Assembly: GCF_009687865.1 (NCBI RefSeq)
Contig: NZ_BLAE01000017.1
Location: forward strand, 1 to 64,000
Length of the DNA stretch: 64,000 nucleotides
Reading direction: 5' to 3'
From: Acrocarpospora macrocephala
Lineage (GTDB): Bacteria > Actinomycetota > Actinomycetes > Streptosporangiales > Streptosporangiaceae
Positions 1-64,000 of the stretch are shown piece by piece. The position numbers were made by a program, and so were the translations under genes. The notes beneath the pieces are model-generated. The model was not told where the DNA came from, did not search any database, and saw nothing but the letters and a program-made list of their open reading frames with translations. Position 1 is the stretch's first letter; the number at the start of each line of letters is the position of its first letter.

Positions 1-290
1 AGGTGCTCGTGCATGACATCGTCTTTGCGTATCCCCTTGGCCAGGTGGGTCATGGGGATGGCGTGCTGGCGGGCAAAGGCGTGGATGGCCTGCTCGAAGC
101 GTTCGCTGACCTGGCCAAGCGGAGCGGTGGAGGCGATGGGCAGACCGAGCTGGTGGTGGATGTAGCCGACCAGCGCTCGCGGATGTTGGAGCAGCGGCTG
201 GTAGACGTTGAGGAACATCCGGTCGATCGACTCGATCTCGAGGGCCACATGCTCGGTCAGGACATCGGCGACGGTTCGGGGTAGCGTCAT
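1..290 (-). CDS. N-terminal part of a hypothetical actinobacterial protein (cut by the window edge)
   Basis: The reverse strand is open from an ATG at 288-290 to the left edge, giving about 96 residues with good G/C third positions. The protein begins MTLPRTVADVLTEHV and reaches GIRKDDVMHEHL at the edge. From memory, the pattern of an IDRMFLN-like segment, then IAST, then KDDVMHEHL is typical of the N-terminus of a widespread actinobacterial protein of several hundred residues that databases call hypothetical. No catalytic motif can be judged from this part. The opposite strand is also open here, but its codon pattern is poorer. Function unknown. Confidence 0.6.
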   Translation of the reverse strand, partial: MTLPRTVADVLTEHVALEIESIDRMFLNVYQPLLQHPRALVGYIHHQLGLPIASTAPLGQVSERFEQAIHAFARQHAIPMTHLAKGIRKDDVMHEH

Positions 291-514
291 GACAAGCTCC
301 GGTCGGATGTCGGCCCGAGTCGGCCGGCCACTGCCAGCAGGCGGTCAATAACGGGACACACACAGTGTCACCGTCTCCTCCGGCCGGAGCCCTTTCATCT
401 ACCCCAGCCGTCACACATGGCTTGTCGGGCTGGGGCGAAGCCCCGTTAGAGCTTGCTGAAAGGGTGGGTTCAACCGGGGGGCGAGTGGCTCGGTTGGGTT
501 GGGAGTGGGGAGGG
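291..514. other. Intergenic stretch with a small hairpin
   Basis: About 220 bases without a convincing gene. It holds a GGGGC-GAA-GCCCC hairpin (432-444) just past the 3' end of the leftward MbtH-like gene, which could serve as its terminator although no T-tract follows. The part near 290-360 should carry the promoter of the leftward edge gene; no clear -35/-10 pair was picked. Confidence 0.3.
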
Positions 515-679
515 TCACACGATCGTGCCGTGGACGCCCCAGACTTCGGCGATATGGGTGAGGTGTTCCTGGTGGACGCCGTCGACGCCGGTCGCCCGCC
601 ATCCTTCGGGAGGGTCGGAGTCGGCGGGCCACAGGGCGTACAGTCCTTCGCCGCTGATGATGACCTTGAAGGTGGCCAC
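515..679 (-). CDS. MbtH-like small protein, orphan
   Basis: A 54-residue protein with the MbtH fold pattern: a first strand FKVIISGEG, the LYALWP block (family: YSLWP), PEGW, and a C-terminal helix around HLTHIAEVW. MbtH proteins are cofactors of NRPS adenylation domains. Two family features are weak: the usual Cys-Leu before the last helix is His-Leu here, and the WTDMRPxSLR tail is replaced by WGVHGTIV. A GGGAGG ribosome site 5 bases upstream favours the GTG at 679; another GTG lies at 685. No NRPS gene is nearby. The gene diverges from the ROK regulator, with a palindromic operator directly upstream, which is odd for an MbtH gene. Confidence 0.6.
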   Translation of the reverse strand: MATFKVIISGEGLYALWPADSDPPEGWRATGVDGVHQEHLTHIAEVWGVHGTIV

Positions 680-696
680 AGTCACCTCCCTATCCT

Positions 697-708
697 GAGA
701 GCGCTCTC
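697..708. promoter_or_regulatory. Palindromic operator GAGAGCGCTCTC, copy 1
   Basis: Perfect 12-bp palindrome 17 bp upstream of the MbtH-like start. The same 12 bases recur at 1912-1923. The core resembles CebR/CelR-type LacI operators (GGGAGCGCTCCC) of actinomycetes, which control beta-glucan use. A degenerate half copy (GAGAGTGCTC) follows at 713-722. Confidence 0.6.
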
Positions 709-727
709 TACTGAGAGTGCTCGTATT

Positions 728-761
728 TTCCGAACCCGTCAAGGGGTGTAGGTTCGGAACC
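728..761. promoter_or_regulatory. Inverted repeat in the ROK gene promoter, possible autoregulatory site
   Basis: TTCCGAACC (728-736) pairs with GGTTCGGAA (751-759). The right arm is itself a near palindrome, GGTTC-G-GAACC (751-761), ending 19 bp before the ROK start codon. The position suits an autoregulatory operator or the site of a repressor that blocks transcription start. Confidence 0.45.
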
Positions 762-780
762 TGAACATGGGAGATCGTTT

Positions 781-1926
781 ATGGCGAACTCGTTGTCCGC
801 GCTCCGGGAGTCCAACCGGCGCATGGTCACCGAAGCGGTAAGAAGAGCGGGCTCACTCACCCAGGCCCAGCTCGCCCGAACTACCGGCCTCTCTCCCGCC
901 ACCGTCTCCACCATCGTCCGGGAACTCCGCGACCTGGGCATTCTCGCGATCACCTCAGGTGGCGGCCGCCGCAACGCGGTCACGCTGGCCCCCGAGACCG
1001 GCCTTCTGGTAGGTATCGACTTCGGCCACTCCCACCTGCGCGTCGCGATCGGCGAGGCCACCCGCCAGATCCTGGCGGAACGCGCTATTCCGATCGACGT
1101 GGACGCCAGCGCCGCCGAGGGCCTGCTCGCGGCAGAACTGCTGGTAGACGAACTCCTGGAGACCCTGGGAGCCGAGCGTGTCGAGATCTTGGGAGTGGGA
1201 CTCGGTGTTCCGGGTCCGATCGATCCGCTCACCGGCATCCTCGGGTCGAGCACGATACTGCCTGGGTGGGTGGGCATCAATCCGGCCCTCGCGATGGGCG
1301 AACGCCTGGGCCTGGCCGTACACGTGGACAATGACGCGAACCTGGGCGCGCTGGCCGAGGCGACCTGGGGGGCCGCGCGGGGGCGGCAGGACGTCACGTA
1401 CCTGAAGATCGCCTCGGGGGTGGGTGCGAGCATCATCATCGACGGGCGTGTGTATCGCGGCGCGAGTGGCGCCGCGGGGGAGCTCGGGCACATCACGATC
1501 GATGAGAACGGCCGGCTGTGCCGGTGCGGGAATCGCGGGTGCCTGGAGACGCTGGCGGGTGGGCTTTATCTGACTGAGCTGGTCAGAGCCACCCACGGCC
1601 CGGGTGTCACGGTGCCCCGGCTGGTCGAGCTGGCCGCCGCGGGCGATGTCGGCTGCCGCCGGGTGATCGGTGACGCGGGCCGCCATCTGGGCGTCGCCGT
1701 GGCCAGTCTCTGCAACATTCTCAACCCCGGTCTGGTCGTGGTCGGCGGTGCTCTCGCCGAGGCGGGGGCGCTCCTCATCGACCCGATCCTGGAGGTCGTC
1801 CGCCGCCTCGCGATCCCCAGCGCCGCGGCCGTCCTCACCGTGGTTCCCGGCGTTCTGGGCGAGCGCGCCGGCGTGCTCGGCGCACTCGCCAGTGTTCAAG
1901 TCTCGAACATTGAGAGCGCTCTCTAA
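781..1926 (+). CDS. ROK-family transcriptional regulator
   Basis: A 381-residue cytosolic regulator. Residues about 10-60 form a winged helix-turn-helix (SLTQAQLARTTGLSPATVS). The rest is a ROK sugar-kinase-like domain with a phosphate-binding GIDFGHSH segment, the DNDANLGALAE motif, and the zinc knuckle C247-x-C249-x4-C254 followed by LET, as in NagC/Mlc and XylR-type ROK repressors. Length is normal. The ATG at 781 has GGGAGA upstream. Its 3' end carries the second GAGAGCGCTCTC box and is followed by a beta-1,3-glucanase gene, so a role in glucan utilisation is likely. The effector cannot be told. Whether this protein or an outside LacI regulator reads the GAGAGCGCTCTC boxes is open. Confidence 0.9.
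   Translation: MANSLSALRESNRRMVTEAVRRAGSLTQAQLARTTGLSPATVSTIVRELRDLGILAITSGGGRRNAVTLAPETGLLVGIDFGHSHLRVAIGEATRQILAERAIPIDVDASAAEGLLAAELLVDELLETLGAERVEILGVGLGVPGPIDPLTGILGSSTILPGWVGINPALAMGERLGLAVHVDNDANLGALAEATWGAARGRQDVTYLKIASGVGASIIIDGRVYRGASGAAGELGHITIDENGRLCRCGNRGCLETLAGGLYLTELVRATHGPGVTVPRLVELAAAGDVGCRRVIGDAGRHLGVAVASLCNILNPGLVVVGGALAEAGALLIDPILEVVRRLAIPSAAAVLTVVPGVLGERAGVLGALASVQVSNIESAL
1912..1923. promoter_or_regulatory. Palindromic operator GAGAGCGCTCTC, copy 2
   Basis: Identical to 697-708. It overlaps the last codons of the ROK gene (Glu-Ser-Ala-Leu) and lies 110 bp upstream of the glucanase start, where an operator for that gene is expected. It therefore links the glucanase with the divergent MbtH/ROK promoter region. 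Confidence 0.6.
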
Positions 1927-2033
1927 CTTCTCACTTCTGGGCCTTGACCCTCGTTGGACTAAGGCGCAAAGTATCCTCAATCGCCCATCAGCGCTGCGGT
2001 GACTGCGGTATCCCCTCACCCGAGAGGTTCCTC

Positions 2034-3437
2034 ATGCAATCCGTACGACTTAGAAAACGCTCTCTGCTGGCGTGGCTGACAGCTGTTCTCCTCCCCGTGA
2101 GCCTGCTCAACGCCATGACCGCCAACGCCGCCGTCCCGGCGACCCCCTCCGGCTGGAGCCTGGTCTGGTCCGACGACTTCAACGGCAGCGCGGGCTCGCT
2201 GCCCTCCTCGACCAACTGGCAGATCGACACCGGCCACTCCTACCCAGGCGGCCCCGGCAACTGGGGCACCGGAGAGATCCAGAACTACACCGCGAACTCC
2301 GCCAACGTCAGCCTGGACGGTGCCGGCAACCTCCGGATCACCCCCATCGGCAGCGGTCAGAACTGGACCTCCGCCCGCATCGAGACCCGCAGATCCGACT
2401 TCAAGCCCGCCGCCGGGCGAATCCTCCGGATCGAGGGCCGCATCCAGATGCCCAACGTCACCGGAAACGCGGCTCTCGGCTACTGGCCGGCCTTCTGGGC
2501 CCTGGGCGCGCCGTACCGGGGGAATTACTGGAACTGGCCCGCCATCGGCGAGTTCGACATCATGGAGAACGTTAACGGCCTCAACTCGGTCTGGGGCGTT
2601 CTGCACTGCGGTGTCAGCGCTGGCGGCCCGTGCAACGAGACCACCGGCCTCGGGAGCAGCCGCGCCTGTCCCGGCTCTTCCTGCCAGTCGGCCTTCCACA
2701 CGTACCGCTTCGAATGGGACCGCTCGGTCAACCCCAACCAATTGCGCTGGTACGTGGACGGCCAGCAGTACCACAGCGTCAGCCAGGCCCAGCTCGACGC
2801 CACGACGTGGAATAACATGACCAGCCACGCCGGATATTTCATCCTTTTGAACGTGGCCATCGGCGGCGCCTTCCCGAACGCTCTCGCCGGGTTCGGCACT
2901 CCCACCGCCGCTACCGTCTCCGGCCGCCCCATGGTCGTCGACTACGTCGCCGTCTGGCAGAGCGGCACCGGCACCACCCCGCCGCCGAGCTCCCCGTCGC
3001 CTTCGCCGCCTCCCGGCGGTGGCGTGGACGCGCGCTCGACCATCCAGGCGGAGGCGTACCAGGCGCAACAGGGCACCATCCGCGAAACCACCACCGACTC
3101 CGGCGGCGGCCAGAACGTCGGCGCCATCGCCAACGGCGACTGGCTCCGCTTCGACGGCGTCAACTTCGGCGGGGCCGCCGCGACCCAATTCCGGGCCCGC
3201 GTCGCCTCAGGCGCGGCCGGCGGCGTCAGCGGCCTCGTCCAGGTCCGCCTCGACAGCCTCACCGGCCCGGTGATCGGCGACTTCGCCCTCGCCAACACCG
3301 GCGGCTGGCAAAGCTGGCGCACCATCCCCGCCAACATCGCCCCCGTAACCGGCACCCACACCGTCTATCTCACCTTCAGCAGCGGCCAGCCCGCCGACTT
3401 CGTCAACGTCAACTGGTTCACGTTCTCCACAACGTGA
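2034..3437 (+). CDS. Secreted GH16 endo-beta-1,3-glucanase (laminarinase) with C-terminal CBM6
   Basis: A 467-residue exported enzyme. Residues 1 to about 34 are a Sec signal peptide with a basic start, a hydrophobic core and an A-N-A-A cleavage region. The GH16 domain (about 40-305) holds the catalytic signature E173-F-D-I-M-E178, where the first Glu is the nucleophile and the last the acid/base. A Pro/Ser/Gly linker (about 312-330) leads to a CBM6 domain (about 335-467) with the Q-A-E-A-Y start and N-G-D-W-L-R-F typical of glucan-binding CBM6. The ATG at 2034 is chosen because GAGAGG precedes it and the signal peptide starts there; in-frame codons further upstream lack this. The likely substrate is laminarin or fungal wall glucan. 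It sits downstream of the ROK regulator and operator copy 2. Confidence 0.93.
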   Translation: MQSVRLRKRSLLAWLTAVLLPVSLLNAMTANAAVPATPSGWSLVWSDDFNGSAGSLPSSTNWQIDTGHSYPGGPGNWGTGEIQNYTANSANVSLDGAGNLRITPIGSGQNWTSARIETRRSDFKPAAGRILRIEGRIQMPNVTGNAALGYWPAFWALGAPYRGNYWNWPAIGEFDIMENVNGLNSVWGVLHCGVSAGGPCNETTGLGSSRACPGSSCQSAFHTYRFEWDRSVNPNQLRWYVDGQQYHSVSQAQLDATTWNNMTSHAGYFILLNVAIGGAFPNALAGFGTPTAATVSGRPMVVDYVAVWQSGTGTTPPPSSPSPSPPPGGGVDARSTIQAEAYQAQQGTIRETTTDSGGGQNVGAIANGDWLRFDGVNFGGAAATQFRARVASGAAGGVSGLVQVRLDSLTGPVIGDFALANTGGWQSWRTIPANIAPVTGTHTVYLTFSSGQPADFVNVNWFTFSTT

Positions 3438-3446
3438 GCCCATGGC

Positions 3447-3487
3447 GGCCCGCGGGCTTGGACACGACCGTGTCCGGCCTGCGGGCC
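3447..3487. terminator. Bidirectional hairpin between convergent genes
   Basis: Outer arms GGCCCGC (3447-3453) and GCGGGCC (3481-3487) enclose an inner perfect stem GGACACG-AC-CGTGTCC (3460-3475). It occupies the gap between the glucanase and the convergent hypothetical gene. No T-tract, as is usual in high-GC actinomycetes. Confidence 0.6.
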
Positions 3488-3488
3488 A

Positions 3489-4052
3489 TCACGCCTCGGC
3501 GGACCACTGATGTTCTCCGAGGAACGACCGATCTCCCGTGGCGTACGCCAGGAAACACGCCCGAACCTCGGTCAGATCATCCAGCCGGGTGGCCCGGATG
3601 ACCCCGCCCTCCTTGAACTCCAGCTCGTAATCCCCGGCTGAACCCGGAGAGACCTGCATGAAGTGCCGCCCATAAACGACAAGCGCCACAAACGGGTTCT
3701 GTACTGACATAGTCCCCAGCACGTCATGAATCAGGCCCAGATCGGGATCGGTCACCACCATCCCGTCCCCCGAGTGAAGCTGAATCCCCGTATAAGCTCC
3801 CAGCGGCTCCCGATTGTGCACAAGATCCCGCTGCGGGTCATAGCAGACAAGACCTTCATCCCGCGCGAACGCGAACACCGCGTTGGACACCTCATCCACC
3901 CGATCCGCCGCAATCCGGATCAGCCCACCACTGACGTCCTCATCGGGAAACCGCTCCTTGAGCATCGACCCTTCGGCATGCGAATACCGCTCCCGCGCCA
4001 CCGCCCGCCCGATCGGCTCACTCTCCCGCCACACCGCCAGCACAAAACTCAT
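3489..4052 (-). CDS. Hypothetical protein, possible partner of the adjacent response regulator
   Basis: A 187-residue soluble protein starting MSFVLAVWRE; an ATG 24 bases earlier is also possible. It has no signal peptide or membrane segment. It is mixed alpha/beta and acidic, with no motif I recognise. It lies 34 bp downstream of the single-domain response regulator on the same strand, so the two probably share a transcript. Codon use matches its neighbours. Function unknown. Confidence 0.75.
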   Translation of the reverse strand: MSFVLAVWRESEPIGRAVARERYSHAEGSMLKERFPDEDVSGGLIRIAADRVDEVSNAVFAFARDEGLVCYDPQRDLVHNREPLGAYTGIQLHSGDGMVVTDPDLGLIHDVLGTMSVQNPFVALVVYGRHFMQVSPGSAGDYELEFKEGGVIRATRLDDLTEVRACFLAYATGDRSFLGEHQWSAEA

Positions 4053-4086
4053 GCCTCCGACGATAGTTGCGCCCACGGCCAGAGCC

Positions 4087-4485
4087 TCACGCCCCCGACG
4101 ACTGGCGGGCCTCCGTGGCCAGATCGCGTACGACCTGAATCAGCTCGGCCGGATCGAACGGCTTCGTCAGGTACGCATCGACCCCGATGCCCAACCCCCG
4201 CCGCTTGTCGTCCTCCTGCGCCCGAGCGGTGATCAGCACGACCTTGATGTGCGTGGTCAGCACATCCCCCCGCAACTTGGTCGCCGTCTCCCACCCATCC
4301 ATCCGCGGCATCATCACATCCAGCGTGATGACATCCGGATCCACCTCCCGCACCCGATCAAGACAATCCTGCCCATCGGACGCCGTGTACACATCGAAGC
4401 CCTCCAAGGTCAGATTGACCGCGATGAGCTGCCGAATGACCTCATCGTCATCCACTACGAGTACGCGCCCCAGAACCTCACCCAC
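4087..4485 (-). CDS. Single-domain (CheY-like) response regulator
   Basis: About 132 residues, essentially only a receiver domain: acidic pocket VVDDDE near the N-terminus, phospho-acceptor Asp in VITLDVMMPRMDG, switch Thr in VLITARA, and Lys in YLTKPFDPAEL. There is no output domain, so it would act by phosphorylation-dependent protein contacts. The start is uncertain: a GTG at 4485 is taken, and the reading frame extends to an ATG at 4518. No histidine kinase is adjacent. It is divergent from the tRNA gene. Confidence 0.85.
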   Translation of the reverse strand: MGEVLGRVLVVDDDEVIRQLIAVNLTLEGFDVYTASDGQDCLDRVREVDPDVITLDVMMPRMDGWETATKLRGDVLTTHIKVVLITARAQEDDKRRGLGIGVDAYLTKPFDPAELIQVVRDLATEARQSSGA

Positions 4486-4616
4486 GGCCGCGAGGCTAAC
4501 CCCTCCCAGGGGTACCACGCGCGCTTTTCACCGTATGTGTACGCCCCGACCGCAACACCCTCAACAATCATGGTGACGAGCGCCCCCAGACTGCTGGTAA
4601 TCTAGCTACACGTTGA

Positions 4617-4688
4617 GCCCCCTTAGCTCAGGGGATAGAGCACCGGCCTCCGGAGCCGGGAGCGCAAGTTCGAATCTTGCAGGGGGCA
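4617..4688 (+). tRNA. tRNA-Arg (anticodon CCG)
   Basis: A 72-nt cloverleaf. The acceptor stem GCCCCCT pairs with AGGGGGC (4681-4687), with A4688 as discriminator. The D-arm contains AGCTCAGGGGATAGAGC. The anticodon stem CCGGC/GCCGG encloses loop CTCCGGA, giving anticodon CCG for codon CGG. The T-arm is GCAAG-TTCGAAT-CTTGC. CCA is not encoded. The decayed integrase beginning about 120 bp away marks this tRNA as a former phage/ICE attachment site. Confidence 0.95.
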
Positions 4689-4693
4689 CATTC

Positions 4694-4728
4694 AAGAGCC
4701 AGCTCAGATCTTGTCTGAGCTGGCTCTT
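4694..4728 (+). terminator. Strong hairpin terminator behind tRNA-Arg
   Basis: A 15-bp perfect stem, AAGAGCCAGCTCAGA (4694-4708) with its complement at 4714-4728, around a 5-nt loop. It begins 6 nt after the tRNA and ends in CTCTTTG. It lies between the tRNA and the integrase relic. Confidence 0.75.
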
Positions 4729-4807
4729 TGGGTGTCCGGTCACGTTCGTGGTCTTGCCACTCTGCGACACCAGATGACGGGTCGCGCGATCCATACGCGA
4801 TCCATGA

Positions 4808-5948
4808 TCACGCTCCATCCTCGCGGGCCCGGTTCATCCGCTCGATCCAGACCTCGTCGTAGCCGGACCATGCAGCGGTGGTAGATCCGCTGCAGGACTT
4901 CGACGCTGTGACCCGCCCACTGCGCGACCTGAGCCGCCGGGACGCCGGCCGACAGCCTCCAGGTCACTCCTGCGTGCCGCAAGTCGTACGGCGTCCACAT
5001 CAGCGGCGCCGTGGCCTGATCGGGGAAAAGCGAACGCTGCCGGACCTTCTTCCAGAGCTTTCCATACGTAGATTGTCGGTACGGGCCGACCGCTCTCGGA
5101 CCGGAATAGCCGGCCATCAGGCGCCACGCCGAATCGCTGGATGTGCTCACGCAGAAGCGTGACGAGTTCGGGTGGAATCGGGACGGGGCGGACGGTCTTC
5201 TTCGAGCGGCCCTTCAAGCCACGCTCGTCATGAAGGTCACCACTGTCGGTGAAGTCCTTGCCGGCCTCTGGTGAAGATGCTTCCAGGATGAGCTTGCCCA
5301 TCCGGTTCGGGGAGATGGCAGTCGGGTTTCCGCAGTCGGCTGGCCTCGCCAGGGCGCATCATCGCGTAGTACAGACACCTGAAGAAGGCCACGAACGTGG
5401 CCCCTGACGTCGTCCGACACGTCCGCAGGCGGCCAACGCGGCGGCGACCTGCTCCGGGTTGCCGACCACCCGAGGATCGACCGCGGCATCGACTTCCTCG
5501 ACGCGCAGGCGTCCAGCGCCTTCCCGGCCACCTTCGGCTCGTCCAGGCTGCTGATCGGAACCGACGCCTTGCGCAGTCATCTCAGAGTCGTGGCCACCGG
5601 CTCAGGCTGGTCAACGTCCTTTCGGGATGGCAGGAACGCCCAGCGCAGCGCGTCTCGTAACTGTTCGGTGCCTGGGGCTCCGCGCGTCTCACGGACCAGG
5701 GCACACGTAACCGCGATCATGCCCTCTAAAGTCGAGCGCCGGGAGTTGGCGGCGATCTTCGACCATTTGTTGTCCATGTAGTCGCTGGCGTGCTCAAACC
5801 ATGTGATCGTCTGCGCTTCTCGGTGGATCGAGTCCGGTAGCCCGGTCTCGGTGTCGAACGCTTCGCCCTTGCAGGCCGCAGTGATGAGCTGTGCCTGGAA
5901 GGAGTCCGCCAGCGCATACGTGAGATACGACTGGGACGGGCGGTCCAC
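4808..5948 (-). pseudogene. Decayed tyrosine-type site-specific integrase
   Basis: Pieces of one phage/ICE integrase appear in order on the minus strand but in different frames. An N-terminal segment (5577-5948) has YALADSFQAQLITAACKGEAF-like and WFEHASDYMDNKW-like core-binding sequence. A middle part near 5330-5410 reads ATFVAFFRCLYYAMMRPGEA when frames are joined. The catalytic domain continues at 4834-5300 (KGRSKKTVRPVPIP, GRLFRSESG) and, in another frame, near 4860-5010 with TPYDLRHAGVTW, QWAGHS and the tyrosine in RIYHRC. A last shift after RIYHRCM restores YDEVWIERMNRAREDGA and a stop at 4808. At least four frame changes are needed, so the gene is dead. It abuts tRNA-Arg, as in AICE/phage insertions. 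Beyond 5948 (to 6236) nothing further is recognisable. Confidence 0.85.
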
Positions 5949-6236
5949 GCAGCTAACGAAGCGCTACGCGAGAGGATCTGAGCTCGTCCAACGATCCGGA
6001 AGAAGCTGCCGATCGCCTCATGGTTCACGCTGGCGTGGCCCGCGATCACCGCCGCCATGCGGCAGGAAGTTCCCTGAGCTGGTCGGCCCGGCGCCGGCTA
6101 TAGGGCATGCGCTGGGCCGATCTTCACCGGCCACGATCGCGACGGTTACATTCACAGGGCCCCTATGGGTTGGCCAGCCCTCCCACCGGATCGGCTCCGC
6201 TGCCTATTGGTGTACAGGTGCTCTATTCTGTCCGGC

Positions 6237-6464
6237 ATGGCCTTCATCGAGGAGCGCATCGACACGGTCGAGACCGACATCGCCGAGATCAAAGACCGTC
6301 TCGGCAACATCGAGACCTCGGTCGGCCTATTGCAGAACTCCATGGCGAACCTGGAGGAAACGCAGGCGTTGATGCGTGACGACGTCGCCGACCTGAAAGC
6401 CGGGCAGATGGAGATCCGCGACCTACTCGCCCGCGTCGTCGCCCGCCTGGAAGGCGTGCAATAG
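6237..6464 (+). CDS. Small coiled-coil protein
   Basis: A 75-residue protein from the ATG at 6237 (MAFIEERIDTVETDIAEIKD). Nearly the whole length is heptad-patterned: I/L/V every 3-4 residues between charged positions, through RLGNIETSVGLLQNSMANLEE to LLARVVARLEGVQ. This predicts one long amphipathic, probably oligomeric coiled coil. No signal peptide. Similar small coiled-coil proteins are common in actinomycetes and on their mobile elements. Its place beside the integrase relic suggests it may be element cargo. Function unknown. Confidence 0.65.
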   Translation: MAFIEERIDTVETDIAEIKDRLGNIETSVGLLQNSMANLEETQALMRDDVADLKAGQMEIRDLLARVVARLEGVQ

Positions 6465-6861
6465 GGGAGAGCCCGGTGCGCCCCTGGTCGGGGGGTCACG
6501 CCTCACTTCCCTACGGGGTTGAGAACCACTCCTCCGGCCGGGCATCGGCGCGGCCGTGCGGCTCGCGCCGCCGCCCTGCATGAGCGCGGCCACCTGGTCA
6601 GCAGTGAACGTGGCGACGTGGCCCTGGAGAGCACAGCCCTCGGTGCGCGCTTGCTCATGGTGAAGCCGTACCCGCAATCGGATCTCTGTTCCTGGCGGGT
6701 AAGCCAGCTTTGCCCACTATCTTGCTCCGTGTTCCGTTCCGTCCAGGGCTCACCGATACGTCCGGGACGAAAGCCGCCGACGCCCGGCTCGGCCTGTCAC
6801 CAGAGCTCATCACACCAGTCAAGAGGATCGTGTAACTTCTGATCGTTTTTAGAGGGCTGAT
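6465..6861. other. Gene-poor stretch, probably element remnant
   Basis: About 400 bases in which no reading frame shows convincing codon bias. A leftward frame around 6540-6677 reads GHVATFTADQVAALMQ, which could be a scrap of a small protein, but it lacks a credible start and its C-terminal part looks random. No tRNA, hairpin terminator or attachment repeat was found. Confidence 0.4.
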
Positions 6862-7761
6862 CTAGCGGCGTAGGAGCAATGCCTGTACGGCGATGCCGAC
6901 CGGCTCTCCGGGATCAGTCACCGGCCGCGCGACGAGTCTGGCCGTGCGGCCATCGGAGAGTGGTATCTCCGCCACAGCCGCCCGGCCCTGCGCGACCATG
7001 TTCACGGCGGCGTCTTCCAGGGCGAGCCGATCGTGGCGGCACAGGTCCCGGAGCGCGGAGCGCGACGCGGCGATTGCCGCTCTGGTCCCCGGTGCCCCGA
7101 GGTACCTCCTCATCAGGGCCTGCTCGCGTTCTGTGCTCAGTTCGAACAGCCTTTGCTCGACGGCGCGCGCCGCTCGCCGGGCGGCGGCCATCATCTCCGC
7201 GTTCGCCCTCTCGCGCGGGGCGCCGACGCACACGACCCCTTCCACGTGCCCGCTGAGAGGATGGCGCACCGGTTCGCCTACAGCGGTGAAGTCGCGCAGC
7301 TTTTCTGAGAAGTGCTCGTTGCCCGAGATCTGGCAGGTTCGCCGTTCCAGCAGCGTGGAGCCGACGGCGTTGGTGCCGATTTCCGACTCGGCGCAGCTGA
7401 AGCCGGGAACGGCGCAGACCCTGTCCAAGGCTCTGTGCAGTGAGGTCTCACCCACGACACGCAGAAGGTGCATTCCGGACGATTCGCTCAGGAATACACT
7501 CGTCGAGGTCCCGGCGACGCTGGTCCGCAGCCGGTCGAATACGGGCCGGGCTGCGCGCACCAGGATGTTGTCGTAGTCCACATCCTCGAGCAGGCGCGGC
7601 TGGAAGGTGGCGGGGGTGAGCCCGGCGGTCTGACAACGCTGCCACGAGTGCAGGATCGGAGCACGCACTTCCTGTCCCGTGAGCCGTCCGCTCAGGAACC
7701 TCTCCACGATCTCGCCCGCGGGTCCTCCCCCATCATCCCAGGTATCTGCACTCCAGCTCAC
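6862..7761 (-). CDS. GAF-domain sensor protein, AcoR-like N-terminal region without output domain
   Basis: A 299-residue soluble protein. The N-terminal segment with RAPILHSWQRCQTAGLTP is the hallmark of AcoR/DhaR-type activators (acetoin and glycerol metabolism). A GAF domain follows (about 75-190), with conserved SEIGTNAVGSTLLE and a GEPVRHPLSGHVEGVV segment. After about residue 215 there is only a PAS-like tail. The AAA+ domain and Fis-type HTH of AcoR are absent, so it is either a sensor acting through another protein or a C-terminally shortened regulator. The upstream region is unusually AT-rich and carries two palindromes. Confidence 0.75.
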   Translation of the reverse strand: MSWSADTWDDGGGPAGEIVERFLSGRLTGQEVRAPILHSWQRCQTAGLTPATFQPRLLEDVDYDNILVRAARPVFDRLRTSVAGTSTSVFLSESSGMHLLRVVGETSLHRALDRVCAVPGFSCAESEIGTNAVGSTLLERRTCQISGNEHFSEKLRDFTAVGEPVRHPLSGHVEGVVCVGAPRERANAEMMAAARRAARAVEQRLFELSTEREQALMRRYLGAPGTRAAIAASRSALRDLCRHDRLALEDAAVNMVAQGRAAVAEIPLSDGRTARLVARPVTDPGEPVGIAVQALLLRR

Positions 7762-7809
7762 TTGGTGTTTGCTCCTTGCCGCAGGTCACAGGTGGCACTT
7801 TGAGCACGA

Positions 7810-7905
7810 TGACCTCATATTATTTCCATCTGGAAATCCCAAGCATAATTGACCCAATTTGTTTATCGATAAATCGCCAAGATATTGGATAAATTCGAAA
7901 GAGGC
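7810..7905. promoter_or_regulatory. AT-rich island with two palindromes upstream of the GAF gene
   Basis: About 95 bp far richer in A/T than its surroundings. It holds ATTTCCA-TC-TGGAAAT (7822-7837) and TTTATCGATAAA (7862-7873), both perfect palindromes, 60-115 bp upstream of the leftward GAF gene. The position suits operators or a promoter. It also separates that gene from the truncated glycosidase, so it may mark a recombination boundary. Confidence 0.45.
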
Positions 7906-7955
7906 AGACTGCGGGCCACGTCGCAGCACTCCGCTCTACGCCGCCTGCGGACCGA

Positions 7956-8825
7956 AAGTTTGACTGCGGCGATAGGCCCAAGCACGTCGGCCCGGAGGGC
8001 CGCGAAAGCCCCTCCGACATCGGCGCCCTGCTCATCTGGCAGCAGCCGCACCCCCTCTACCTGCTCGAACTGCTCCATCGCGGTCACCAGGAGCCGGAGC
8101 ACCTGGTGACCCGCTTCGCGGAACTGGTCGAGGAAACGGCCCTGTTCATGGCTTCCTTCGCCGAAGAACGCGACGGCGTCCACCACCTGCCCGCGCCGCT
8201 TGTGCCCGCTCAGGAGTTCTACGACGCCAAGACCACCGAGGACCCCACCTTCGAGCTCGCCTACTGGTGGTGGGGCCTGGAGATCGCCCAGCGCCGGCGC
8301 GAACGCCTCGGTCTCAAACGGCACGAGCACTGGCGCCGAGTCCAGGACGGCCTGGCCGTACCACGCCACGACGGAGGCGTTTACGCGGCCATCGCCACCG
8401 AGCCCTACCTGCGCCGCGACGACCATCCCTCGATGCTGTGCGCCCTCGGCATGGTCCCCGCCACCCCGCTCATCGACCCCGCCACCATGGAGGCGACCCT
8501 CCTCGACGTGCGCGGCAACTGGGACTGGAACAGCGCCTGGGGCTGGGACTTCCCCGCCATGGCCATGACCGCCACTCGCCTCGGCCGCCCGGACCTGGCC
8601 GTGGACGCCCTGCTCATGGACACTGCCAGGAACTATTACCTGCCCACCGGCCACAACCCGCAGATGGGCAGCTTCCTGCCGATCTACCTGCCGGCCAACG
8701 GCGCCCTGCTCGCGGCCGTGTCACTCATGGCCGCCGGCTGGGAGAGCGCCGCCCAGGAGGCCCCCGGCTTTCCTACCGACGGCACCTGGACCGTCCGGCA
8801 CGAAGGGTTCACGCCATGGCCTTAG
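7956..8825 (+). pseudogene. 5'-truncated glycoside hydrolase-like fragment (C-terminal part)
   Basis: A continuous coding frame begins abruptly near 7956 (FDCGDRPKHVGPEGRE), next to AT-rich non-coding DNA, and runs to a stop at 8823-8825. It gives about 290 residues rich in aromatics (LLIWQQPHPLYLLELL, AYWWWGLEIA, DWNSAWGWDFPAMAMTA, NYYLPTGHNPQMGSFLPIYL). This pattern resembles the C-terminal half of an (alpha/alpha)6-barrel six-hairpin glycosidase. No ribosome site or start precedes it. A GTG at 8106 could allow an internal start, but the fold would be incomplete. I infer a gene that lost its 5' half. A functional shorter protein cannot be excluded. Confidence 0.55.
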
Positions 8826-8896
8826 TACTGTGATCCTGGTGAACCGCCCCGACTTCTACCAGGCGGGCATCGGCGCTCAGGGGCCGGCCGTGCGAC

Positions 8897-9676
8897 TCAC
8901 CACGGTGCCGGGGTGCCTTTGAGCTGTTGCCAGTAGCGTCGGTGCGCGTGCCGGGCCTGGTCGCTTGTCATGCCGTCGGGAAGCTCGCCATCGAGCGGGT
9001 CGGCGAGTTCGGCGATGTCGCGTAGGGCAGCGGCTTGGCAGGCCCGCTTGGTGAACGCGTACTGCTCGAGGCAGTCCTCGGGTGTCTGCTCAGCGATGGT
9101 GACGGCTCGGTCCAACAGCTGCTCGGCCGGCACCAGTTCGTGCACCATGCCGAGCGCGTGCGCCTGGTCTGGGGTGAAGACCTCCCCGAGCAGGCAGGTC
9201 CGGGTCGCGACCGGCTCGCCCCAGGCGTAGGCGAGCATGCGGACGTATACCGCGGGCATCGGGATGCCGATCGGCACCTCGTTGAGGGCGAACCGCGCCC
9301 CGTCGGCGACGGCGATCCGGTGGTCGCACACGGCGGCGGTGATGAGGCCGCCGGCGAAGGCGTGCCCGTTCAGCGCCGCCACCGTCGGGCGCGGGTAGGT
9401 GAACAGGCGCATGTTCGTCGCCCGGTAGTCGCCGAACCAGGACGCGACGGCTGCGGGGTCGCCGGCGAAGAGCGGGAAATGCTCGCCGAGGTCGAGGCCG
9501 GTAGAGAAGCGTGTGCCGGTGCCGGTCAGCACGACGGGCGATTCCGCATGATCGCGCTCCAGCCGGTCGAACGCCTCGTGCAGGTCGGCGAAGAAGGCCC
9601 GGTTCTGCGCGTTGACCGGGTTGGTCGTCATCGTCACCACAGCGACGCGACCTCGCCGCTCGATCGTCCAGCTCAT
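8897..9676 (-). CDS. Enoyl-CoA hydratase/isomerase family protein
   Basis: A 259-residue crotonase-fold protein from an ATG at 9676 with GGAGGGACGAGC in front. The first oxyanion segment is STGLDLGEHF, and the second (NGHAFAGGLITAAVCDHRIA) fits the crotonase GGG/GG turn. ALNEVPIGIP follows. The two Glu of canonical crotonase are not both evident, so isomerase, hydrolase or hydratase activity cannot be chosen. It is separated by 52 bp from the upstream LysE gene on the same strand. Confidence 0.88.
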   Translation of the reverse strand: MSWTIERRGRVAVVTMTTNPVNAQNRAFFADLHEAFDRLERDHAESPVVLTGTGTRFSTGLDLGEHFPLFAGDPAAVASWFGDYRATNMRLFTYPRPTVAALNGHAFAGGLITAAVCDHRIAVADGARFALNEVPIGIPMPAVYVRMLAYAWGEPVATRTCLLGEVFTPDQAHALGMVHELVPAEQLLDRAVTIAEQTPEDCLEQYAFTKRACQAAALRDIAELADPLDGELPDGMTSDQARHAHRRYWQQLKGTPAPW

Positions 9677-9728
9677 GCTCGTCCCTCCGCTCGCTCCGCC
9701 ACGACACCACCGCCGGCCGTTTCGGCCT

Positions 9729-10346
9729 CTACCCGACCAGCTGCTCCACCAGCAGTAACACACCGATCGCCACCATCGCGGCGCCGGAGAAGCGGCTCAC
9801 CGCCCGCGCCGCAGCGGGCCTTGCCCGCAGCACCCGCCGTGCTCCCGCGCCTACTGCTGTGTAGACCACGGCGCAGCTGGCCACATGAACCAGCCCCAAC
9901 ACCATGATCTGCACCGCTGGCGGCCAACCCGCGTCCGGGTCGGTGAACTGCGGCAGCAGCGCCAGGAACAGCAGGAACACCTTCGGGTTGAGCCCGCTGA
10001 TCCCTGCCCCTTTTACCAGCTGCCGCACCCATGAGCCGGCGGCCTGCTTCGCACCGGCCTGCGGGGCTGAGGGACGAGCCAGCGTGCCAATCCCCAGCCA
10101 GACCAGATATGCCGCGCCCGTCACGGTCAGCGCGGTCATCACCAGCGGCGAGCGGGCCACCAGGGCAGCCACTCCGGCCGCCACTACTACGGTGGCCGCC
10201 AGATGCCCGGCCAGCAGCCCGCTCACCGCCGGCAACACCGTCCGATGCCGCAGCCCAGCCGCGATCGCGTACGCCCAGTCCGCCCCCGGTGTCACCACGA
10301 ACATCAACGACACCGCCCAGAACGCGGCGACGGTACCGACCGCCAT
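9729..10346 (-). CDS. LysE/RhtB-family amino-acid exporter
   Basis: A 205-residue membrane protein with about six hydrophobic segments. The N-terminal FVVTPGADWAYAIAAGLRH carries the PG motif of the LysE/RhtB superfamily, and GLNPKVFLLFLALLPQFTDP is the typical central loop. It exports an amino acid or related metabolite with proton exchange. It is divergent from an Lrp/AsnC regulator across 133 bp, the classic exporter/regulator pair, so regulation by that protein is likely. Confidence 0.92.
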   Translation of the reverse strand: MAVGTVAAFWAVSLMFVVTPGADWAYAIAAGLRHRTVLPAVSGLLAGHLAATVVVAAGVAALVARSPLVMTALTVTGAAYLVWLGIGTLARPSAPQAGAKQAAGSWVRQLVKGAGISGLNPKVFLLFLALLPQFTDPDAGWPPAVQIMVLGLVHVASCAVVYTAVGAGARRVLRARPAAARAVSRFSGAAMVAIGVLLLVEQLVG

Positions 10347-10479
10347 GACCTCGCATCTCCTTCCACTCGTGGGAACCCCAGAGGGTCTGAGGGCCCCGGA
10401 GGGAAGGTTAGGCGCGAATGTCCGAAATGTGCTTCCAATCTTTCCTGCTGAAGCGGGTCTGTGGGGGAGAATCTACCCC

Positions 10480-10932
10480 GTGGACGATGTAGACCGGAGA
10501 ATCCTTGCCGAGCTCCAGCAGGACGGGCGCCTTACCGTCACCGAACTCGCTGAGCGCGTCCGCCTCAGCGTCTCGCCCTGTCACCGCCGGTTGCGCGCCT
10601 TGGAGCGCTCCGGCGCGATCAGTGGCTACCGCGCACACCTCGACGCCAACGCCCTCGGCCTGACCTTCGAGGCCCTCGTCTTCGTCACCATGCGCGCCGC
10701 GGACCGCGACACCGTCGACGCCTTCGAGCAGGCGGTCGCCGCCGTGCCCCACGTCCTGCAGGCCCAACGGCTCTTCGGTGACCCCGACTACCTCCTGCGC
10801 GTCATCACCCGCGACCTGCCCGCCTTCCAGAAGCTGTACGACGACCGCCTCGCCACCCTCCCCGGCGTCCACCGCCTCAGCTCCACCCTCGTCATGAAGA
10901 GCGTCGTCGAGAACCGGCCGCTGCCCCTGTGA
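10480..10932 (+). CDS. Lrp/AsnC-family transcriptional regulator
   Basis: About 150 residues from a GTG at 10480 (VDDVDRRILAELQQDGR), with GGGGGAGA upstream. The N-terminal HTH is LTVTELAERVRLSVSPCHRRLRALE with the family GAISGYRAHL turn. The C-terminal RAM ligand-binding domain includes VLQAQRLFGDPDYLLRVI. It presumably senses an amino acid and controls the divergent LysE exporter and itself. The frame stays open further upstream, but that part lacks protein-like character. Confidence 0.9.
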   Translation: MDDVDRRILAELQQDGRLTVTELAERVRLSVSPCHRRLRALERSGAISGYRAHLDANALGLTFEALVFVTMRAADRDTVDAFEQAVAAVPHVLQAQRLFGDPDYLLRVITRDLPAFQKLYDDRLATLPGVHRLSSTLVMKSVVENRPLPL

Positions 10933-10979
10933 GCCGCGGCTTGCTCGGCGACCCAAGCCCCGATCGTGATATGGACGTC

Positions 10980-11012
10980 GCTGGTGACCTCGCCATTGGC
11001 GAGGTCACCAGC
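10980..11012. terminator. Bidirectional terminator between lrp-like and iclR-like genes
   Basis: Perfect 15-bp stem, GCTGGTGACCTCGCC (10980-10994) with its complement at 10998-11012, around a 3-nt loop. It lies between two convergent genes. Confidence 0.8.
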
Positions 11013-11048
11013 ACCACAACCTTCACCCGACGAGAGACGAGTTCAGTT

Positions 11049-11891
11049 TCAGTGCACGAGCTTGCTGCCGATTCGATCGGCGAACGCTTCCGCGAAACTG
11101 TGGAGTTCGGCGACGATGGCCGACGGGTCGGCTGACGCGGACCTTTCCGTAAGGGTGAAGCTCACTCCGATGAGCCCGTCGCTGCGCCGGGGCGTTCGCA
11201 CCGCTATACCGAAGCAGCGCAGGCCTTCGACGATCTCGCCGCTCTCGATCGAGTAGCCCCGGGCGCGGGTCGCTTCCAGCTCCTCGTGGAGGCGGTCGAC
11301 TGATTGGATGGAGCGAGTCGTTATCGGCTCCAGCCGTCCATCCGCCGGCAGCCTCTTCTGAAGGTCCTCGTCGCTCGTCGCCGCGAGCAGGGCCTTGCCC
11401 GTGGCGGTGCAATAGGCCGGGACCGATCGGCCGATCTCGGAGACCAAGCCGAGGTTGAGCGGGTCTCGCCCATCGTGACGGGCGAGGTAGACCACGGACA
11501 GGCCGCTGCCGAGTACCCCCAACTGCACGGTCTGAAGCAGACCCGGATAGGTGCTGCGGCACAGCTCATAGAACTCCTCGACCTCGGTGACGCTCTTGAG
11601 GTAGGAGTTGCTGAGTTCGGCGAGCCGATCCCCCAGTTGGTAGCCGCCGTTGCCGCGTCGGAGCAGGCGCTCGTCGAGCATCGCTCCGCACAGGTTGAGG
11701 ACGGTTGACTTCGGCACCCCGGTGAGCCGGCTCAGGTCGCTGGGCCCCAAGGGCTGCTTCGGGTGCTCGGCGAGCAGCGACAGGATCGCGACAGCGCGAG
11801 TCAGAGCTGGCGAGCGGGAACGGCGGCTCTCCGCACTGTTGGTCATCAAACCCTCCGCCGACGGCGCTGCCGAGTTGGTGTCACCGGCCAT
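11049..11891 (-). CDS. IclR-family transcriptional regulator, candidate master regulator of the 12-26 kb catabolic island
   Basis: A 280-residue regulator. The N-terminal winged HTH (about 28-85) includes ALTRAVAILSLLAEHP and GPSDLSRLTGVPKSTVLNLC. The C-terminal effector domain has the IclR features YCTATGKALLA and RGYSIESGEIVEGLRCFGIAV. IclR proteins bind DNA as dimers or tetramers and respond to aromatic or small organic acids. It lies 3 bp behind the SnoaL-like gene on the same strand. The paired GGTCA boxes at 12398-12433 sit at the head of this transcript and of the divergent catabolic operon, which makes it the best candidate to bind them. Confidence 0.92.
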   Translation of the reverse strand: MAGDTNSAAPSAEGLMTNSAESRRSRSPALTRAVAILSLLAEHPKQPLGPSDLSRLTGVPKSTVLNLCGAMLDERLLRRGNGGYQLGDRLAELSNSYLKSVTEVEEFYELCRSTYPGLLQTVQLGVLGSGLSVVYLARHDGRDPLNLGLVSEIGRSVPAYCTATGKALLAATSDEDLQKRLPADGRLEPITTRSIQSVDRLHEELEATRARGYSIESGEIVEGLRCFGIAVRTPRRSDGLIGVSFTLTERSASADPSAIVAELHSFAEAFADRIGSKLVH

Positions 11892-11894
11892 GAC

Positions 11895-12341
11895 TTACGC
11901 CGGTTGCTGGGGATAGCCGCGCTCAGCATAGTCGAAGCCGCCGAGTTCGAGTCTATTCAGGGACTTGTCCTGGGGCGAAGCGTAGTAGGCGCGGATTTCG
12001 GTGATGAGACCATCCTCATCGAATTCGTACCATTCGGTCCCGCGGAGCACGACCCCGGCCGCCTGCTTGAAGTGCGTCCACTCGCTGACGGCGGACCTGC
12101 GGCCGGGGTCGACCGCGATCGCGTCGACAGTCCACGCCGACCCCCTCGTGCGGACGAGTTCCGCCCAGCGCTCAGCGATATACCGACCTCCGCGCCAGGG
12201 CCCGTCGTACATGTCGGGCGGGAAGTAGTGCACGGCATCAGCGCTCAGGTGGATCGCGACGGCGTCGGGGTCGCCGGACGTGCATGCGTCCATGTACGCC
12301 TGGACGCGGGACTCAAGGTCCGCGGCGGAGATCGTCATCAA
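11895..12341 (-). CDS. SnoaL-like/NTF2-fold protein
   Basis: A 148-residue small alpha+beta protein. It starts MMTISAADLESRVQAYMDAC, then DAVAIHLSADAVHYFPPDMYDGPWRG and WYEFDEDGLITEIRAYY, the classic SnoaL/ketosteroid-isomerase-like cone fold used by hydrolases, isomerases and dehydratases. Either ATG at 12341 or 12338 could start it. It is the first gene of the leftward transcript with the IclR gene and is divergent from the ABC ATPase. A role on a pathway intermediate of the adjacent island is likely; its reaction is unknown. Confidence 0.85.
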   Translation of the reverse strand: MMTISAADLESRVQAYMDACTSGDPDAVAIHLSADAVHYFPPDMYDGPWRGGRYIAERWAELVRTRGSAWTVDAIAVDPGRRSAVSEWTHFKQAAGVVLRGTEWYEFDEDGLITEIRAYYASPQDKSLNRLELGGFDYAERGYPQQPA

Positions 12342-12397
12342 GGGGCCCTTCCAGTTGCCTATGGACAGGCCTGATGCTAGGGACTACCGTAACCCAC

Positions 12398-12433
12398 GGT
12401 CAACATTTTGGTTCGCCGGTCAGTATTTTGATC
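12398..12433. promoter_or_regulatory. Tandem operator pair, 20-bp spacing, IclR-type candidate
   Basis: Two 16-bp sites with the layout GGTCA-N6-TGACC: GGTCA-ACATTT-TGGTT (12398-12413) and GGTCA-GTATTT-TGATC (12418-12433). Their starts are exactly 20 bp apart, two helical turns. They lie between the divergent SnoaL/IclR transcript and the ABC-transporter operon. A closer match to the same pair, with the same spacing, occurs at 26384-26419. Confidence 0.65.
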
Positions 12434-12571
12434 GGTCGCGACCGCGGCGTCAAAAGGGACGTGCACGTGGAATCAAGCAAGACGGAAGTTGTCGGATCGT
12501 CGGCTGCGGTGCATTTGGGCTCTGGCCGCGAAGATCCGCGGCGCCGACCGGAGCAAAGGAGTTCACCACCG

Positions 12572-13399
12572 ATGACGACGGACTCAGGCGAGCTCAGGGT
12601 CGGGACCCGAGGGGCGACGAACGCCAATGTGTCGGCAGCGGCGTTGCAACACGTCCACATGACCTATCAGGCGCGTCGCGGGGAGAACGTCCTGGCGTTG
12701 AAGGACGTATCGCTGGACATCCTCCCGAAAGAATTCGTGACCATCATCGGACCGAGTGGATGCGGCAAGAGCACGCTAATCAAGATCATCGCAGGTCTCG
12801 TGCGCCCCTCGTCCGGAGAGGTGTTGCTGGGCAGTTCCGAGGTCACCGGCCCGTCCGCCGACGTCGGGCTGGTGTTCCAGCAGCCCGTCCTGCTGCCCTG
12901 GAGGAACGTCAGCAAGAACGTCAGCCTTCCCCTTGAGGTTCTCGACAGCGCCAAGAACGACCGTCGCGCCGCCGTCGAGCAGCTCCTCGATCTCGTCGGT
13001 CTGGGCAAGTACGGCAAGCACTACCCGCACGAGCTGTCGGGTGGGATGCAGCAGCGGGTCAGCATCGCGCGGGCGCTCGTCCACGACCCGGACGTCCTGC
13101 TGATGGACGAGCCGTTCGGCGCCCTCGATGCCTTGACTCGTGACCAGATGTCGTTCGAGCTGATGCGCATCTGGAGCGAGCGGTCGAAGACCGTGGTCTT
13201 CGTAACCCACAGCATTCCCGAGGCGATCTTGCTGGCTGACCGGGTGGTCGTCATGTCCAAGTCCCCTGGGGAGATCGCCGAGATCATCGACATCGAGCTG
13301 CCCCGCCCTCGCCGCAACGAAATGGTCAATACCCCCGAGTTCGGGGCGTACGTCCAGCGTGCACGTACGTTGCTCAACGCTGAGACCACCGCGCACTGA
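12572..13399 (+). CDS. NitT/TauT-type ABC transporter ATPase
   Basis: A 275-residue SsuB/TauB-like ATPase. Walker A GPSGCGKST, Q-loop FQQPVLLPW, signature LSGGMQQR, Walker B VLLMDEPF, D-loop GALD and switch His in VVFVTHSI are all present. The ATG at 12572 has AAAGGAG upstream. The open frame reaches further 5', but that part reads as non-coding promoter DNA. It is the first gene of the rightward operon, followed by its permease. The matching binding protein is encoded far away at 23462-24547 in the convergent operon. Family substrates are small anionic or sulfonated/aromatic compounds. Confidence 0.93.
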   Translation: MTTDSGELRVGTRGATNANVSAAALQHVHMTYQARRGENVLALKDVSLDILPKEFVTIIGPSGCGKSTLIKIIAGLVRPSSGEVLLGSSEVTGPSADVGLVFQQPVLLPWRNVSKNVSLPLEVLDSAKNDRRAAVEQLLDLVGLGKYGKHYPHELSGGMQQRVSIARALVHDPDVLLMDEPFGALDALTRDQMSFELMRIWSERSKTVVFVTHSIPEAILLADRVVVMSKSPGEIAEIIDIELPRPRRNEMVNTPEFGAYVQRARTLLNAETTAH

Positions 13400-13457
13400 G
13401 CCCCTGATGTCGGCAGCGAACCAGTTCATCACGTCGAACGAATCGGAGGGTCAGACG

Positions 13458-14306
13458 ATGGCCCAGAAGGTAACAACAGCGGTCGGCTCCGTGGAGCGCA
13501 AGCAGGTCCCCGCACGGCGCAGGTTCAGCCAGCGACCGATCGACTTCTTGACGACGTTCGCCGCGATTGTGGCGGCCATCGCCCTGTGGCACTTCGCCAT
13601 CACGTACTTCGAGGTCGAGTCTTACCTGTTCCCGGCGCCTCTTCCGGTCCTGAACGCTCTCATCGAGGGCTTGAGCGACGGCTCCCTCCTCACCAACGGG
13701 TGGGTGACCCTGAGCGAGGTGCTGATCGGTTTCAGCTTCGGATCGCTGCTGGCGATCACCTTGGCAGTGCTCATCACGCGGTGGCGGTTCGTCGAGCGCA
13801 CCTTCTACCCCTTCATCGTGGCGTTCCAGACCGTCCCGAAGATCGCACTCGCACCGCTCGTCATCACGTGGATGGGCTTCGGCCAGACCTCGAAGATGCT
13901 CATGGCAGGCCTCCTGGCGCTGTTCCCCGTACTCGTCAACACGATCACCGGGCTGAAGTCCGTCGAGCAGGACCAGCTCGACCTGATGCGCGCTCTCCAG
14001 GCCACTGACTGGCAGATCTTCCGTTACGTACGGTTGCCACGAGCCCTGCCCTACATGTTCGCCGGGCTCGAGATCGCCATCGTCTTCAGCGTGATCGGCG
14101 CCATCGTCGGGGAGTTCGTGGGCGCCAAGGCGGGACTCGGCTATCTGATCCAGTCCAGTCAGGCCACTTTGGACGCGACCACCACCGTCGCCGTGCTCGT
14201 CGTCCTCTCGGTCATGGGACTCGTCCTGCACCGCATCGTGATCTTCGCGAAGAGCCGCCTCGTGTTCTGGCTCCGCACCGACGACGGCGCCGTCGTGGGC
14301 GTCTGA
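13458..14306 (+). CDS. NitT/TauT-type ABC transporter permease
   Basis: A 282-residue SsuC/TauC-like permease with six hydrophobic segments and the EAA loop (QDQLDLMRALQATDWQIFRYVRLPRALPYMFAGLE region) that contacts the ATPase. The ATG at 13458 is preferred because GGAGGG stands 7 bp before it; an ATG at 13407 is in frame but poorly placed. It works with the ATPase directly upstream and the lipoprotein at 23462-24547. Confidence 0.93.
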   Translation: MAQKVTTAVGSVERKQVPARRRFSQRPIDFLTTFAAIVAAIALWHFAITYFEVESYLFPAPLPVLNALIEGLSDGSLLTNGWVTLSEVLIGFSFGSLLAITLAVLITRWRFVERTFYPFIVAFQTVPKIALAPLVITWMGFGQTSKMLMAGLLALFPVLVNTITGLKSVEQDQLDLMRALQATDWQIFRYVRLPRALPYMFAGLEIAIVFSVIGAIVGEFVGAKAGLGYLIQSSQATLDATTTVAVLVVLSVMGLVLHRIVIFAKSRLVFWLRTDDGAVVGV

Positions 14307-14318
14307 GGGGTATTCGTC

Positions 14319-15071
14319 GTGGCCCTCGTCCGTCCAGAAGGAATCAACGTGCCGATCCATGTAGGGGTGATGGTGCCGTCATTGAACACGGTCATCGAGC
14401 AAGAGTGGCACGAACTGGCCCCTACCGGGGTGCACGTCCACCTGGAGCGAATCCATGTGACCCAGACGGACGTGTGCGACGATCACGGCTTCGCGGCACT
14501 CTACGGTCAGGTGACCGGCGGTATGGCCCAGAGCCTGGAGCGACTGGGGGAGTGCCGGCCTGACCGGATCGTGCTGGGCATGGCGTCGGTGTTCTACGGA
14601 GGTGCCGACGGCTCCAAGGCTCTCGTCGAGGACCTCCAGCGCCACACCGACATCGAGCTCGTCGCCGCATCGCACAGCCTCGTGACCGCCCTGCGCGAGA
14701 TGGGCGTTGAGCGGGTCGGGCTCCTCAACCCCTACCAGGGGTTGGACGACGGTCAGATGGAACGCTTCTTCGTCGAGTCCGGTTTCGAGCTGACCGGAGC
14801 CGGCGGCCTGCCCGGCACATCGATCCGCGACGTCCCGCGAACCTCCGTCGAGGACCTGGTGGCGTGCCTCGCACGGCTGGCGGAGACAGGTCCGCAGGCC
14901 ATCGTGCAGGTCGGGGCGAACCTGGGGATCGTCGGCCTTTTGGAATCGGCCGAGGCCTGGCTCGGCATCCCCGTGCTCTCTTCCAACGCGACCGGGCTGT
15001 GGGCTGCTCTCCGCAGCTGCGGACGAGAAGACCGGTTGTACGGATACGGACGGCTATGGCGAGACCACTGA
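14319..15071 (+). CDS. Maleate isomerase/Asp-Glu racemase-like protein lacking both catalytic cysteines
   Basis: A 250-residue protein of the Asp/Glu racemase, maleate cis-trans isomerase and arylmalonate decarboxylase superfamily: start GVMVPSLNTVIEQEW, central LVAASHSLVTALREMGVERVGL, and C-terminal VLSSNATGLWAALRSCG. In active isomerases the first catalytic Cys follows the beta-strand where this protein has LGMASVFYGG. The second is in an S-C-T-x-L motif that reads VQVGANLG here. Both cysteines are therefore missing. A GTG at 14319 follows GAGGGG. Its paralogue is the next gene, 20 bp away. Possible roles are a decarboxylase/isomerase with different chemistry or a binding protein. Confidence 0.8.
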   Translation: MALVRPEGINVPIHVGVMVPSLNTVIEQEWHELAPTGVHVHLERIHVTQTDVCDDHGFAALYGQVTGGMAQSLERLGECRPDRIVLGMASVFYGGADGSKALVEDLQRHTDIELVAASHSLVTALREMGVERVGLLNPYQGLDDGQMERFFVESGFELTGAGGLPGTSIRDVPRTSVEDLVACLARLAETGPQAIVQVGANLGIVGLLESAEAWLGIPVLSSNATGLWAALRSCGREDRLYGYGRLWRDH

Positions 15072-15091
15072 GCTCGGGACGGGAGACAGGG

Positions 15092-15781
15092 ATGACGGCG
15101 ATACGATCCGCCGAGGACGTCCGGCGGATCGGCGTCCTGATCGAGGCGTCCCACCGCACGATCGAGTCCGCCCTGTGGTCGGCACTGCCGCCCGGCGCGA
15201 CCCTCACCACCGCGCGCGTCTCGAACCCGGTCCGACCCGGGTCCCAGGACGGCTCCGGCGCGCACCCGGATCCGTTGGCGGCAGGCCTGGACAGCGTCAT
15301 GACGACCGAGCCGCAGGCCGTGGTGGTGGCCATCGAGAGCGCGGGCCTGGGCGCCGGCCTGGCCGGTCTGCGCGATATCGAGCATTCCTTGTCCACGCAC
15401 GCCCAGGTCCCTGTCATCACCATGAGCGGGGCGGTGGTCGAGTGGTTGCTGGTGCGCCCGTGGCTGCGGCACCTCGCCCTGGTCGCTCCCGTCGACCCAT
15501 GGACGCACGAACAGTTCGTCCGGGTGCTGCGCGAGGCGTCCCTGCAGGTCGGCGTCGGCGCGGACGAGCCCCTCGTCGACGCGGCGGCGACATCTCAGCA
15601 GATTATCCGAGCCTACCGGGCCTGCGCGGTCTCCGGTCCGGACGCCATCGTCCAGTGGGGCGGTCAAGGCTCCGACGTCGTCGGCGACCTCACGCCGTGG
15701 ACGAGATCGCCCGTCGTGTCGAGCGTCCGCGCCCTCCTGGAGGTCGCCCTCGACCGCATGTCCCGACACGCCACGCCCTAG
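15092..15781 (+). CDS. Second Asp/Glu racemase-fold protein, also cysteine-free
   Basis: A 229-residue paralogue-like protein starting MTAIRSAEDVRRIGVLIEAS, with the same alternating alpha/beta layout (VPVITMSGAVVEWLLVRPWLRHLALVAPVDPW area, SGPDAIVQWGGQGSDVV, SPVVSSVRALLEVAL). The first Cys position reads AIESAGLG and the second VQWGGQGS, so both canonical residues are absent. It has only one Cys (in RACAVSG), which is not at an active-site position. GGGAGACAGGG precedes the ATG at 15092. Adjacent to and co-transcribed with the previous gene, it may form a heteromer with it. Confidence 0.7.
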   Translation: MTAIRSAEDVRRIGVLIEASHRTIESALWSALPPGATLTTARVSNPVRPGSQDGSGAHPDPLAAGLDSVMTTEPQAVVVAIESAGLGAGLAGLRDIEHSLSTHAQVPVITMSGAVVEWLLVRPWLRHLALVAPVDPWTHEQFVRVLREASLQVGVGADEPLVDAAATSQQIIRAYRACAVSGPDAIVQWGGQGSDVVGDLTPWTRSPVVSSVRALLEVALDRMSRHATP

Positions 15782-15827
15782 GCCGACCACGACTACGCGC
15801 ACCTGAGAAAGGATGTGTGCTGGTGAG

Positions 15828-17024
15828 ATGACCCAGACTCACAACACGGGCGAGCCGGTGAGCTATGACCTCGTCCTGCGCGGCGGGCGGGTGTTCGACA
15901 CCACGCTCGCGCCGACTCCGACCGTCTTGGACATCGCCATCACCGGCGGACGGGTGGAGGCTGTGGCGCCGCACGTCGACGGCGCGGGGAAGCGGGAGAT
16001 CGACTGCACCGACCGCGTCGTGACCCCGGGACTGCTGGACGTGCACGTCCACTGCTTCGAGGGAATGCTCATGAACGTCGGCATGTCGTCCTACGACGCG
16101 ACCCTGCGTCGTGGCGTGGTCGGCTGTGTCGACGCGGGCACGTCAGGAGCCTCCAACTTCCGTGGCTTCCGTCGCTTCGTGGCGGACGGCAACGAGGCCC
16201 GCGTCCTGGCGTTCCTCAACGTCTCGGTGCTCGGAGTGACGGACACGCGGCACGGCGAGTTGCCGGACGCTTCGGTCATCCACGTGGACGACGCGGTGAA
16301 CGCCGCCAAGGCGAACCCCTCGATCATCCGCGGATTCAAGGTGCGGCTGTCCCGGAACGTCGCGTCGGAACCGGCGAAGTCGCTGGACCTGGCCCGCGAG
16401 ATCGCTGACCTGGCGGGCCTGCCACTGATGGTTCACATCAGCAAGACGGACATCGGCATCGACGACATCCTGGCGCGGCTTGCCCCCGGAGACGTCGTCA
16501 CCCACGTCTTCACCGGGCTCGAGGGAGGCATCCTCGCGAACGGCTCGGTGCGGCCTGCGGCCTGGGCGGCCCGTGAACGGGGAGTGCTGTTCGACATCGG
16601 TCACGGCCGTACCCAGTTCGACCACCGGGTGGCCCGTATCGCGCTCGACGAGGGCTTCGTCCCCGACTTCCTGGGTTCGGACCTCAGCAACGGCAACCAG
16701 TTCGGTCCGGCCTTCGATCTCCCGACCGTCATGGCCAAGATGGTCACCCTGGGGATGCCGATGGAGCGCGTGGTCGCGGCGACGACGCTCCGCGCCGCGG
16801 AGTTCCTCGGGCTGCGGGACGAGGGCTACGGCGCGATCACGGTGGGCGACCCGGCGTTCGTCACCGTCATGGAGCAGCTCGACCACGCGGACTCGCTGCC
16901 GGACGCCTCCGGGTCGGAGCTCCAGGTCAGGCGGCTGGAGCCGCTGTTCGCCGTCAACAGGGGCGTCGTCCATGACTCCGATCCGTGGCGGGGCGGGCAG
17001 CCCGAGCCGCCGGCGGAGTGGTGA
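15828..17024 (+). CDS. Amidohydrolase/deacetylase-type metallohydrolase (EF_0837/Atu3266-like)
   Basis: About 398 residues of amidohydrolase-superfamily beta-barrel. The metal site can be read in order: His-x-His in LLDVHVHCF, a bridging Lys in IRGFKVRLS, His in LMVHISKT, His in VVTHVFTG, and Asp in LGSDLSNGN. The pattern VDAGTSGASNFRGFRRFV plus GVLFDIGHGRTQFD matches the EF_0837/Atu3266 group; Atu3266 hydrolyses acylated alpha-hydroxy acids such as acetyl-mandelate. It would remove an acyl or amide group at pathway entry. The ATG at 15828 is used; one at 15813 is too close to the AAAGGA site. Confidence 0.85.
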   Translation: MTQTHNTGEPVSYDLVLRGGRVFDTTLAPTPTVLDIAITGGRVEAVAPHVDGAGKREIDCTDRVVTPGLLDVHVHCFEGMLMNVGMSSYDATLRRGVVGCVDAGTSGASNFRGFRRFVADGNEARVLAFLNVSVLGVTDTRHGELPDASVIHVDDAVNAAKANPSIIRGFKVRLSRNVASEPAKSLDLAREIADLAGLPLMVHISKTDIGIDDILARLAPGDVVTHVFTGLEGGILANGSVRPAAWAARERGVLFDIGHGRTQFDHRVARIALDEGFVPDFLGSDLSNGNQFGPAFDLPTVMAKMVTLGMPMERVVAATTLRAAEFLGLRDEGYGAITVGDPAFVTVMEQLDHADSLPDASGSELQVRRLEPLFAVNRGVVHDSDPWRGGQPEPPAEW

Positions 17025-17099
17025 TGCATCACCTCAACGGCAGGACTCGGGGATTCGCTACGTCGTGGGTCGGGTGGCCGGCCAGAGGAGGAGGGCTTC

Positions 17100-17924
17100 G
17101 TGAGCTCGTGGGTGAAGCTGGTCGTGGACGAGGACGAGGCCGCGGGCATCGTGTGCGTCACGCTCAACCGACCTGAGAAGCGGAACGCGCTGGACACCGA
17201 ACTGCTGAGCGAGTACTCCAGCGTCCTGGAGTCATACCTGGGCTCCCCGACGATCCGGGTCATCGTGACCCGGGGCGCGGGGACGGTGTTCTGCGCCGGC
17301 ATGGACTTGCACGATCTCAAGGACTGGGCCCACAGGTGGGACACCGGGGAGGTGGCGTGGTCCGACGCCGGGCCCCTGTCGAGGGCGATGCGGCTGCTGC
17401 GTGAGCACACCTGCATCACGGTCGCCTCCGTCCAGGGCGTGTGCGCCGGCGGTGGGATCGCCCTGGTGGTGGCCCACGACCTGGCGGTCGCCTCGGACAC
17501 GGCGCGGTTCATCCTGCCGGACACGGCGCGGGGAAGCTTCGGCGCCGTCGCGGCCGCCGCGCTCCATTTCGCCGTCCCGACCAAGGTCGCCTTCGACATG
17601 CAGCTCACCGGTCGCGAACTCCTCGGACCAGAGGCGATGTCGCTGGGGCTTGTGTCTCGATCGGTACCGCCCGATCGGCTGCCGGCCGAGACGGAGGAGG
17701 TCGCCGCCCAGGTCGCGAGCCGGCGACGGGAACCGCTGATCCACGCCAAGATGGCGCGTCGCCTCAACGAAGGCCGGCCCTTGATGGACACCATGAGCGT
17801 CGATCTGCTCGTCCGGACGAAGCAGGACGTCGTCCGGAACTCGTTCAGCGACGTCACCGGATTCCTCGCCTCGCGCAAGGGCGCGGCGGACGCCCCGCCG
17901 GAGGCCTCGCAGGCGATCCGCTAG
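17100..17924 (+). CDS. Enoyl-CoA hydratase/isomerase family protein
   Basis: A 274-residue crotonase-fold protein with N-terminal VTLNRPEKRNALDTEL, oxyanion segment FCAGMDLHDL, and VQGVCAGGGIALVVAHDLAVAS. The residue following the second loop (PDTARGSFGAV) lacks the usual second Glu, so a standard hydratase is not certain. It starts at a GTG at 17100 with GAGGAGG upstream. A 75-bp gap follows the amidohydrolase. It probably acts on a CoA thioester made by the class III CoA-transferase later in the operon. Confidence 0.9.
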   Translation: MSSWVKLVVDEDEAAGIVCVTLNRPEKRNALDTELLSEYSSVLESYLGSPTIRVIVTRGAGTVFCAGMDLHDLKDWAHRWDTGEVAWSDAGPLSRAMRLLREHTCITVASVQGVCAGGGIALVVAHDLAVASDTARFILPDTARGSFGAVAAAALHFAVPTKVAFDMQLTGRELLGPEAMSLGLVSRSVPPDRLPAETEEVAAQVASRRREPLIHAKMARRLNEGRPLMDTMSVDLLVRTKQDVVRNSFSDVTGFLASRKGAADAPPEASQAIR

Positions 17925-18001
17925 CCCGGACTCGTCACGTCCCGACCGGCAACCAACCCCCTGGCGCGAGCCCATCACACAAGAGTGCGGAGATTGACAG
18001 A

Positions 18002-18766
18002 ATGACGGAGCCCATCGTGCCCGCGGGCTCGACCTCCCGGTCGCTACGGAGCCGCCTCGCCGATGGCGAGCGTGTGCAAGGCATCATCTTCGCCTTGCCC
18101 TTCACCCTCGAGCTCGAGATCGCGGCGCGTTGCGGGATCGACTTCTTCGTCGCCGACCTCGAGCATGGGCCCGCGGACTACGTGCATCTGCAACAGCACA
18201 TCGCGCTGGCCGCGGCCCACGGCTGCGACGTCCTCGTTCGGACCCATGCCCACGACCCGTCCGGCATCTCCCGCGTCCTCGATCTGGGTGCGGCCGGTTT
18301 GATGTTCCCGCACGTGGGCTCCAGGGCCGAGGCCGAGCATCTCGTCGCCCTGGCCACGTACCCGCCTGCCGGTGTCCGGGGCCTGTCGACCAGCACACCC
18401 GCGGCGCGCTACGGCCGGTGGTCCGCCGCGCAGACCGTGGCCGACGCCCGCGAGCGGACTCTGTTGATCGCCATGGTGGAGACGGTCGAGGGTGTCGAGG
18501 ACGCCCACGGGATCGCCGACGTCGACGGCATCGACGCGCTCTTCGCGGGGACTGTCGACCTCGCGGCGTCGATGGGGATGCCGGGCGCGGTCGGTGATCC
18601 TCGGGTACGGGAGCTCGCCCACAGCGTGGCGCCGCAGGCGCGACGTGCCGGCAAGTGGGTGCTGGAGGGGGCGGCCGGCTCGACCAATGGCCAGTTCGTC
18701 GTGCACAACGGAACCAAGCTCCTGACCGGTGCGTTCGAGCGCGCTTTCGGAACGCGGGAGACCTGA
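18002..18766 (+). CDS. HpcH/HpaI-type aldolase
   Basis: A 254-residue class II pyruvate-type aldolase. Metal and substrate motifs are FFVADLEHGPAD near residue 45, RTHAHDP, GAAGLMFPHVGSRAEAE, and MVETVEGVEDA with metal-binding Glu. Family members cleave 4-hydroxy-2-oxo acids to pyruvate plus an aldehyde. That aldehyde or semialdehyde could feed the two aldehyde dehydrogenases of the convergent operon. The ATG at 18002 has GGAG upstream. Confidence 0.9.
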   Translation: MTEPIVPAGSTSRSLRSRLADGERVQGIIFALPFTLELEIAARCGIDFFVADLEHGPADYVHLQQHIALAAAHGCDVLVRTHAHDPSGISRVLDLGAAGLMFPHVGSRAEAEHLVALATYPPAGVRGLSTSTPAARYGRWSAAQTVADARERTLLIAMVETVEGVEDAHGIADVDGIDALFAGTVDLAASMGMPGAVGDPRVRELAHSVAPQARRAGKWVLEGAAGSTNGQFVVHNGTKLLTGAFERAFGTRET

Positions 18767-18869
18767 TGCGCGTCGCGCCGCCGCTCCGTCTCAGCACGCC
18801 GTACCGACTCCCACCGCCGGGGCCGACACGCTCGCCTCGGACGCCCACGACTCGCAGTTAGGAGCAGCA

Positions 18870-19688
18870 ATGCCGGAAACGCGGCGAATACTTCTGGACG
18901 GCGTCGTCACCACGGTGACGCGTGAAGCCGATGAGCTCGTCCTCGGTGACGGGCGCCGGGTGGCCGCCGCCAAGGCCGTCCACCTTCCCCCGTGCGTACC
19001 CATGAAGATCATCTGCGTGCATCTCAATTACGCGAGCCGGCGTGACCAGTTCGGCCACCCGGGGACGGCGACACCCACGTACTTCCACAAGCCGACCTCC
19101 TGCTTGAACAGCCACGGCGGGGCGGTCGTGAAGCCCGAGAACTGCCAGTACCTCAACCTCGAGGGAGAGGTCGGCATCGTCATCGGACGGACGGCACGCC
19201 ACGTGCCGCCGGAACGCGCCGCGGAGTACATCGCCGGGTACACGATCGCCAACGACTTCGGGCTGCACGATTTCCGGGACACCGACGCCGGTTCCATGCT
19301 CCGGGTGAAGGGATCGGACACGCTGGGGTCCGTCGGCCCGGGTCTCGTCACCGACTGGGACTTCCGGGGAAAGTCCATCCGGACGCTCGTCAACGACGAC
19401 GTGGTCCAGGAGGACACGACGGACGGCATGATCTGGGACATGCACTACCTCGTGGCCGACCTGGCCCGACTGATCACTCTGGAACCGGGTGATCTCATCC
19501 TGTCGGGAACACCGGCCAACTCGCGTCCTGTGGACATCGCCGACCGCGTCACGGTAGAGGTCGAGGGCCTGGGCCGGTTGACCAACCACATCGTCGCGGG
19601 ACCTCCGGTGCCGGACTACGCGGGCGCCATGCCCACCGACTCCGAGCACGTGCGAGGGGTCGCGTACGGGACCGGGGTGCCCGCATGA
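18870..19688 (+). CDS. Fumarylacetoacetate hydrolase-family protein
   Basis: A 272-residue FAH-family enzyme. The metal triad is visible as EGEVGIVIG (Glu-x-Glu) and TIANDFGLHDFR (Asp). VKGSDTLGSVGPGLV and GDLILSGTPAN are the substrate-loop and end motifs of the 2-hydroxyhepta-2,4-diene-1,7-dioate isomerase/oxaloacetate decarboxylase group. It could hydrate, isomerise or decarboxylate a 2-oxo-enoic acid just before the HpaI-type aldolase. The ATG at 18870 is set by a GGAG site 5 bp before it. Its stop overlaps the next start by 4 bp. Confidence 0.92.
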   Translation: MPETRRILLDGVVTTVTREADELVLGDGRRVAAAKAVHLPPCVPMKIICVHLNYASRRDQFGHPGTATPTYFHKPTSCLNSHGGAVVKPENCQYLNLEGEVGIVIGRTARHVPPERAAEYIAGYTIANDFGLHDFRDTDAGSMLRVKGSDTLGSVGPGLVTDWDFRGKSIRTLVNDDVVQEDTTDGMIWDMHYLVADLARLITLEPGDLILSGTPANSRPVDIADRVTVEVEGLGRLTNHIVAGPPVPDYAGAMPTDSEHVRGVAYGTGVPA

Positions 19689-20941
19689 CCGCCGACTCGA
19701 ACGACTCGGATGCGCCGCACGGACCCCTCGCCGGGGTGACCGTCCTCGACCTCACGAGCTACGTGTCCGGTCCGTTGTGCACCATGATCCTGGGCGACCT
19801 CGGTGCGATGGTGATCAAGGTGGAGGAGCCCGGGAAGGGCGACGGCATCCGGGCCTGGTCGGCCGAGGCGGGACCGGACAACGGCTACTTCCTCGCGGTC
19901 AACCGCAACAAGCTCAGCGTGGCTCTCGACCTCACGACCGAGGGGGGCCGGACAGCGTTGACGAGGCTCGTGGCGCGCAGTGACGTCTTCATCCACAACA
20001 TGCTGGCGCGATCCGAGAAGGCGTTGCGCATCTCCGAGGAGGACATCAGGGCGATCAAGCCAGACATCGTCTACAGCGTGATCGCCGGCTACCCGCGCGG
20101 CAGCACCGAGCCGGCCTTCGACTTCATCATGCAGGCGGCGACGGGACTGATGGGTCTCACGGGTGAACCCGACGGCCCGCCGGTCAAGGTGCCCTTCCCG
20201 ATCTTCGACGTCACCGCCGCCTACAACGCCTGCATCGGCATCGTCGCCGCGCTCTGTGGCCAGCGTGAACGTCGCTCCGCTCCCGAGGGGCGCCGGGTGG
20301 ACGTCAACATGTACGACGCGGCGCTCGCGTCCATGCCGAACCTGCTCGGCAACTACCTGGCGGATGGCACGGTGCCCCACCGGACCGCCGGCAGCGTCCA
20401 CGCGAACATCGCACCCTACGAGCTGTTCAAGACTGACGAGGGATGGCTGGCCCTCGGTGGCGGCACGCCCGGCCAGTGGACGTCGCTGTGCTCCGTGCTC
20501 GGCCTGGAGCGGCTTGCGGACGACGACCGCTTCAAGGACAACCCCTCTCGCGTCCGCAACCGCGCGGCACTGCACGAACTGATCGAGGCCCGGCTCGCCA
20601 CCGCATCCATCGACACCTGGATCGACGCGTTGAAGGCGTGCCGGATTCCGGTGACGAAGGTCAACGACTTGGGCGCCGTACTGGCCAAGACGGACATGGT
20701 CCAACCAGTGGATCACCCGACGCGTGGCACGGTCCACCTGCCGACGAGCCCCATCGTCGTCGACCGCGCGCCCCACGCCGCGGGGAGCCCGCCCCCTCGT
20801 CTGGGCGAGCATACGCGCGACGTCCTGATGGCCGTGGGGGGACTCGAGGACGAGCAGGTCGACCGGCTGCGTGACGCCGGAATCGTCAGCGAACCCCCTG
20901 CCCGAGCAGAGGATCTCGAGGACGCGCGTGGGACGGGCTGA
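19685..20941 (+). CDS. Class III (CaiB/BaiF) CoA-transferase
   Basis: A 418-residue CaiB-type transferase. It starts with GVTVLDLTSYVSGPLCTMILGDLGA and KVEEPGKGDGIR, typical of the nucleotide-binding end, then VNMYDAALASMPNLLGNY with the catalytic Asp in the MYDAAL context, and the C-terminal PVTKVNDLGAVL and LGEHTRDVL blocks. It transfers CoA between carboxylic acids, activating the pathway acid for the hydratases. The 4-bp overlap with the FAH-family gene indicates translational coupling. Confidence 0.93.
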   Translation: MTADSNDSDAPHGPLAGVTVLDLTSYVSGPLCTMILGDLGAMVIKVEEPGKGDGIRAWSAEAGPDNGYFLAVNRNKLSVALDLTTEGGRTALTRLVARSDVFIHNMLARSEKALRISEEDIRAIKPDIVYSVIAGYPRGSTEPAFDFIMQAATGLMGLTGEPDGPPVKVPFPIFDVTAAYNACIGIVAALCGQRERRSAPEGRRVDVNMYDAALASMPNLLGNYLADGTVPHRTAGSVHANIAPYELFKTDEGWLALGGGTPGQWTSLCSVLGLERLADDDRFKDNPSRVRNRAALHELIEARLATASIDTWIDALKACRIPVTKVNDLGAVLAKTDMVQPVDHPTRGTVHLPTSPIVVDRAPHAAGSPPPRLGEHTRDVLMAVGGLEDEQVDRLRDAGIVSEPPARAEDLEDARGTG

Positions 20942-20993
20942 CCTGTCGGCTGCCGGCACGAGCGAACCACACCATCAGCCAAAGGGAGAGACC

Positions 20994-21743
20994 ATGGCAC
21001 TCGTCCGTTACGCCGTCGAGCGGGGGTGCGCCGTCATCACGCTCGACTCGCCCCGCAACCGCAATGCGTTGTCGGCCCAGCTCATGCGGGAGCTGTCCAC
21101 CCACCTGACCACGGCCGCCGAGTCGGACGACATCCGGTGCGTCGTCCTCACCCACACGGGTTCGACCTTCTGCGCCGGGGGCGACCTGGCCGAGGGCGTC
21201 TCGGCGCGGACCACGGAGCGGTTTCGTGACCTCCTGCGCCAGGTGGTCGAGCTGCCCAAGCCGGTGCTGGGGCGTATCGACGGGCATGTTCGCGCTGCGG
21301 GCATCGGGCTGGTGGGAGCGTGTGACATCGTCGTGGCGGGGCCCAGGACGACGTTCGCCTTCACCGAGGTCCGCATCGGCGTCGCGCCGGCGATCATCAC
21401 GCTGACGACACTCAGCCGGATGTCGGAACGTGCGGCCGCCCGGTACTGCCTGACCGGCGAGACCTTCGACGCGACGACGGCCGCCGCCACCGGGCTGGTC
21501 ACCGTGGCGGCGCAGGACGTGGACACCGAACTCGAGCGGATGCTGGAGGCGATCCGGGGCTGCTCGCCGCAGGGGCTCGCGGAGACCAAGCCGTTGACCA
21601 CTCGAGGTGTCCTGGACGCGTTCGACGCCCGCGCCGTAACGTTGCAGCAGCAGTCCGCGCGACTCTTCGCCTCGCCGGAGGCACAGGAGGGAATGGCCGC
21701 GTTCCTGGAGCGGCGGCAGCCGCGCTGGGCGTTGCCTGCGTGA
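20994..21743 (+). CDS. Enoyl-CoA hydratase/isomerase family protein
   Basis: A 249-residue crotonase-fold protein: LDSPRNRNALSAQLM, oxyanion segment FCAGGDLAEGV, RIDGHVRAAGIGLVGACDIVVA, and FTEVRIGVAPAII. The second segment has RAAG in place of the usual AGG, and Glu in TEVRIGVAP is kept. It is the last gene of the rightward operon (AAAGGGAGAG before the ATG at 20994). It converges on the MMSDH gene with about 118 bp between them. Confidence 0.9.
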   Translation: MALVRYAVERGCAVITLDSPRNRNALSAQLMRELSTHLTTAAESDDIRCVVLTHTGSTFCAGGDLAEGVSARTTERFRDLLRQVVELPKPVLGRIDGHVRAAGIGLVGACDIVVAGPRTTFAFTEVRIGVAPAIITLTTLSRMSERAAARYCLTGETFDATTAAATGLVTVAAQDVDTELERMLEAIRGCSPQGLAETKPLTTRGVLDAFDARAVTLQQQSARLFASPEAQEGMAAFLERRQPRWALPA

Positions 21744-21861
21744 CGTCGATCGTGCGGCGGGCATCCTGCGGGGGAGGCGCATCCCGAACGCCATTTTCAA
21801 GGCGCCGGACCAGCTCGGCGCCGACCGTCACCGGGACGAGCTGGCGCGAGCCCGGGTGGCG

Positions 21862-23370
21862 TCACACGTTGCGCGGGAAGCCGAGTTCCAGCCCGCCCTG
21901 TGGCCGGTTCGCGGGATCGATCCACCGCGTGGTCACCACCTTGCCGCGGGTGAAGAACTGCACCCCATCCGTTCCGTGTGCGTGGGTGTCTCCCATCAGC
22001 GACTGCTTCCACCCTCCGAAGGAGTAGTAGGCGACTGGAACCGGGACAGGGATGTTCACCCCGATCATCCCGACCTGCACGTCCGCCTCGAAGCGTCGCG
22101 CGGCACCGCCGTCGTTGGTGAACAACGCCGCCCCGTTGCCGTAGGGGTTCCCATTGACCAGCGCGACGGCCTCGTCGTACGTGCTGACTCGGACAACGCA
22201 GAGAACGGGGCCGAAGATCTCCTCCTGGTAGACCTTCATGTCGGGTGTGACGTGGTCGAACAGGGTGGGCCCCAGCCAGAACCCGTCCTGGATGCCGTCT
22301 GGTCGCACGTCCCTGCCGTCGACCACGACGGTTGCCCCGTCCTGCTCGCCGGCGTCGATGAAGGACGCGACCCGGTCACGGTGCGCGCGGGTGATCAGCG
22401 GCCCCATGTCGGCCTCGGGGTCGGCTTCAGCACCGACGACCAGTGTCCTCGTCCGATCGGCGACCCTGGCCGTGAGGTCGTCGGCGATCTCGCCCACGGC
22501 CACGAGGACGCTGACGGCCATGCAGCGCTGGCCGGCGCTGCCGTAGCCCGCGTTCACCGCGGCGTCGGCAGCCAGGTCGAGATCCGCGTCGGGAAGGACG
22601 ACCATGTGGTTCTTGGCGCCGCCGAGCGCCTGCACGCGCTTACCGTGCTTGGACGACGCCTCGTAGACGTACTGGGCGACGGGAGTGGACCCGACGAAGC
22701 TGATGGACTGCACGACCGGGCTCTCGATGAGCGCGTCGACAGCCTCCTTGTCCCCCTGCAGCACGTTGAAGACCCCGTCCGGTAACCCGGCTCGCTTCCA
22801 GAGGTCAGCGATCCAGAGCGCGGCCGTCGGGTCCTTCTCACTCGGCTTCAAAACGACCGTGTTGCCGGTCGCGATGGCGAGTGGGAAGAACCACATCGGC
22901 ACCATGGCGGGGAAGTTGAACGGCGAGATGATGCCGACGACGCCAAGGGGGTCACGCTTCGAATGGACGTCGACACCGGTCGAGACGGACTCAGAGTGGC
23001 CACCCTTGAGTAGGTGCGACACGCCGCAGGCGAATTCAACGACCTCCTGACCACGGGCGATCTCCCCGAGGGCGTCCGATGGCAGCTTGCCGTGCTCTGC
23101 GGTGATGATGGCGGCGAGCTCGTCCCGGCGGGAGTTAAGCAGCTCACGGAAGGCGAAGAGGATCTGGGTGCGCCGGGCCAGGGAGGTACGACCCCACGAC
23201 CCGGCTGCCCGCGCCGCCGCCGCGATGACGTGATCGGCGTCCTCGCTCGACGCGAGTGCCACTCGGCCCGTCTCGCGGCCCGTGGCCGGATCGGTGACCT
23301 CGGCCCATCGTGTGCCGGTGCCGTTGAACGGCCGACCAGCAGCCCAGTGCGTGATGGTGACGTCGGACAT
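21862..23370 (-). CDS. mmsA: CoA-acylating methylmalonate-semialdehyde dehydrogenase
   Basis: A 502-residue ALDH-superfamily enzyme. MmsA-specific features include IISPFNFPAMVPMWFFPLAIA, KPSEKDPTA, the nucleophile in GSAGQRCMAVSV (with GQRCM rather than GQxCxA), PYGNGAALFT and FGGWKQSLMGDTHAHG. It converts malonate or methylmalonate semialdehyde plus CoA and NAD to acetyl- or propionyl-CoA. It starts at the ATG at 23370. It is the last gene of the leftward operon headed by the 26384-26419 operator pair. Confidence 0.93.
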   Translation of the reverse strand: MSDVTITHWAAGRPFNGTGTRWAEVTDPATGRETGRVALASSEDADHVIAAAARAAGSWGRTSLARRTQILFAFRELLNSRRDELAAIITAEHGKLPSDALGEIARGQEVVEFACGVSHLLKGGHSESVSTGVDVHSKRDPLGVVGIISPFNFPAMVPMWFFPLAIATGNTVVLKPSEKDPTAALWIADLWKRAGLPDGVFNVLQGDKEAVDALIESPVVQSISFVGSTPVAQYVYEASSKHGKRVQALGGAKNHMVVLPDADLDLAADAAVNAGYGSAGQRCMAVSVLVAVGEIADDLTARVADRTRTLVVGAEADPEADMGPLITRAHRDRVASFIDAGEQDGATVVVDGRDVRPDGIQDGFWLGPTLFDHVTPDMKVYQEEIFGPVLCVVRVSTYDEAVALVNGNPYGNGAALFTNDGGAARRFEADVQVGMIGVNIPVPVPVAYYSFGGWKQSLMGDTHAHGTDGVQFFTRGKVVTTRWIDPANRPQGGLELGFPRNV

Positions 23371-23461
23371 TGTGGTGTTTCCCTCCGAGTAATGTCGCGG
23401 GCTACGCCGCTTGACCTGCCACACATGGGTCACGCGATCAGAACCTCCGCGACGATTCGCC

Positions 23462-24547
23462 TCAGCCGCGGTCCGCGTCGGTCGTGACCGCAGCGGCGTC
23501 GAAGTCGTTGATCTTCGCTACCAGGTCGTTGGTGTACAAGACGTTCGGGTCGACATCCTTGGTGATCATGCCGTTGTCGGTCGCGAACTTGACGGTGTCG
23601 GCGAAGGCGCGGTCCGGGTAATGGCCCCACAGCTTCTCGTCGGCACCGAGCTCCAGGTTCGGGATCTGGGCGTTGAGAATCGCGAGACTCTGCCTCATGG
23701 CCTCCGCGTCGTCGGCTCCGGCCGGTTTTGTCTCGGGCTGTGCCTTCCACATCATGGTGATGGCCGCCTCGGGGTTCTCGAGAGTGAACAACGTCGCCTT
23801 CGCGATCGCGCGCCCGATCGCCGCGTATGTGTCGGGGTCGTTCCTCAGGTTCTCCGCTCTCGTCAGCAGCCCGTGCTGGATGACAGCCAGCTGGCTCGTC
23901 GAGAGGTTGCGGGTCTCGAATCCGGCGTTCTTCCAGAGCACGGGGAAGACGTCGTTGACCAGCATGGCATCGACCTGCTTGCCCTTTATCGCCGTGAGCG
24001 CCTGTGTCCCACCACCGGTCGGGACGAGCGTCACGGCGTCAGGGGCGAGCCCGGCCTCGGCCAGGTAGGCCTTGACGTAGTAGACGCCGACCGCGGACAG
24101 GCTCTGGACGCCGACCTTCTTGCCCTGGAGGCCGCGCAGGTCCTTTATCTCGCTGTCCGCTGGGACCGCCAGGCTGTAGATCGGCCGACGGAAGTAGTTG
24201 TAGAAGTACTCCAGTCCCAGACCCTTACCTTCTTGAGCCGCGATGACCACGGGCTCTGGGCTGGCCAGCCCGACGGAGTCGGCGTCCCGGGCGACGGCCG
24301 TGGCGGCGAGCTGGCTGCTGTTGGTCAGGACGTAATTCACGTTGAGGTTCTCCTTCGCGAAGTACCCCTTCGCCTGCGCCACGGCGAAAGCCGAGTGGGA
24401 CACGTCCCACGACGGGGTGGGCATGACGAAAGTGATCGACTTCGCCCCGCCGCCGGTCCCCGATTCGGCACCCGACCCGCAGGCAGCGAGCAGCGTGATG
24501 GACATGGCGACGAGCGCCGGCAATGCGATCTTCTTGTGGTGTCCCAT
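23462..24547 (-). CDS. NitT/TauT-type substrate-binding lipoprotein
   Basis: A 361-residue exported lipoprotein: basic MGHHKK start, hydrophobic core, lipobox LLAAC at about residues 18-22. The mature part is an NMT1/SsuA-like binding fold (TFVMPTPSWDVSHSAFAVAQAKGYFAKENL; ATAVARDADSVGLASPEPVV; LRGLQGKKVGVQSLS). The ATG at 24547 has GGAG 8 bp upstream. The cognate ATPase and permease are at 12572-14306, in the other operon; no other NitT/TauT membrane components are present here. Confidence 0.93.
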   Translation of the reverse strand: MGHHKKIALPALVAMSITLLAACGSGAESGTGGGAKSITFVMPTPSWDVSHSAFAVAQAKGYFAKENLNVNYVLTNSSQLAATAVARDADSVGLASPEPVVIAAQEGKGLGLEYFYNYFRRPIYSLAVPADSEIKDLRGLQGKKVGVQSLSAVGVYYVKAYLAEAGLAPDAVTLVPTGGGTQALTAIKGKQVDAMLVNDVFPVLWKNAGFETRNLSTSQLAVIQHGLLTRAENLRNDPDTYAAIGRAIAKATLFTLENPEAAITMMWKAQPETKPAGADDAEAMRQSLAILNAQIPNLELGADEKLWGHYPDRAFADTVKFATDNGMITKDVDPNVLYTNDLVAKINDFDAAAVTTDADRG

Positions 24548-24672
24548 GGGAATCTCCATAGTTCTTGGTCTGGCGGGAGCGGGACTGGTCGTGACGGCGC
24601 AGTTCGGCCCTCGGTGTTCGTTGTCGCTGGGCATCGGCTCGGAAGGTGTCCCGGTCGAGTTCGGCCGCTTCG

Positions 24673-26187
24673 TCACCTTCTGCTACTGATCCGGTCGCGG
24701 AGTTCCTCAGGGACGACGCCCTGGGGTGCGTTCTGATAGGTGACGGGCCGGAGGAACCGCCGAATCGCCGATGGGCCGACTGAGCTGTGCAGCGCGTTGC
24801 TGGCTGCGGGCCACGGTCCACCGTGAGTCATCGCTGCCGTGACCGCGACTCCGGTGGGATAACCGTTGTAGACGACGCGGCCGACCTTGGGGAGCACCGC
24901 CTCAGTGATCGCCGCGGTCAGCTCCGTCTCGTCCTCGGTGCTGTGTACGGCTGCCGCGAGAGCCCCCTCCAAGCCGGCCAGGCCGTCGATCATCCTTGAC
25001 GCCGACTCGTACCGGACGACGATCGCGGCCGGGCCGAAGCACTCGCGGAGCATCGACCGGTCGAGATCGCTCAACGACACCTCCAGGAGCGCGGCTGTGG
25101 CCAGGCAGCCACCCTCGTAGTCGGGGTCGGATCTCCCGCTGGCGGGGTCGGCGACCCGGGCCACCGCCGTGACCCGGGGGTGGGACAGCAGCGCCTCGAG
25201 CCCGGCCTGGTACGTGCGTCGGGTCTGCGCGGTCAGCATCACCACAGGCGTCATCTCGGCGACGTGTGCTGCCGCGGCGGCGACCAGCCGGTCACCGTCC
25301 GGTCCGGCGGGCACGAACAACAGCCCTGGCTTGGTGCAGAACTGGCCGCCGTTCAAGGTGAACGATGCCGCGGCCCCCCGGCCGATCTCCTCGGCCCGCT
25401 GCTGGGCCGCACCGGGCGTGACGATCAGCGGATTCACCCCGGCGAGCTCGCCGTAGAACGGTATCGGATCCGGTCGTCCCGCAGCCAGGTGGTGCAGCTC
25501 GCGCCCGACCGCCAGCGAGCCGGTGAAGCAGACCGCTCGGATGCGCGGGTGCTCGACGAGCCGGCGCCCGGCGTCGGTACCGAACACCAGCTGCACCGCG
25601 TCCTCGGGAGCACCGGTTTCGGCAGCGGCCTGACGCCACGCCTCGAGCATCAGCACCGACGTCTCCGGGTGCCCTGGGTGGCACTTGACCACGACGGGGC
25701 AACCTGCGGCGAGCGCCGCCGTCGTGTCGCCGCCGAGCACCGAGAACGCGAAGGGGAAGTTGCCGGCTCCGAAGACCGCAACCGGCCCCAACGGGACGAG
25801 CATCCGGCGCAGATCCGGAACAGGCGGTTCCACGTCCGTACGCGCCGCCGTGACAACCGCCTCCTGGTAGGAGCCGTCCTCGACGACGTCGGCGAATAAG
25901 CGCAGCTGTCCCGCCGTACGCGCCAGCTCCCCGGTCAGCCGGTGGGAACCCAGGGCGGTTTCGCGGTCAGCGACCTCCAGCAGCTTCTCGCCGCGCTGCT
26001 CCACGACCGCGGCGATTCGGCGCAACAGGAGTGCCCGCGCCGCGCGACCCGAACGGACAAGTTCGCCAGCCACCCCCATCGCAGCCTCGGCCGCCGCGTC
26101 AGCGCGCGAGACCGATGTCGAGGCGGCGACCAACTGGACCCGCCGCCCGGTTCGCGGGTCGAGACTCCACACATCGCTCACGCTCAC
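24673..26187 (-). CDS. NADP-type aldehyde dehydrogenase, alpha-ketoglutarate-semialdehyde dehydrogenase-like
   Basis: About 504 residues of the KGSADH branch of ALDHs. Visible are VFGAGNFPFAFSVLGGDTTAALAAG, KCHPGHPETS, FTGSLAVGREL, the active-site FTLNGGQFCTKPGL (Cys), and C-terminal NGYPTGVAVTAAMTHGGPWPA. This group oxidises 2,5-dioxopentanoate and other acidic semialdehydes. Two GTG starts (26187 and 26181) follow AAGGGAG; 26187 is listed. It is the first gene of the leftward operon, 126 bp before the lipoprotein gene. Confidence 0.9.
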   Translation of the reverse strand: MSVSDVWSLDPRTGRRVQLVAASTSVSRADAAAEAAMGVAGELVRSGRAARALLLRRIAAVVEQRGEKLLEVADRETALGSHRLTGELARTAGQLRLFADVVEDGSYQEAVVTAARTDVEPPVPDLRRMLVPLGPVAVFGAGNFPFAFSVLGGDTTAALAAGCPVVVKCHPGHPETSVLMLEAWRQAAAETGAPEDAVQLVFGTDAGRRLVEHPRIRAVCFTGSLAVGRELHHLAAGRPDPIPFYGELAGVNPLIVTPGAAQQRAEEIGRGAAASFTLNGGQFCTKPGLLFVPAGPDGDRLVAAAAAHVAEMTPVVMLTAQTRRTYQAGLEALLSHPRVTAVARVADPASGRSDPDYEGGCLATAALLEVSLSDLDRSMLRECFGPAAIVVRYESASRMIDGLAGLEGALAAAVHSTEDETELTAAITEAVLPKVGRVVYNGYPTGVAVTAAMTHGGPWPAASNALHSSVGPSAIRRFLRPVTYQNAPQGVVPEELRDRISSRR

Positions 26188-26383
26188 GCGCTCCCTTCGG
26201 TACCAGAGCAACCGCCACTGACCGACAAGTCATCGACGCTCGCCTTCACGTACGGCGAGCGCCGTCCATCGTCTTCGCCGCTCAGCGGTCCTCAATCGCC
26301 GCCGGGCCGCTCCAAACGCCCCTTGAGACGTCGATCAGATTGGTCCAGTGACAGGGTCGAAGGTAGCGGCTAACCGCCACGGT

Positions 26384-26419
26384 GGTCAATATGCTGAGTA
26401 GTCGGTCAATATACTGACC
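26384..26419. promoter_or_regulatory. Tandem operator pair heading the leftward ALDH operon
   Basis: GGTCA-ATATGC-TGAGT (26384-26399) and the perfect-armed GGTCA-ATATAC-TGACC (26404-26419), again 20 bp apart from start to start. The pair lies about 200 bp upstream of the leftward ALDH gene. It shares arms, inner TAT and spacing with the pair at 12398-12433. Confidence 0.7.
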
Positions 26420-26433
26420 AACTTCTCGAGCGC

Positions 26434-26808
26434 TCAGCCGTTGACGTACGGGGCGAGCGCAACGGCGAGCAGGCCGCCCATGAGTCCGAGGTTCTTGAGG
26501 AACTGGATGCGGTTGGTCTTGCGCACCTGTGGATCGGTGTCGGCCCAGAACGCATGACCGGCGAGCGTCGTCGGGATCAGTGAGATCACCAGGCCGACCG
26601 CCGCGGCCTGCCACAGCAGGCCGGTGGCGACGCCGATGCCGCCCGCGACCATCGCGGCGCCATTGAATCGGACGGCGATCTCCGGGCGGGGGATGCGGAG
26701 CTTGGCCGCCATCGCGACACGCGCGCCGGGCGCGGCGACGGCCTCGTAGCCGAGCCAGATGAAGGGCAGGCCGATTGCGATGCAGGCAAGCCGAAAGGCG
26801 ATGTCCAT
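26434..26808 (-). CDS. DoxX-family membrane protein
   Basis: A 124-residue protein with four hydrophobic segments: residues about 1-22, 45-62, 65-85 and 105-121. The DoxX-like pattern is seen in LPFIWLGYEAV, RIPRPEIAVRFNGAAMVAGG and RKTNRIQFLKNLGLMGGLL. It is usually linked to redox or thiol stress at the membrane. It is the last gene on the leftward strand after the TetR gene, with 158 bp between. Function in this island is unknown. Confidence 0.85.
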   Translation of the reverse strand: MDIAFRLACIAIGLPFIWLGYEAVAAPGARVAMAAKLRIPRPEIAVRFNGAAMVAGGIGVATGLLWQAAAVGLVISLIPTTLAGHAFWADTDPQVRKTNRIQFLKNLGLMGGLLAVALAPYVNG

Positions 26809-26966
26809 GGCTGAACTCCTGAAGGGGTGAAGGGAAACGGGTACTACTCGCCGGCGGTCATCGTCTGGATGTCAGGGGAGAGGACGGGGCGGGTGTCCGG
26901 ACGTCACCGCGAGCAGGAGCGGCGGCTGGGACTGTCGTCACCGCATGCGTACGCGGCGTACGGTCC

Positions 26967-27569
26967 TCACCTGGAGTGCGTCACGTGGACCGAGTTTCGG
27001 AGCGCGTTGAGCACGTGCCGGATCATCTGGCCCGGAGTGTTGGCCTTGAGGAAGGTCGAGATACCGCCGTAGGTGAGTTCGAGGACGATCCCGCCGAGGT
27101 CGAGTGCGCTGATGCCCGGCTCGCGGCCGGGGAGGAGCTTGCTCTGCAGGAGCGCGCCGGCCTGTTCCCACTGACTCACGAAGAGCTGACGGTGCCGATC
27201 GCTCAGGGTGCCGTCGCGCTGCGCCCGACGCATGAACTCGATGGCGATGATGCCCCACTTCTGTTCGCTCGCACGGGAGTCGCACCACCGGGCGACGATG
27301 TCGATCACCTCGTCTGGATCCGTGACCTCGCGAAGCAGTTCGGAGAGCTCCTCGACGTCGTGGCCGGCATTCCCTTCGAGCAACTCCAGCAGGATCTCCT
27401 CTTTCGAGGAGAAGTTGGAATAGAAGGCTCCCTTCGAGAAGCCGGCCTCCTCGGCAATGCGTTCGACCGAGGCGCCGTCATAGCCGTCGCGCGCGACGAC
27501 ATCCAGCGCCGAGAGAAGGAGCTTCTCCCGCGTGAGTGCCTGCTTCTGCTCTCGCGTCAGCCGAGCCAT
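26967..27569 (-). CDS. TetR-family transcriptional regulator
   Basis: A 200-residue regulator. The N-terminal HTH (about 8-55) reads REKLLLSALDVVARDGYDGASVERIAEEAGFSKGAFYSNFSSKEEIL in consecutive parts and is textbook TetR. The C-terminal ligand domain resembles the group ending in LGGIVLELTYGGISTFLKA. It is encoded between the Liv-type importer operon and the DoxX gene. It is the only regulator of region 5, so the palindrome at 32927-32940 is its most likely target. Confidence 0.92.
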   Translation of the reverse strand: MARLTREQKQALTREKLLLSALDVVARDGYDGASVERIAEEAGFSKGAFYSNFSSKEEILLELLEGNAGHDVEELSELLREVTDPDEVIDIVARWCDSRASEQKWGIIAIEFMRRAQRDGTLSDRHRQLFVSQWEQAGALLQSKLLPGREPGISALDLGGIVLELTYGGISTFLKANTPGQMIRHVLNALRNSVHVTHSR

Positions 27570-27661
27570 TGGTACTTCACATCCGTTCGGTTGTTCTTGC
27601 GTTGCGCGCGGGTGTACCGCTCCTCCTTCACTGGAGGCAGATTATTGCGGCAACCACTCCT

Positions 27662-27702
27662 GCCGCCCGCCCGGGCTCACAGCGTAGGCCCGGGCGGGCG
27701 GC
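27662..27702. terminator. GC-rich hairpin ending the Liv-type importer operon
   Basis: Perfect 15-bp stem, GCCGCCCGCCCGGGC (27662-27676) with its complement at 27688-27702, around an 11-nt loop. It is 5 bp past the stop of the binding-protein gene on its 3' side, so the TetR gene is likely transcribed separately. Confidence 0.75.
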
Positions 27703-27707
27703 TCGAT

Positions 27708-28931
27708 TCAGCCGGCGATGCCGGCCTTGGAGACATCGATGACGGAGTCGCGCGCCACCCAGCTCTTACCGTCGAACTCGTGCAGTTGGTATTGGTGAAC
27801 CAGCCGGCCGTCCTTTTCGCCAGTGAGCGTTGCCTGGTCGATCAGCAAGGGGTTCTCCTCCTGGGAGAGCGAGTCCCACGCGGAGAGGAAGGCGTCGCTG
27901 CTGATCTGGTCTGCCGAGCGGAGGGCCGAGACGACGGCTGCCGCGAGCCCGTAGCCGGTGAGGGTGAAGGTCTGGCCGACGTCCGCGGCCGGAGCGTACT
28001 TGGCCATGTCGGCCCGGTACTGGGCCAGCGCCTTGTCGTCGCTCAGGGCGGGGTTCTGGGGATCCTTGAACCACTGGTAGGAGAGAGCTTTGACGACGTT
28101 CTCCGCGCCGGCGGGTTTGACCGTACTGGCGAAGTCGGCGTACGGGCTGCCGATGAAGATCGTCGGCTTGTACTTGATCTGGCCCATGTAGGACAGCAGT
28201 GCGCCGATGGTCGGCGGACCGTGGGTCACGACCAGCACGTTGACCCCTGCGGCCTTGAGCTCCGTCACCTGGGACGTCAGGTCCCCCTGGCCCGGCGGGA
28301 CGCGTATGGCCTTCACCGGGGTGATGTCGGCCGCGGCGAGCCCGGCGAGCTGGCTCTCGGCGAGGGCGTTGTTGAATCCCAGGAAACCAACGACGGCCTT
28401 GGGGATGTTCTTCGCGATGTACCGCCCCTGGAGCTCACCCTCCCAGGCGATGTCCGGCACGAAGGCGCGCGTGTAGGGGAAGTTCTGGACGTCGCTCAGC
28501 TCCTTCTCTCCGCCCTGCACGATCTGGACGACGTGCGCCGCGTTGAGCGGCGGCCGCGCGGCGACGGAGATTCCGCCGAAGTTGATGATGATCGTCGCCT
28601 TGTCGCGCTCGGCGAACTGCCTGTTGTTGGAGACCATGCGGGCCGGGTCGAAGGCGTCGTCGACCACCTTGAAGTCGATCTTCCGCCCGTCGATGCCGCC
28701 GGCGGCGTTCACGGCATCGAAGTACGCCTTGGCCCCGGAGGCCGAGGCGCCCGCGGACACCAGCGGACCACTGAGCGGGTAGCTGGCCCGGATGACGATG
28801 TCGCCGCTGCCGTCCGCCGTGCCCTGAGCCGTGCCCTGAGAGGACGCGGCGCGCCCGGAGCATCCCGCCACAACGACCGCCAACGCCGCCATGGCCACGG
28901 CCATGACCTTCTTACTTCTGTAGCGCACCAT
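27708..28931 (-). CDS. Branched-chain amino-acid-type (LivJ-like) ABC binding lipoprotein
   Basis: A 407-residue exported protein with a basic start and lipobox VVVAGC at about residue 24, followed by a Ser/Gly/Thr-rich tether. The mature part is type I periplasmic-binding fold (IRASYPLSGPLVSAGASASGAK; AAGGIDGRKIDFKVVDDAFDP). Such proteins in catabolic islands often bind aromatic acids or amides rather than amino acids. Its start codon lies within the 3' end of the upstream permease gene (20-bp overlap), so translation is coupled. Confidence 0.93.
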   Translation of the reverse strand: MVRYRSKKVMAVAMAALAVVVAGCSGRAASSQGTAQGTADGSGDIVIRASYPLSGPLVSAGASASGAKAYFDAVNAAGGIDGRKIDFKVVDDAFDPARMVSNNRQFAERDKATIIINFGGISVAARPPLNAAHVVQIVQGGEKELSDVQNFPYTRAFVPDIAWEGELQGRYIAKNIPKAVVGFLGFNNALAESQLAGLAAADITPVKAIRVPPGQGDLTSQVTELKAAGVNVLVVTHGPPTIGALLSYMGQIKYKPTIFIGSPYADFASTVKPAGAENVVKALSYQWFKDPQNPALSDDKALAQYRADMAKYAPAADVGQTFTLTGYGLAAAVVSALRSADQISSDAFLSAWDSLSQEENPLLIDQATLTGEKDGRLVHQYQLHEFDGKSWVARDSVIDVSKAGIAG

Positions 28932-30012
28932 GAGTATCCTCTCGGTCGGGGCCTACGTGAGGTCGGACATCTGCTTGTTGAGGGCTGCCTCGCTGGCCCG
29001 GCCCGCACGGGATCCGCGCACTGGAGGTGCGTCCCCTTTGGGGCCCGGTGGCGCGATGTGCCAGGCGCGAGAGATCGCCGATGAGGCCGGACGGGGCGAC
29101 GATGAGGGTCAGGACGAGGCCGCAGGCGTAGACGAGCTGGGACCAGTTGCCCGCGGACTCGGCGCCGACGATGTTCTCGGCGAGCTTGGGGAGGTAGATC
29201 ACGATCGCCGCGCCGACGAGGGAGCCGGCCCAGGTCCGGCTGCCGCCGACGACGCTCGCCGCGAGCAGCGTGATCGAGAAAGGCACGAGATAGCTGTCCG
29301 GTACGGCGATCGCCGCGACGAGCGCGTAGAACGCGCCCCCCGTCCCGGCGACCGCCGCGCTGACGGCGAAGGCCATGAGCTTCGTGCGGTTGACGTTGAC
29401 CCCGTTCGCGGCTGCCAGGAGTGTGCTCGTTCGGACGGCCGCGAAGGCTCGGCCGAGCCGGCCGGTGACCAGGTTGCGCAGCACGAGGAGGGTCAAGGCC
29501 AGCGCGGCGAGGCACACGAGGAAACCGAACTGCGGCTCGGTGAGTCCGCTCCAGGCAGGGGGCTCGATCGGGGAGTGCGCCATGAAGATGCCGAAGGTCC
29601 CGCCCGTGATCGGCTTGAGCCGGATGAGGAGCAGCGGGAAGATCGCCGCCACGGCGATCGTGAGCAGCCCGAGGTTGGCCCCGCCCATGGTGAGGCCGAG
29701 CACGCCGAGCAGCAGGCCGAGGGCCAGGCACACGGCGCCGCCGACGGGGACCGCGGACCACCACGGCCATCCGTACGTGGCCACGAGAATGATCGCCGCG
29801 TAACCGCCCAGCCCGAAGAGGGCGCCGTGACCGACGCTGATCTGGCCGGAATGCCCCAGCAGGAGGTTCAGCCCGGCGACCGCCATCGCGACGGCGAGCA
29901 TGCGCGTGAGGTCCAGCAGGTCGTAGTCGGAGACGACGAAGGGGACGACGACACCGATCACGAGTGCGGCGGCCCAGCCGATGGGGACGGCGCGGCGCAG
30001 GTGCGTGTTCAT
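28912..30012 (-). CDS. LivM-type ABC permease
   Basis: A 366-residue membrane protein from the ATG at 30012 (MNTHLRRAVPIGWAAAL), with about ten hydrophobic segments and the LivM signature LNLLLGHSGQISVGHGALFGLGGYAA. It pairs with the LivH-type permease, which it overlaps by 4 bp. The C-terminal tail after the last membrane segment is about 50 residues, Arg/Pro-rich and longer than usual. Confidence 0.92.
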   Translation of the reverse strand: MNTHLRRAVPIGWAAALVIGVVVPFVVSDYDLLDLTRMLAVAMAVAGLNLLLGHSGQISVGHGALFGLGGYAAIILVATYGWPWWSAVPVGGAVCLALGLLLGVLGLTMGGANLGLLTIAVAAIFPLLLIRLKPITGGTFGIFMAHSPIEPPAWSGLTEPQFGFLVCLAALALTLLVLRNLVTGRLGRAFAAVRTSTLLAAANGVNVNRTKLMAFAVSAAVAGTGGAFYALVAAIAVPDSYLVPFSITLLAASVVGGSRTWAGSLVGAAIVIYLPKLAENIVGAESAGNWSQLVYACGLVLTLIVAPSGLIGDLSRLAHRATGPQRGRTSSARIPCGPGQRGSPQQADVRPHVGPDREDTHGALQK

Positions 30013-30890
30013 ACCCTCACCGTCCTGGTCTTGCCGAAAAGTCCCGCCGGCCGCAGCATCACGACGAGGGCGGTGAGGGCGAAGGGCGCGACGATGGCTA
30101 GATCGCGGCCCAGTCCGGGTACGTACCGGCTGGCCAGGTTGTCGGCGATGCCGATCAGGACGCCCCCGACGACCGCCCCCACGCGGCTGGACAGCCCGCC
30201 GAGCGTGCCGGCGGCCAGCGCCAGGAGGAGGGGGAAGGCCATCATCCCGGGTGAGAGCGTGAGGACGGGCGCGGCCACGACCGCGGCGAATGCGCCGACC
30301 GCGGCGGCGACGGCCCACCCCACCATGAGCCACAGGCCTTGGTGCTGGCCGAGGAGGGTGGCCGAGGCGGGATTCTGCGCCACCGCGCGAAGCCGCAATC
30401 CGACGCTGGTCCGGTTGAACAGCAGTGCCGTCGCGGCCATGACGGCGAGCAGCGTGATCAGTGACCCGGCCTGCTGCACCGTCATGTGCAGCCCCGCGAA
30501 CTCGATCAGCCCTTTCCCGAACGGGCTGGGGAAGGTCCGCGGGTCGGTCGTCCAGATGATCGACATGAGCGCGTTCAGGCCGAGGAGCAGGGCGACGCTG
30601 AGCGTGAGCAGAGAGAGTTCGCCGGCGCCCTCCAGGCGCCGGACCAGCACTCTCTCGATGAGCGCCCCACCGCCTGCGGACAGAGCCACGGTGAGGGGAA
30701 GGGCCACCCAGAAGCCCACGCCTGCCTGGGTCAGGACCAACGTCACGTAGGCCGACAGGGTGGCCATCTCCCCCTGGGAGAAGTTGAGCATCCCCGTGCC
30801 CTGGAAGATGACGCTCAGCGCGAGCGCGAGCATGCCGTACACGAGCCCTGTGCTCAGTCCGTCCAGCACCTGCTGGAGCAGTTCGGTCAT
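30009..30890 (-). CDS. LivH-type ABC permease
   Basis: A 293-residue membrane protein from the ATG at 30890 (MTELLQQVLDGLSTGLVYGML), with about eight segments. It has the LivH motifs GMLNFSQGEMATLSAY and LRLRAVAQNPASATLLG, and SRVGAVVGGVLIGIADNLA near the end. It overlaps its neighbours by 4 bp on both sides, giving a tightly coupled operon. Confidence 0.93.
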   Translation of the reverse strand: MTELLQQVLDGLSTGLVYGMLALALSVIFQGTGMLNFSQGEMATLSAYVTLVLTQAGVGFWVALPLTVALSAGGGALIERVLVRRLEGAGELSLLTLSVALLLGLNALMSIIWTTDPRTFPSPFGKGLIEFAGLHMTVQQAGSLITLLAVMAATALLFNRTSVGLRLRAVAQNPASATLLGQHQGLWLMVGWAVAAAVGAFAAVVAAPVLTLSPGMMAFPLLLALAAGTLGGLSSRVGAVVGGVLIGIADNLASRYVPGLGRDLAIVAPFALTALVVMLRPAGLFGKTRTVRV

Positions 30891-31639
30891 TTTTCGTCCT
30901 CTACCGGATCGCCGGCCGCTTCTCCCAGGTAGGCGCGCCTGATCACGTCGCCGTCGCGGAAATCCGCCGTGGGCCCGGCGGCGGTGACACGGCCGCCCGC
31001 CAGGACGACGGCGCGGTCGGCGATGCGCAGGGAGAGCCGTGCGTTCTGCTCGGCGAGCAGCAGCGATGTGGACCACTCACCCCTGATCCCGGCCAGGACC
31101 TCGAAGAGCTGCTGGGTCACCATGGGCGCCAGGCCCAGTGACGGCTCGTCGATGAGCAGCAACTGCGGGCGCGCCATCAGCGCACGTCCGATCGCGAGCA
31201 TCTGCTGCTGCCCGCCTGACAGGAGCCCCGCGGCGCGCCGTCGCATGTCCGCCAGCACCGGGAACGTCGCGTAGACCTGGGCGAGATCCTCGCGCGTCGT
31301 CGACCGCCGTCCTTTCGGGCGGGCCAGGCCGCCGAGTCGCAGGTTCTCCTCCACGGTGAGGTCGGGGAAGGTGCCCCGGCCTTCGGGCACATGTCCGATG
31401 CCGGCGCGGGCGGTGCGTGCGCCGCTCCAGCCGCCGATGCTCACCCCGGCGAGGGTGATCGCGCCACGCGTCGCCACCACCCGGGAGATGGCCCGCAGGA
31501 GCGTCGTCTTGCCGGCTCCGTTGGGCCCCAGGAGTACGACGATCTCGCCCGGGGAGATGCTGAGGTCGATCCCGTGCAGGACCTCCACCGACCCGTACCG
31601 CGCGACGAGCCGCCGGGTCTCGAGCAGTCCCGTGCTCAC
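30887..31639 (-). CDS. LivF-type ABC ATPase
   Basis: A 250-residue ATPase from a GTG at 31639. Walker A GPNGAGKTT, Q-loop-side VPEGRGTFPDLTVEENLRLGG, signature LSGGQQQML, Walker B LLLIDEPSLGLAP, and switch region LLLAEQNARLSL, all as in LivF. It energises the Liv-type importer together with the LivG-type ATPase, whose stop it overlaps by 4 bp. Confidence 0.94.
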   Translation of the reverse strand: MSTGLLETRRLVARYGSVEVLHGIDLSISPGEIVVLLGPNGAGKTTLLRAISRVVATRGAITLAGVSIGGWSGARTARAGIGHVPEGRGTFPDLTVEENLRLGGLARPKGRRSTTREDLAQVYATFPVLADMRRRAAGLLSGGQQQMLAIGRALMARPQLLLIDEPSLGLAPMVTQQLFEVLAGIRGEWSTSLLLAEQNARLSLRIADRAVVLAGGRVTAAGPTADFRDGDVIRRAYLGEAAGDPVEDEK

Positions 31640-32430
31640 GTCTCCACCTCCGCCCAGTCGTCGCCGAGGTAGGCGGCGACGACTTGCGGATCGGCCGCTA
31701 TCTCCGCGGGGGGCCCGGCGACCAGGAGACGTCCCGCGTCGAGGACGACCACGTGGCGCGACACCCGCATCACGAGGCCCACGTCGTGCTCGACGAGGAC
31801 GCACGTCATCTCGATGGCCGCCGCGAACTCCTCGATGTCGTCGAGCAGCTCGGACGCCTCGTCCGCGCCGAGTCCCGCGGCCGGTTCGTCGAGCAGCAGC
31901 AGCCGGGGCTCGGCGAGCAGGGCCCTGGCGACCTCGACCCGTCGCCGGTCCCCGTGGGCCAGGCTGCCGACGGGGCGCACGTCCGCTCGGGCGAGACCGA
32001 GGCGCGACAGCAGTTCGGCTGCCCGGGCACGCATCGAGGTCTCGTCCGACCTCATCGCGGGCAGCCGCAGCATCGAACCGATCAATCCCCCGCGCATCTT
32101 CGGGTGCGCGCCCAGCAGGACGTTGTCGAGCGCGGTGAGGTCCGGCACGAGCAGCGGTGTCTGGAAGGTGCGCGCGACGCCGAGTGCCGCGCGCCGGTCG
32201 GCGCGCAGCCGGCTCAGGTCACGACCTTCGAGCTCGACCGCGCCCTCATGGCGGACGACTCCGCTGATGCAGTTCAGGAGTGTGGTCTTGCCCGCTCCGT
32301 TCGGTCCGATCACCGCGGAGACACCGCCCGCGGGGATCGAGAATGAGACGTCCTGGAGTGCTCGGACCCCCCGGAAGCTGACTCCCAGGGCGCCGACGCG
32401 CAACGCGATGTCGGGTGGTGGATCGGTCAT
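31636..32430 (-). CDS. LivG-type ABC ATPase
   Basis: A 264-residue ATPase from the ATG at 32430. Walker A GPNGAGKTT, FQTPLLVPDLTALDNVLLG, signature region GSLAHGDRRRVEVARAL (LAHGDRR in place of the common LSYGxQR), Walker B LLLLDEPAAGL, and switch His in VLVEHDVGLVM. The family's usual approximately 20-residue insertion after the Q-loop is present (AHPKMRGGLIGSMLRLP). It is the first transporter gene; the 48-residue peptide gene precedes it by 35 bp. Confidence 0.93.
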   Translation of the reverse strand: MTDPPPDIALRVGALGVSFRGVRALQDVSFSIPAGGVSAVIGPNGAGKTTLLNCISGVVRHEGAVELEGRDLSRLRADRRAALGVARTFQTPLLVPDLTALDNVLLGAHPKMRGGLIGSMLRLPAMRSDETSMRARAAELLSRLGLARADVRPVGSLAHGDRRRVEVARALLAEPRLLLLDEPAAGLGADEASELLDDIEEFAAAIEMTCVLVEHDVGLVMRVSRHVVVLDAGRLLVAGPPAEIAADPQVVAAYLGDDWAEVET

Positions 32431-32465
32431 CGTCGGCACCGTCCTTGTCTGCGTGAGGTCGCCGA

Positions 32466-32612
32466 TCAGGGCGAGCACCGGTGGTGCCCGCTGTCCATCG
32501 ACTCGTCGACCTTCGCGTCCTCGACGTGGACGGCGTCCTCGATCGCCGCGACCTCACCGACCATCGGGTCCGAGGGCGCGAGCACATTGAAGGCGGTGTC
32601 GTTCACTGTCAT
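32466..32612 (-). CDS. Unrecognised 48-residue acidic peptide, possible precursor peptide
   Basis: Forty-eight codons from the ATG at 32612 to a stop at 32466, nearly all ending in G or C, which is strong evidence of real coding. The peptide begins MTVNDTAFNVLAPSDP, has an acidic amphipathic middle (EVAAIEDAVHVEDAKVDES) and ends MDSGHHRCSP. The acidic leader-like part and short Cys/His-bearing end are the general layout of RiPP precursors. However, no maturation enzyme (radical SAM, MNIO, YcaO, lanthionine synthetase) is in the window. It heads the leftward importer operon, next to the divergent P450 promoter. A small subunit or metal-binding peptide is an equal possibility. Confidence 0.5.
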   Translation of the reverse strand: MTVNDTAFNVLAPSDPMVGEVAAIEDAVHVEDAKVDESMDSGHHRCSP

Positions 32613-32904
32613 CTCACTTCTTCGTGAGACGGGGACGGTCCGGGGCGAGTCCGGGGTAACGAGGGCCGTGGCACAGGGCAGCTGTGCTGACGGCGCTGTG
32701 ACATCCTGCACGGGATCTGGATTCCGGACGGTATCTGCTGCTGATGGCGGTGTCAACAACTCGTTCATCCCGGCGAAACACGCCTGCCATGCGGCGGTCG
32801 CCGGGATGCCCATGGGGGCGTCGGGCCGGTTGCGGGCTCATTCCAGTGCGTCGCCGCAGGTCCGGCGGCCCTCGATGGCTGACACCGCCAGGCTCGATGG
32901 GGTA

Positions 32905-32956
32905 TTGACACCGCAAGATGTGTTACATACCGTACGGTATTCAAAGTCCATACGGT
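32905..32956 (+). promoter_or_regulatory. P450-operon promoter with overlapping palindromic operator
   Basis: TTGACA (32905-32910), a 17-bp spacer and TACCGT (32928-32933) make a good sigma-70-type promoter pointing right. The perfect 14-bp palindrome ATACCGTACGGTAT (32927-32940) covers the -10 element, and a half site ATACGGT (32950-32956) follows. A bound repressor, probably the TetR protein of 26967-27569, would block polymerase. The P450 start is 68 bp downstream of the palindrome. Confidence 0.6.
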
Positions 32957-33023
32957 TTCTCAGTGGATCGCGACCGCCGACTGAATCCGACCTTCCCGTC
33001 AAGGCTGAATCGAGGAAGATGAC

Positions 33024-34208
33024 ATGTCCGTATCGGAACTGACGGACGAGAACCTGTACCGGGACCCCTATCCGGTGTACGCCCGATTGCGCGAGGAATC
33101 ACCGGTGGCCTTCTTCGAGGGCACCAAGGAATTCCTCGTCACGCGTTTCGAGGACTGTCGCGCGGTGGGTTCGAACGATCGGGTGTTCGGCCCGTCCGGC
33201 AGCCCCGACCGGCCGGAGGCGCGCGTCATGGGCATGCCGAATGTGCTGAGCATGAGCGGTGAGGAGCACCGACTGCTGCGGACGGGCATCGACGACAACC
33301 TGACGCAGGCGGCGGTCCGCGGTTACGTGGAAATGCTCACGCGCCCGGTCGTGGCGGACTACCTCGCCCGGTTGAAGCTCCGGGGCACGGCGAATCTCAC
33401 CGCCGACCTCTTCGAGCCGATCTCGGTCCGCTGCGTCGGGAACGTCATCGGCCTCACGGACACCGCGAACGAAACCCTGGTCGAGTGGTTCCACGCGATG
33501 GCGGCGGGCCTGCAGAACGTGAGTAACGACCAGGCCGTTTGGGATCGGCTCGACCGGACCCTGGCCGAGATCGAGGCGCAGCTGGGGGCGCTCTACGAGC
33601 GGGCGCTCGCCAGGCCGGACCACACCCTGATGAGCCATGTGATGCGCGGCGGTATGCCCGAGGGGCAGGTGCGCAGCCTCGACGAGATCCTGCCCACGAT
33701 GAAGGTGATCATCCTGGGCGGCCTCCAGGAGCCCGGCCATGCCGCCGCGAACGCTTGCGCGGGCCTGCTGCTGAACCCCGACCAGGCGAAGGTGGTCGCC
33801 GCCGACCCGGCGGAGCACGCGCTCCGCGCGTTCGACGAGGGCTTGCGCTGGATCGCCCCGATCGGGGTCACGCCACGGGTCGCCGCCGAGGACGTCGTCG
33901 TGGCCGGCACGACCATCCCGGCCGGAGCCTCGGTCGCCATCGTCATGGCCTCGGCGAACCGGGACGAGAACCGCTTCGACAATCCCGACGGGTTCGACAT
34001 GTTCCGCAAGAAGCGTCCGCACCTTTCCTTCGGCTTCCGGCCGCACTTCTGCTCGGGTCACGCACTCTCGCGGGCGATGGGCCAGATCGCGCTCGATGAG
34101 GTCTTCCGGCAGCTGCCGAACCTGCGGCTGGACGACAGCCGCCAGATGCAGGCCAAGGGCTGGCGTTTCCGCGGTGTCACGGATGTTCCGGCGACATGGG
34201 ACGCGTGA
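33024..34208 (+). CDS. Cytochrome P450, class I (ferredoxin-dependent)
   Basis: A 394-residue soluble bacterial P450. HxxxR of the C-helix is EEHRLLR, ExxR of the K-helix is EGLR, and the heme loop is FGFRPHFCSG with C343. Two key spots are unusual. In the I-helix, where AGxxT/DT is usual, the sequence is GGLQE236-P237-GH, so the oxygen-activating Thr is Pro. In the heme loop, Arg replaces the usual Gly at the fourth position of FxxGxxxC. Similar EP-type I-helices occur in some actinobacterial P450s acting on small aromatic compounds (from memory). Redox partners are encoded at 37404-39021. It overlaps the next gene by 13 bp. Confidence 0.93.
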   Translation: MSVSELTDENLYRDPYPVYARLREESPVAFFEGTKEFLVTRFEDCRAVGSNDRVFGPSGSPDRPEARVMGMPNVLSMSGEEHRLLRTGIDDNLTQAAVRGYVEMLTRPVVADYLARLKLRGTANLTADLFEPISVRCVGNVIGLTDTANETLVEWFHAMAAGLQNVSNDQAVWDRLDRTLAEIEAQLGALYERALARPDHTLMSHVMRGGMPEGQVRSLDEILPTMKVIILGGLQEPGHAAANACAGLLLNPDQAKVVAADPAEHALRAFDEGLRWIAPIGVTPRVAAEDVVVAGTTIPAGASVAIVMASANRDENRFDNPDGFDMFRKKRPHLSFGFRPHFCSGHALSRAMGQIALDEVFRQLPNLRLDDSRQMQAKGWRFRGVTDVPATWDA

Positions 34209-35233
34209 GCAGCCTGGCCATCGACTGCCATGGCCATTTCACGACCGAACCCCCGGAGTTCCACGCCTTCCGCAAGGCTCAGATCGCCTTCGCCGAAGGG
34301 CGATCGCAGGAACGACCCGCCTACTCCGGGATCGACGACGACGAGCTCCAGCGGATCGTCGCGCAGAACCAGCTCCGGATGCAGCGGGAACGGGGCTCGG
34401 CCTTGACGATCCTGTCCCCGCGCGCGTCGGCCATGGGCCATCACGTCCCAGGACAGGACATCGCCACGGAATGGGCCCGGCTGTCGAACGACACGGTCCG
34501 GCGCATCTGCGAGCTCTTCCCGCGGAACTTCGCCGCCGCGTGCCAGTTGCCCCAGACGATCGACGGTGACCTGGAGCCCGTGCTCACGGAGCTGGAGCGC
34601 TGCGTGGGCCACGGCTTCATCGGATGCAACCTCAACCCGGACCCCTCAGGAGGGCACTGGTCGGCGCCGCCGCTCTACGACCGTTGGTGGGATCCGCTGT
34701 GGGAGACCATGACCCGGCTGGACGTGCCGGCCATGATCCATGTTTCGGGCTCCTGCGAACGCGCCCTGCACACGACGGGGGCGCACTACATCGCCGCCGA
34801 CACTGCCGTCTTCATGCAGTTGGTCGAGGGTGACCTCTTCGAGCGGCATCCCGCGCTGCGGCTGATCATCCCGCACGGCGGCGGTGCGGCCCCGTACCAC
34901 TGGGGGCGATACCGGGGCCTGTCCATCATGCTCGGCAAGCCTCCGCTGTCCGAGCACCTGATGCACAACCTGTTCTTCGACACCTGTGTCTACCACCAGG
35001 CGGGCATCGATGCCCTATTCACGGTGATCGCCCCGAAGAACCTGATCTTCGGGTCCGAGCTCCTCGGCGCCGTGCGCGCCGTGGACCCGGAGACCGGGCA
35101 CCCCTTCGACGACACCAAGCGCTACATCGACGAGCTCGGCCTGGACGACGAGACGCGTCACGCCGTCTTCGAAGGCAACGCGCGACGCGTCTACCCGAGG
35201 CTCGACACGCTGCTCACGGCACAAGGGCGCTGA
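34196..35233 (+). CDS. Amidohydrolase-family 4-oxalomesaconate hydratase-like protein (LigJ-like)
   Basis: A 345-residue TIM-barrel metalloenzyme. It begins with AIDCHGHFTTEP (metal His-x-His) and contains LTILSPRASAMG, FIGCNLNPDPSG, RWWDPLWETMTRLDVPAMIHVSG, LIIPHGGGAAPYHWGR, LFFDTCVYH, IFGSELLGAVRAVDPETGHPFDD and a final FEGNARRVYPRL. The order and wording of these blocks match LigJ-type oxalomesaconate hydratases of the protocatechuate 4,5-cleavage pathway more than ACMSD-type decarboxylases. It would hydrate 4-oxalomesaconate to 4-carboxy-4-hydroxy-2-oxoadipate for the LigK-like aldolase two genes on. Starts at the ATG at 34196 (overlapping the P450 gene) or a GTG at 34205 are possible. 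Confidence 0.85.
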   Translation: MGRVSSLAIDCHGHFTTEPPEFHAFRKAQIAFAEGRSQERPAYSGIDDDELQRIVAQNQLRMQRERGSALTILSPRASAMGHHVPGQDIATEWARLSNDTVRRICELFPRNFAAACQLPQTIDGDLEPVLTELERCVGHGFIGCNLNPDPSGGHWSAPPLYDRWWDPLWETMTRLDVPAMIHVSGSCERALHTTGAHYIAADTAVFMQLVEGDLFERHPALRLIIPHGGGAAPYHWGRYRGLSIMLGKPPLSEHLMHNLFFDTCVYHQAGIDALFTVIAPKNLIFGSELLGAVRAVDPETGHPFDDTKRYIDELGLDDETRHAVFEGNARRVYPRLDTLLTAQGR

Positions 35234-35271
35234 GCGAGCGCTCCTCTTCCCGACCACTGGAGGTTCCATCG

Positions 35272-36183
35272 ATGACTGCTGACCTGACACGAGTACGGTT
35301 CGCCGGCGGCGCCCAAGGTTTCAACTGGCTTCCGGTCTTCGTCGCGGAGGACCAGGGCCTGTTCGCGAAGTACGGTCTGGTGATCGACTACCTGCGGCTG
35401 GGCTCGGTCGACAAGGCCACCTCGGCCGTGCGGGACGGCACGGCCGATCTGGCGATCACGCCGCCCGAGGGCGCGGTCTCCGACTTCGTCTCCGGCGGCG
35501 CTCTGCGCATCGTCGCCGCCAACTCGCTCCGCCTTCCGATGTCGCTCGTCGCGCAACCCGGGATCGGCGGCATCGCCGAGTTGCGGGGGAAACGGATCGG
35601 CACATCCTCCCTCACGGAGGGGACGGCCATCTACACGCAGATGATGCTCCAGCCGGAGGGCCTGTCGTATCCCAGTGACTACGAGTTCGTCCTCGCCGGT
35701 GTGCACACCACCCGGTGGGACGCGCTGCAGAAGGGCGAGATCGACTGCGCTCCCCAGCCGGCACCGTGGAACTTCCTGGCCGAACGGCAGGGATACCGCC
35801 TCATCGGCGAGGTGAACGACGTACTCCCGGAGATCATCTTCGCCGCGGTCATTGCCCATGCCGGCTGGACGTCGCGGAACCGGGACACCGTCACGAAGCT
35901 GGTGGCCGCACTGGCCGAGGCCCACGACATCGTGAACGACCCGGCCCACGACGCCGTCACGCTGCCGATCTACCAGCGGATCACGACGCCCGACGACCCG
36001 GACCTGGCCGCGAGGGGTCTGTCCTACACGCGGGACATGGGCATGTGGCCGAAGAATCTCGAGGTCGCGCCGACGGCCCTGGAAGCCACCGTGGACGTCA
36101 TGATCCGCACCGGGCTGCTCGCGCCGGAACGGCGCGCCGAGGCGGCAGGCGTCCTCGACCCGAGCTTCGTGGCCGTGAGTTGA
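35272..36183 (+). CDS. Cytosolic NMT1/THI5-like (SBP-fold) protein
   Basis: A 303-residue protein with the NMT1/SsuA binding-protein fold ([76 protein letters not shown]). It has no signal peptide or lipobox: it starts [13 protein letters not shown] directly, with GGAGG ahead of the ATG at 35272. It is inside an enzyme operon without its own permease. Known cytosolic relatives include 4,5-dihydroxyphthalate decarboxylase (Pht5-type), so it may be a decarboxylase. A sensor or substrate chaperone is the alternative. Confidence 0.75.
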
Positions 36184-36185
36184 GC

Positions 36186-36857
36186 ATGGCACGCGTGGTG
36201 ACGACGATAGCGCGCACCGAGGCGGCGATCTGTGACGGATTCGCCGAACTCGGCGTGGCGACCGTGCACGAGGCGCAGGGCCGGACCGGGCTCTTCGGCT
36301 CCCAGCTGCGCCCCCGTCAAGCCGGGACGACCGTCGCCGGGACGGCCCTCACCTGCGAGGTGGCGCCGGGGGACAACTGGATGATCCATGTGGCGCTCGA
36401 ACAGGCGCAAACGGGCGACATCCTGATCGTGACCCCGACCACGCCCTGCGACGACGGCTACTTCGGCGATCTCCTCGCCACGTCCGCGCAGGCCAGAGGC
36501 ATTCGCGGGCTCGTGATCGACGCAGGGGTGCGCGACGTCGCGCAGTTGCGTGCGATGGGATTCCCCGTCTGGAGCAAGACCGTCAGTGCCCAGGGAACCG
36601 TCAAGGAGACGCTCGCCGACGTGCAGGTTCCCATCGTCTGCGCCGGTGCCTTGATCACGCCAGGGGACGTGATCGTCGCGGATGACGACGGCGTCTGCGT
36701 GGTGCCGGGAGGCACCGCGGCCGCAGTGCTCGAAACGGCCCGGCGTCGCGCGGCGGCCGAGGAAGAGAAACGCCGGCTCTACGCGTCCGGCCTGCTCAGC
36801 CTCGACGTCAACGAGATGCGGACCCGGTTGCAGGAGAAAGGACTGGTCTATGAGTAG
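36186..36857 (+). CDS. RraA-fold 4-carboxy-4-hydroxy-2-oxoadipate/HMG aldolase-like protein (LigK-like)
   Basis: A 223-residue class II aldolase of the RraA fold. The active-site stretch [12 protein letters not shown] and [20 protein letters not shown] carries the Arg-Asp pair that binds pyruvate and metal in LigK/ProA/Gal[16 protein letters not shown] and [15 protein letters not shown] are further signatures of true aldolases rather than the RNase E regulator RraA. It splits CHA to pyruvate and oxaloacetate. It starts 2 bp after the previous stop. Its 3' end overlaps the cupin gene by 8 bp. Confidence 0.9.
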
Positions 36858-37407
36858 GTTCGCGCCGCCGGACGTCCCGCGGCGTGTGACCACCGGCACC
36901 AGGAACGGAAAGTCCGTCGTCGTCAGCGACGGTCCGGTCCCGAACGCGCACCACTACACGTCGATCCCCGGGATGATGACCTCGGTCGTCTACGCGACCG
37001 CCGCGACTCCGCCGCTGCCGCAGGACGACGGCGAGTGCGCGCCGGCGGGACTCCTGGTGCCGCCGGCACCCGGCGAGACCCGCCTCATGATCGTCACCTT
37101 TCCACCGGACTCGTCGATGGCGCGCCCGGAGTTCGACCCGGCCGCCGCGGATGCCGAGCAGCGGGAGTTCATCCCCGGTCTGGCCGAGCGGTTCGAGGCG
37201 GACGCGCCAGGGATGCACCGCACGGAGACGGTCGACTACGACATCGTCCTCGATGGGGAGATCTGGCTGGAGCTGGACGACGGGGCCACGACGCGGCTGC
37301 GGACCGGCGACGTGGCGATCCAGTGCGGCACCCGGCACGCGTGGCGGAACAAGACAGACCGGACCGCGACGATGTGCTTCGTCCTGATCGGCGCCGTGCC
37401 GCGATGA
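36850..37407 (+). CDS. Cupin-domain protein
   Basis: A 185-residue protein with one C-terminal cupin (about 115-180): [20 protein letters not shown] holds the His and Glu ligands of motif 1, and [18 protein letters not shown] carries motif 2 with its His. The N-terminal 100 residues bear a start [20 protein letters not shown] shared by many cupins of catabolic islands. It might be a dioxygenase, isomerase or small-molecule sensor; no specific reaction can be assigned. The 8-bp overlap upstream and 4-bp ATGA overlap downstream show coupled translation. Confidence 0.85.
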
Positions 37408-38657
37408 CATCGGCACACTCCACCATCGAGCACTTCGACTGCCTCGTCGTCGGCGGCGGACACGCGGGCGCGGAGACCGTGATCGCTCTTCGGCAGGCAG
37501 GGTTCGAGGGAGGTATCGGCCTGCTCGGGGACGAGCCGGTGCCGCCGTACGAACGTCCTGCCCTCTCGAAGGATTACCTGGCAGGCAAGCAGGACTTCGA
37601 GCGCCTGCTGCTGCGTCCATCGGAGTTCTGGACGAAGCACGGGGTGACGCTGCGCCTCGGCCGGAGGGGCGAAGCCGTCGACCCCGAAGCCCGCACGGTC
37701 ACGTGTGACGATCACACCACGATCGGCTACGGCGTGCTGGTGTGGGCCGCGGGAGGCCGACCGCGCGCGCTGACGTGCCCCGGAAACGACCTGGACGGCG
37801 TCCGCACGCTGCGCAACAAGGCGGACTGCGACCGGCTCATCGCCGTCCTGCCGCGGAGCCATCACCTCGCGGTGATCGGCGGCGGCTACATCGGCCTCGA
37901 AGCCGCGGCGGTGCTCCGCGAACTCGGCAAAGAGGTAACGATCATCGAAACGCTGGACCGGGTTCTCGCCCGCGTCGCCGCGGAACCGGTGTCCCGCTTC
38001 TTCGAGGCCGAGCACCGATCCCGCGGGGTGGACCTGCGCCTTGGCACCGGCGTCACCGAGATCCTGGGACGCGAAGGGGCCGTGAGCGGCGTGCGCCTCA
38101 CGGACGACACGGTGATCCGGGCCGATCAGGTCATCGTGGGGATCGGCATCGAGCCGGCGATCCAGCCGCTCCTGCGTGCGGGGGCGGAGGTGGCGTCCGG
38201 CGGGACCGGCGTCCTGGTCGACGACCTCTGCCGCACGACGCTCGCGGACGTGTACTGCGTTGGCGACTGCGCGGTGATGAGGAGCGGGCCCGGCGTCCGC
38301 ATCGAGTCACGGCAGAACGCCTCGGAACAGGCGCGCACGGCCGGCAAGGCGATCAGCGGGCACCCCCAGCCGTTGCGTCTCGTCCCGTGGTTCTGGTCAC
38401 ACCAGTACGACCTGCGCCTCCAGACCATCGGCCTGAGCCTCGGACACGACCAGACCGTCCTCCGCAGTGACCCCGGCGGGCGAGGCTTCTCTCTCTTCTA
38501 CTTGAAGAACGGCGCGGTCATCGCTCTGGACTGCATCAACGCGACCCGGGACTACGTGCAGGGGCGCAAGCTCGTGGAAGCCGGAGCGCACATCGACCCC
38601 GCACTTCTGTCCGATGTACGGACACCACTGAAGGAGATCGCCGCGGCGACGGCCTGA
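37404..38657 (+). CDS. FAD-dependent ferredoxin reductase
   Basis: A 417-residue class I P450/dioxygenase-type reductase. FAD motif VVGGGHAGAETVIALRQAGF (15-34), ERPALSKDYLAG, NAD motif VIGGGYIGLEAAAVLRELGK, VIVGIGIEPA, and the second FAD motif DVYCVGDCA. The C-terminal PWFWSHQYDLRLQTIGL is characteristic of PuxB/CamA-type enzymes. It takes electrons from NAD(P)H to the [2Fe-2S] ferredoxin encoded 46 bp downstream, and so to the P450 of the operon. Confidence 0.95.
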   Translation: MTSAHSTIEHFDCLVVGGGHAGAETVIALRQAGFEGGIGLLGDEPVPPYERPALSKDYLAGKQDFERLLLRPSEFWTKHGVTLRLGRRGEAVDPEARTVTCDDHTTIGYGVLVWAAGGRPRALTCPGNDLDGVRTLRNKADCDRLIAVLPRSHHLAVIGGGYIGLEAAAVLRELGKEVTIIETLDRVLARVAAEPVSRFFEAEHRSRGVDLRLGTGVTEILGREGAVSGVRLTDDTVIRADQVIVGIGIEPAIQPLLRAGAEVASGGTGVLVDDLCRTTLADVYCVGDCAVMRSGPGVRIESRQNASEQARTAGKAISGHPQPLRLVPWFWSHQYDLRLQTIGLSLGHDQTVLRSDPGGRGFSLFYLKNGAVIALDCINATRDYVQGRKLVEAGAHIDPALLSDVRTPLKEIAAATA

Positions 38658-38703
38658 TCCGCTGCGCCGATCACAGCCTCATCGCCAGGAGGAGCAACGA
38701 ACC

Positions 38704-39021
38704 ATGCACTTCACTGTCACGACACGGGACGGCGTGGCCCACACGGTGGAAGGCCGCGAGGGTACGTCGCTGATGCAGAACATTCGCAACGCCGGGATCG
38801 AGGAGCTGCAGGCGATCTGCGGGGGAAGCATCTCCTGCGCGACCTGTCACGTCTACATCGACGCTCTGCCCGGCGGCGCCGAGCTCCCACCTGCGTCGCG
38901 GGACGAAGGGGATCTTCTCGACGCGTCCGACTATTTCGAGGACAATTCCCGCCTGTCCTGCCAGTTGATCTTCGGCCCCCAGCTCGACCGCGTGCGCGTG
39001 ACGATCGCGCCCGAGGACTGA
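38704..39021 (+). CDS. [2Fe-2S] ferredoxin, adrenodoxin/putidaredoxin type
   Basis: A 105-residue ferredoxin. Cluster ligands C39-x5-C45-x2-C48-x37-C86 (CGGSISCATC ... LSCQL) follow the adrenodoxin pattern. LDASDYFEDNSRLSCQL is the conserved helix before the last ligand. It shuttles electrons from the preceding reductase to the P450 at 33024-34208. Confidence 0.95.
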   Translation: MHFTVTTRDGVAHTVEGREGTSLMQNIRNAGIEELQAICGGSISCATCHVYIDALPGGAELPPASRDEGDLLDASDYFEDNSRLSCQLIFGPQLDRVRVTIAPED

Positions 39022-39056
39022 CGAACGCCACGGCGGCACTCCGCTTCAAGAAAGGC

Positions 39057-40169
39057 ATGATGGTGCAACTGATGCGCGCCGCGCGACTGCACGCGGTCGG
39101 CGACAAGATGGTGATCGAGGACGTGGAACGCCCGACCGCCGCCGGCACGGACGTCGTGGTGGCGGTGAAGGGCTGCGGCATGGTGCCCAACCTGGCCAAC
39201 GTGCTCGCGAACTGGGAGTCCTGGTATCCCCAGATGCCGCTCCCGCCACGTCCGGCGATCTTCGGGCTCGATCCCGTGGGCATCGTGCACGAGGTCGGGG
39301 AACTCGTCGTCAACGTCAAGCCCGGGGACCGGGTCTACGTGAATCCGGGACGCTCGTGCGGTGCGTGTCACGCCTGCACGTCCGGCACTCCGCAGAGATG
39401 CGACTTCTGGACGTTGAACGGCTACTTCGGCTACAACGACAACAGCCTCGAGATTTTCCGGCGTTATCCGCACGGGGGCTTCTGCGAATACATGCGCGCC
39501 CCGCAGAGCGCCCTCGTCAAGCTCCCCGGCAACCTCGAGTTCCGGCAGGCGACCCGGATGGGGTACCTCGGAACGTCCTTTGCCGCGGTAAAGAAGCTGG
39601 GCCCCCTGGCGGGTAGGTCGCTGATCATCAACGGTGCGACGGGAACGCTCGGGGTCGGCGTCACCCTCGTCGCCCTGGCGCTCGGCGTCTCACGCATCTA
39701 CGCCGTGGCGCGCGGGACCCGGTTGCTGGAGCGACTGCGGGCGCTGGCCCCCGACCGGATCGAGACGTTCTCGAACGTCGAAGGCAGTACCGCGGCCTGG
39801 GGGAAGTCGTTGACCGCCGGCCGGGGTGCGGACCTCATGGTCGACACGCTCGGCGCCGTCGCCTCACTCGACTCGTTCAAGGACGCGATGCACGGCGTGA
39901 AGCGCGGCGGCCGGATCGTCAACATCGGGGGGACGGCCGGTGAGCTCGGCCTCGACGTGAAGTGGTGGATGGACGAGCAGATGGAGCTGATCGGCTCAGT
40001 CTGGTTCACCACCGCCGAAGGGATCGAGCTGGCCGAGATGATCCGTCACGGGGTGATCGACATCTCGGTGCTGCAGCCCAAGAGCTGGCCACTCGACGAG
40101 ATCAACGAGGCGATCTCCGGCGTCGCCAGCGGCGACGGCGGCTTCACCAGCTACCTCGTCGAGATCTGA
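39057..40169 (+). CDS. Medium-chain (zinc-type) alcohol dehydrogenase-like protein with an altered catalytic zinc site
   Basis: About 370 residues of the MDR superfamily. The structural-zinc lobe CGACHACTSGTPQRC is intact, and INGATGTLGVGVTLVALALG is a nucleotide-binding motif of the S-G-G-V/GATGxxG type. The first catalytic-zinc Cys is present (GCGM), but the usual GHE motif reads GLD (PAIFGLDPVG), so the His ligand is lost. It may be a quinone-reductase-like or reduced-zinc enzyme. Starts at 39057, 39060 and a GTG at 39063 all sit near GAAAGG. It is the last gene of the P450 operon. Confidence 0.85.
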   Translation: MMVQLMRAARLHAVGDKMVIEDVERPTAAGTDVVVAVKGCGMVPNLANVLANWESWYPQMPLPPRPAIFGLDPVGIVHEVGELVVNVKPGDRVYVNPGRSCGACHACTSGTPQRCDFWTLNGYFGYNDNSLEIFRRYPHGGFCEYMRAPQSALVKLPGNLEFRQATRMGYLGTSFAAVKKLGPLAGRSLIINGATGTLGVGVTLVALALGVSRIYAVARGTRLLERLRALAPDRIETFSNVEGSTAAWGKSLTAGRGADLMVDTLGAVASLDSFKDAMHGVKRGGRIVNIGGTAGELGLDVKWWMDEQMELIGSVWFTTAEGIELAEMIRHGVIDISVLQPKSWPLDEINEAISGVASGDGGFTSYLVEI

Positions 40170-40443
40170 TCGCGGGCATCGCCTTGAGCCTGCCGGGACG
40201 CCCCGGCGCCGTCACAACGCCTTGCGCGCCGGGGAGTCGCTGCCCGTTCGCGTTCACCGATGAGAGAAAGAGAAACTCCGCACCGCTTGATGGGAACGGC
40301 CCTGATATTGATCGGCCATTGTTGTCCAGGCGGCAAAGCGAGAGCCCATCGTCGCCGAGGTTTCATCACTAATCGGTTTCGCCGATGAGACAAGCGTTAT
40401 TCGCATGGTACCTTCGGGTTGACTCGCGGACGAGGGGCGGCCG
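40170..40443. other. Intergenic region with a 13-bp direct repeat upstream of the 709-residue orphan
   Basis: About 270 bp of lower G/C. TTCACCGATGAGA (40253-40265) and TTCGCCGATGAGA (40378-40390) are near-identical direct repeats 125 bp apart; the second ends 53 bp before the next start. They could be activator sites or remnants of a small duplication. A GC-rich near-palindrome around 40200-40234 may terminate the P450 operon. Confidence 0.4.
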
Positions 40444-42573
40444 ATGGAACAGTTACCCTCCGTAAATCTGACCTTCTTCCTCTGGCTCCCTGCCGGGAAA
40501 GATGAATTCGGCTTCGGTGACCTTGCCAGGGCGCCGCTCAGTGACACGGTGTTTTACCGGCGTACGGACCCGCTGGAAGAGACGATCTCGAATCACTTCG
40601 AGAACAGGGTTGGCCGCCTGACCAGCGCGCGGAACAAGTTCGCCTTCATGGCGCCCGCCAGCACGTATCGGCCCATCGACGGCGAGCTCGGTCTCCGGAA
40701 GATCCACTTCGACTTCAGCTACGACCAGAACTATTCCGAACTGAGCGGCTACGTGCGGGAGGAGGCCATCCGTGGGACCGCGATTTTCTATTCGAACGGG
40801 CTCTACCTCTGGTCTTTCCGGATTCCGCTGGAGGAAGAGTTCACCGGTGCGCGACGTGCGAGGCTCAAGGAGGTGCTCAAGGGATTCCTTGAGCACGACT
40901 TCGTGAACAGGCACCTCCGCCACATTTTCAACTTCGAGTGGAATCCCGGCCAGGCGGAGGGCGATCCGGCCAGGTATCCGGGCATTCTCACCTACTACCA
41001 GCTTGACCTGCTCTTCAACGGCGTCTTCGACCAGGACGCGCATCCACATCTCAGTCTCGGTGACGGAATGCAGGAGGGGGAGGCGGCGCAGGCCCTGGAG
41101 AGGTACGGCGTCGAGTATCTGATCCAGTCGCTGTCCATGGCGGCAATCGACAACGACTACTTCCCCCTGTTCGACAAGCGCAAGTCGTACTCTCTGCGCC
41201 GGACTCACGGTGATGACGTCCCCTATATCAGCAGTGCCGTGAGCCTGGCTGTCCCGCAGTTGCCGCCCGACGCCGACGAGCTCCACGAACGCGAATTGTT
41301 CATCGCCCGCATCTCGTTCGCCGCGATGGAACAGTTCCTCCGGGTGGCGATCTCGTTCGGTCTCACGCACTACAAGACGGGTCTCGACCACATCAGGTCC
41401 GAGTTGATCAGCCAGGGCATGCAGGCCCGTAAGAACAGCACGTCGAACGAATTACGCCGCCCGTCGCTGCGCAACCATTCTCTCACCATCGCCGACCTGG
41501 AAACCTACTACTCCCTCCTGGTCGGCAAGCTCCCCATTCTCGGTTTCCTCAAAGACCTTATTCAAGGGCTCAGCGAGGTGACCGCGCCCGCGCAGGAAGT
41601 AGAGCACAACGGAGTCCGCGGCGCCGTGGAGTACCAGTTCGCCAAGGGCACGCTGAATGAGGCGCAGACCCAGTTCCAGCGCATGGTGAATGCGATCGCG
41701 GCCGACATCAGGGCGATCGGAACGGCCTTCGAGTCCGTACGGGCCGACCAGATGATCCTGGAACTCACCGAATCCCGGAAGTTCTCCGAGATCGCCGCGG
41801 AGTCACCACGCGCCGAGGTCGAGGTGGCGGGCGGCAGGCTCACCCTGGACGCCGACGACCGCGTGAAGCGGCTCCTGGTGCTCATCGGTGTTTCGATTGG
41901 CCTCATGGAGGTGTTCGGCAACATCGGCGTCACGCTGATGCAACTCGCGTACTCCGGGGAGTGGGAACCCTCCACAGGGCTGGTCATCGGCTACTGGATC
42001 GGGCTGATCGTGGTCGTGACGCTGCTGTTCGCGGTCGGCTACCGGCTCCTGGGCCGCCCGGCCAAGCCGGGACAGAACACGAACGGGACCGGCAAGCTGG
42101 AAACCCACGTGTACGACTACTCGTCGCTGTTACGGGAGGTCAAGGGCAGCGAATCCGCGGTGCTCATGGACCGGCTGCGCCAGCAGATGCTCGACATCGA
42201 GCAGCCCGACGCGGATCGGCGGCCGGCGGTCAGCTTCTCGACAGCGCATGAGACGCCGTCCAGCGGGGTGGAGCGCATCAAGTACTCGCTGGAGAGCCCG
42301 AAGTCGGACAAGAAGATCGCCTACATTCTCCACGTGGAGTTCGACCGAGGGCTGAGCGGCCGGAGAACGGAACGTTTGCTGGACATCCGCCTCGTCGTCC
42401 GCAAACCTGTCGAGGTCAACGTGGACGTCGTTCCGGGAAGCCATCGCGTCATCGCGGAATGTGTCAGGCTCCTGCTCTTCGCCGACGGCGACGAGAACGC
42501 TCTGCGGCATTTCTGCCGGGAACGTTTCGGCTGGGACCCGTCTCCGGCGCAGGGAGCGCCTCGAGCCGTCTGA
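40444..42573 (+). CDS. Orphan 709-residue protein with two C-terminal-half membrane helices
   Basis: I do not recognise this protein. It begins MEQLPSVNLTFFLWLPAGKD. The long N-terminal region (1 to about 470) is soluble, mixed alpha/beta and rich in aromatics (HFDFSYDQNYSEL; LYLWSFRIPLEEEF; FNFEWNPGQAEGDP), with a helical, probably coiled segment around 330-450. Two membrane helices follow (about 476-500 and 511-536), separated by a short loop, so both large parts lie on the same side of the membrane, presumably cytosolic. The C-terminal domain (about 545-709) ends in VVPGSHRVIAECVRLLLF and a DENALRHFCRERFGW block. The architecture recalls two-helix membrane effectors or CorA-like proteins, without their motifs. 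It stands alone between two terminator-like hairpin regions. Third-position G/C is a little lower than in neighbours, hinting at transfer. Confidence 0.85.
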   Translation: MEQLPSVNLTFFLWLPAGKDEFGFGDLARAPLSDTVFYRRTDPLEETISNHFENRVGRLTSARNKFAFMAPASTYRPIDGELGLRKIHFDFSYDQNYSELSGYVREEAIRGTAIFYSNGLYLWSFRIPLEEEFTGARRARLKEVLKGFLEHDFVNRHLRHIFNFEWNPGQAEGDPARYPGILTYYQLDLLFNGVFDQDAHPHLSLGDGMQEGEAAQALERYGVEYLIQSLSMAAIDNDYFPLFDKRKSYSLRRTHGDDVPYISSAVSLAVPQLPPDADELHERELFIARISFAAMEQFLRVAISFGLTHYKTGLDHIRSELISQGMQARKNSTSNELRRPSLRNHSLTIADLETYYSLLVGKLPILGFLKDLIQGLSEVTAPAQEVEHNGVRGAVEYQFAKGTLNEAQTQFQRMVNAIAADIRAIGTAFESVRADQMILELTESRKFSEIAAESPRAEVEVAGGRLTLDADDRVKRLLVLIGVSIGLMEVFGNIGVTLMQLAYSGEWEPSTGLVIGYWIGLIVVVTLLFAVGYRLLGRPAKPGQNTNGTGKLETHVYDYSSLLREVKGSESAVLMDRLRQQMLDIEQPDADRRPAVSFSTAHETPSSGVERIKYSLESPKSDKKIAYILHVEFDRGLSGRRTERLLDIRLVVRKPVEVNVDVVPGSHRVIAECVRLLLFADGDENALRHFCRERFGWDPSPAQGAPRAV

Positions 42574-42842
42574 GCGAGGACCGGATTCGGACGCCAGTTC
42601 CCTGGTTTCGGCCCCAGAGCATTCCGGATATTTGGCCATAAATCACTGTCTATAAGATCCGATGGCTGCGCAGCCGGACTCGTCGCGGGCGAGGGGTTCG
42701 GCGACGGTGGCCTTGGTGACGCCGACGAAGGCGCGGCGTTAGGGCGGCGTGAGTTACGGCTACTTCACCCAGTCGGCCGGCGGAACGCGTACAGCACGTC
42801 AGGACGCCCATCCATCCCGGATGGGCGTCCTGAAGGAGTCGG
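42574..42842. other. Intergenic region between convergent genes
   Basis: About 270 bp with no gene seen. It contains the strong hairpin listed at 42799-42833, and AT-richer sequence at 42615-42660 right after the orphan gene. Confidence 0.4.
42799..42833. terminator. Bidirectional terminator
   Basis: Perfect 15-bp stem, TCAGGACGCCCATCC (42799-42813) with its complement at 42819-42833, around ATCCC. It lies 9 bp from the end of the leftward DoxX gene and downstream of the rightward orphan gene. Confidence 0.85.
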
Positions 42843-43400
42843 TTACTTGAGGATCGGGTACTTCTGGACGATCGCGGTGCGTGACCACCAGGTGCCGATG
42901 CCGAGGGTGTTTCCGGCGGAGGCGAGGGCCAGGCCGATGAGGACGACGGCGTAGATGAGGTGTTCGTCCATGAAGGGGTTGTTGGCGAGGGGGAGTTCGG
43001 CGGCCCACATGAAGACCAGGAGCAGGGAGCCGGTGGCGGCGGCGATGCGCATTCCGGCGCCGGTGATGAGGGCGGCGCCGATGCCGAGCAGGCCGAGCAT
43101 GAACAGCCAGTCGACCCAGGTCTGTCCGGCCAGGCTGGAGAAGAAGCCGCCGAGGGCGTTTTCGCCGGTTCCTTTGAGGAAGCCGGTGGTGGGGCTGCCG
43201 CCGTTGATCCAGGAGCGGGCGGCGGGGGTTGCCAGGCCCCAGCCGAAGGCCTTGTCGAGGAAGGCCCACAGGAAGACCCAGCCGAGGGAGATGCGAGCGA
43301 CGGCCCAGACGTAGTCCACCGGGCGCGCCGCGGTGGGCAGCGAGTGCGAGTTGAAGGTGCGGGGGGTGTGGACGGTGCGGCGTCCTTCGGTGGTGGCCAT
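42843..43400 (-). CDS. DoxX/DoxD-family membrane protein
   Basis: A 185-residue protein with four hydrophobic segments. VDYVWAVARISLGWVFLWAFLDKAFGWG is the typical first helix of actinobacterial DoxX-type proteins, followed by SWINGGSPTTGFLKG. It has a soluble 25-residue N-terminus. The family is tied to thiosulfate:quinone or redox stress functions. It starts at the ATG at 43400 with AAGGGA. A GGGACTTTCG box lies 120 bp upstream (43521-43535), suggesting a hypoxia-type regulon. Confidence 0.88.
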   Translation of the reverse strand: MATTEGRRTVHTPRTFNSHSLPTAARPVDYVWAVARISLGWVFLWAFLDKAFGWGLATPAARSWINGGSPTTGFLKGTGENALGGFFSSLAGQTWVDWLFMLGLLGIGAALITGAGMRIAAATGSLLLVFMWAAELPLANNPFMDEHLIYAVVLIGLALASAGNTLGIGTWWSRTAIVQKYPILK

Positions 43401-43520
43401 GGTGAGTCCCTTTTCAGAGCGGTCCTTGTCTTGTTCTCGCACCCCAATAACACCCTTTTGCGAGATCGATGCTTAGGGCTGGAGGACTCGCGCGGCGGGC
43501 CCGGTAGGCCCGTTCCGTAC

Positions 43521-43535
43521 GGGACTTTCGGCCCT
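43521..43535. promoter_or_regulatory. DevR/DosR-like box, copy 1
   Basis: GGGACTTTCGGCCCT, arms GGGxC/GxCCC around a 5-bp centre. It resembles DosR/DevR (OsdR) operators of mycobacteria and Streptomyces. It lies 120 bp upstream of the leftward DoxX gene and just past the end of the AMIN-like gene. Confidence 0.5.
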
Positions 43536-43559
43536 GGAACAGGGCTGAGCATGCTGATT

Positions 43560-44396
43560 TCACGGTTCCAGGCATTCGGGGATCGAGTCGGTACGGCCCT
43601 TGGGCCGCTGCGTACGGCCGGAGGCGTCGTAGATCTTCACCCAGCAGATGGTGGGAAACCGCTTGAGGGTGAGCATGATCTCGTCCGCGATGGTGAAGGT
43701 GGACCCGTCGCCGCGCACGCGACCGGTGAGGTACACCCGCGCGACGCCTCTGCTGATCGTGAGCTTGCTGAATCCGGTGGCGTGCGACCTGACCAGCCAC
43801 AGCCCGGCCGCCTGTTCGGTCGCCGTCGGCCCCGCGAACAGCCGCACAAGGGCGCCGCGCGCGACGCCGGGGGGAATAACCGGGCGAAACACGGTGCGCG
43901 GATGGCCGGTGGAATCCAGCAGGCGAATCCCCGCGTTCACCGTCCAGTACGGGGTGGAAAAGTCCACGACGACCCTGCTGGGACTCTTCAGCGTGTACAT
44001 CCGGTACGGCACCCGCTTGGCCAGCCCGATACCGAACGACAGCACCGACTCGAAGTCCCCGGTGTTGACCACCTGGATGATCCCGGGCAGCGCGTACGTC
44101 GTGCGCGCCGGGCCGTACGAGGGGACGCCCAGGGCGTCATGGCCGTCGGCGCCGGCGAAACGCAGCAGCAGAATGGCATCCCCGGCTACCCGCACGTCCT
44201 GCCCGGACCCGTCGGCGACCAGCCGCTTGACGTACGTGCCGCTTCGCCGTACGGGCAGCCCGTCGCGGAACTCGAAGACGAGGCGGTCCAGCCCGGGATG
44301 GCGTTCGGCGCGGATCGCCACGAGCACGGGAGTGGGCGCGGGCACGGGGACGGGAGGCCTGGCCGCCTGGACGGTTTCAGCGATGAGGGAACGCAT
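43560..44396 (-). CDS. AMIN-like/GerMN-like domain protein
   Basis: About 278 residues. Residues about 28-160 are beta-rich with FEFRDGLPVRR, the repeated V-V-D-F-S pattern and SVLSFGIGLAKRVPYRMYTLKSPSRVVVDF, typical of AMIN-like domains. The C-terminal part (GVARVYLTGRVRGDGSTFTIADEIMLTLKRFPTI) resembles a GerMN lobe. No clear signal peptide or lipobox is seen at the chosen ATG (44396; 44405 also possible), which is unusual because relatives are mostly exported lipoproteins. It is 23 bp behind the DUF4389 gene, so co-transcribed. The molecular role is unknown. Confidence 0.75.
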   Translation of the reverse strand: MRSLIAETVQAARPPVPVPAPTPVLVAIRAERHPGLDRLVFEFRDGLPVRRSGTYVKRLVADGSGQDVRVAGDAILLLRFAGADGHDALGVPSYGPARTTYALPGIIQVVNTGDFESVLSFGIGLAKRVPYRMYTLKSPSRVVVDFSTPYWTVNAGIRLLDSTGHPRTVFRPVIPPGVARGALVRLFAGPTATEQAAGLWLVRSHATGFSKLTISRGVARVYLTGRVRGDGSTFTIADEIMLTLKRFPTICWVKIYDASGRTQRPKGRTDSIPECLEP

Positions 44397-44419
44397 GGTG
44401 ATCATCTCTTCTCGTGGGT

Positions 44420-45802
44420 TCACGAGCCGGTCGTGGCCGGTTGACGGGTCTGGGTGCGCGGCGGTGCGGCCAGGTGCAGCCCCAGCAGGATGAGCCCGGC
44501 CCCGGTGAGCGCGAAGAGCGCGGACGTGGCGAGCAGCCCGGCGGTGAGGCCGCCGAGCGCGGGGACGGCCGCCGCGAGGCGGAGGTCGGCGGTGACGCCG
44601 GGGGTGGCGTCGGCGTTCATGAGGACGAGGGTCCATTCGCCGGGCTCGGTCTCCCAGCTCAGCGTGGAGCCGTCCGATTGCGCGGCCCAGAAATGCTGGC
44701 CGAGGGGCGGCGCGGCGGGCTGGGAGCCACCGTGCCGGAGGTGCTGGGAGCTCTGGCCGAGCTGCCTCAGCTGGTCGTGGGCGACGTTCCCCAGGTACCG
44801 GTCGACCGCGGCGGTGGGGGCGACGCCGATGAAGACCGGCGTGCCGGTGGAGTGTGCCTCGATCCGGATCCGGCCGACGTAGTCCCGCAGGAACCGGGCG
44901 CCCGGAGTGGTGAGCCTGACGTCGCCGGTGGTGATGGCGTACGTGGTCGTGGTCACCGGACCGGCGTCCACGGCGATGAAGCCGTCCGAGTCGCGGTGGA
45001 AGTGGAGCGTGGCGGCGCCGATGCCCGCGAAGGCGGTGCCGGCGGCGACCAGCGCGAGGACCGAACCGGACAGCACGGCCAGAATCGCACCGCTGGTCCA
45101 GCGGTGGGCCGGGGCATGTGGCGACTCCACCGGCGGGTCGTCGCCGGCCGCGGGCTCGCGTTCTCCCGCGTCGAGCCGGAATGGGGGATATGCGTCGGTC
45201 ATGAGGGCGGCGTACGCGGCGACCCGCAGGGTCCACCGGTTCATGCCGAGCACGATGTCGAAGATCCCGCGCGGGTAGCGGCCGGTGAACAGCAGCGTGA
45301 GGGCGGCGATCAGCACCAGGACGCTGATGAGCCCGCCCAGGTTGAACTGCCAGGCGCCCTCGTACCGGTCACCGATCAGCAGGGCTCCGCTGATGAACAC
45401 CGCGACGAGCAGGTAGTGCGGGATGGCCAGTAACCACGACTTGACCAGGACAAGACCGCGCGAGAGGCGCTCGGGGTAGTCGACGTCGAAGGCCGCCGGA
45501 TAGCCGGGATCGGGCCTGAGCGTGAACGGCGGGTACCGGTCGGTGCCAAGGGCGCCGTAGCTGTAGTAGACGACCCGCCACGTCCAGCGCAGCACGCCGA
45601 CGTTGAAGTCGAAGATGGCGCGCGGATAGCGGCCGGTGAACGGGATCGCGACGAAGGCGACCACGGTCAGCAGGAAGAACGCGGGCCACAGCAGGCTGAG
45701 CACGATGTAGTGCGGGATGGCCAGGAGCCACTTGACGAGCCAGAGCCACCGGCTCAGTGGGGTGTCGAGCCGGCCCTCCACACGTACGGGATAGTGGTTC
45801 AT
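44420..45802 (-). CDS. DUF4389-family membrane protein, two tandem copies
   Basis: A 460-residue protein from the ATG at 45802 (GAGGAGG upstream). Two DUF4389 units are visible: residues about 1-100 (LSRWLWLVKWLLAIPHYIVL; FTGRYPRAIFDFNVGVLRW) and about 115-240 (RGLVLVKSWLLAIPHYLLVA; FTGRYPRGIFDIVLGMNRW). The I-P-H-Y and GRYP-R-x-I-F-D signatures are repeated. An extracytosolic beta-rich domain (about 260-420) follows a central helix, and a final helix ends in a basic tail. Function unknown. In Streptomyces such genes often neighbour hypoxia-regulated genes. A DosR-like box lies about 65 bp upstream. Confidence 0.88.
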   Translation of the reverse strand: MNHYPVRVEGRLDTPLSRWLWLVKWLLAIPHYIVLSLLWPAFFLLTVVAFVAIPFTGRYPRAIFDFNVGVLRWTWRVVYYSYGALGTDRYPPFTLRPDPGYPAAFDVDYPERLSRGLVLVKSWLLAIPHYLLVAVFISGALLIGDRYEGAWQFNLGGLISVLVLIAALTLLFTGRYPRGIFDIVLGMNRWTLRVAAYAALMTDAYPPFRLDAGEREPAAGDDPPVESPHAPAHRWTSGAILAVLSGSVLALVAAGTAFAGIGAATLHFHRDSDGFIAVDAGPVTTTTYAITTGDVRLTTPGARFLRDYVGRIRIEAHSTGTPVFIGVAPTAAVDRYLGNVAHDQLRQLGQSSQHLRHGGSQPAAPPLGQHFWAAQSDGSTLSWETEPGEWTLVLMNADATPGVTADLRLAAAVPALGGLTAGLLATSALFALTGAGLILLGLHLAAPPRTQTRQPATTGS

Positions 45803-45864
45803 GGGTGAACCTCCTCGGAGATCTGCCACCTTTAAGGGCAGCACCGGCCAGCCGGAGCGCGTAG

Positions 45865-45878
45865 ACGGCGAAAGTCCC
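45865..45878. promoter_or_regulatory. DevR/DosR-like box, copy 2
   Basis: Read on the minus strand: GGGACTTTCGCCGT, sharing GGGACTTTCG with the other copies. It ends about 63 bp upstream of the leftward DUF4389 gene, a normal activator distance. Confidence 0.5.
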
Positions 45879-45881
45879 CGA

Positions 45882-46358
45882 TCAGCCGCTGATGGGCCTG
45901 TTTCGGTCAGATCTCCCGTGACGGCGCCGCGCCCACCTGCGAAGCTCGTCGGTTCCCCACACGATGACGGGGAAGGTGGCGATCAGCGCGCGGACGTCCG
46001 GGCCGAGCGCAGCAGGACGTAGAAGAAGGTGAGCAGGACCAGCGCGGCGGAGACGAGCCCGAGGTAGCCCCACGCGCGTACCAGCATGTCTCGCGAGATG
46101 ACGCCCTGGGAACGGGGCCGCGGCGGGCGCGACATGATCCCCGGCTCGTCATCTCCTCGACCTTGGCCTGCGCTGTCTCGATCGGTCCGGTGACCAGGGC
46201 CAGCACCGACTCCGGCGCTCCCTTGACCGCCACGACGAGCCGGTCCTGGTGGCGGGACACGGTCGACATCAGCCGCAGCCGTGCGTCGAACCGGAACAGG
46301 GCCTGCCGGTCGGCGTCCCGTTGCCGGAGCAGGAGAGCGACGTCGCTCGAACCTCCTG
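45882..46358 (-). pseudogene. Remnant of a cation-transporting P-type ATPase
   Basis: The minus strand reads [16 protein letters not shown] and [14 protein letters not shown] (N-domain, KGAPE motif) near 46200-46310. In another frame it jumps directly to the C-terminal membrane part [20 protein letters not shown] and [16 protein letters not shown] (about 46000-46130), and after a further shift to FPVIVWGTDELRRWARRR (about 45900-45960). The phosphorylation DKTGT region, the rest of the N/P domains and most helices are missing. Large internal deletion plus frameshifts make it non-functional. It lies directly behind the PPDK gene on the same strand. Confidence 0.85.
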
Positions 46359-46359
46359 G

Positions 46360-48645
46360 TCAGGTGTCGGCCGGGAGTGCCGCGCGGCCTGCTTCGAGGC
46401 GGGCCACCGGCACTCGGAAGGGGGAGCAGGACACGTAGTCGAGTCCGGCTTCGTGGAAGAAGCGCACCGAGTCGGGGTCGCCGCCGTGTTCGCCGCAGAC
46501 GCCGATCCGCAGGTCCGGCCGGGCCTGGCGGCCCTCCTTGACCGCGATCGACACCAGTCGGCCGACGCCGCGGCGGTCGATGGTCTCGAACGGCGAGGCG
46601 TCGATGACGCCCAGGCGCAGGTAGGCCGGGAAGATCGACCCTTCCACGTCGTCGCGGGAGAAACCCCAGGCCATCTGGGTCAGGTCGTTGGTGCCGAAGG
46701 AGAAGAACTCGGCCGGTCCCGCGATGTCGCCGGCGGTCAGTGCCGCGCGCGGCACCTCGATCATGGTTCCGATGGGGATGCGCGGGATGCCGGGGACGCC
46801 GGCCAGGACACGTTCGGCGTCGGCGCGTACGAGGTGGAGTTCGCGGACGTCGCCGACGAGCGCCTCCTGGACCTCCTGCGCGCCCTCGGCGAGGATCAGC
46901 CGCTCCACCAGCGCGCGCCGCTCGCCCAGGAACATGTGCTCGGTACGGCACAGGCCGATTCCGGCGGCGCCGAACCGGCGGGCCCGGGCGGCGTCCTCGG
47001 GGGTGTCGGCGTTGGCGTACACGCCGAGCCGGCGGACGGCGTCGGCGTGCGCGACCAGCCGGTGCACCGCCGCGACCAGCGGGCCTGAGCCCGCGTCCCG
47101 CTCGCCCTCGAAATACTGGACGACGGGGGACGGGCGCACGGGCAGCTCGCCCAGGTAGACCTTGCCGGTGGTGCCGTCGATCGAGATGAGGTCGCCTTCG
47201 CGGACGGTCACGTCGACGGCGCGGAACTGGGGGCGCTCGTCGTCGATCTCGATGGCGGTGCCGCAGACGCAGGTGCGTCCCATGCCGCGGGCGACGACGG
47301 CCGCGTGCGAGGTCTTGCCGCCCCTGCTGGTGAGGATGCCGCGCGCGGCCAGCATGCCCGGCAGGTCGTCGGGATTGGTCTCGCGCCGGATCAGGATGAC
47401 CGGCTCGCTCGCTTCGGTGGCGCGGCGGGAGTCGAAGACGGCCCGGCCGCAGGAGGCTCCGGGTGCGGCGGCCACGCCGGTCACGATCGGCTCCGGGTCG
47501 CCCGTCAGGTCGAAGCGGGGGAACATGAGCTGGGCGAGCTTGGCGCCGTCGACGCGGCGCAGCGCCTCGTCCAGGTCGATGACGCCTTCGTCGACGAGCT
47601 GGCCGGCGATGGTGAAGGCCGCGGCCGCGGTGCGCTTGCCGACGCGGGTCTGCAGCATCCACAGCCGGCCCTCCTCGATGGTGAACTCGATGTCGCAGAG
47701 GTCGCGGTAGCGCTGCTCCAGCACCCGCATGGCGGCGGTCAGCTGGTCGAAGCTGGGCGGGTCCAGGTGCGCCAGCTCCTGCAGGGGCAGGGTGTCGCGG
47801 CTGCCGGAGACGACGTCCTCGCCCTGGGCGTTGGGCAGGTAGTCGCCGTAGCGGCCGCGGGCGCCGGTCGCCGGGTCGCGGGTGAAGGCGACGCCCGTCC
47901 CGGACCTGGGGCCCCGGTTGCCGTACACCATGGCCATGATGTTGACGGCGGTGCCCAGGTCGTCGGGGATGTGCTCGGCGCGGCGGTAGACGCGGGCGCG
48001 TTCGGTGTTCCAGGAACGGAGGACGGCCAGGATGGCGCCCTTGAGCTGCGTGGCCGGGTCCTGGGGGAACGGCTCGCCCGTGTGGTCCTGGAAGATCTGC
48101 TTGTACTCCTCGACCAGGGCGCGGAGGGCGGCCGGGTCGAGTTCCGGGTCGGTCCGTACGCCGGCCGCCCGGCGATGAGCCGCGAGCGCTCGCTCGAAGA
48201 GGTCGCGCGGGACGCCCTCGACCGTGGCGCCGTACATGGAGATGAGCCTGCGGTAGCAGTCCCAGGCGAAGCGGTCGTCGCCCGAGGTGGCGGCCAGGCC
48301 GGTGACCGTGATGTCGTTGAGGCCGACGTCCAGGATCGTCTCCATCATGCCGGGCATGGAGAACTTGCCGCCGGAGCGGACCGACAGCAGCAGCGGATCG
48401 GCCGGGTCGCCGAGCCGGCGGCCCATGGTCTGCTCGACGCGGAGCAGGTGCTCGCCGACCTCCCGCAGCAGCCCTTCGGGGAGCTCGCCCAGCTTGAGGT
48501 AGGCCCGGCAGGCCTCGGTGGTGATCGTGAAGCCCGGCGGGACCGGCAGGCCCAGCCGGGTCATCTCGGCCAGGTTCGCGCCCTTTCCACCGAGCAGGTC
48601 TTTCATGTGCATACCACCGTCGGCGAAGTCGAAGACGTAGGTCAT
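46360..48645 (-). CDS. ppdK: Pyruvate, phosphate dikinase, internally shortened
   Basis: A 761-residue protein from the ATG at 48645; usual PPDK is about 870-900. The N-terminal ATP-grasp domain ([46 protein letters not shown]) and the phospho-histidine domain with H447 in [15 protein letters not shown] are complete. The C-terminal barrel retains [36 protein letters not shown] and catalytic C717 in [11 protein letters not shown]. Between [14 protein letters not shown] and GTMIEV only about 40 residues remain where about 150 are expected. The block with RLLDPPLHEFLP and the NPMLGxRGxR motif (PEP/pyruvate-binding Arg) is absent. It may be inactive in PEP synthesis or altered in function. A DosR-like box is upstream. 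Confidence 0.88.
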
Positions 48646-48732
48646 TTCCGCACTCCTTGCCGTGACTCGTAGGCGCTTCAAGCCTTTCCAGCGGTACGGC
48701 GGGGCGCCCCGAGCCCAAAGGCACCGTCGGGC

Positions 48733-48747
48733 GGGACTTTCGGCACA
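48733..48747. promoter_or_regulatory. DevR/DosR-like box, copy 3
   Basis: GGGACTTTCGGCACA, identical to copy 1 over the first 12 bases. It lies in the 155-bp gap between the leftward PPDK gene and the rightward nitroreductase-fusion gene and could serve both. Confidence 0.55.
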
Positions 48748-48800
48748 TGTCTGGCTTGGTGAGATTGGCGACCGTGGAAGAGCCGTTGAAGGAGGCTCCG

Positions 48801-49850
48801 ATGCGTGTCGTCAACGCCGTGGTGCGATGGTTACTGCTGTCCCCGTTGCATGATCTGCTGTCCCGGAGCGTGGCCCTGTTATTGATCACAGGTCGCCGCT
48901 CGGGGCGTAGCATCGCCGTCCCCGTCCAGTACGCGGAGGACGGCGACGTGCTCACGATCGTCAGCAGGCGTGACCGGCTGTGGTGGCGCAACCTGGCTGG
49001 AGGCGCACCGCTGACCGTGGTCCTGAGGGGTAAGCGGCATGCCGCCTACGGGGCGGTGAACAGCGCGCCGACCGCGGTGCGCGACGCCCTCGGAGCGGTG
49101 GGCGTGCCGGTGGTGCCCTCGCTCGAGGACGGCGTGGCGGTCACGATGGTGGTCGCGCCGGCCGAACCCCGGCCCGAGCCCAGCGGCCTGTGGCGTCGCT
49201 GGTTCGGCGCGGTGACGCTGGGCGAGCTGGCCGGCTTCGCGGTGCCCGCGCTGGTCGCCGCGTCGGTCGCCGCGGCGGGCCCCGAACTGCTGCGGGCGCT
49301 CCTCATCGTCGCCGCCGGAATCGTGGAGGGCTTCATTCTCGGCCTGGCTCAGGCGTACGCGCTGAGAACGGCCCTGCCGTGGGTGCCGACCGCCACCTGG
49401 GCGGGGGCCACCGCCGGGGGAGCGGCGGTGGCGTGGTCGATCGGCGCGATCCCCATCGTGCTCGGCGGATTCGACCAGCCGCCGCTGGTGCTCGTGCTGC
49501 TGGGCGCCGTCATGCTCGTCGCGATGGGCGGCCTGCAGTGGCGTGTCCTGGCCTCGCGGCTGCCTGGCACGGCCTGGTGGATCGCCGCCACGGCGGGTGC
49601 CTGGCTGGTGGCGCTCGCCGTGTTCGCCGCCGTGACCACGCCGCTGTGGCGGGAAGGGCAGCCGGTCTGGCTGGTCGCCGCGATCGGTGTTCTCGGTGGC
49701 GCGGTCATGGCCGTGACCGTGGCGGCGCTCACCGGGCTGGCCTTCGTACGCCTGGCGAAGTCAGAACGGAACGCGGGGCCGGAAGTTCCGCGGACACGGT
49801 CCTTCGCCTCTACGAGCACGCACCGGCGTCGCCGGACGATCGGCCTGTAG
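48801..49850 (+). CDS. Ddn-like F420/flavin nitroreductase domain fused to a membrane domain
   Basis: A 349-residue fusion. Residues about 5-110 match the deazaflavin-dependent nitroreductase (Ddn) split-barrel family: [26 protein letters not shown], then [15 protein letters not shown] and [10 protein letters not shown]. After a short linker, residues about 135-335 form seven or so hydrophobic segments ([68 protein letters not shown]). The tail is basic. A GAAGGAGG site supports the ATG at 48801. Ddn relatives reduce quinones at the membrane. GAPDH follows after 20 bp. Confidence 0.82.
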
Positions 49851-49870
49851 ACCCGCAGAGAGGAATCACG

Positions 49871-50863
49871 ATGAAGATCGGTATCAACGGCTTCGGCCGG
49901 ATCGGCCGCGCCGTGCTCCGGGCCGGGCTGGACCAGGGGCTGGACATCGTCGCGATCAACGACCTGGCCGACGCCGACGCGCTGGCCCATCTGTTCAAGC
50001 ACGACTCGACGTACGGCACCTACGACAAGCCCGTCTCGGTCGCCCCCGGCGCGCTGATCGTCGACGGCAGGCGCATTCCGGTCACCGCCTACCATGACCC
50101 GTCCGGCATCGACTGGACGGCGTACGGAGTGGACCTCGTGATCGAGGCGACCGGCCGGTTCCGCAGCAGGGCCGACGCCGAGAAGCATCTGAAGAACGGC
50201 GCCCGCAAGGTGCTCGTCAGCGCGCCCGGCAAGGATATGGACGTCACGCTCGTCCCCGGCGTCAACGACGCCGCCTACCGGCCCGGGCTGCACCAGATCA
50301 TCTCGATGGCCTCCTGCACGACCAACTGCGTCGCACCCATGGTCAAGGTGCTCAACGAGACGTTCGGCCTGGTCAAAGGCTTCATGACGACCGTCCACGC
50401 GTACACGGGCGACCAGCGGCTGCTCGACTCGCCGCACAAGGACCCACGCCGCGCCCGCTCGGCCGCCGTCAACATCATCCCCACCACGACCGGCGCCGCC
50501 CGCATGGTCGGCGAGGTCCTGCCCGACCTGAGGGGCCGGCTCGACGGCATCGCCCTGCGCGTCCCGGTCGTCGACGGTTCACTGACCGACCTGGCCGCGG
50601 TGGTCGGCCGCCAGACCAGCGTCCAGGAGGTCAACCACGCGTTCGCCCAGGCGGCGCAGAGCCGGCTGGCAGGCGTCCTGCGCTACAGCACGGCCCCGCT
50701 GGTCTCCAGCGACATCATCGGCGACACCGCCTCCTGCGTCTTCGACGCGCCCCTGACGCAGACCGACGGAACGCTGGTGAAGATCTTCGGCTGGTACGAC
50801 AACGAGTGGGGCTACGCCAACCGCCTCGCCGAGACGGCCACCCGGATCGCGGCCGAACAATAG
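49871..50863 (+). CDS. gap: Glyceraldehyde-3-phosphate dehydrogenase, type I
   Basis: A 330-residue cytosolic enzyme. NAD-binding INGFGRIGR at the start, catalytic Cys149 in SCTTNC, the His partner in TTVHAYTGDQ, and DNEWGYANR near the end. It oxidises glyceraldehyde-3-phosphate with phosphate and NAD. As a second gap gene beside redox and dormancy-type genes it may serve a special growth state; a main glycolytic gap gene would usually sit with pgk/tpiA, which are absent here. Converges on the histidine kinase gene with a 3-bp gap. Confidence 0.96.
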   Translation: MKIGINGFGRIGRAVLRAGLDQGLDIVAINDLADADALAHLFKHDSTYGTYDKPVSVAPGALIVDGRRIPVTAYHDPSGIDWTAYGVDLVIEATGRFRSRADAEKHLKNGARKVLVSAPGKDMDVTLVPGVNDAAYRPGLHQIISMASCTTNCVAPMVKVLNETFGLVKGFMTTVHAYTGDQRLLDSPHKDPRRARSAAVNIIPTTTGAARMVGEVLPDLRGRLDGIALRVPVVDGSLTDLAAVVGRQTSVQEVNHAFAQAAQSRLAGVLRYSTAPLVSSDIIGDTASCVFDAPLTQTDGTLVKIFGWYDNEWGYANRLAETATRIAAEQ

Positions 50864-50866
50864 GGG

Positions 50867-52291
50867 TTACGGCTGAGCGGCGGGTAGCAGCAGCCGGAAC
50901 GCCGTGCGGCCCGGGCGGCTCTCGACCTCGACCGTGCCCCCGTGGGCCGTGGTGACGGCGCGGACGATGGCCAGGCCGAGGCCGGAGCCGCCGGAGGTGC
51001 GGGAACGGCCCTGGTCGCCGCGGGAGAAGCGTTCGAAGATCTCTTCGTGACGGTCGGCGGGGATGCCGGGGCCGTCGTCGGTCACGATCAGCTCGGCCTG
51101 GTGGTCCAGGCGCCGGACGGTGACGGCGACCCTGGTGCCGGGCGGAGTGTGGATGCGGGCGTTGGCCAGCAGGTTGGCGAGCACCTGGTGGAGGCGGAGC
51201 CGGTCGCCGCGTACGACGACCGGTTCCTCGGGCAGGTCGAGCACCCAGCGGTGGCCGGGTCCGGCCACCTGAGCGTCGGTGGTGACCTCGATCGCCAGCC
51301 GGGTGAGGTCGACCTCCTCGGCGGCCAGCGGCCGGCCCCCGTCCAGGCGGGCGAGCAGCAGCAGTTCGTCGACGAGCTCGCCCATCCGGCCTGATTCGGC
51401 CTCGATCCGGGTGAGCGAGTGCCGGATCTGCTCGGGGATGAGCCCGTCGTCGCGGAGCGCGAGCTCCACATGTCCCCGGATGGCGGCCAGCGGAGTGCGC
51501 AGTTCGTGGCTGGCGTCGGCGGCGAAGCCCCGGAGCCGCTGCTCGCTGGTGTGACGGCGGGCCAGCGCGTTCTCGACGTGGCCGAGCATGCGGTTGAACG
51601 CGGCGGCGACCTGGCCGATCTCCGAGCGCGGGTCCGCGTCCTGGACCCGCTCGGGGAGCGCCACCTCGCCGCTGGCCAGCGGCAGTTCGCTGACCCTGCG
51701 GGCGGTGGCGGCCACCCTGCTCAGCGGGCGCAGCGACAGCCGTACCCACAGGGTGCCGGCGACGCCGGTCACGGTCAGGACGGCGGCGAACAGCGCCAGT
51801 TCCAGCACGATCAGCCGGCGTACGGTCTCCTCCGCGGCCCGCAGCGGGAGCCCGGTGAGCAGGACGTCGCCGTCCTGGCCCGGAGCGGCGAGAATCCGGT
51901 AGTCGTCCAGCGCGGACAGCTCCATGCTGTGCGGAACCCCGTCCGCGGGAAGCGCCGCCAGCGTGGCGCGATCGGCCGCGGACAGCGTGGGCGCGGTGCC
52001 GGTCACGCGGTCGGTGACCACCGCGGCGTGGGTCAGCCTGCCGTCCACCAGGCGGGCGGCGAGCGTGCCGACGGCCTGTCCCCGGGTGTCGCCGCCCTCG
52101 AACTCCTGCTCGTGCTCCAGGCTCGCGGCGAACCGGTTGCGGTTCGCCGCGAGTTGCTGGTCGATCCGCTCGGTGAGGAAGCGGCCCAGGCCGATGGTGG
52201 TGGCGACGCCGATGGCCGCGCAGGCCAGCGCGAGCAGAACCAGCACCCCGGTGATGAGCCTGCCCCGCAACGTGTGCGGCGGCAGCCTCAT
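50867..52291 (-). CDS. Sensor histidine kinase of an OmpR-type two-component system
   Basis: A 474-residue membrane kinase: first helix about 12-35, extracytosolic sensor about 36-165, second helix about 166-190, HAMP about 190-245, phospho-acceptor His in FAADASHELRTPLAAIRGH, N-box VLANLLANARIHTP, G1 DDGPGIP, F-box and G2 in GGSGLGLAIV. The order is that of MprB/CseC-type kinases. It overlaps the response regulator stop by 4 bp. Its signal and targets are unknown; the divergent flavocytochrome operon is a natural candidate target. Confidence 0.95.
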   Translation of the reverse strand: MRLPPHTLRGRLITGVLVLLALACAAIGVATTIGLGRFLTERIDQQLAANRNRFAASLEHEQEFEGGDTRGQAVGTLAARLVDGRLTHAAVVTDRVTGTAPTLSAADRATLAALPADGVPHSMELSALDDYRILAAPGQDGDVLLTGLPLRAAEETVRRLIVLELALFAAVLTVTGVAGTLWVRLSLRPLSRVAATARRVSELPLASGEVALPERVQDADPRSEIGQVAAAFNRMLGHVENALARRHTSEQRLRGFAADASHELRTPLAAIRGHVELALRDDGLIPEQIRHSLTRIEAESGRMGELVDELLLLARLDGGRPLAAEEVDLTRLAIEVTTDAQVAGPGHRWVLDLPEEPVVVRGDRLRLHQVLANLLANARIHTPPGTRVAVTVRRLDHQAELIVTDDGPGIPADRHEEIFERFSRGDQGRSRTSGGSGLGLAIVRAVTTAHGGTVEVESRPGRTAFRLLLPAAQP

Positions 52292-52995
52292 GGCTTCATC
52301 ACGTAGCCGACGCCGCGGACGGTGTGGATCAGCGGGGCCCGGCCCGCGTCGATCTTCTTGCGCAGGTAGCTGATGTAGAGCTCCACCACATGGGCCTGGC
52401 CGCCGAAATCGTAGGACCACACCTGGTCGAGGATCTGCGACTTGCTGAGCACGCGCCGCTGGTTGATCATCAGCAGGCGCAGCAGCTCGAACTCGGTGGG
52501 GGTCAGGTCGATGGGGACGCCGCCCCGGCTGACCTCCCTGGCCTCCTCGTCCATGATCAGGTCGGCCGCCACGAGGCGGTTTCCGTCGTCCGGCCGGGCC
52601 ATGCCGGCCCGGCGCAGCAGGCCACGCAGCCGGGCCAGCACCTCCTCCAGACTGAACGGCTTGGTCACGTAGTCGTCGCCGCCGGCCGTGATGCCCGCGA
52701 TCCGGTCCTCGACGGCATCCCGGGCGGTCAGGAACAGCACGCACGTCCGCGGCGCGTCCTCGCGCAGGCGGCGCAGCACCTCCAGGCCGTCCATGTCGGG
52801 CAGCATGACGTCCAGGACGACCGCGTCCGGCTGGAACTCGCGCGCCTGCCGTACCGCCTCCGCGCCGTCTCCGGCCGTCCTGACCTGCCAGTTCTCCTGG
52901 CGTAGTACGGCTTCGAGCACCTCGGCCAGGTCGGGTTCGTCGTCGACGACGAGCACCCGCACCGGCGTGCCGTCCGGTCGCAGCAAGTCCGCCAT
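52288..52995 (-). CDS. OmpR/PhoB-family response regulator
   Basis: A 235-residue regulator. The receiver domain has VLVVDDEPDLAEV, phospho-acceptor Asp in AVVLDVMLPDMDG, and FLTARDAVEDRI and YVTKPFSLEEVLAR. The C-terminal winged helix has LTPTEFELLRLLMINQRRVLSK, VVELYISYLRKKID and IHTVRGVGYVMK. The ATG at 52995 follows GGGGGTGA. It is divergent from the ferric-reductase-like gene across about 130 bp that include CTCTGAAAAC and CTTTCAGAGG repeats (about 53039-53080), possible binding sites. Confidence 0.95.
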   Translation of the reverse strand: MADLLRPDGTPVRVLVVDDEPDLAEVLEAVLRQENWQVRTAGDGAEAVRQAREFQPDAVVLDVMLPDMDGLEVLRRLREDAPRTCVLFLTARDAVEDRIAGITAGGDDYVTKPFSLEEVLARLRGLLRRAGMARPDDGNRLVAADLIMDEEAREVSRGGVPIDLTPTEFELLRLLMINQRRVLSKSQILDQVWSYDFGGQAHVVELYISYLRKKIDAGRAPLIHTVRGVGYVMKP

Positions 52996-53128
52996 GTTCA
53001 CCCCCATCCCAAAGTAGACAACCGCTTCATCTGAGAACCCTCTGAAAACCGCTCAGACCTTGATCTTTCAGAGGGAAACCAGAGATTCGCCTGGCATGGT
53101 GACGCCTGCGGACTGGAGGGGAGCCCTC

Positions 53129-54475
53129 GTGACAATTACCGAAATGCGGTCACCGCCGATGCGGGCGCCGCGGTTGCGCGCCCGCCCAGGGCTCGTGCTC
53201 GCCGTGCTGGGGTTCGGCGCGGTCGCCGTCGTGGCCCTGTGGTGGCAGAACACCGCCGCCGTGACCGGGCCGGGCGGGTGGCTGACCGGCGCCGGCCGGA
53301 TCACCGGTCTGCTCGCCGGGTACGGCATCGCCGTGCTGCTGGCCCTGATGGCACGCGTTCCCGCGCTGGAACGCGGAGTCGGCACGGACCGGCTCACCCG
53401 CTGGCACGCCAGAGCTGGGCGCTACACGATCTGGCTCGCGCTCGCGCACGTCCTGCTGATCATCTGGGGTTACGCGGTCACGGACGGCACCGGCGTCGTG
53501 GACCAGGCCGTGACGATGGCGCTGTCCTACCCCGACGTCCTCAAGGCGACCGTCGCCTTCCTCCTCCTAGTCGGCGTCGGCGCCCTGTCGGTACGCGCCG
53601 CGCGCCGCCGCCTGCGCTACGAGACCTGGTACCACCTGCACTTCTACACCTACCTGGCGGCCTGGCTCGCGTTCGGCCACCAGCTCGCGACCGGCGCGGA
53701 GTTCACCGGCAACCGCCCGGCCCAGCTCGCCTGGTACGCCCTCTACCTCGGCGTGGCCGCGCTGCTCTGCTGGTACCGGTTCCTCGCGCCGATCCGTTTC
53801 TCGGTACGGCATCGCCTCCGTGTCACCCGGGTCGTCGCCGAGGCGCCGGGCGTGGTGTCGATCCACATCGGCGGCCACGATCTCGACCGGATGGGCGAGG
53901 AACCCGGCCAGTTCTTCCGCTGGCGGTTTCTCACCCGCGACCTGTGGTGGTCGGCCAACCCCTACTCCCTGTCCGCCCCGGCCTCGGCGGACGAGCTGCG
54001 CATCACGGTCAAAGGTCTCGGTGACCACAGTGCGGCGCTGGCCCGACTGCGCCCCGGCACCCGGGTCGTGGCGGAGGGACCCTACGGCGCGTTCACCGCC
54101 GGCCTGCTGCGGCGGCGGCAGGCCCTGCTCATCGGGGGCGGCGTCGGCATCACCCCGCTGCGTGCGCTGTTCGAGACGCTCCCGGGCGACCTCACCCTGA
54201 TCTATCGCGCCAGCACGGCGGCGGACCTGGTGTTCCGGGAGGAGCTGGAGGCGATCGCCGCCCGGCGCGGAGCGCGCCTGCTCTACTGCGTGGGCACCCG
54301 CGCCGAGATCGGCCGGCCGTTCACCGCCGAGGCGCTCCGCGCGCTGGTTCCCGGCCTGCGCGACCACGAGGTCTACCTGTGCGGGCCGCCCGGGATGACG
54401 GCCGACGTGCTGGCCGCGTTGCGCGAGGCGAAGGTGCCCGCCCGCCGGATCCACCACGAATCGTTCGAGTTCTGA
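53129..54475 (+). CDS. Ferric-reductase-like transmembrane flavocytochrome with FNR-type domain
   Basis: A 448-residue membrane oxidoreductase. Six helices (about 20-235) carry the histidines expected to ligate two hemes (RWHARAG, LAHVLLIIWG, WYHLHFYTYL, AFGHQL). The cytosolic FNR half has a flavin-binding RxYS-like NPYSLSAP, GPYGAFT, a nucleotide-binding GGGVGITPLRALFE and a C-terminal YLCGPPGMTADVL. It moves electrons from NAD(P)H through FAD and heme to the outer face. The GTG at 53129 has GGAGGGGAG upstream. It is the first gene of an operon with an FMN-binding protein and ApbE, which suggests delivery to covalently bound FMN outside the membrane. Confidence 0.92.
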   Translation: MTITEMRSPPMRAPRLRARPGLVLAVLGFGAVAVVALWWQNTAAVTGPGGWLTGAGRITGLLAGYGIAVLLALMARVPALERGVGTDRLTRWHARAGRYTIWLALAHVLLIIWGYAVTDGTGVVDQAVTMALSYPDVLKATVAFLLLVGVGALSVRAARRRLRYETWYHLHFYTYLAAWLAFGHQLATGAEFTGNRPAQLAWYALYLGVAALLCWYRFLAPIRFSVRHRLRVTRVVAEAPGVVSIHIGGHDLDRMGEEPGQFFRWRFLTRDLWWSANPYSLSAPASADELRITVKGLGDHSAALARLRPGTRVVAEGPYGAFTAGLLRRRQALLIGGGVGITPLRALFETLPGDLTLIYRASTAADLVFREELEAIAARRGARLLYCVGTRAEIGRPFTAEALRALVPGLRDHEVYLCGPPGMTADVLAALREAKVPARRIHHESFEF

Positions 54476-54500
54476 TTCGCGTTCTTGAGAGGAGAGGTCC

Positions 54501-54905
54501 GTGCGCGCAACGCTTCTCGCCATCGTGGCCACCGTGTTCGGGCTGGTGCTGCTGCTGTCCTTCAAACCCCACGAGCTGACGGCGGCGCAACCGCCTCCGG
54601 CGGCGCTGAGCCAGGACGGCCCAGCCCCCGCCGGTCAGGTGGAGGGGGACAGTGTGGACACCCGGTGGGGGCCGGTGCAGGTCGCGATCAGCGTCGCCGG
54701 CGGGAAGATCACGGCGATCGACGTCCTGCGCGCCCCCGACGGCAACCGGCGCGACATCGAGATCAACGATCGGGCCCTGCCGATTCTCACCCAGGAGGCG
54801 CTGGCGGCGCAGAGCGCGAGTATCGACACCGTCTCCGGCGCCACCTACACCAGCGAGGGCTACATCGGCTCACTGCAGAGCGCGATCGACAGGGCCGGCC
54901 TGTGA
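54501..54905 (+). CDS. Exported FMN-binding-domain protein
   Basis: A 134-residue protein with an N-terminal signal or anchor helix (MRATLLAIVATVFGLVLLLS). It has one FMN-binding domain (about 45-134), including the flavinylation motif SGATYTSEGY, whose Thr carries the phosphoester-linked FMN. It would be the extracytosolic electron acceptor of the flavocytochrome and is modified by the ApbE encoded immediately downstream (4-bp overlap). Confidence 0.92.
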   Translation: MRATLLAIVATVFGLVLLLSFKPHELTAAQPPPAALSQDGPAPAGQVEGDSVDTRWGPVQVAISVAGGKITAIDVLRAPDGNRRDIEINDRALPILTQEALAAQSASIDTVSGATYTSEGYIGSLQSAIDRAGL

Positions 54906-55717
54906 TCCGCCACGTCGAGCATGTCATGGGCACGGTGTTCTCCTTCGACGTACGGCACGGCGAGCAGGCGTGGCCGGCCGTGAAGGCAGCCGTAGCCCTG
55001 CTCCACCGGGTCGACGAGGTCTTCTCCCCCTATCGGCCGGACAGCGCGATCAGCCGGCTCGGCCGTGGCGAGACGACACCGGCGCGGTGCCCGGCTGAGG
55101 TGATGGACGTGCTGGCCCTGTGCGCCCGTGCCGAGCAGGCCACCGGTGGCTACTTCAGCGTCGTGCCCGACCGGCGTCTGGACCCCTCGGGGCTGGTCAA
55201 GGGCTGGGCCATCGAGCGGGCCTCGATGCTGCTGCGCGAGCGCGGCGCCCCCCGGCACTGCGTGAACGGCGGCGGCGACGTGCGCCTCGGATCGGCCCCC
55301 GAGCCCGGCCGGCCGTGGCGGGTCGGCATCGCCCATCCGCTCCGGCCCGGTGACCTGCTCACCGTGGTCGAAGGGTGTGACCTGGCCGTGGCCACCTCAG
55401 GCGTCGCCGAGCGCGGCCCGCACATCATCGACCCGCACACCGGACGCCCGGCCCTCGAGCTGGCTTCCCTCACTCTGGTCGGCGAAGACCTGACGATGGT
55501 GGACGCCTACGCCACCGCCGCATTCGCGATGGGCGACAATGCCCGCGACTGGGTGCGGGCGACTCCCGGCGTCGAAGCGCTGGCGGTGACGGCCTCCGGC
55601 CGTACCTGGCGGACCAGCGGCTTCCCCGCCACGACGGATCGGCCCGCGCGAGGCTTGGGGTCCGGGTGTGTTGCGCGGCGGCCGCCTGCGGCCAGTCGCC
55701 ACGGACAGCCCGGCTAA
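54902..55717 (+). CDS. apbE: FAD:protein FMN transferase (ApbE)
   Basis: A 271-residue protein. It has HVMGTVFSFDVR at the start, FSPYRPDSAISRLGRGE, DPSGLVKGWAIERA, NGGGDVRLGS, VATSGVAERGPHIIDPHTGRPA and the metal-binding VDAYATAAFAMG, the standard ApbE blocks. It uses FAD to attach FMN to Thr of the FMN-binding protein. It has no clear signal peptide, so it may act in the cytosol. The last 30 residues (after about WRTSGFPA) are unlike the family and read into the antisense of a relict gene (see 55640-55762). Confidence 0.92.
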   Translation: MIRHVEHVMGTVFSFDVRHGEQAWPAVKAAVALLHRVDEVFSPYRPDSAISRLGRGETTPARCPAEVMDVLALCARAEQATGGYFSVVPDRRLDPSGLVKGWAIERASMLLRERGAPRHCVNGGGDVRLGSAPEPGRPWRVGIAHPLRPGDLLTVVEGCDLAVATSGVAERGPHIIDPHTGRPALELASLTLVGEDLTMVDAYATAAFAMGDNARDWVRATPGVEALAVTASGRTWRTSGFPATTDRPARGLGSGCVARRPPAASRHGQPG

Positions 55718-55762
55718 GAGGGTGGCCACCATCGTGACGACAGCCAGGAGTTTGATCTTCAC
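55640..55762 (-). pseudogene. Relict start of a secreted protein gene
   Basis: On the minus strand, GAAGGAG is followed by a GTG at 55762 and a perfect-looking signal peptide, VKIKLLAVVTMVATLLAGLSVATG. After about 35 codons the sequence loses protein character where it becomes the antisense of ApbE. It stands 12 bp behind the leftward GH43 gene. I infer the 5' end of a third or fourth glycan-locus gene cut off by a rearrangement. Confidence 0.5.
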
Positions 55763-55774
55763 GGCTCACTCCTT

Positions 55775-57835
55775 CTACGGGGTGGTGAGGTCGAATCGGC
55801 GCACGGTCACCGCGCCGCCGAGGGCCTGGGTGGCGTAGTTGAAGATCCCGAACCGGTAGCCCATGAAGAACTGCCAGGCGTTGTTCAACGTGAAGGCTGG
55901 GCCGAGGGCGGTGAAGTTGGTCCCGTCGGTGCTGTAGGAGAAGCGGGCCTGTCGGCCCGAGCCCGGGCGGATGTCGGCGTTGACGCGTAGCCAGATCCGG
56001 CCGCCGGAGACGTTCGCGCTCGCGGCCTCGGTGCCGGTTCCGGTGGTCTGCCAGCTGCTGTTCATGGTCAGACCGTTGGTCATCACCACGCGGGTGGAGC
56101 CGTTGTCGCGTTTGACGCCGATCCAGGCCGAGGAGTCGCGGAGCATGGCCAGCCCGGCCCGGTCACCGTTGGCCATCGTGGCGTAGTCGAGCTCGATCGT
56201 CGCGGTGGAGGACGGGCCCTGGATGCGGTGGGTCAGGGTGTTGCGGGCGTTGTACAGATCGTTGGTGACGGTCGCCGTCTGCAGGCGCAGGCCGCTGCCT
56301 GCCGACCACCTGCTGTTGTCGGGGTTGTGGTTCCATTCCCACCGGTGGCCGAGCGTGCCCGAGGTGAAGGTGTCGGCGCCGATCATCGGCTGGACGGTCC
56401 TGGTGGTCTGGATGTTCGGTTTCGGGTAGGTGACGCCCCATCCGCCGTTGACGGTCTGGATGGTGGGCCAGCCGTCGCCGGTCCAGGTGATCGGCGCCAG
56501 GGCCGGGACGCGGCCGCCGGGGTAGGCGTCGATGAAGGACATGTAGTACCAGGCGCCGTTCTGGGTCTGGACCAGGCCGCCCTGGTGGGGCACGCCGCCG
56601 CCGGAGATCGGGCCGGGCATGTTGAGCAGGACCTGGCGCATCTCGTACGGGCCGAACGGGCTGGTCGAGCGGAGCACGTATTGGCCGTTGGCGGGGCGGG
56701 TCAGCCAGATGTAGTAGTAGCCGCCCCGCTTGTAGAAGCGAGCGCCCTCAAGGGTGCCGACGCTGGACGGCGTGGTGAACACCTGCTGGGCGCGGACCTG
56801 GCTGAGCCCGTCGGCGGACAGCTGCGCGACGCTGATGGCGCTGTTGCCGTAGGCGACGTACATCGTGTCGTTGTCGTCGATCAGCAGGCCGGCGTCGTAG
56901 TAGCAGTTGTTGATCTGGGAGCGCTTGGTCCAGGTGCCGTCCACCGCCGAGGCGGTGTAGACGTAGGTGCGGTTGAACTCGACGCAGCCGAGCCAGTAGT
57001 ACGTGCTGTTGCTCGGCCGGTGGTTCAGGGTGGAGGCCCAGATGCCTTTCACGTACGCCCGGCCGCCGTTGAGGTCGTAGGCGGTCGAGCCGAAGTCGAG
57101 CCGGGGCACCGAGTGGCCCGCGTACTCCCAGTCGACCAGGTTGTAGGAGCGCAGGATCGGCGCGCCCGGCGAGTAGTGCATCGTCGAGGCCGAGTAGTAG
57201 TAGGCGTCGCCGACCCGGATGATGTCGCCGTCGGCGAAGTCCTGCCAGACGACCGGGTTGTTGTAGGTGCCCCCCGGGTTCGGCGTTGGTGTGGGGGACG
57301 GGCTCGGGCCGCTGCCGACCTGGACGAGTTGCCACTGCTGGTTGTTGCCGCCCCAGTCGGCGTATTGGACGATGTTGGCGCCGTCGGCGGTGGAGGCGTT
57401 CTGGACTTCGACGGCTTTGCTGCTGTTGCGGTTGATGAGCCGGACGTAGCCGTCGGAGGAGTCGGCGAGGCGGAACTGCTGGTTGGCGCCGTTGCCGTCG
57501 GCCCATTGCACGATCGCGGCGCCGTCGGCGGTGGACCAGTTGTAGACGTCCAGGACCTTGCCGGAGTGGCGGGACTTCAGCCGGTAGTAGCCGCCGCCGG
57601 AGTCGACGAACTGCCATTGTTGCTGGTTGCCGTTGTTGCGGGTCCATTGGGTGATGCGGGCGCCGTCGTTGGTGGCCAGGTTGTAGACGTCCAGGGCCTT
57701 GCCGCTGGTGCGGTTGAGCAGGACGTACCAGGCGCTGGTGTCGACGGTGGCGGCCGACGCGGTGGGCGTGACGATGGTGAGCAAGCTGCCCGCGAGCAAC
57801 GCCGGCAGGATGATGGCCAGAACGCGTCTGAGCAT
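55775..57835 (-). CDS. Secreted GH43-type beta-xylosidase/arabinanase-like enzyme with N-terminal ricin-type CBM13
   Basis: A 686-residue exported enzyme. Signal peptide about 1-28 (ASA cleavage). A ricin-B trefoil (about 30-165) has three Q-x-W/F repeats (QQQWQF, NQQFRL, NQQWQL). A Pro/Ser/Thr linker (about 168-182) leads to a GH43 five-blade propeller (VVWQDFADGDIIRVGDAYYY; SVPRLDFGSTAYDLNGGRAYVKGIWASTL in parts; GARFYKRGGYYYIWL with acid Glu before GAR). A C-terminal concanavalin-like beta-sandwich (about 500-686) follows, as in beta-xylosidase-type GH43. It trims xylan or arabinan side chains. Its ATG overlaps the GH127 stop (TGATG), indicating coupled translation. Confidence 0.9.
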   Translation of the reverse strand: MLRRVLAIILPALLAGSLLTIVTPTASAATVDTSAWYVLLNRTSGKALDVYNLATNDGARITQWTRNNGNQQQWQFVDSGGGYYRLKSRHSGKVLDVYNWSTADGAAIVQWADGNGANQQFRLADSSDGYVRLINRNSSKAVEVQNASTADGANIVQYADWGGNNQQWQLVQVGSGPSPSPTPTPNPGGTYNNPVVWQDFADGDIIRVGDAYYYSASTMHYSPGAPILRSYNLVDWEYAGHSVPRLDFGSTAYDLNGGRAYVKGIWASTLNHRPSNSTYYWLGCVEFNRTYVYTASAVDGTWTKRSQINNCYYDAGLLIDDNDTMYVAYGNSAISVAQLSADGLSQVRAQQVFTTPSSVGTLEGARFYKRGGYYYIWLTRPANGQYVLRSTSPFGPYEMRQVLLNMPGPISGGGVPHQGGLVQTQNGAWYYMSFIDAYPGGRVPALAPITWTGDGWPTIQTVNGGWGVTYPKPNIQTTRTVQPMIGADTFTSGTLGHRWEWNHNPDNSRWSAGSGLRLQTATVTNDLYNARNTLTHRIQGPSSTATIELDYATMANGDRAGLAMLRDSSAWIGVKRDNGSTRVVMTNGLTMNSSWQTTGTGTEAASANVSGGRIWLRVNADIRPGSGRQARFSYSTDGTNFTALGPAFTLNNAWQFFMGYRFGIFNYATQALGGAVTVRRFDLTTP

Positions 57836-60555
57836 CACAGGAACCTCCAGAGGTTGTTGCCGGAGCCGTTGTCGTCGGCGAGCACGACCTGCGCGCCCTG
57901 CGCGGTGCCGCCGAGGCCGAGCACCCGGCCGCCGTTGGCGCACTGGATGCGGAAGGTGCCGTTCGCGCCGTGCCGGAGCCGCCAGCGGTGGTCGTCAGTG
58001 CCGTTGTCGGCCCACTGGACCACCCGCGCCCCGGCGGCGGTGGACGCGTTCTCCACGCCGAGCACCTTGGTGCTGTTGGAGTTGCGCAGCCGCAGGTAGC
58101 CGCCGGTGTCGACGAGCGCGGTCCACAGGTGGTCGGCGGTGCCGGTGTCACCCCACTGGACGACCAGGCCGCCGTCGGCGGTGGACATGCCGGTGACGCC
58201 GAGCACCATTCCGGTCGCCGCGTTCTGGATGCGCCGCGCGCCGTTGGGCACGAACCGCCACTGGTTGTCCGCGGAGCCGTTGTCGGGATCCTGCACCACC
58301 TGGGCGCCGTTGGCCGTCGAGCCGTTCTGGATGGCCAGCAGCTTGCCGCTGTTGACGTTGCGGATCTTGTGGGAGCCGTCGCCGACGTCGACGATCGTCC
58401 AGCGGTGGTCGGCGGTGCCGTTGTCGGCCCACTGGACCACCCGCGCGCCGTCGGCCGTCGACATGTTCTCGACGCCGAGCACCTTGCCGCTGTTGACGTT
58501 GCGGAACTTCAGGGCATTGCCGTCCACGACCGGTACCCAGTCGTGGTCGGCGGTGCCGTTGTCGGTCCACTGCAACGCCAGGCCGCCGTCGGCGGTGGAC
58601 ATGTTCTGGATGCCCAGGGCAAGGCCGCTGGCCGCGTTGATCAGCCGGAAGCTCGCCGCTCCTGCGGCGCCGGTGGCGTTCCAGTAGACGGTGTAGTTGT
58701 GGCCGTGGGCGTCGTAGAACGGGCCCAGGTTGACCGTCGACCCGTTCGCCGTGGCGGTGAAGGCGAGCGACGACGTGCTGGTCCTGGCTACCGACGAGGC
58801 GGTCAGCGCGGGCAGCGCCGACAGGCTGGTGTCGCCGTAGTTGCCCGACAGCACGACCGGTCCGTACGTGACGGCCTGGACGTTGGGGTTGTCGTTGGCG
58901 GCCTTCATGATCACCCGCATGGGCAGCCGCACGGTGACCGTGTCGCCCGACGTCCACGACCGGGTCAGCTCCGCGTAGGTGCCCGGGGTGGTCGCGATGT
59001 TCTGCTGCGCCCCGTTGACGCTGATCGTGGCGCCCTGCGTCCACGCGGGGATCCGGATCCGCATCCCCCACGAACCGCTCACGTTGCCCGTGACCTGCAC
59101 CGACACCGTGTCGCTCACCGGGTACGACGTCGTCTGCGTCACCGTGATGCCGCGCTGCGACCAGTTCAGCGTCGAGGGCGCGAACAGGTTCACGAACAAG
59201 GTCGAGCCGTTGTGGAAGTAGATCGAGTCCATGAGCATCGTGTTCACCTCCAGGCCGGTGCCCTGGCAGCACCAGAAGGTGGAGTAGTCGGTGCTCCAGG
59301 TGCCGCCGCCCCAGGCCGGGCCCACGCCACGGCGGCCGCCGGGGTTGAGCGGAGTGAAGTAGGTGATGTGCCCGCGGCTGTCGGCGGGGTTCTGCATGCC
59401 GAGCAGGTGGTTGAGCAGCGCTCGCTCGAAGTAGTCGAAGTAGTCGGCCCGGGAGGGGGACAGCAGCCACAGCTCCCGGGTCAGCTTGAGCATGTTGTAG
59501 GTGTTGCACGCCTCGCCGGTGTCCCGCGCCAGGTAGGCGGCGATGGCGTTCGGCGCGCGGAAGAACTCGCCCTGGCTGTTGCCGCCGATCACGTACGTGT
59601 GCGCGCTGACCGTGATGTTCCACGCGTTGGCGGCGATGTCGCGGTAGCGGGTGGTGCCGGTGGCCTTGTACTCGCGGGCCGCGCCGATCCACTTGGGGAC
59701 CTGGGTGTTGGCGTGCAGGCCGTTGAGCTGGTCCTGGTTGGCCGCCAGAGGGTTGAAGACGGCGGCGTGGTCGAAGCGCTGGGCGGCGGTCAGCCAGCGC
59801 GAGTCGCCCGTCATCTGGTACAGGTCGGTGAGCACGGCGTTCATGCCGCCGAACTCGGTGCCCAGCATCGACTGCATCTGGCTGGAGCTCAGCCGGGCCG
59901 TCCGCCAGTCGACCCAGCCGGCGAGTGCCAGGAGCACGCTTCTGGCCTGGGTGGTGCCGATGTGCCGCCACACGTCCAGCAGCCCGGCCAGGGTCTTGTG
60001 GATGCAGTAGTACGGCACGTTGCCGTTGCTCAGCGTCCGGGCTTCTACGGCGCTGAATTCCGACTCCGGGAAACCCGACAGGTAACCGGTGTTGAATCCG
60101 GCGGCGCTGTTGTTGGCCTGGCATTTGGCCAGCTCGGCGACCAGGTAGGTGGCTTTGTCCCGGCAGGTGGTGTCGCCGGTCACCGCCCACGCCTGCGCCC
60201 AGGCGGTCAGGAAGTGGCCTTGGAAGTGGCTGCGGAAGGGGAAGCTGGGGGCGTCCCAGCCGCCGTTGGCCGAAGCGCCGTTGGTGGACAGGCGGTGATT
60301 GGACCGGAAGACGTACAGCAGCCGGTCGACGTCGACGAAACGCAGGTAGTTCAGGGTGCGGTTCTGGTTGTCCAGCCACCGGCCCGGGGACAGGCGCACC
60401 TGGCCGAGGTCGAATCCGTAGGCGGACACACCGATGTCGGATCGCACGGGGGCGATGGCGGCCTGGGCGGCGGACGTACCGGCGACCTGACCGGCGGCCG
60501 AGAGCGCGACGGTCGCGCCCGCGGCCTGGAAGAGCTGGCGACGGCTCAGAGACAT
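57835..60555 (-). CDS. Tat-exported GH127-type beta-L-arabinofuranosidase with two ricin-type CBM13 domains
   Basis: A 906-residue enzyme. The start MSLSRRQLFQAAGATVALSA is a twin-arginine signal. The GH127 (former DUF1680) (alpha/alpha)6 domain spans about 40-620 and includes the zinc-cysteine active site at W428-C429-C430 (FWCCQGTGLE), as in HypBA1, plus NTYNMLKLTRELW and NGLHANTQVPKWIGA. Two tandem ricin trefoils follow (about 630-770 and 775-906), with many GKVLGVENMSTADG-type repeats and DHRW/NQWRF turns. It should release beta-L-arabinofuranose, for example from plant extensin or arabinan. Co-translated with GH43 downstream. Confidence 0.93.
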   Translation of the reverse strand: MSLSRRQLFQAAGATVALSAAGQVAGTSAAQAAIAPVRSDIGVSAYGFDLGQVRLSPGRWLDNQNRTLNYLRFVDVDRLLYVFRSNHRLSTNGASANGGWDAPSFPFRSHFQGHFLTAWAQAWAVTGDTTCRDKATYLVAELAKCQANNSAAGFNTGYLSGFPESEFSAVEARTLSNGNVPYYCIHKTLAGLLDVWRHIGTTQARSVLLALAGWVDWRTARLSSSQMQSMLGTEFGGMNAVLTDLYQMTGDSRWLTAAQRFDHAAVFNPLAANQDQLNGLHANTQVPKWIGAAREYKATGTTRYRDIAANAWNITVSAHTYVIGGNSQGEFFRAPNAIAAYLARDTGEACNTYNMLKLTRELWLLSPSRADYFDYFERALLNHLLGMQNPADSRGHITYFTPLNPGGRRGVGPAWGGGTWSTDYSTFWCCQGTGLEVNTMLMDSIYFHNGSTLFVNLFAPSTLNWSQRGITVTQTTSYPVSDTVSVQVTGNVSGSWGMRIRIPAWTQGATISVNGAQQNIATTPGTYAELTRSWTSGDTVTVRLPMRVIMKAANDNPNVQAVTYGPVVLSGNYGDTSLSALPALTASSVARTSTSSLAFTATANGSTVNLGPFYDAHGHNYTVYWNATGAAGAASFRLINAASGLALGIQNMSTADGGLALQWTDNGTADHDWVPVVDGNALKFRNVNSGKVLGVENMSTADGARVVQWADNGTADHRWTIVDVGDGSHKIRNVNSGKLLAIQNGSTANGAQVVQDPDNGSADNQWRFVPNGARRIQNAATGMVLGVTGMSTADGGLVVQWGDTGTADHLWTALVDTGGYLRLRNSNSTKVLGVENASTAAGARVVQWADNGTDDHRWRLRHGANGTFRIQCANGGRVLGLGGTAQGAQVVLADDNGSGNNLWRFL

Positions 60556-60583
60556 GAGGGCTCCTGAAGAGAACGGGGGATGA

Positions 60584-60616
60584 GGTGGCCGGCCGATGTC
60601 CCGGCGGCCGGCCACC
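60584..60616 (-). terminator. Hairpin in the leader of the GH127 gene
   Basis: GGTGGCCGGCC (60584-60594) pairs with GGCCGGCCACC (60606-60616) around an 11-nt loop, 30 bp upstream of the GH127 start and 135 bp past the GH62 stop. It may terminate the GH62 message or attenuate read-through. The rest of 60617-60751 shows nothing else notable. Confidence 0.5.
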
Positions 60617-60751
60617 CGGCTTTCACCTGGCCAGGCCGGGTCACCGTCTGCCCGGGCCCCGATCCCGGGTAGACGGCCTCTCCCGTGTCAGTTGGCCAGT
60701 GCTCTGGGAGCGGTGGTCAGGATCGCGGTGGGGAGCATGCCGGCTCTGGTG

Positions 60752-62269
60752 TCAGCAGGGGGAGTTGGTCTGGGTGAGCAGGCCGAGCCGCCAGGGCAGT
60801 CGGTTGTAGTCGCCGCCCGCGTTGGGATCCAGGCCCTGGTAGAGGTAGCGCAGGTTGCACGGGCTGATCGTGAGCGTCTGGTCGTAGCCGTCGCGGAGCA
60901 TCTCGCCGTGGCTGATGTCGCGGGTCCAGGCCGTGCCGGAGAAGGTCACGTTGTTGGCCCGGGCGAAGGGGTTGGACTCCTGGTCGGCCAGCGGCGTCCA
61001 CGAGCCGCCGATACTGGTCGAGGTCCAGGAGCGGAACCAGCGGCGGCCATCGCTGCCGATCGCCTCGTTGAGCAGCAGGTAACGCTCCTGGCCCTTGATC
61101 TTGTAGATGTTGGCGGCCTCGAACAGGCGGTTGCGGTTGCTGTCCTGGAGGGCGATGACCGGCTGGGAGAACCCGTTGGGGAAGTTCGCCACGGTGGTCT
61201 GCGAGCGGTACAGGTGGCCGTTGTCGTCCGAGGAGAACAGGTAGCAGTTGACGTTGTCGCAGCTCACCCACATGTCGACCCAGTAGCCGTTGCCGATGTT
61301 CTGCCGGATGATGTCGGGCATGCCGGAGTAGAAGTGACTCGGCGCGCTCCAGGACCTCGGGTTGGTGATGTCCGTGGTCGTGGAGTACGAGGCATTGCCG
61401 GTCTGGTAGACGAGGTACCACCGGTTCTGCGGCGCGAAGTAGAACACCTGCGGGGCGGCGCGGTAGCCGGTGCCGATCCCGCTCTGGTCCAGGTAGTGGT
61501 GGGTGGCGCTGGCGGCCTGGGCCCAGTCGGTGAAGTTCAGGTAGACCAGGTTGTAGCCGCCCGTGGAACTCGCGGTGGAGGCGAACACGTGCCAGCGGCC
61601 GTTGTAGTAGACCACCGAGGGATCCTTGACCGCGGCGATGTTGTGCGTGGCGTCCGACTTGGGGCCGATCAGGGGTCCGCTGGACTGCCATCGGAAGCTG
61701 GCGGGCAGGTTCCCCGGGCTACTCGGCGACGGCGACGGGCTGGGGCTCGGGCTGGGTGTGGGCGTGGGCGTTGGGGTCGGCGTCGGGGTTGGGGAGGATG
61801 GCGTCCCCGTGCACGGGGTGCCGTTGAGGGCGAAGGAGGCCGGGACCGGGTTGGACCCGCTCCAGGTGCCGTTGAAGCCGAGGCCGGTGTTCCCGCCGGA
61901 GGGGATCGAGGCGTTGTAACCGGCGTCGGTGAGGGTGACGTTCGCCCCGCTCTGGGTGGCCGTGCTGTTCCACGCCTGGGTGATCTGCTGGCCCGCCCCG
62001 AAGGCCCAGGTCAGCCGCCAGCCGTTGACCGCGTCACCGAGGTTGCGGATGACGATGTTCGCGGTGAAGCCGGGGTTCCACTGGTTCGCGATGGCGTATT
62101 CGACCCGGCAGGCCACCGCGCCCTGGGCGCTCGTCGCGGTCAGCGGGCTGAGCCCGGCCATCGCCAGGACCGACACCGCGAGCACCACCAGCCTGCGATA
62201 CCTCGCCGGCCGGTGCGTGGGCGCGGCGACCTTGTGCTGTCGTGCGGGTGCACGAGGGATGAAGCGCAT
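60752..62269 (-). CDS. Secreted GH62 alpha-L-arabinofuranosidase with N-terminal CBM2
   Basis: A 505-residue exported enzyme. It has a long basic signal peptide (about 1-50). A CBM2 (about 52-155) follows with CRVEYAIANQWNPGF, NGWRLTWAF and the surface Trp of GTWSGSN. A Pro-Thr/Ser linker of dipeptide repeats (about 160-188) leads to the GH62 propeller (about 190-505). That domain shows LPASFRWQSSGPLIGPK, AVKDPSVVYYNGRWHVFAS, SQPVIALQDSNRNRLFEAANIYKI and RDISHGEMLRDGYDQT, all typical of GH62. It removes arabinose from arabinoxylan. A 14-bp palindromic operator lies 69 bp upstream. Confidence 0.95.
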   Translation of the reverse strand: MRFIPRAPARQHKVAAPTHRPARYRRLVVLAVSVLAMAGLSPLTATSAQGAVACRVEYAIANQWNPGFTANIVIRNLGDAVNGWRLTWAFGAGQQITQAWNSTATQSGANVTLTDAGYNASIPSGGNTGLGFNGTWSGSNPVPASFALNGTPCTGTPSSPTPTPTPTPTPTPSPSPSPSPSPSSPGNLPASFRWQSSGPLIGPKSDATHNIAAVKDPSVVYYNGRWHVFASTASSTGGYNLVYLNFTDWAQAASATHHYLDQSGIGTGYRAAPQVFYFAPQNRWYLVYQTGNASYSTTTDITNPRSWSAPSHFYSGMPDIIRQNIGNGYWVDMWVSCDNVNCYLFSSDDNGHLYRSQTTVANFPNGFSQPVIALQDSNRNRLFEAANIYKIKGQERYLLLNEAIGSDGRRWFRSWTSTSIGGSWTPLADQESNPFARANNVTFSGTAWTRDISHGEMLRDGYDQTLTISPCNLRYLYQGLDPNAGGDYNRLPWRLGLLTQTNSPC

Positions 62270-62337
62270 CCATGACTCCCTGTGGTTACGTCCTCGTCGG
62301 GGCTCCTCGACGGCCGACCTGGTCAGGGGCGGTTCTG

Positions 62338-62351
62338 TGTTAGCGCTAACA
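62338..62351. promoter_or_regulatory. LacI-type operator TGTTAGCGCTAACA
   Basis: Perfect 14-bp palindrome with a central CG, fitting the LacI/CcpA-like consensus, 69 bp upstream of the GH62 start. The divergent LacI gene (62781) is the obvious candidate regulator. Confidence 0.7.
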
Positions 62352-62780
62352 TTTCAAGAAGCACGGGTGCCTCCTGACCTGTGCCGGAAGGGCTGTGATG
62401 TCGCGGAGTACATCCAACGCCTGGAGACCCGTCAACGACCTGTCGCTCTCGGCGACCGTCGCGCTGTGCGCCACACGTTTCCCAGCCTGGACTTTTCGTC
62501 CAGTGATGGAGATATCGCGAACAGCATGATTCGTGAACGTTTCACGGAAGTAGCCAGGTCATACATCGTAGATTTCGTGATCCATGTACGTAACTTCACC
62601 GGAGCCGGGGAGTGGCTAGGTCATCCATCTAAGATCTATCGGCTCCGAAAGTTTCTATAAATATCCGATAGTTTAGGGTGGCAGATGCGGGAACTCTTCG
62701 GACCCTGCTCCCAATCTCCTTGTGAGAGCAGCACAAACAGCAATGATCGAAGTCCGAAAGCGCGCGGCTAGACTCTCCCC
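62352..62780. promoter_or_regulatory. Regulatory region upstream of the LacI gene
   Basis: About 430 bp without a convincing gene. It holds a hairpin CTGGAC-TTTTC-GTCCAG (62487-62503), a palindrome CGTGAA-CGT-TTCACG (62532-62546), and CGAAAGTTTCT (62646-62656). The last differs by one base from the CGAAAGTTTCG palindrome at 63826-63836. AT-rich sequence at 62655-62675 may contain the LacI promoter. CGAAA-N-TTTCG is the operator type described for BxlR-like xylan regulators of Streptomyces. Confidence 0.5.
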
Positions 62781-63824
62781 ATGACCACGACCGAGGAACC
62801 GTACGCCACCGGCTCCCCGCCAGCGCAGGCGCTGACTCTGGCACAACTGGCGGAGCTGGCCGGGGTGTCCACGGCGACGGTCTCCAAGGTGGTCAACGGC
62901 CGCTCCGAGGTCGGCCCGGAGACCCGCGCCCTGATCGAGGGTCTCATCCGCGAGCACGGTTACCGCAGGCAGCGCCGGCGGGCCAAGGCGACGGGCCTCA
63001 TCGAGCTGGTCTTCCATGAGCTGGCGGGCGACTACCCGACAGAGGTAATAAAAGGGGTTCAGCAGGTAGCGCGCCAACACCATCTGGCCGTGGTGCTCTC
63101 CGAACTGGGGGGCAGTCATACCCCTGGGCGCGACTGGATCGAGGACGTGCTCAGCCACCGCCCGGACGGCGTGATCACGGTCTTCTCCAGCCCGACCGAC
63201 GGCCAGCGCGACCAGCTCGCCACCCGTGAAATCCCTCTGGTGGTGCTGGATCCGGCCGGTGACCCGGGCCACCGGGTCCCGTCGGTGGGCGCGGCCAACT
63301 GGAGCGGCGGCCTGGTGGCCACCCGCCATCTGCTGGAACTCGGCCACCGGCGCATCGCCATCATCACCGGCCCCGAGTACGCGCTGTCCAGCCGGGCCCG
63401 CCTGGACGGCTACCGCGCCGCGCTCGACACCGCCGGGGTGCCGATCGACCCGGAACTGATCTGCCCCGGCGCCTTCCTGATCGAGGACGGCCTGCTCCAG
63501 GCCCGTCGCCTGATGCGCCTGCCCGACCCGCCCACCGCGATCTTCACCTGTAACGACGGCCAGGCCATCGGCGTCTACCACGCGGCCCATGAACTGCGGC
63601 TGCGCATCCCCGACGACCTGAGCGTGATCGGCTTCGACGACATGCCCGCGTGGCGCTGGGCCATCCCGCCGCTGACCACGATCCGCCAGCCGCTGACGGA
63701 GATGGGTGCCACGGCGGCCACCATGCTGATCACCCTCGCCCAGGGCGAGCCGCTGCGACAGAACCGGGTCGAGCTGGGCACCGAACTCATCGTCCGGGGG
63801 AGCACCGCGCCGCGTCCGCGCTAG
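62781..63824 (+). CDS. LacI-family transcriptional regulator
   Basis: A 347-residue repressor. N-terminal HTH TLAQLAELAGVSTATVSKVVNGRSEVGPETR (about 18-48), minor-groove hinge region about 60-75, then a periplasmic-binding-type sensor domain (VVLDPAGDPGHRVPSVGAANWSGG; HRRIAIITGP; IFTCNDGQAIGVY; LSVIGFDDMPAWRWAIPPLTTIRQP). It presumably binds a xylo- or arabino-oligosaccharide and controls the leftward GH62-GH127-GH43 genes and itself. Confidence 0.95.
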   Translation: MTTTEEPYATGSPPAQALTLAQLAELAGVSTATVSKVVNGRSEVGPETRALIEGLIREHGYRRQRRRAKATGLIELVFHELAGDYPTEVIKGVQQVARQHHLAVVLSELGGSHTPGRDWIEDVLSHRPDGVITVFSSPTDGQRDQLATREIPLVVLDPAGDPGHRVPSVGAANWSGGLVATRHLLELGHRRIAIITGPEYALSSRARLDGYRAALDTAGVPIDPELICPGAFLIEDGLLQARRLMRLPDPPTAIFTCNDGQAIGVYHAAHELRLRIPDDLSVIGFDDMPAWRWAIPPLTTIRQPLTEMGATAATMLITLAQGEPLRQNRVELGTELIVRGSTAPRPR

Positions 63825-64000
63825 CCGAAAGTTTCGAAACGGTCCCGTTGAGGGTGAGCCGGAGAAACGGTGCGATGGTCCCCCCGAAATGGGACCGCGT
63901 CAGTTCGGCATCCGCATCGGTGGTTCGGTAGTTGACGAAGCTCACCACCCGCAGGTCGGTCAGCACCATCCAGGCGTACGCCTGGTCAGGCTGGGCGGAG
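63787..64000 (-). CDS. C-terminal end of an unidentified protein (cut by the window edge)
   Basis: The minus strand is open from the right edge to a stop at 63787-63789. The stretch AYAWMVLTDLRVVSFVNY, then RTTDADAELTRSHFGG and TIAPFLRLTLNGTVSKL, has real protein character and good third positions. The last residues read antisense through the LacI 3' end (38-bp convergent overlap), so the true end is as given only if no frame change occurs. By position it may belong to the arabinan locus. The family is not recognised. Confidence 0.5.
   Translation of the reverse strand, partial: SAQPDQAYAWMVLTDLRVVSFVNYRTTDADAELTRSHFGGTIAPFLRLTLNGTVSKLSASADAARCSPGR
63826..63840. promoter_or_regulatory. Overlapping palindromes CGAAAGTTTCG and GTTTCGAAAC
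   Basis: CGAAAGTTTCG (63826-63836) and GTTTCGAAAC (63831-63840) overlap by six bases, directly after the LacI stop codon. The first matches the BxlR-type xylan-operator core and the site at 62646-62656. Being inside convergent 3' ends, it could be a roadblock site or belong to a promoter not visible here. Confidence 0.45.

Follow-up and report, generated by a model that had tools for sequence, protein, structure and literature searches.

Two tandem palindrome pairs as candidate operators of a local IclR regulon in Acrocarpospora macrocephala

Gene content of the two facing clusters

The window analysed here is a stretch of 64,000 nucleotides (positions 1 to 64,000 of contig NZ_BLAE01000017.1). 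It contains two facing gene clusters for the uptake and breakdown of an organic compound (Table 1). The plus-strand ORFs from 12572 to 21743 and the minus-strand ORFs from 26211 to 21862 make up two operons converging at about 21.8 kb, as a previous reading based on the sequence only had proposed. Operon membership was assigned from strand and close spacing, and no terminator-like site was found in the region between the two operons. The transporter is indeed split across both, with the sides reversed relative to the first description: the ATPase and permease genes belong to the left operon and the lipoprotein gene to the right one. The lipoprotein is the probable partner of the left-operon transporter.

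Both IclR-family domains of the regulator scored above their Pfam cut-offs, with 41.7 bits for the HTH domain (cut-off 22) and 85.5 bits for IclR_C (cut-off 24). The ORF at 14864..15781 matched nothing in Pfam, NCBIfam or the PDB at the thresholds applied and weakly resembled the preceding Amdase-like protein (P0005; 22% identity, E 0.009). At E 1e-40, the IclR protein was matched in 3 of 100 relatives and in 3 of the 396 genomes of the phylum, its own genome being included in both counts. Of 296 genomes, 3 had a match to the amidohydrolase, and of 396, 6 had one to the Amdase-like protein; the own genome counts in both figures. The whole gene cluster was not found in the amidohydrolase and Amdase neighbourhoods inspected, which were remote and had other arrangements.

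Table 1. Positions of the genes, tandem sites and promoter-like sites of the locus
Feature	Position	Strand	Remarks
IclR-family regulator, proposed reader of both pairs	11049..11891	-	Pfam IclR_C 4.2e-24, HTH_IclR 9.9e-11
SnoaL-like protein, first gene of snoaL-iclR unit	11895..12341	-	Pfam SnoaL_2 2.5e-12; ATG probably at 12338
Promoter-like TTGACC-N18-TAGCAT facing snoaL-iclR	12374..12403	-	Putative; consensus scan, alignment
Left tandem operator, first 16-bp site	12398..12413	.	GGTCAACATTTTGGTT; weakest of the four sites
Left tandem operator, second site	12418..12433	.	GGTCAGTATTTTGATC
Second promoter-like site TTGACG-N17-CAAAAT	12425..12453	-	Putative; consensus scan; -10 inside left operator
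ABC transporter ATPase (nitrate/taurine type), first gene of left operon	12572..13399	+	
ABC transporter permease	13359..14306	+	Pfam BPD_transp_1 5.2e-31
Arylmalonate decarboxylase/maleate isomerase-like protein	14319..15071	+	Pfam Amdase 4.4e-19; PDB matches
ORF without family match	14864..15781	+	True start probably further in
Dihydroorotase-like amidohydrolase	15813..17024	+	
Enoyl-CoA hydratase/isomerase 1	17100..17924	+	
HpcH/HpaI aldolase	17960..18766	+	Start picked within longer ORF 17441-18766
Fumarylacetoacetate-hydrolase-like enzyme (FAH)	18729..19688	+	
CoA-transferase family III	19685..20941	+	
Enoyl-CoA hydratase/isomerase 2, last gene of left operon	20871..21743	+	
Methylmalonate-semialdehyde dehydrogenase family, last gene of right operon	21862..23433	-	TIGR01722 675.4 bits, cut-off 448.5
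Substrate-binding lipoprotein (NMT1/SsuA type), right operon	23462..24676	-	Pfam NMT1 1.3e-31
Aldehyde dehydrogenase, first gene of right operon	24673..26211	-	Start probably near 26187
Right tandem operator, first site	26384..26399	.	GGTCAATATGCTGAGT
Right tandem operator, second site	26404..26419	.	GGTCAATATACTGACC; exact GGTCA-N6-TGACC

The tandem sites, their frequency and the promoters

The letters, read directly, confirmed the tandem sites where the sequence-only reading had placed them, with a start-to-start distance of exactly 20 bp in both the left and the right pair. That reading had taken all four for the same 16-bp site, which was an error, as the four sequences differ from one another. 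Its consensus GGTCA-N6-TGACC is an approximation that is exact in one of the four (7, 9, 8 and 10 of the 10 positions matched at sites 12398, 12418, 26384 and 26404, respectively), and the core common to the sites is GGTCAnnATnnTG. As inverted repeats, the four sites showed 4, 5, 4 and 7 complementary positions out of 8. The left and right 36-bp pairs compared in the same orientation were identical at 25 of 36 positions. Elsewhere in the window, the best same-orientation match to either pair stood at 20, and no reverse-strand position exceeded 23.

Single palindromes with up to two mismatches occurred 104 times in the window for 39 expected from shuffles, so that a lone palindrome is weak evidence. 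The tandem pattern GGTCANNATNNTG-N7-GGTCANNATNNTG, which was fitted to the window sites themselves, was present at two places in the 12.1-Mb genome, corresponding to the two window pairs, and the reversed control gave none. With TCANNATNNTG placed twice at a gap of 5–13 nt, the genome gave both window places and one match on contig C35. Occurrence of the paired motif at chance frequency across the genome had been named as one result that would refute the original proposal, and the rarity of the pairs leaves the proposal standing. Across 198 genomes, the 20-bp tandem version matched in two, G000 (both window places) and G002 (one place), and its reversed control in one, G031. The site in G002, flanked by TetR and SDR genes, was rejected as a relative because of this setting and its different motif. 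Two copies of KTCANNATNNTGAM separated by 3–8 nt, a strict pattern that by construction misses the window pairs, were found in none of 394 genomes; the reversed control matched in one (G396).

The right pair is located upstream of the dehydrogenase-lipoprotein-dehydrogenase operon and the left pair between the divergent snoaL-iclR unit and the transport and catabolic operon; because of this divergent position, the left pair also faces snoaL-iclR. Two promoter-like sites overlap the left operator (mean of 0.0 in shuffles), and the -35 hexamer of the one at 12374..12403 is the outer half-site of this operator. The sequence TTGACC was invariant across three aligned promoters. The consensus scan gave no promoter for the right operon, whose -10 would be a poor TACCTT, and no plus-strand promoter for the left operon. 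Outside the operators, a likeness between the promoter regions was rejected, the observed score being reached by 173 of 2000 shuffles and by 1699 of 5000 random window pairs.

Tandem pairs near related IclR genes

The closest IclR relative found, with 54% identity, belongs to Micromonospora sp. NBRC 107566 (locus L039). The recognition helices of the window and L039 proteins are nearly equal (VPKSTVLNLC and VPKATVLNIC, respectively). The L039 cluster resembles that of the window in holding, besides the related IclR gene, those of a FAH (70%), a SnoaL (62%) and an aldehyde dehydrogenase (48%), and in carrying a tandem palindrome, GGTCAGCATATTGACC-GCC-GTTCAGCATCTTGACC, in the divergent promoter of the IclR-encoding operon. 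It differs in that one operator was found, at a single place in the 6.7-Mb genome and in a 19-bp register, whereas the window has two pairs at 20 bp. The L039 cluster further contains an MFS carrier and an enolase-superfamily enzyme, and its ABC transporter comes with other binding-protein families. The L039 pair was missed by a look restricted to 20 bp, its register being 19. A matrix made from this pair alone ranked the window pairs 1 and 2 in the window, with scores of 39.1 and 29.6 at spacings of 16–25, the next pair scoring 20.3. The site at 12398 was weak, coming tenth among single sites with the same matrix.

Among 79 loci around related IclR genes, 35 showed at least one tandem pair at 19 bp and 19 at least two; the other 44 had no 19-bp pair at the threshold applied. 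With one matrix, this amounted to 50 distinct pairs at 19 bp and none at 20, a register that the window pairs, both at 20, do not share. In the IclR tree, all 35 pair-bearing loci were among the 51 rows on the window side of a split supported at 100/98, and none among the other 27. The tree excludes L086 and L088, which were short, and L107, which has a stop inside the match; two more loci were omitted as copies (L041 of L011, L058 of L038). When the motif was counted in a simpler way, over 81 loci, 18 pairs lay at 19 bp, one at 20, and six each at 15, 21 and 30, compared to one pair, at 29, in the reversed control. The single 20-bp pair was that of L041, on the same contig as L011 in Allosalinactinospora lopnorensis. 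It is intergenic, before a FAH-like gene adjoining another IclR gene (30% to the window IclR), lacks the AT centre and falls under the matrix threshold. A laxer threshold also gave two weak 20-bp pairs, in L093 and L098. It could be imagined that the clade held its register at 19 bp and that the window lineage shifted both operators to 20 with a compensating change of the dimer–dimer contact, so that the regulon would now be orthogonal to its relatives. We consider this scenario doubtful, and rated it lower because of the 20-bp pairs in L041, L093 and L098. How strictly tandem IclR spacing is read could be tested cleanly with the 19-to-20 difference between the window and its closest relative.

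Proposed control and known IclR systems

We propose that both pairs are, very probably, the tandem operators of one local regulon controlled by the IclR protein. Joint control by this protein, as originally suggested, is supported by the rarity of the tandem in the genome, the L039 promoter pair, the two top ranks with the L039 matrix, and the tandem pairs at 35 of the 79 related loci, all on the window's side of the tree. As judged by sequence comparison, the window pairs take part in a conservation near related regulators seen in the L039 pair and these loci. In this model, each pair would be bound by the IclR protein as two dimers that together form a tetramer and sit roughly two turns of the helix from one another. 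The bound tetramer would most likely block the promoter and repress snoaL-iclR and both operons, a sign suggested by the outer half-site TTGACC, which doubles as the -35 hexamer in the snoaL-iclR promoter and, with less clarity, in that of the dehydrogenase operon. The inducer that releases the protein would be a substrate of the pathway or one of its intermediates, and the three transcription units, including the transporter split between two operons, would be switched on jointly. Copying of the first operator within the window lineage is the probable origin of the second, since the search of the L039 genome gave one tandem operator and the 20-bp register is common to both window pairs.

Catabolic IclR regulators include activators, such as PcaU/PobR, and the IclR protein may conceivably read both pairs and activate the operons, which would change the sign of the control only. 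The left operon, with no plus-strand promoter found, looks as an activated one might; the invariant half-site at the -35 position of snoaL-iclR fits repression at least there, and activation is the less likely sign. That another regulator reads the pairs seems improbable. The TetR protein encoded at 26967-27569, near the right pair, is one candidate, another IclR protein of the genome would be a second (a first look gave 50 candidates for the IclR protein), and tandem palindromes also occur at the TetR/SDR promoter in G002. However, the left pair adjoins snoaL-iclR, the L039 pair precedes the operon encoding the closest IclR relative found, and the genome shows no further match to the fitted pair pattern. 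A chance or non-regulatory repeat is very hard to credit: loose single palindromes are common in the window, but the tandem is rare and was recovered by a matrix built from L039 alone. With control by the IclR protein, an unusual cluster for uptake and degradation would become a two-operator regulon that can be tested, and the separated parts of the transporter would be tied together.

The best match to the window IclR protein among solved structures was PDB 3mq0, distant at 104 bits, an IclR-type protein and, by its PDB name, the repressor of the blcABC operon. We take this protein to be BlcR. Among the matches listed in a literature search on BlcR, NpdR and TtgV, there was no paper on their operators. 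The consulted part of the survey by Suvorova and Gelfand (2021; PMC8222616) describes tandem palindromes in 94 orthologous groups, with 18–22 nt between centres, mainly 19–21, and proposes binding by a tetramer. This part was not found to name the window regulon or the GGTCA half-site variant. Its Table 1 gives the motif GTTCMRYATMRTGAWS for NpdR of Rhodococcus opacus HL PM-1, listed for the use of 2,4,6-trinitrophenol. Compared by eye, this motif and the window sites are of equal length and similar core; the difference from NpdR lies in the outer bases, GG/CC as against GT/AC in the best sites. With 20 bp between centres, both window pairs fall inside the 18–22 range of the tandem operators in that survey. 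The arrangement is ordinary for the IclR family, with one small oddity of spacing.

Tandem operator sites in the window

The four sites were found, by direct reading, at the positions claimed in the sequence-only reading, as two pairs with a register of 20 bp in each. Their proposed common motif, GGTCA-N6-TGACC, was an approximate fit, its uniformity having been overstated (the sites match it at 7, 9, 8, and 10 of its 10 positions), and GGTCAnnATnnTG repeated at 20 bp is a better description. With tandem patterns fitted to the window sites themselves, the genome-wide search put forward as a check found two places in the 12.1-Mb genome, both in the window, and one further match on contig C35 when the gap was loosened to 5–13 nt. 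Of 198 genomes, two contained the 20-bp pattern: the window's own, at both pairs, and G002, at a single TetR/SDR promoter; the reversed pattern matched in one genome (G031). Because of this fitting, the matrix test based on the related locus L039 carries more weight. The G002 promoter is divergent, with palindrome-like TCACCATAGTGA and CTCAGCATAATGA at 20 bp; these sites differ from the window IclR sites.

Coordinates and gene content of the features
Feature	Position	Location or content
Left pair	starts 12398, 12418	between snoaL-iclR (-) and plus-strand operon
Right pair	starts 26384, 26404	between end of DoxX gene and minus-strand operon
Plus-strand operon		ABC ATPase, permease, Amdase-like protein, orphan ORF, amidohydrolase, two enoyl-CoA hydratases, HpaI aldolase, fumarylacetoacetate-hydrolase-like enzyme, CoA transferase
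Minus-strand operon		aldehyde dehydrogenase, lipoprotein, methylmalonate-semialdehyde dehydrogenase
ORF P0019	14864-15781	
Hairpin	10980-11012	between convergent Lrp/AsnC-like gene and iclR
Long ORF	9904-10932	
L039 operon		MFS carrier, SnoaL, mandelate-racemase/muconate-lactonizing-type enzyme, fumarylacetoacetate-hydrolase-like enzyme, IclR, aldehyde dehydrogenase
L039 divergent genes		ABC ATPase, binding protein, permease; Asp/Glu-racemase-like gene beyond
L011 pair	7133-7168	intergenic
G002 promoter	L013, about 7427-7457	divergent TetR/SDR

ORF P0019 had no match in Pfam, NCBIfam or PDB and was weakly similar to the preceding Amdase-like protein. The hairpin (15 bp, counted by eye; GCTGGTGACCTCGCC-ATT-GGCGAGGTCACCAGC) contains GGTCACC and looks like a bidirectional terminator. 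In the long ORF, the Lrp/AsnC domain match begins only at about residue 194, and translation probably initiates far downstream of its first ATG.

The L039 locus and the register of related operators

The nearest relative found for the window IclR protein was that of L039, in Micromonospora sp. NBRC 107566 (54% identity), among the best 80 of 277 relatives retained from a scan with short peptide patterns, a sampling because of which further close relatives may exist. The recognition helices of the two proteins are almost identical, and the L039 operon shares with the window SnoaL (62% identity), the fumarylacetoacetate-hydrolase (FAH)-like enzyme (70%), and aldehyde dehydrogenase (48%). The stretch between the divergent L039 units contains GGTCAGCATATTGACC-GCC-GTTCAGCATCTTGACC, the sole place with the tandem site found in the 6.7-Mb genome. 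A weight matrix was built with no input other than these two L039 sites. Across the window, at spacings of 16–25, it ranked the two window pairs first and second (scores of 39.1 and 29.6, the third being 20.3); site 12398 taken singly ranked tenth.

A family matrix of the four window and two L039 sites, run over 79 loci around related IclR genes, gave 50 distinct tandem pairs with a register of exactly 19 bp and none with 20 bp. Every remaining spacing between 14 and 30 had between 0 and 4 pairs, and permuting the matrix three times left 0, 0, and 1 pairs at 19 bp. At least one 19-bp pair was present in 35 of the 79 loci, at least two in 19, and at least three in 10, in a set that is non-independent (many closely related Streptomyces; L064/L077 and L073/L082 share contig stretches) and in which the L039 match is guaranteed by construction, its own sites being in the matrix. 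Two further counts were less clean: two weak 20-bp pairs appeared at a laxer threshold, and a simpler motif gave 18 pairs at 19 bp and one at 20 bp in 81 loci. This last pair, GTTCACAGATGTGATC-TCGA-TTTCACGCTGATGAAC in Allosalinactinospora lopnorensis (L011), is intergenic and precedes an FAH-like gene adjoining a different IclR gene; the 20-bp register may thus occur elsewhere among actinomycete IclR operators, with this species as a possible second case.

At the loci of the Actinopolyspora IclR relatives L043, L045, and L047, a tandem pair with the 19-bp register occurs near an aldehyde dehydrogenase gene whose product has 49–50% identity to that of the first gene of the window right operon, a likeness which suggests a pathway step in common.

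In a tree of 78 IclR rows, rooted at the midpoint for drawing and carrying a long-branch warning that covers the window's branch among others, the window protein was sister to L039 (support 100/99). A split with support 100/98 divided the rows into 51 on the side of the window protein and 27 on the other; all 35 rows with 19-bp pairs belonged to the 51, and none to the 27. Since L039 has 19 bp, the shift to 20 would most simply be placed on the window's own branch. As 20 bp is common to both window pairs and the search of the L039 genome gave a single operator, the simplest history would be that one operator was copied once the shift had occurred.

Proposed control and known tandem IclR operators

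At the left pair, a promoter-like TTGACC-N18-TAGCAT faces snoaL-iclR, its -35 hexamer being the outer half-site TTGACC, and the -10 of a second promoter-like site falls within the operator. TTGACC was invariant across three aligned promoters. At the right pair the promoter scan found no promoter, and the -10 was poor. In the mechanism that we infer as the most likely, the IclR protein would occupy each pair as a tetramer and block transcription, and binding of a putative inducer would lift this block; the main rival is that the protein would activate transcription instead of repressing it.

Tandem IclR sites with centres 18–22 nt apart, for which tetramer binding was proposed, are described for 94 orthologous groups in PMC8222616; compared by eye, the window sites are close to the NpdR motif listed in Table 1 of that paper. 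The window pairs add another instance of this already described tandem IclR operator type.
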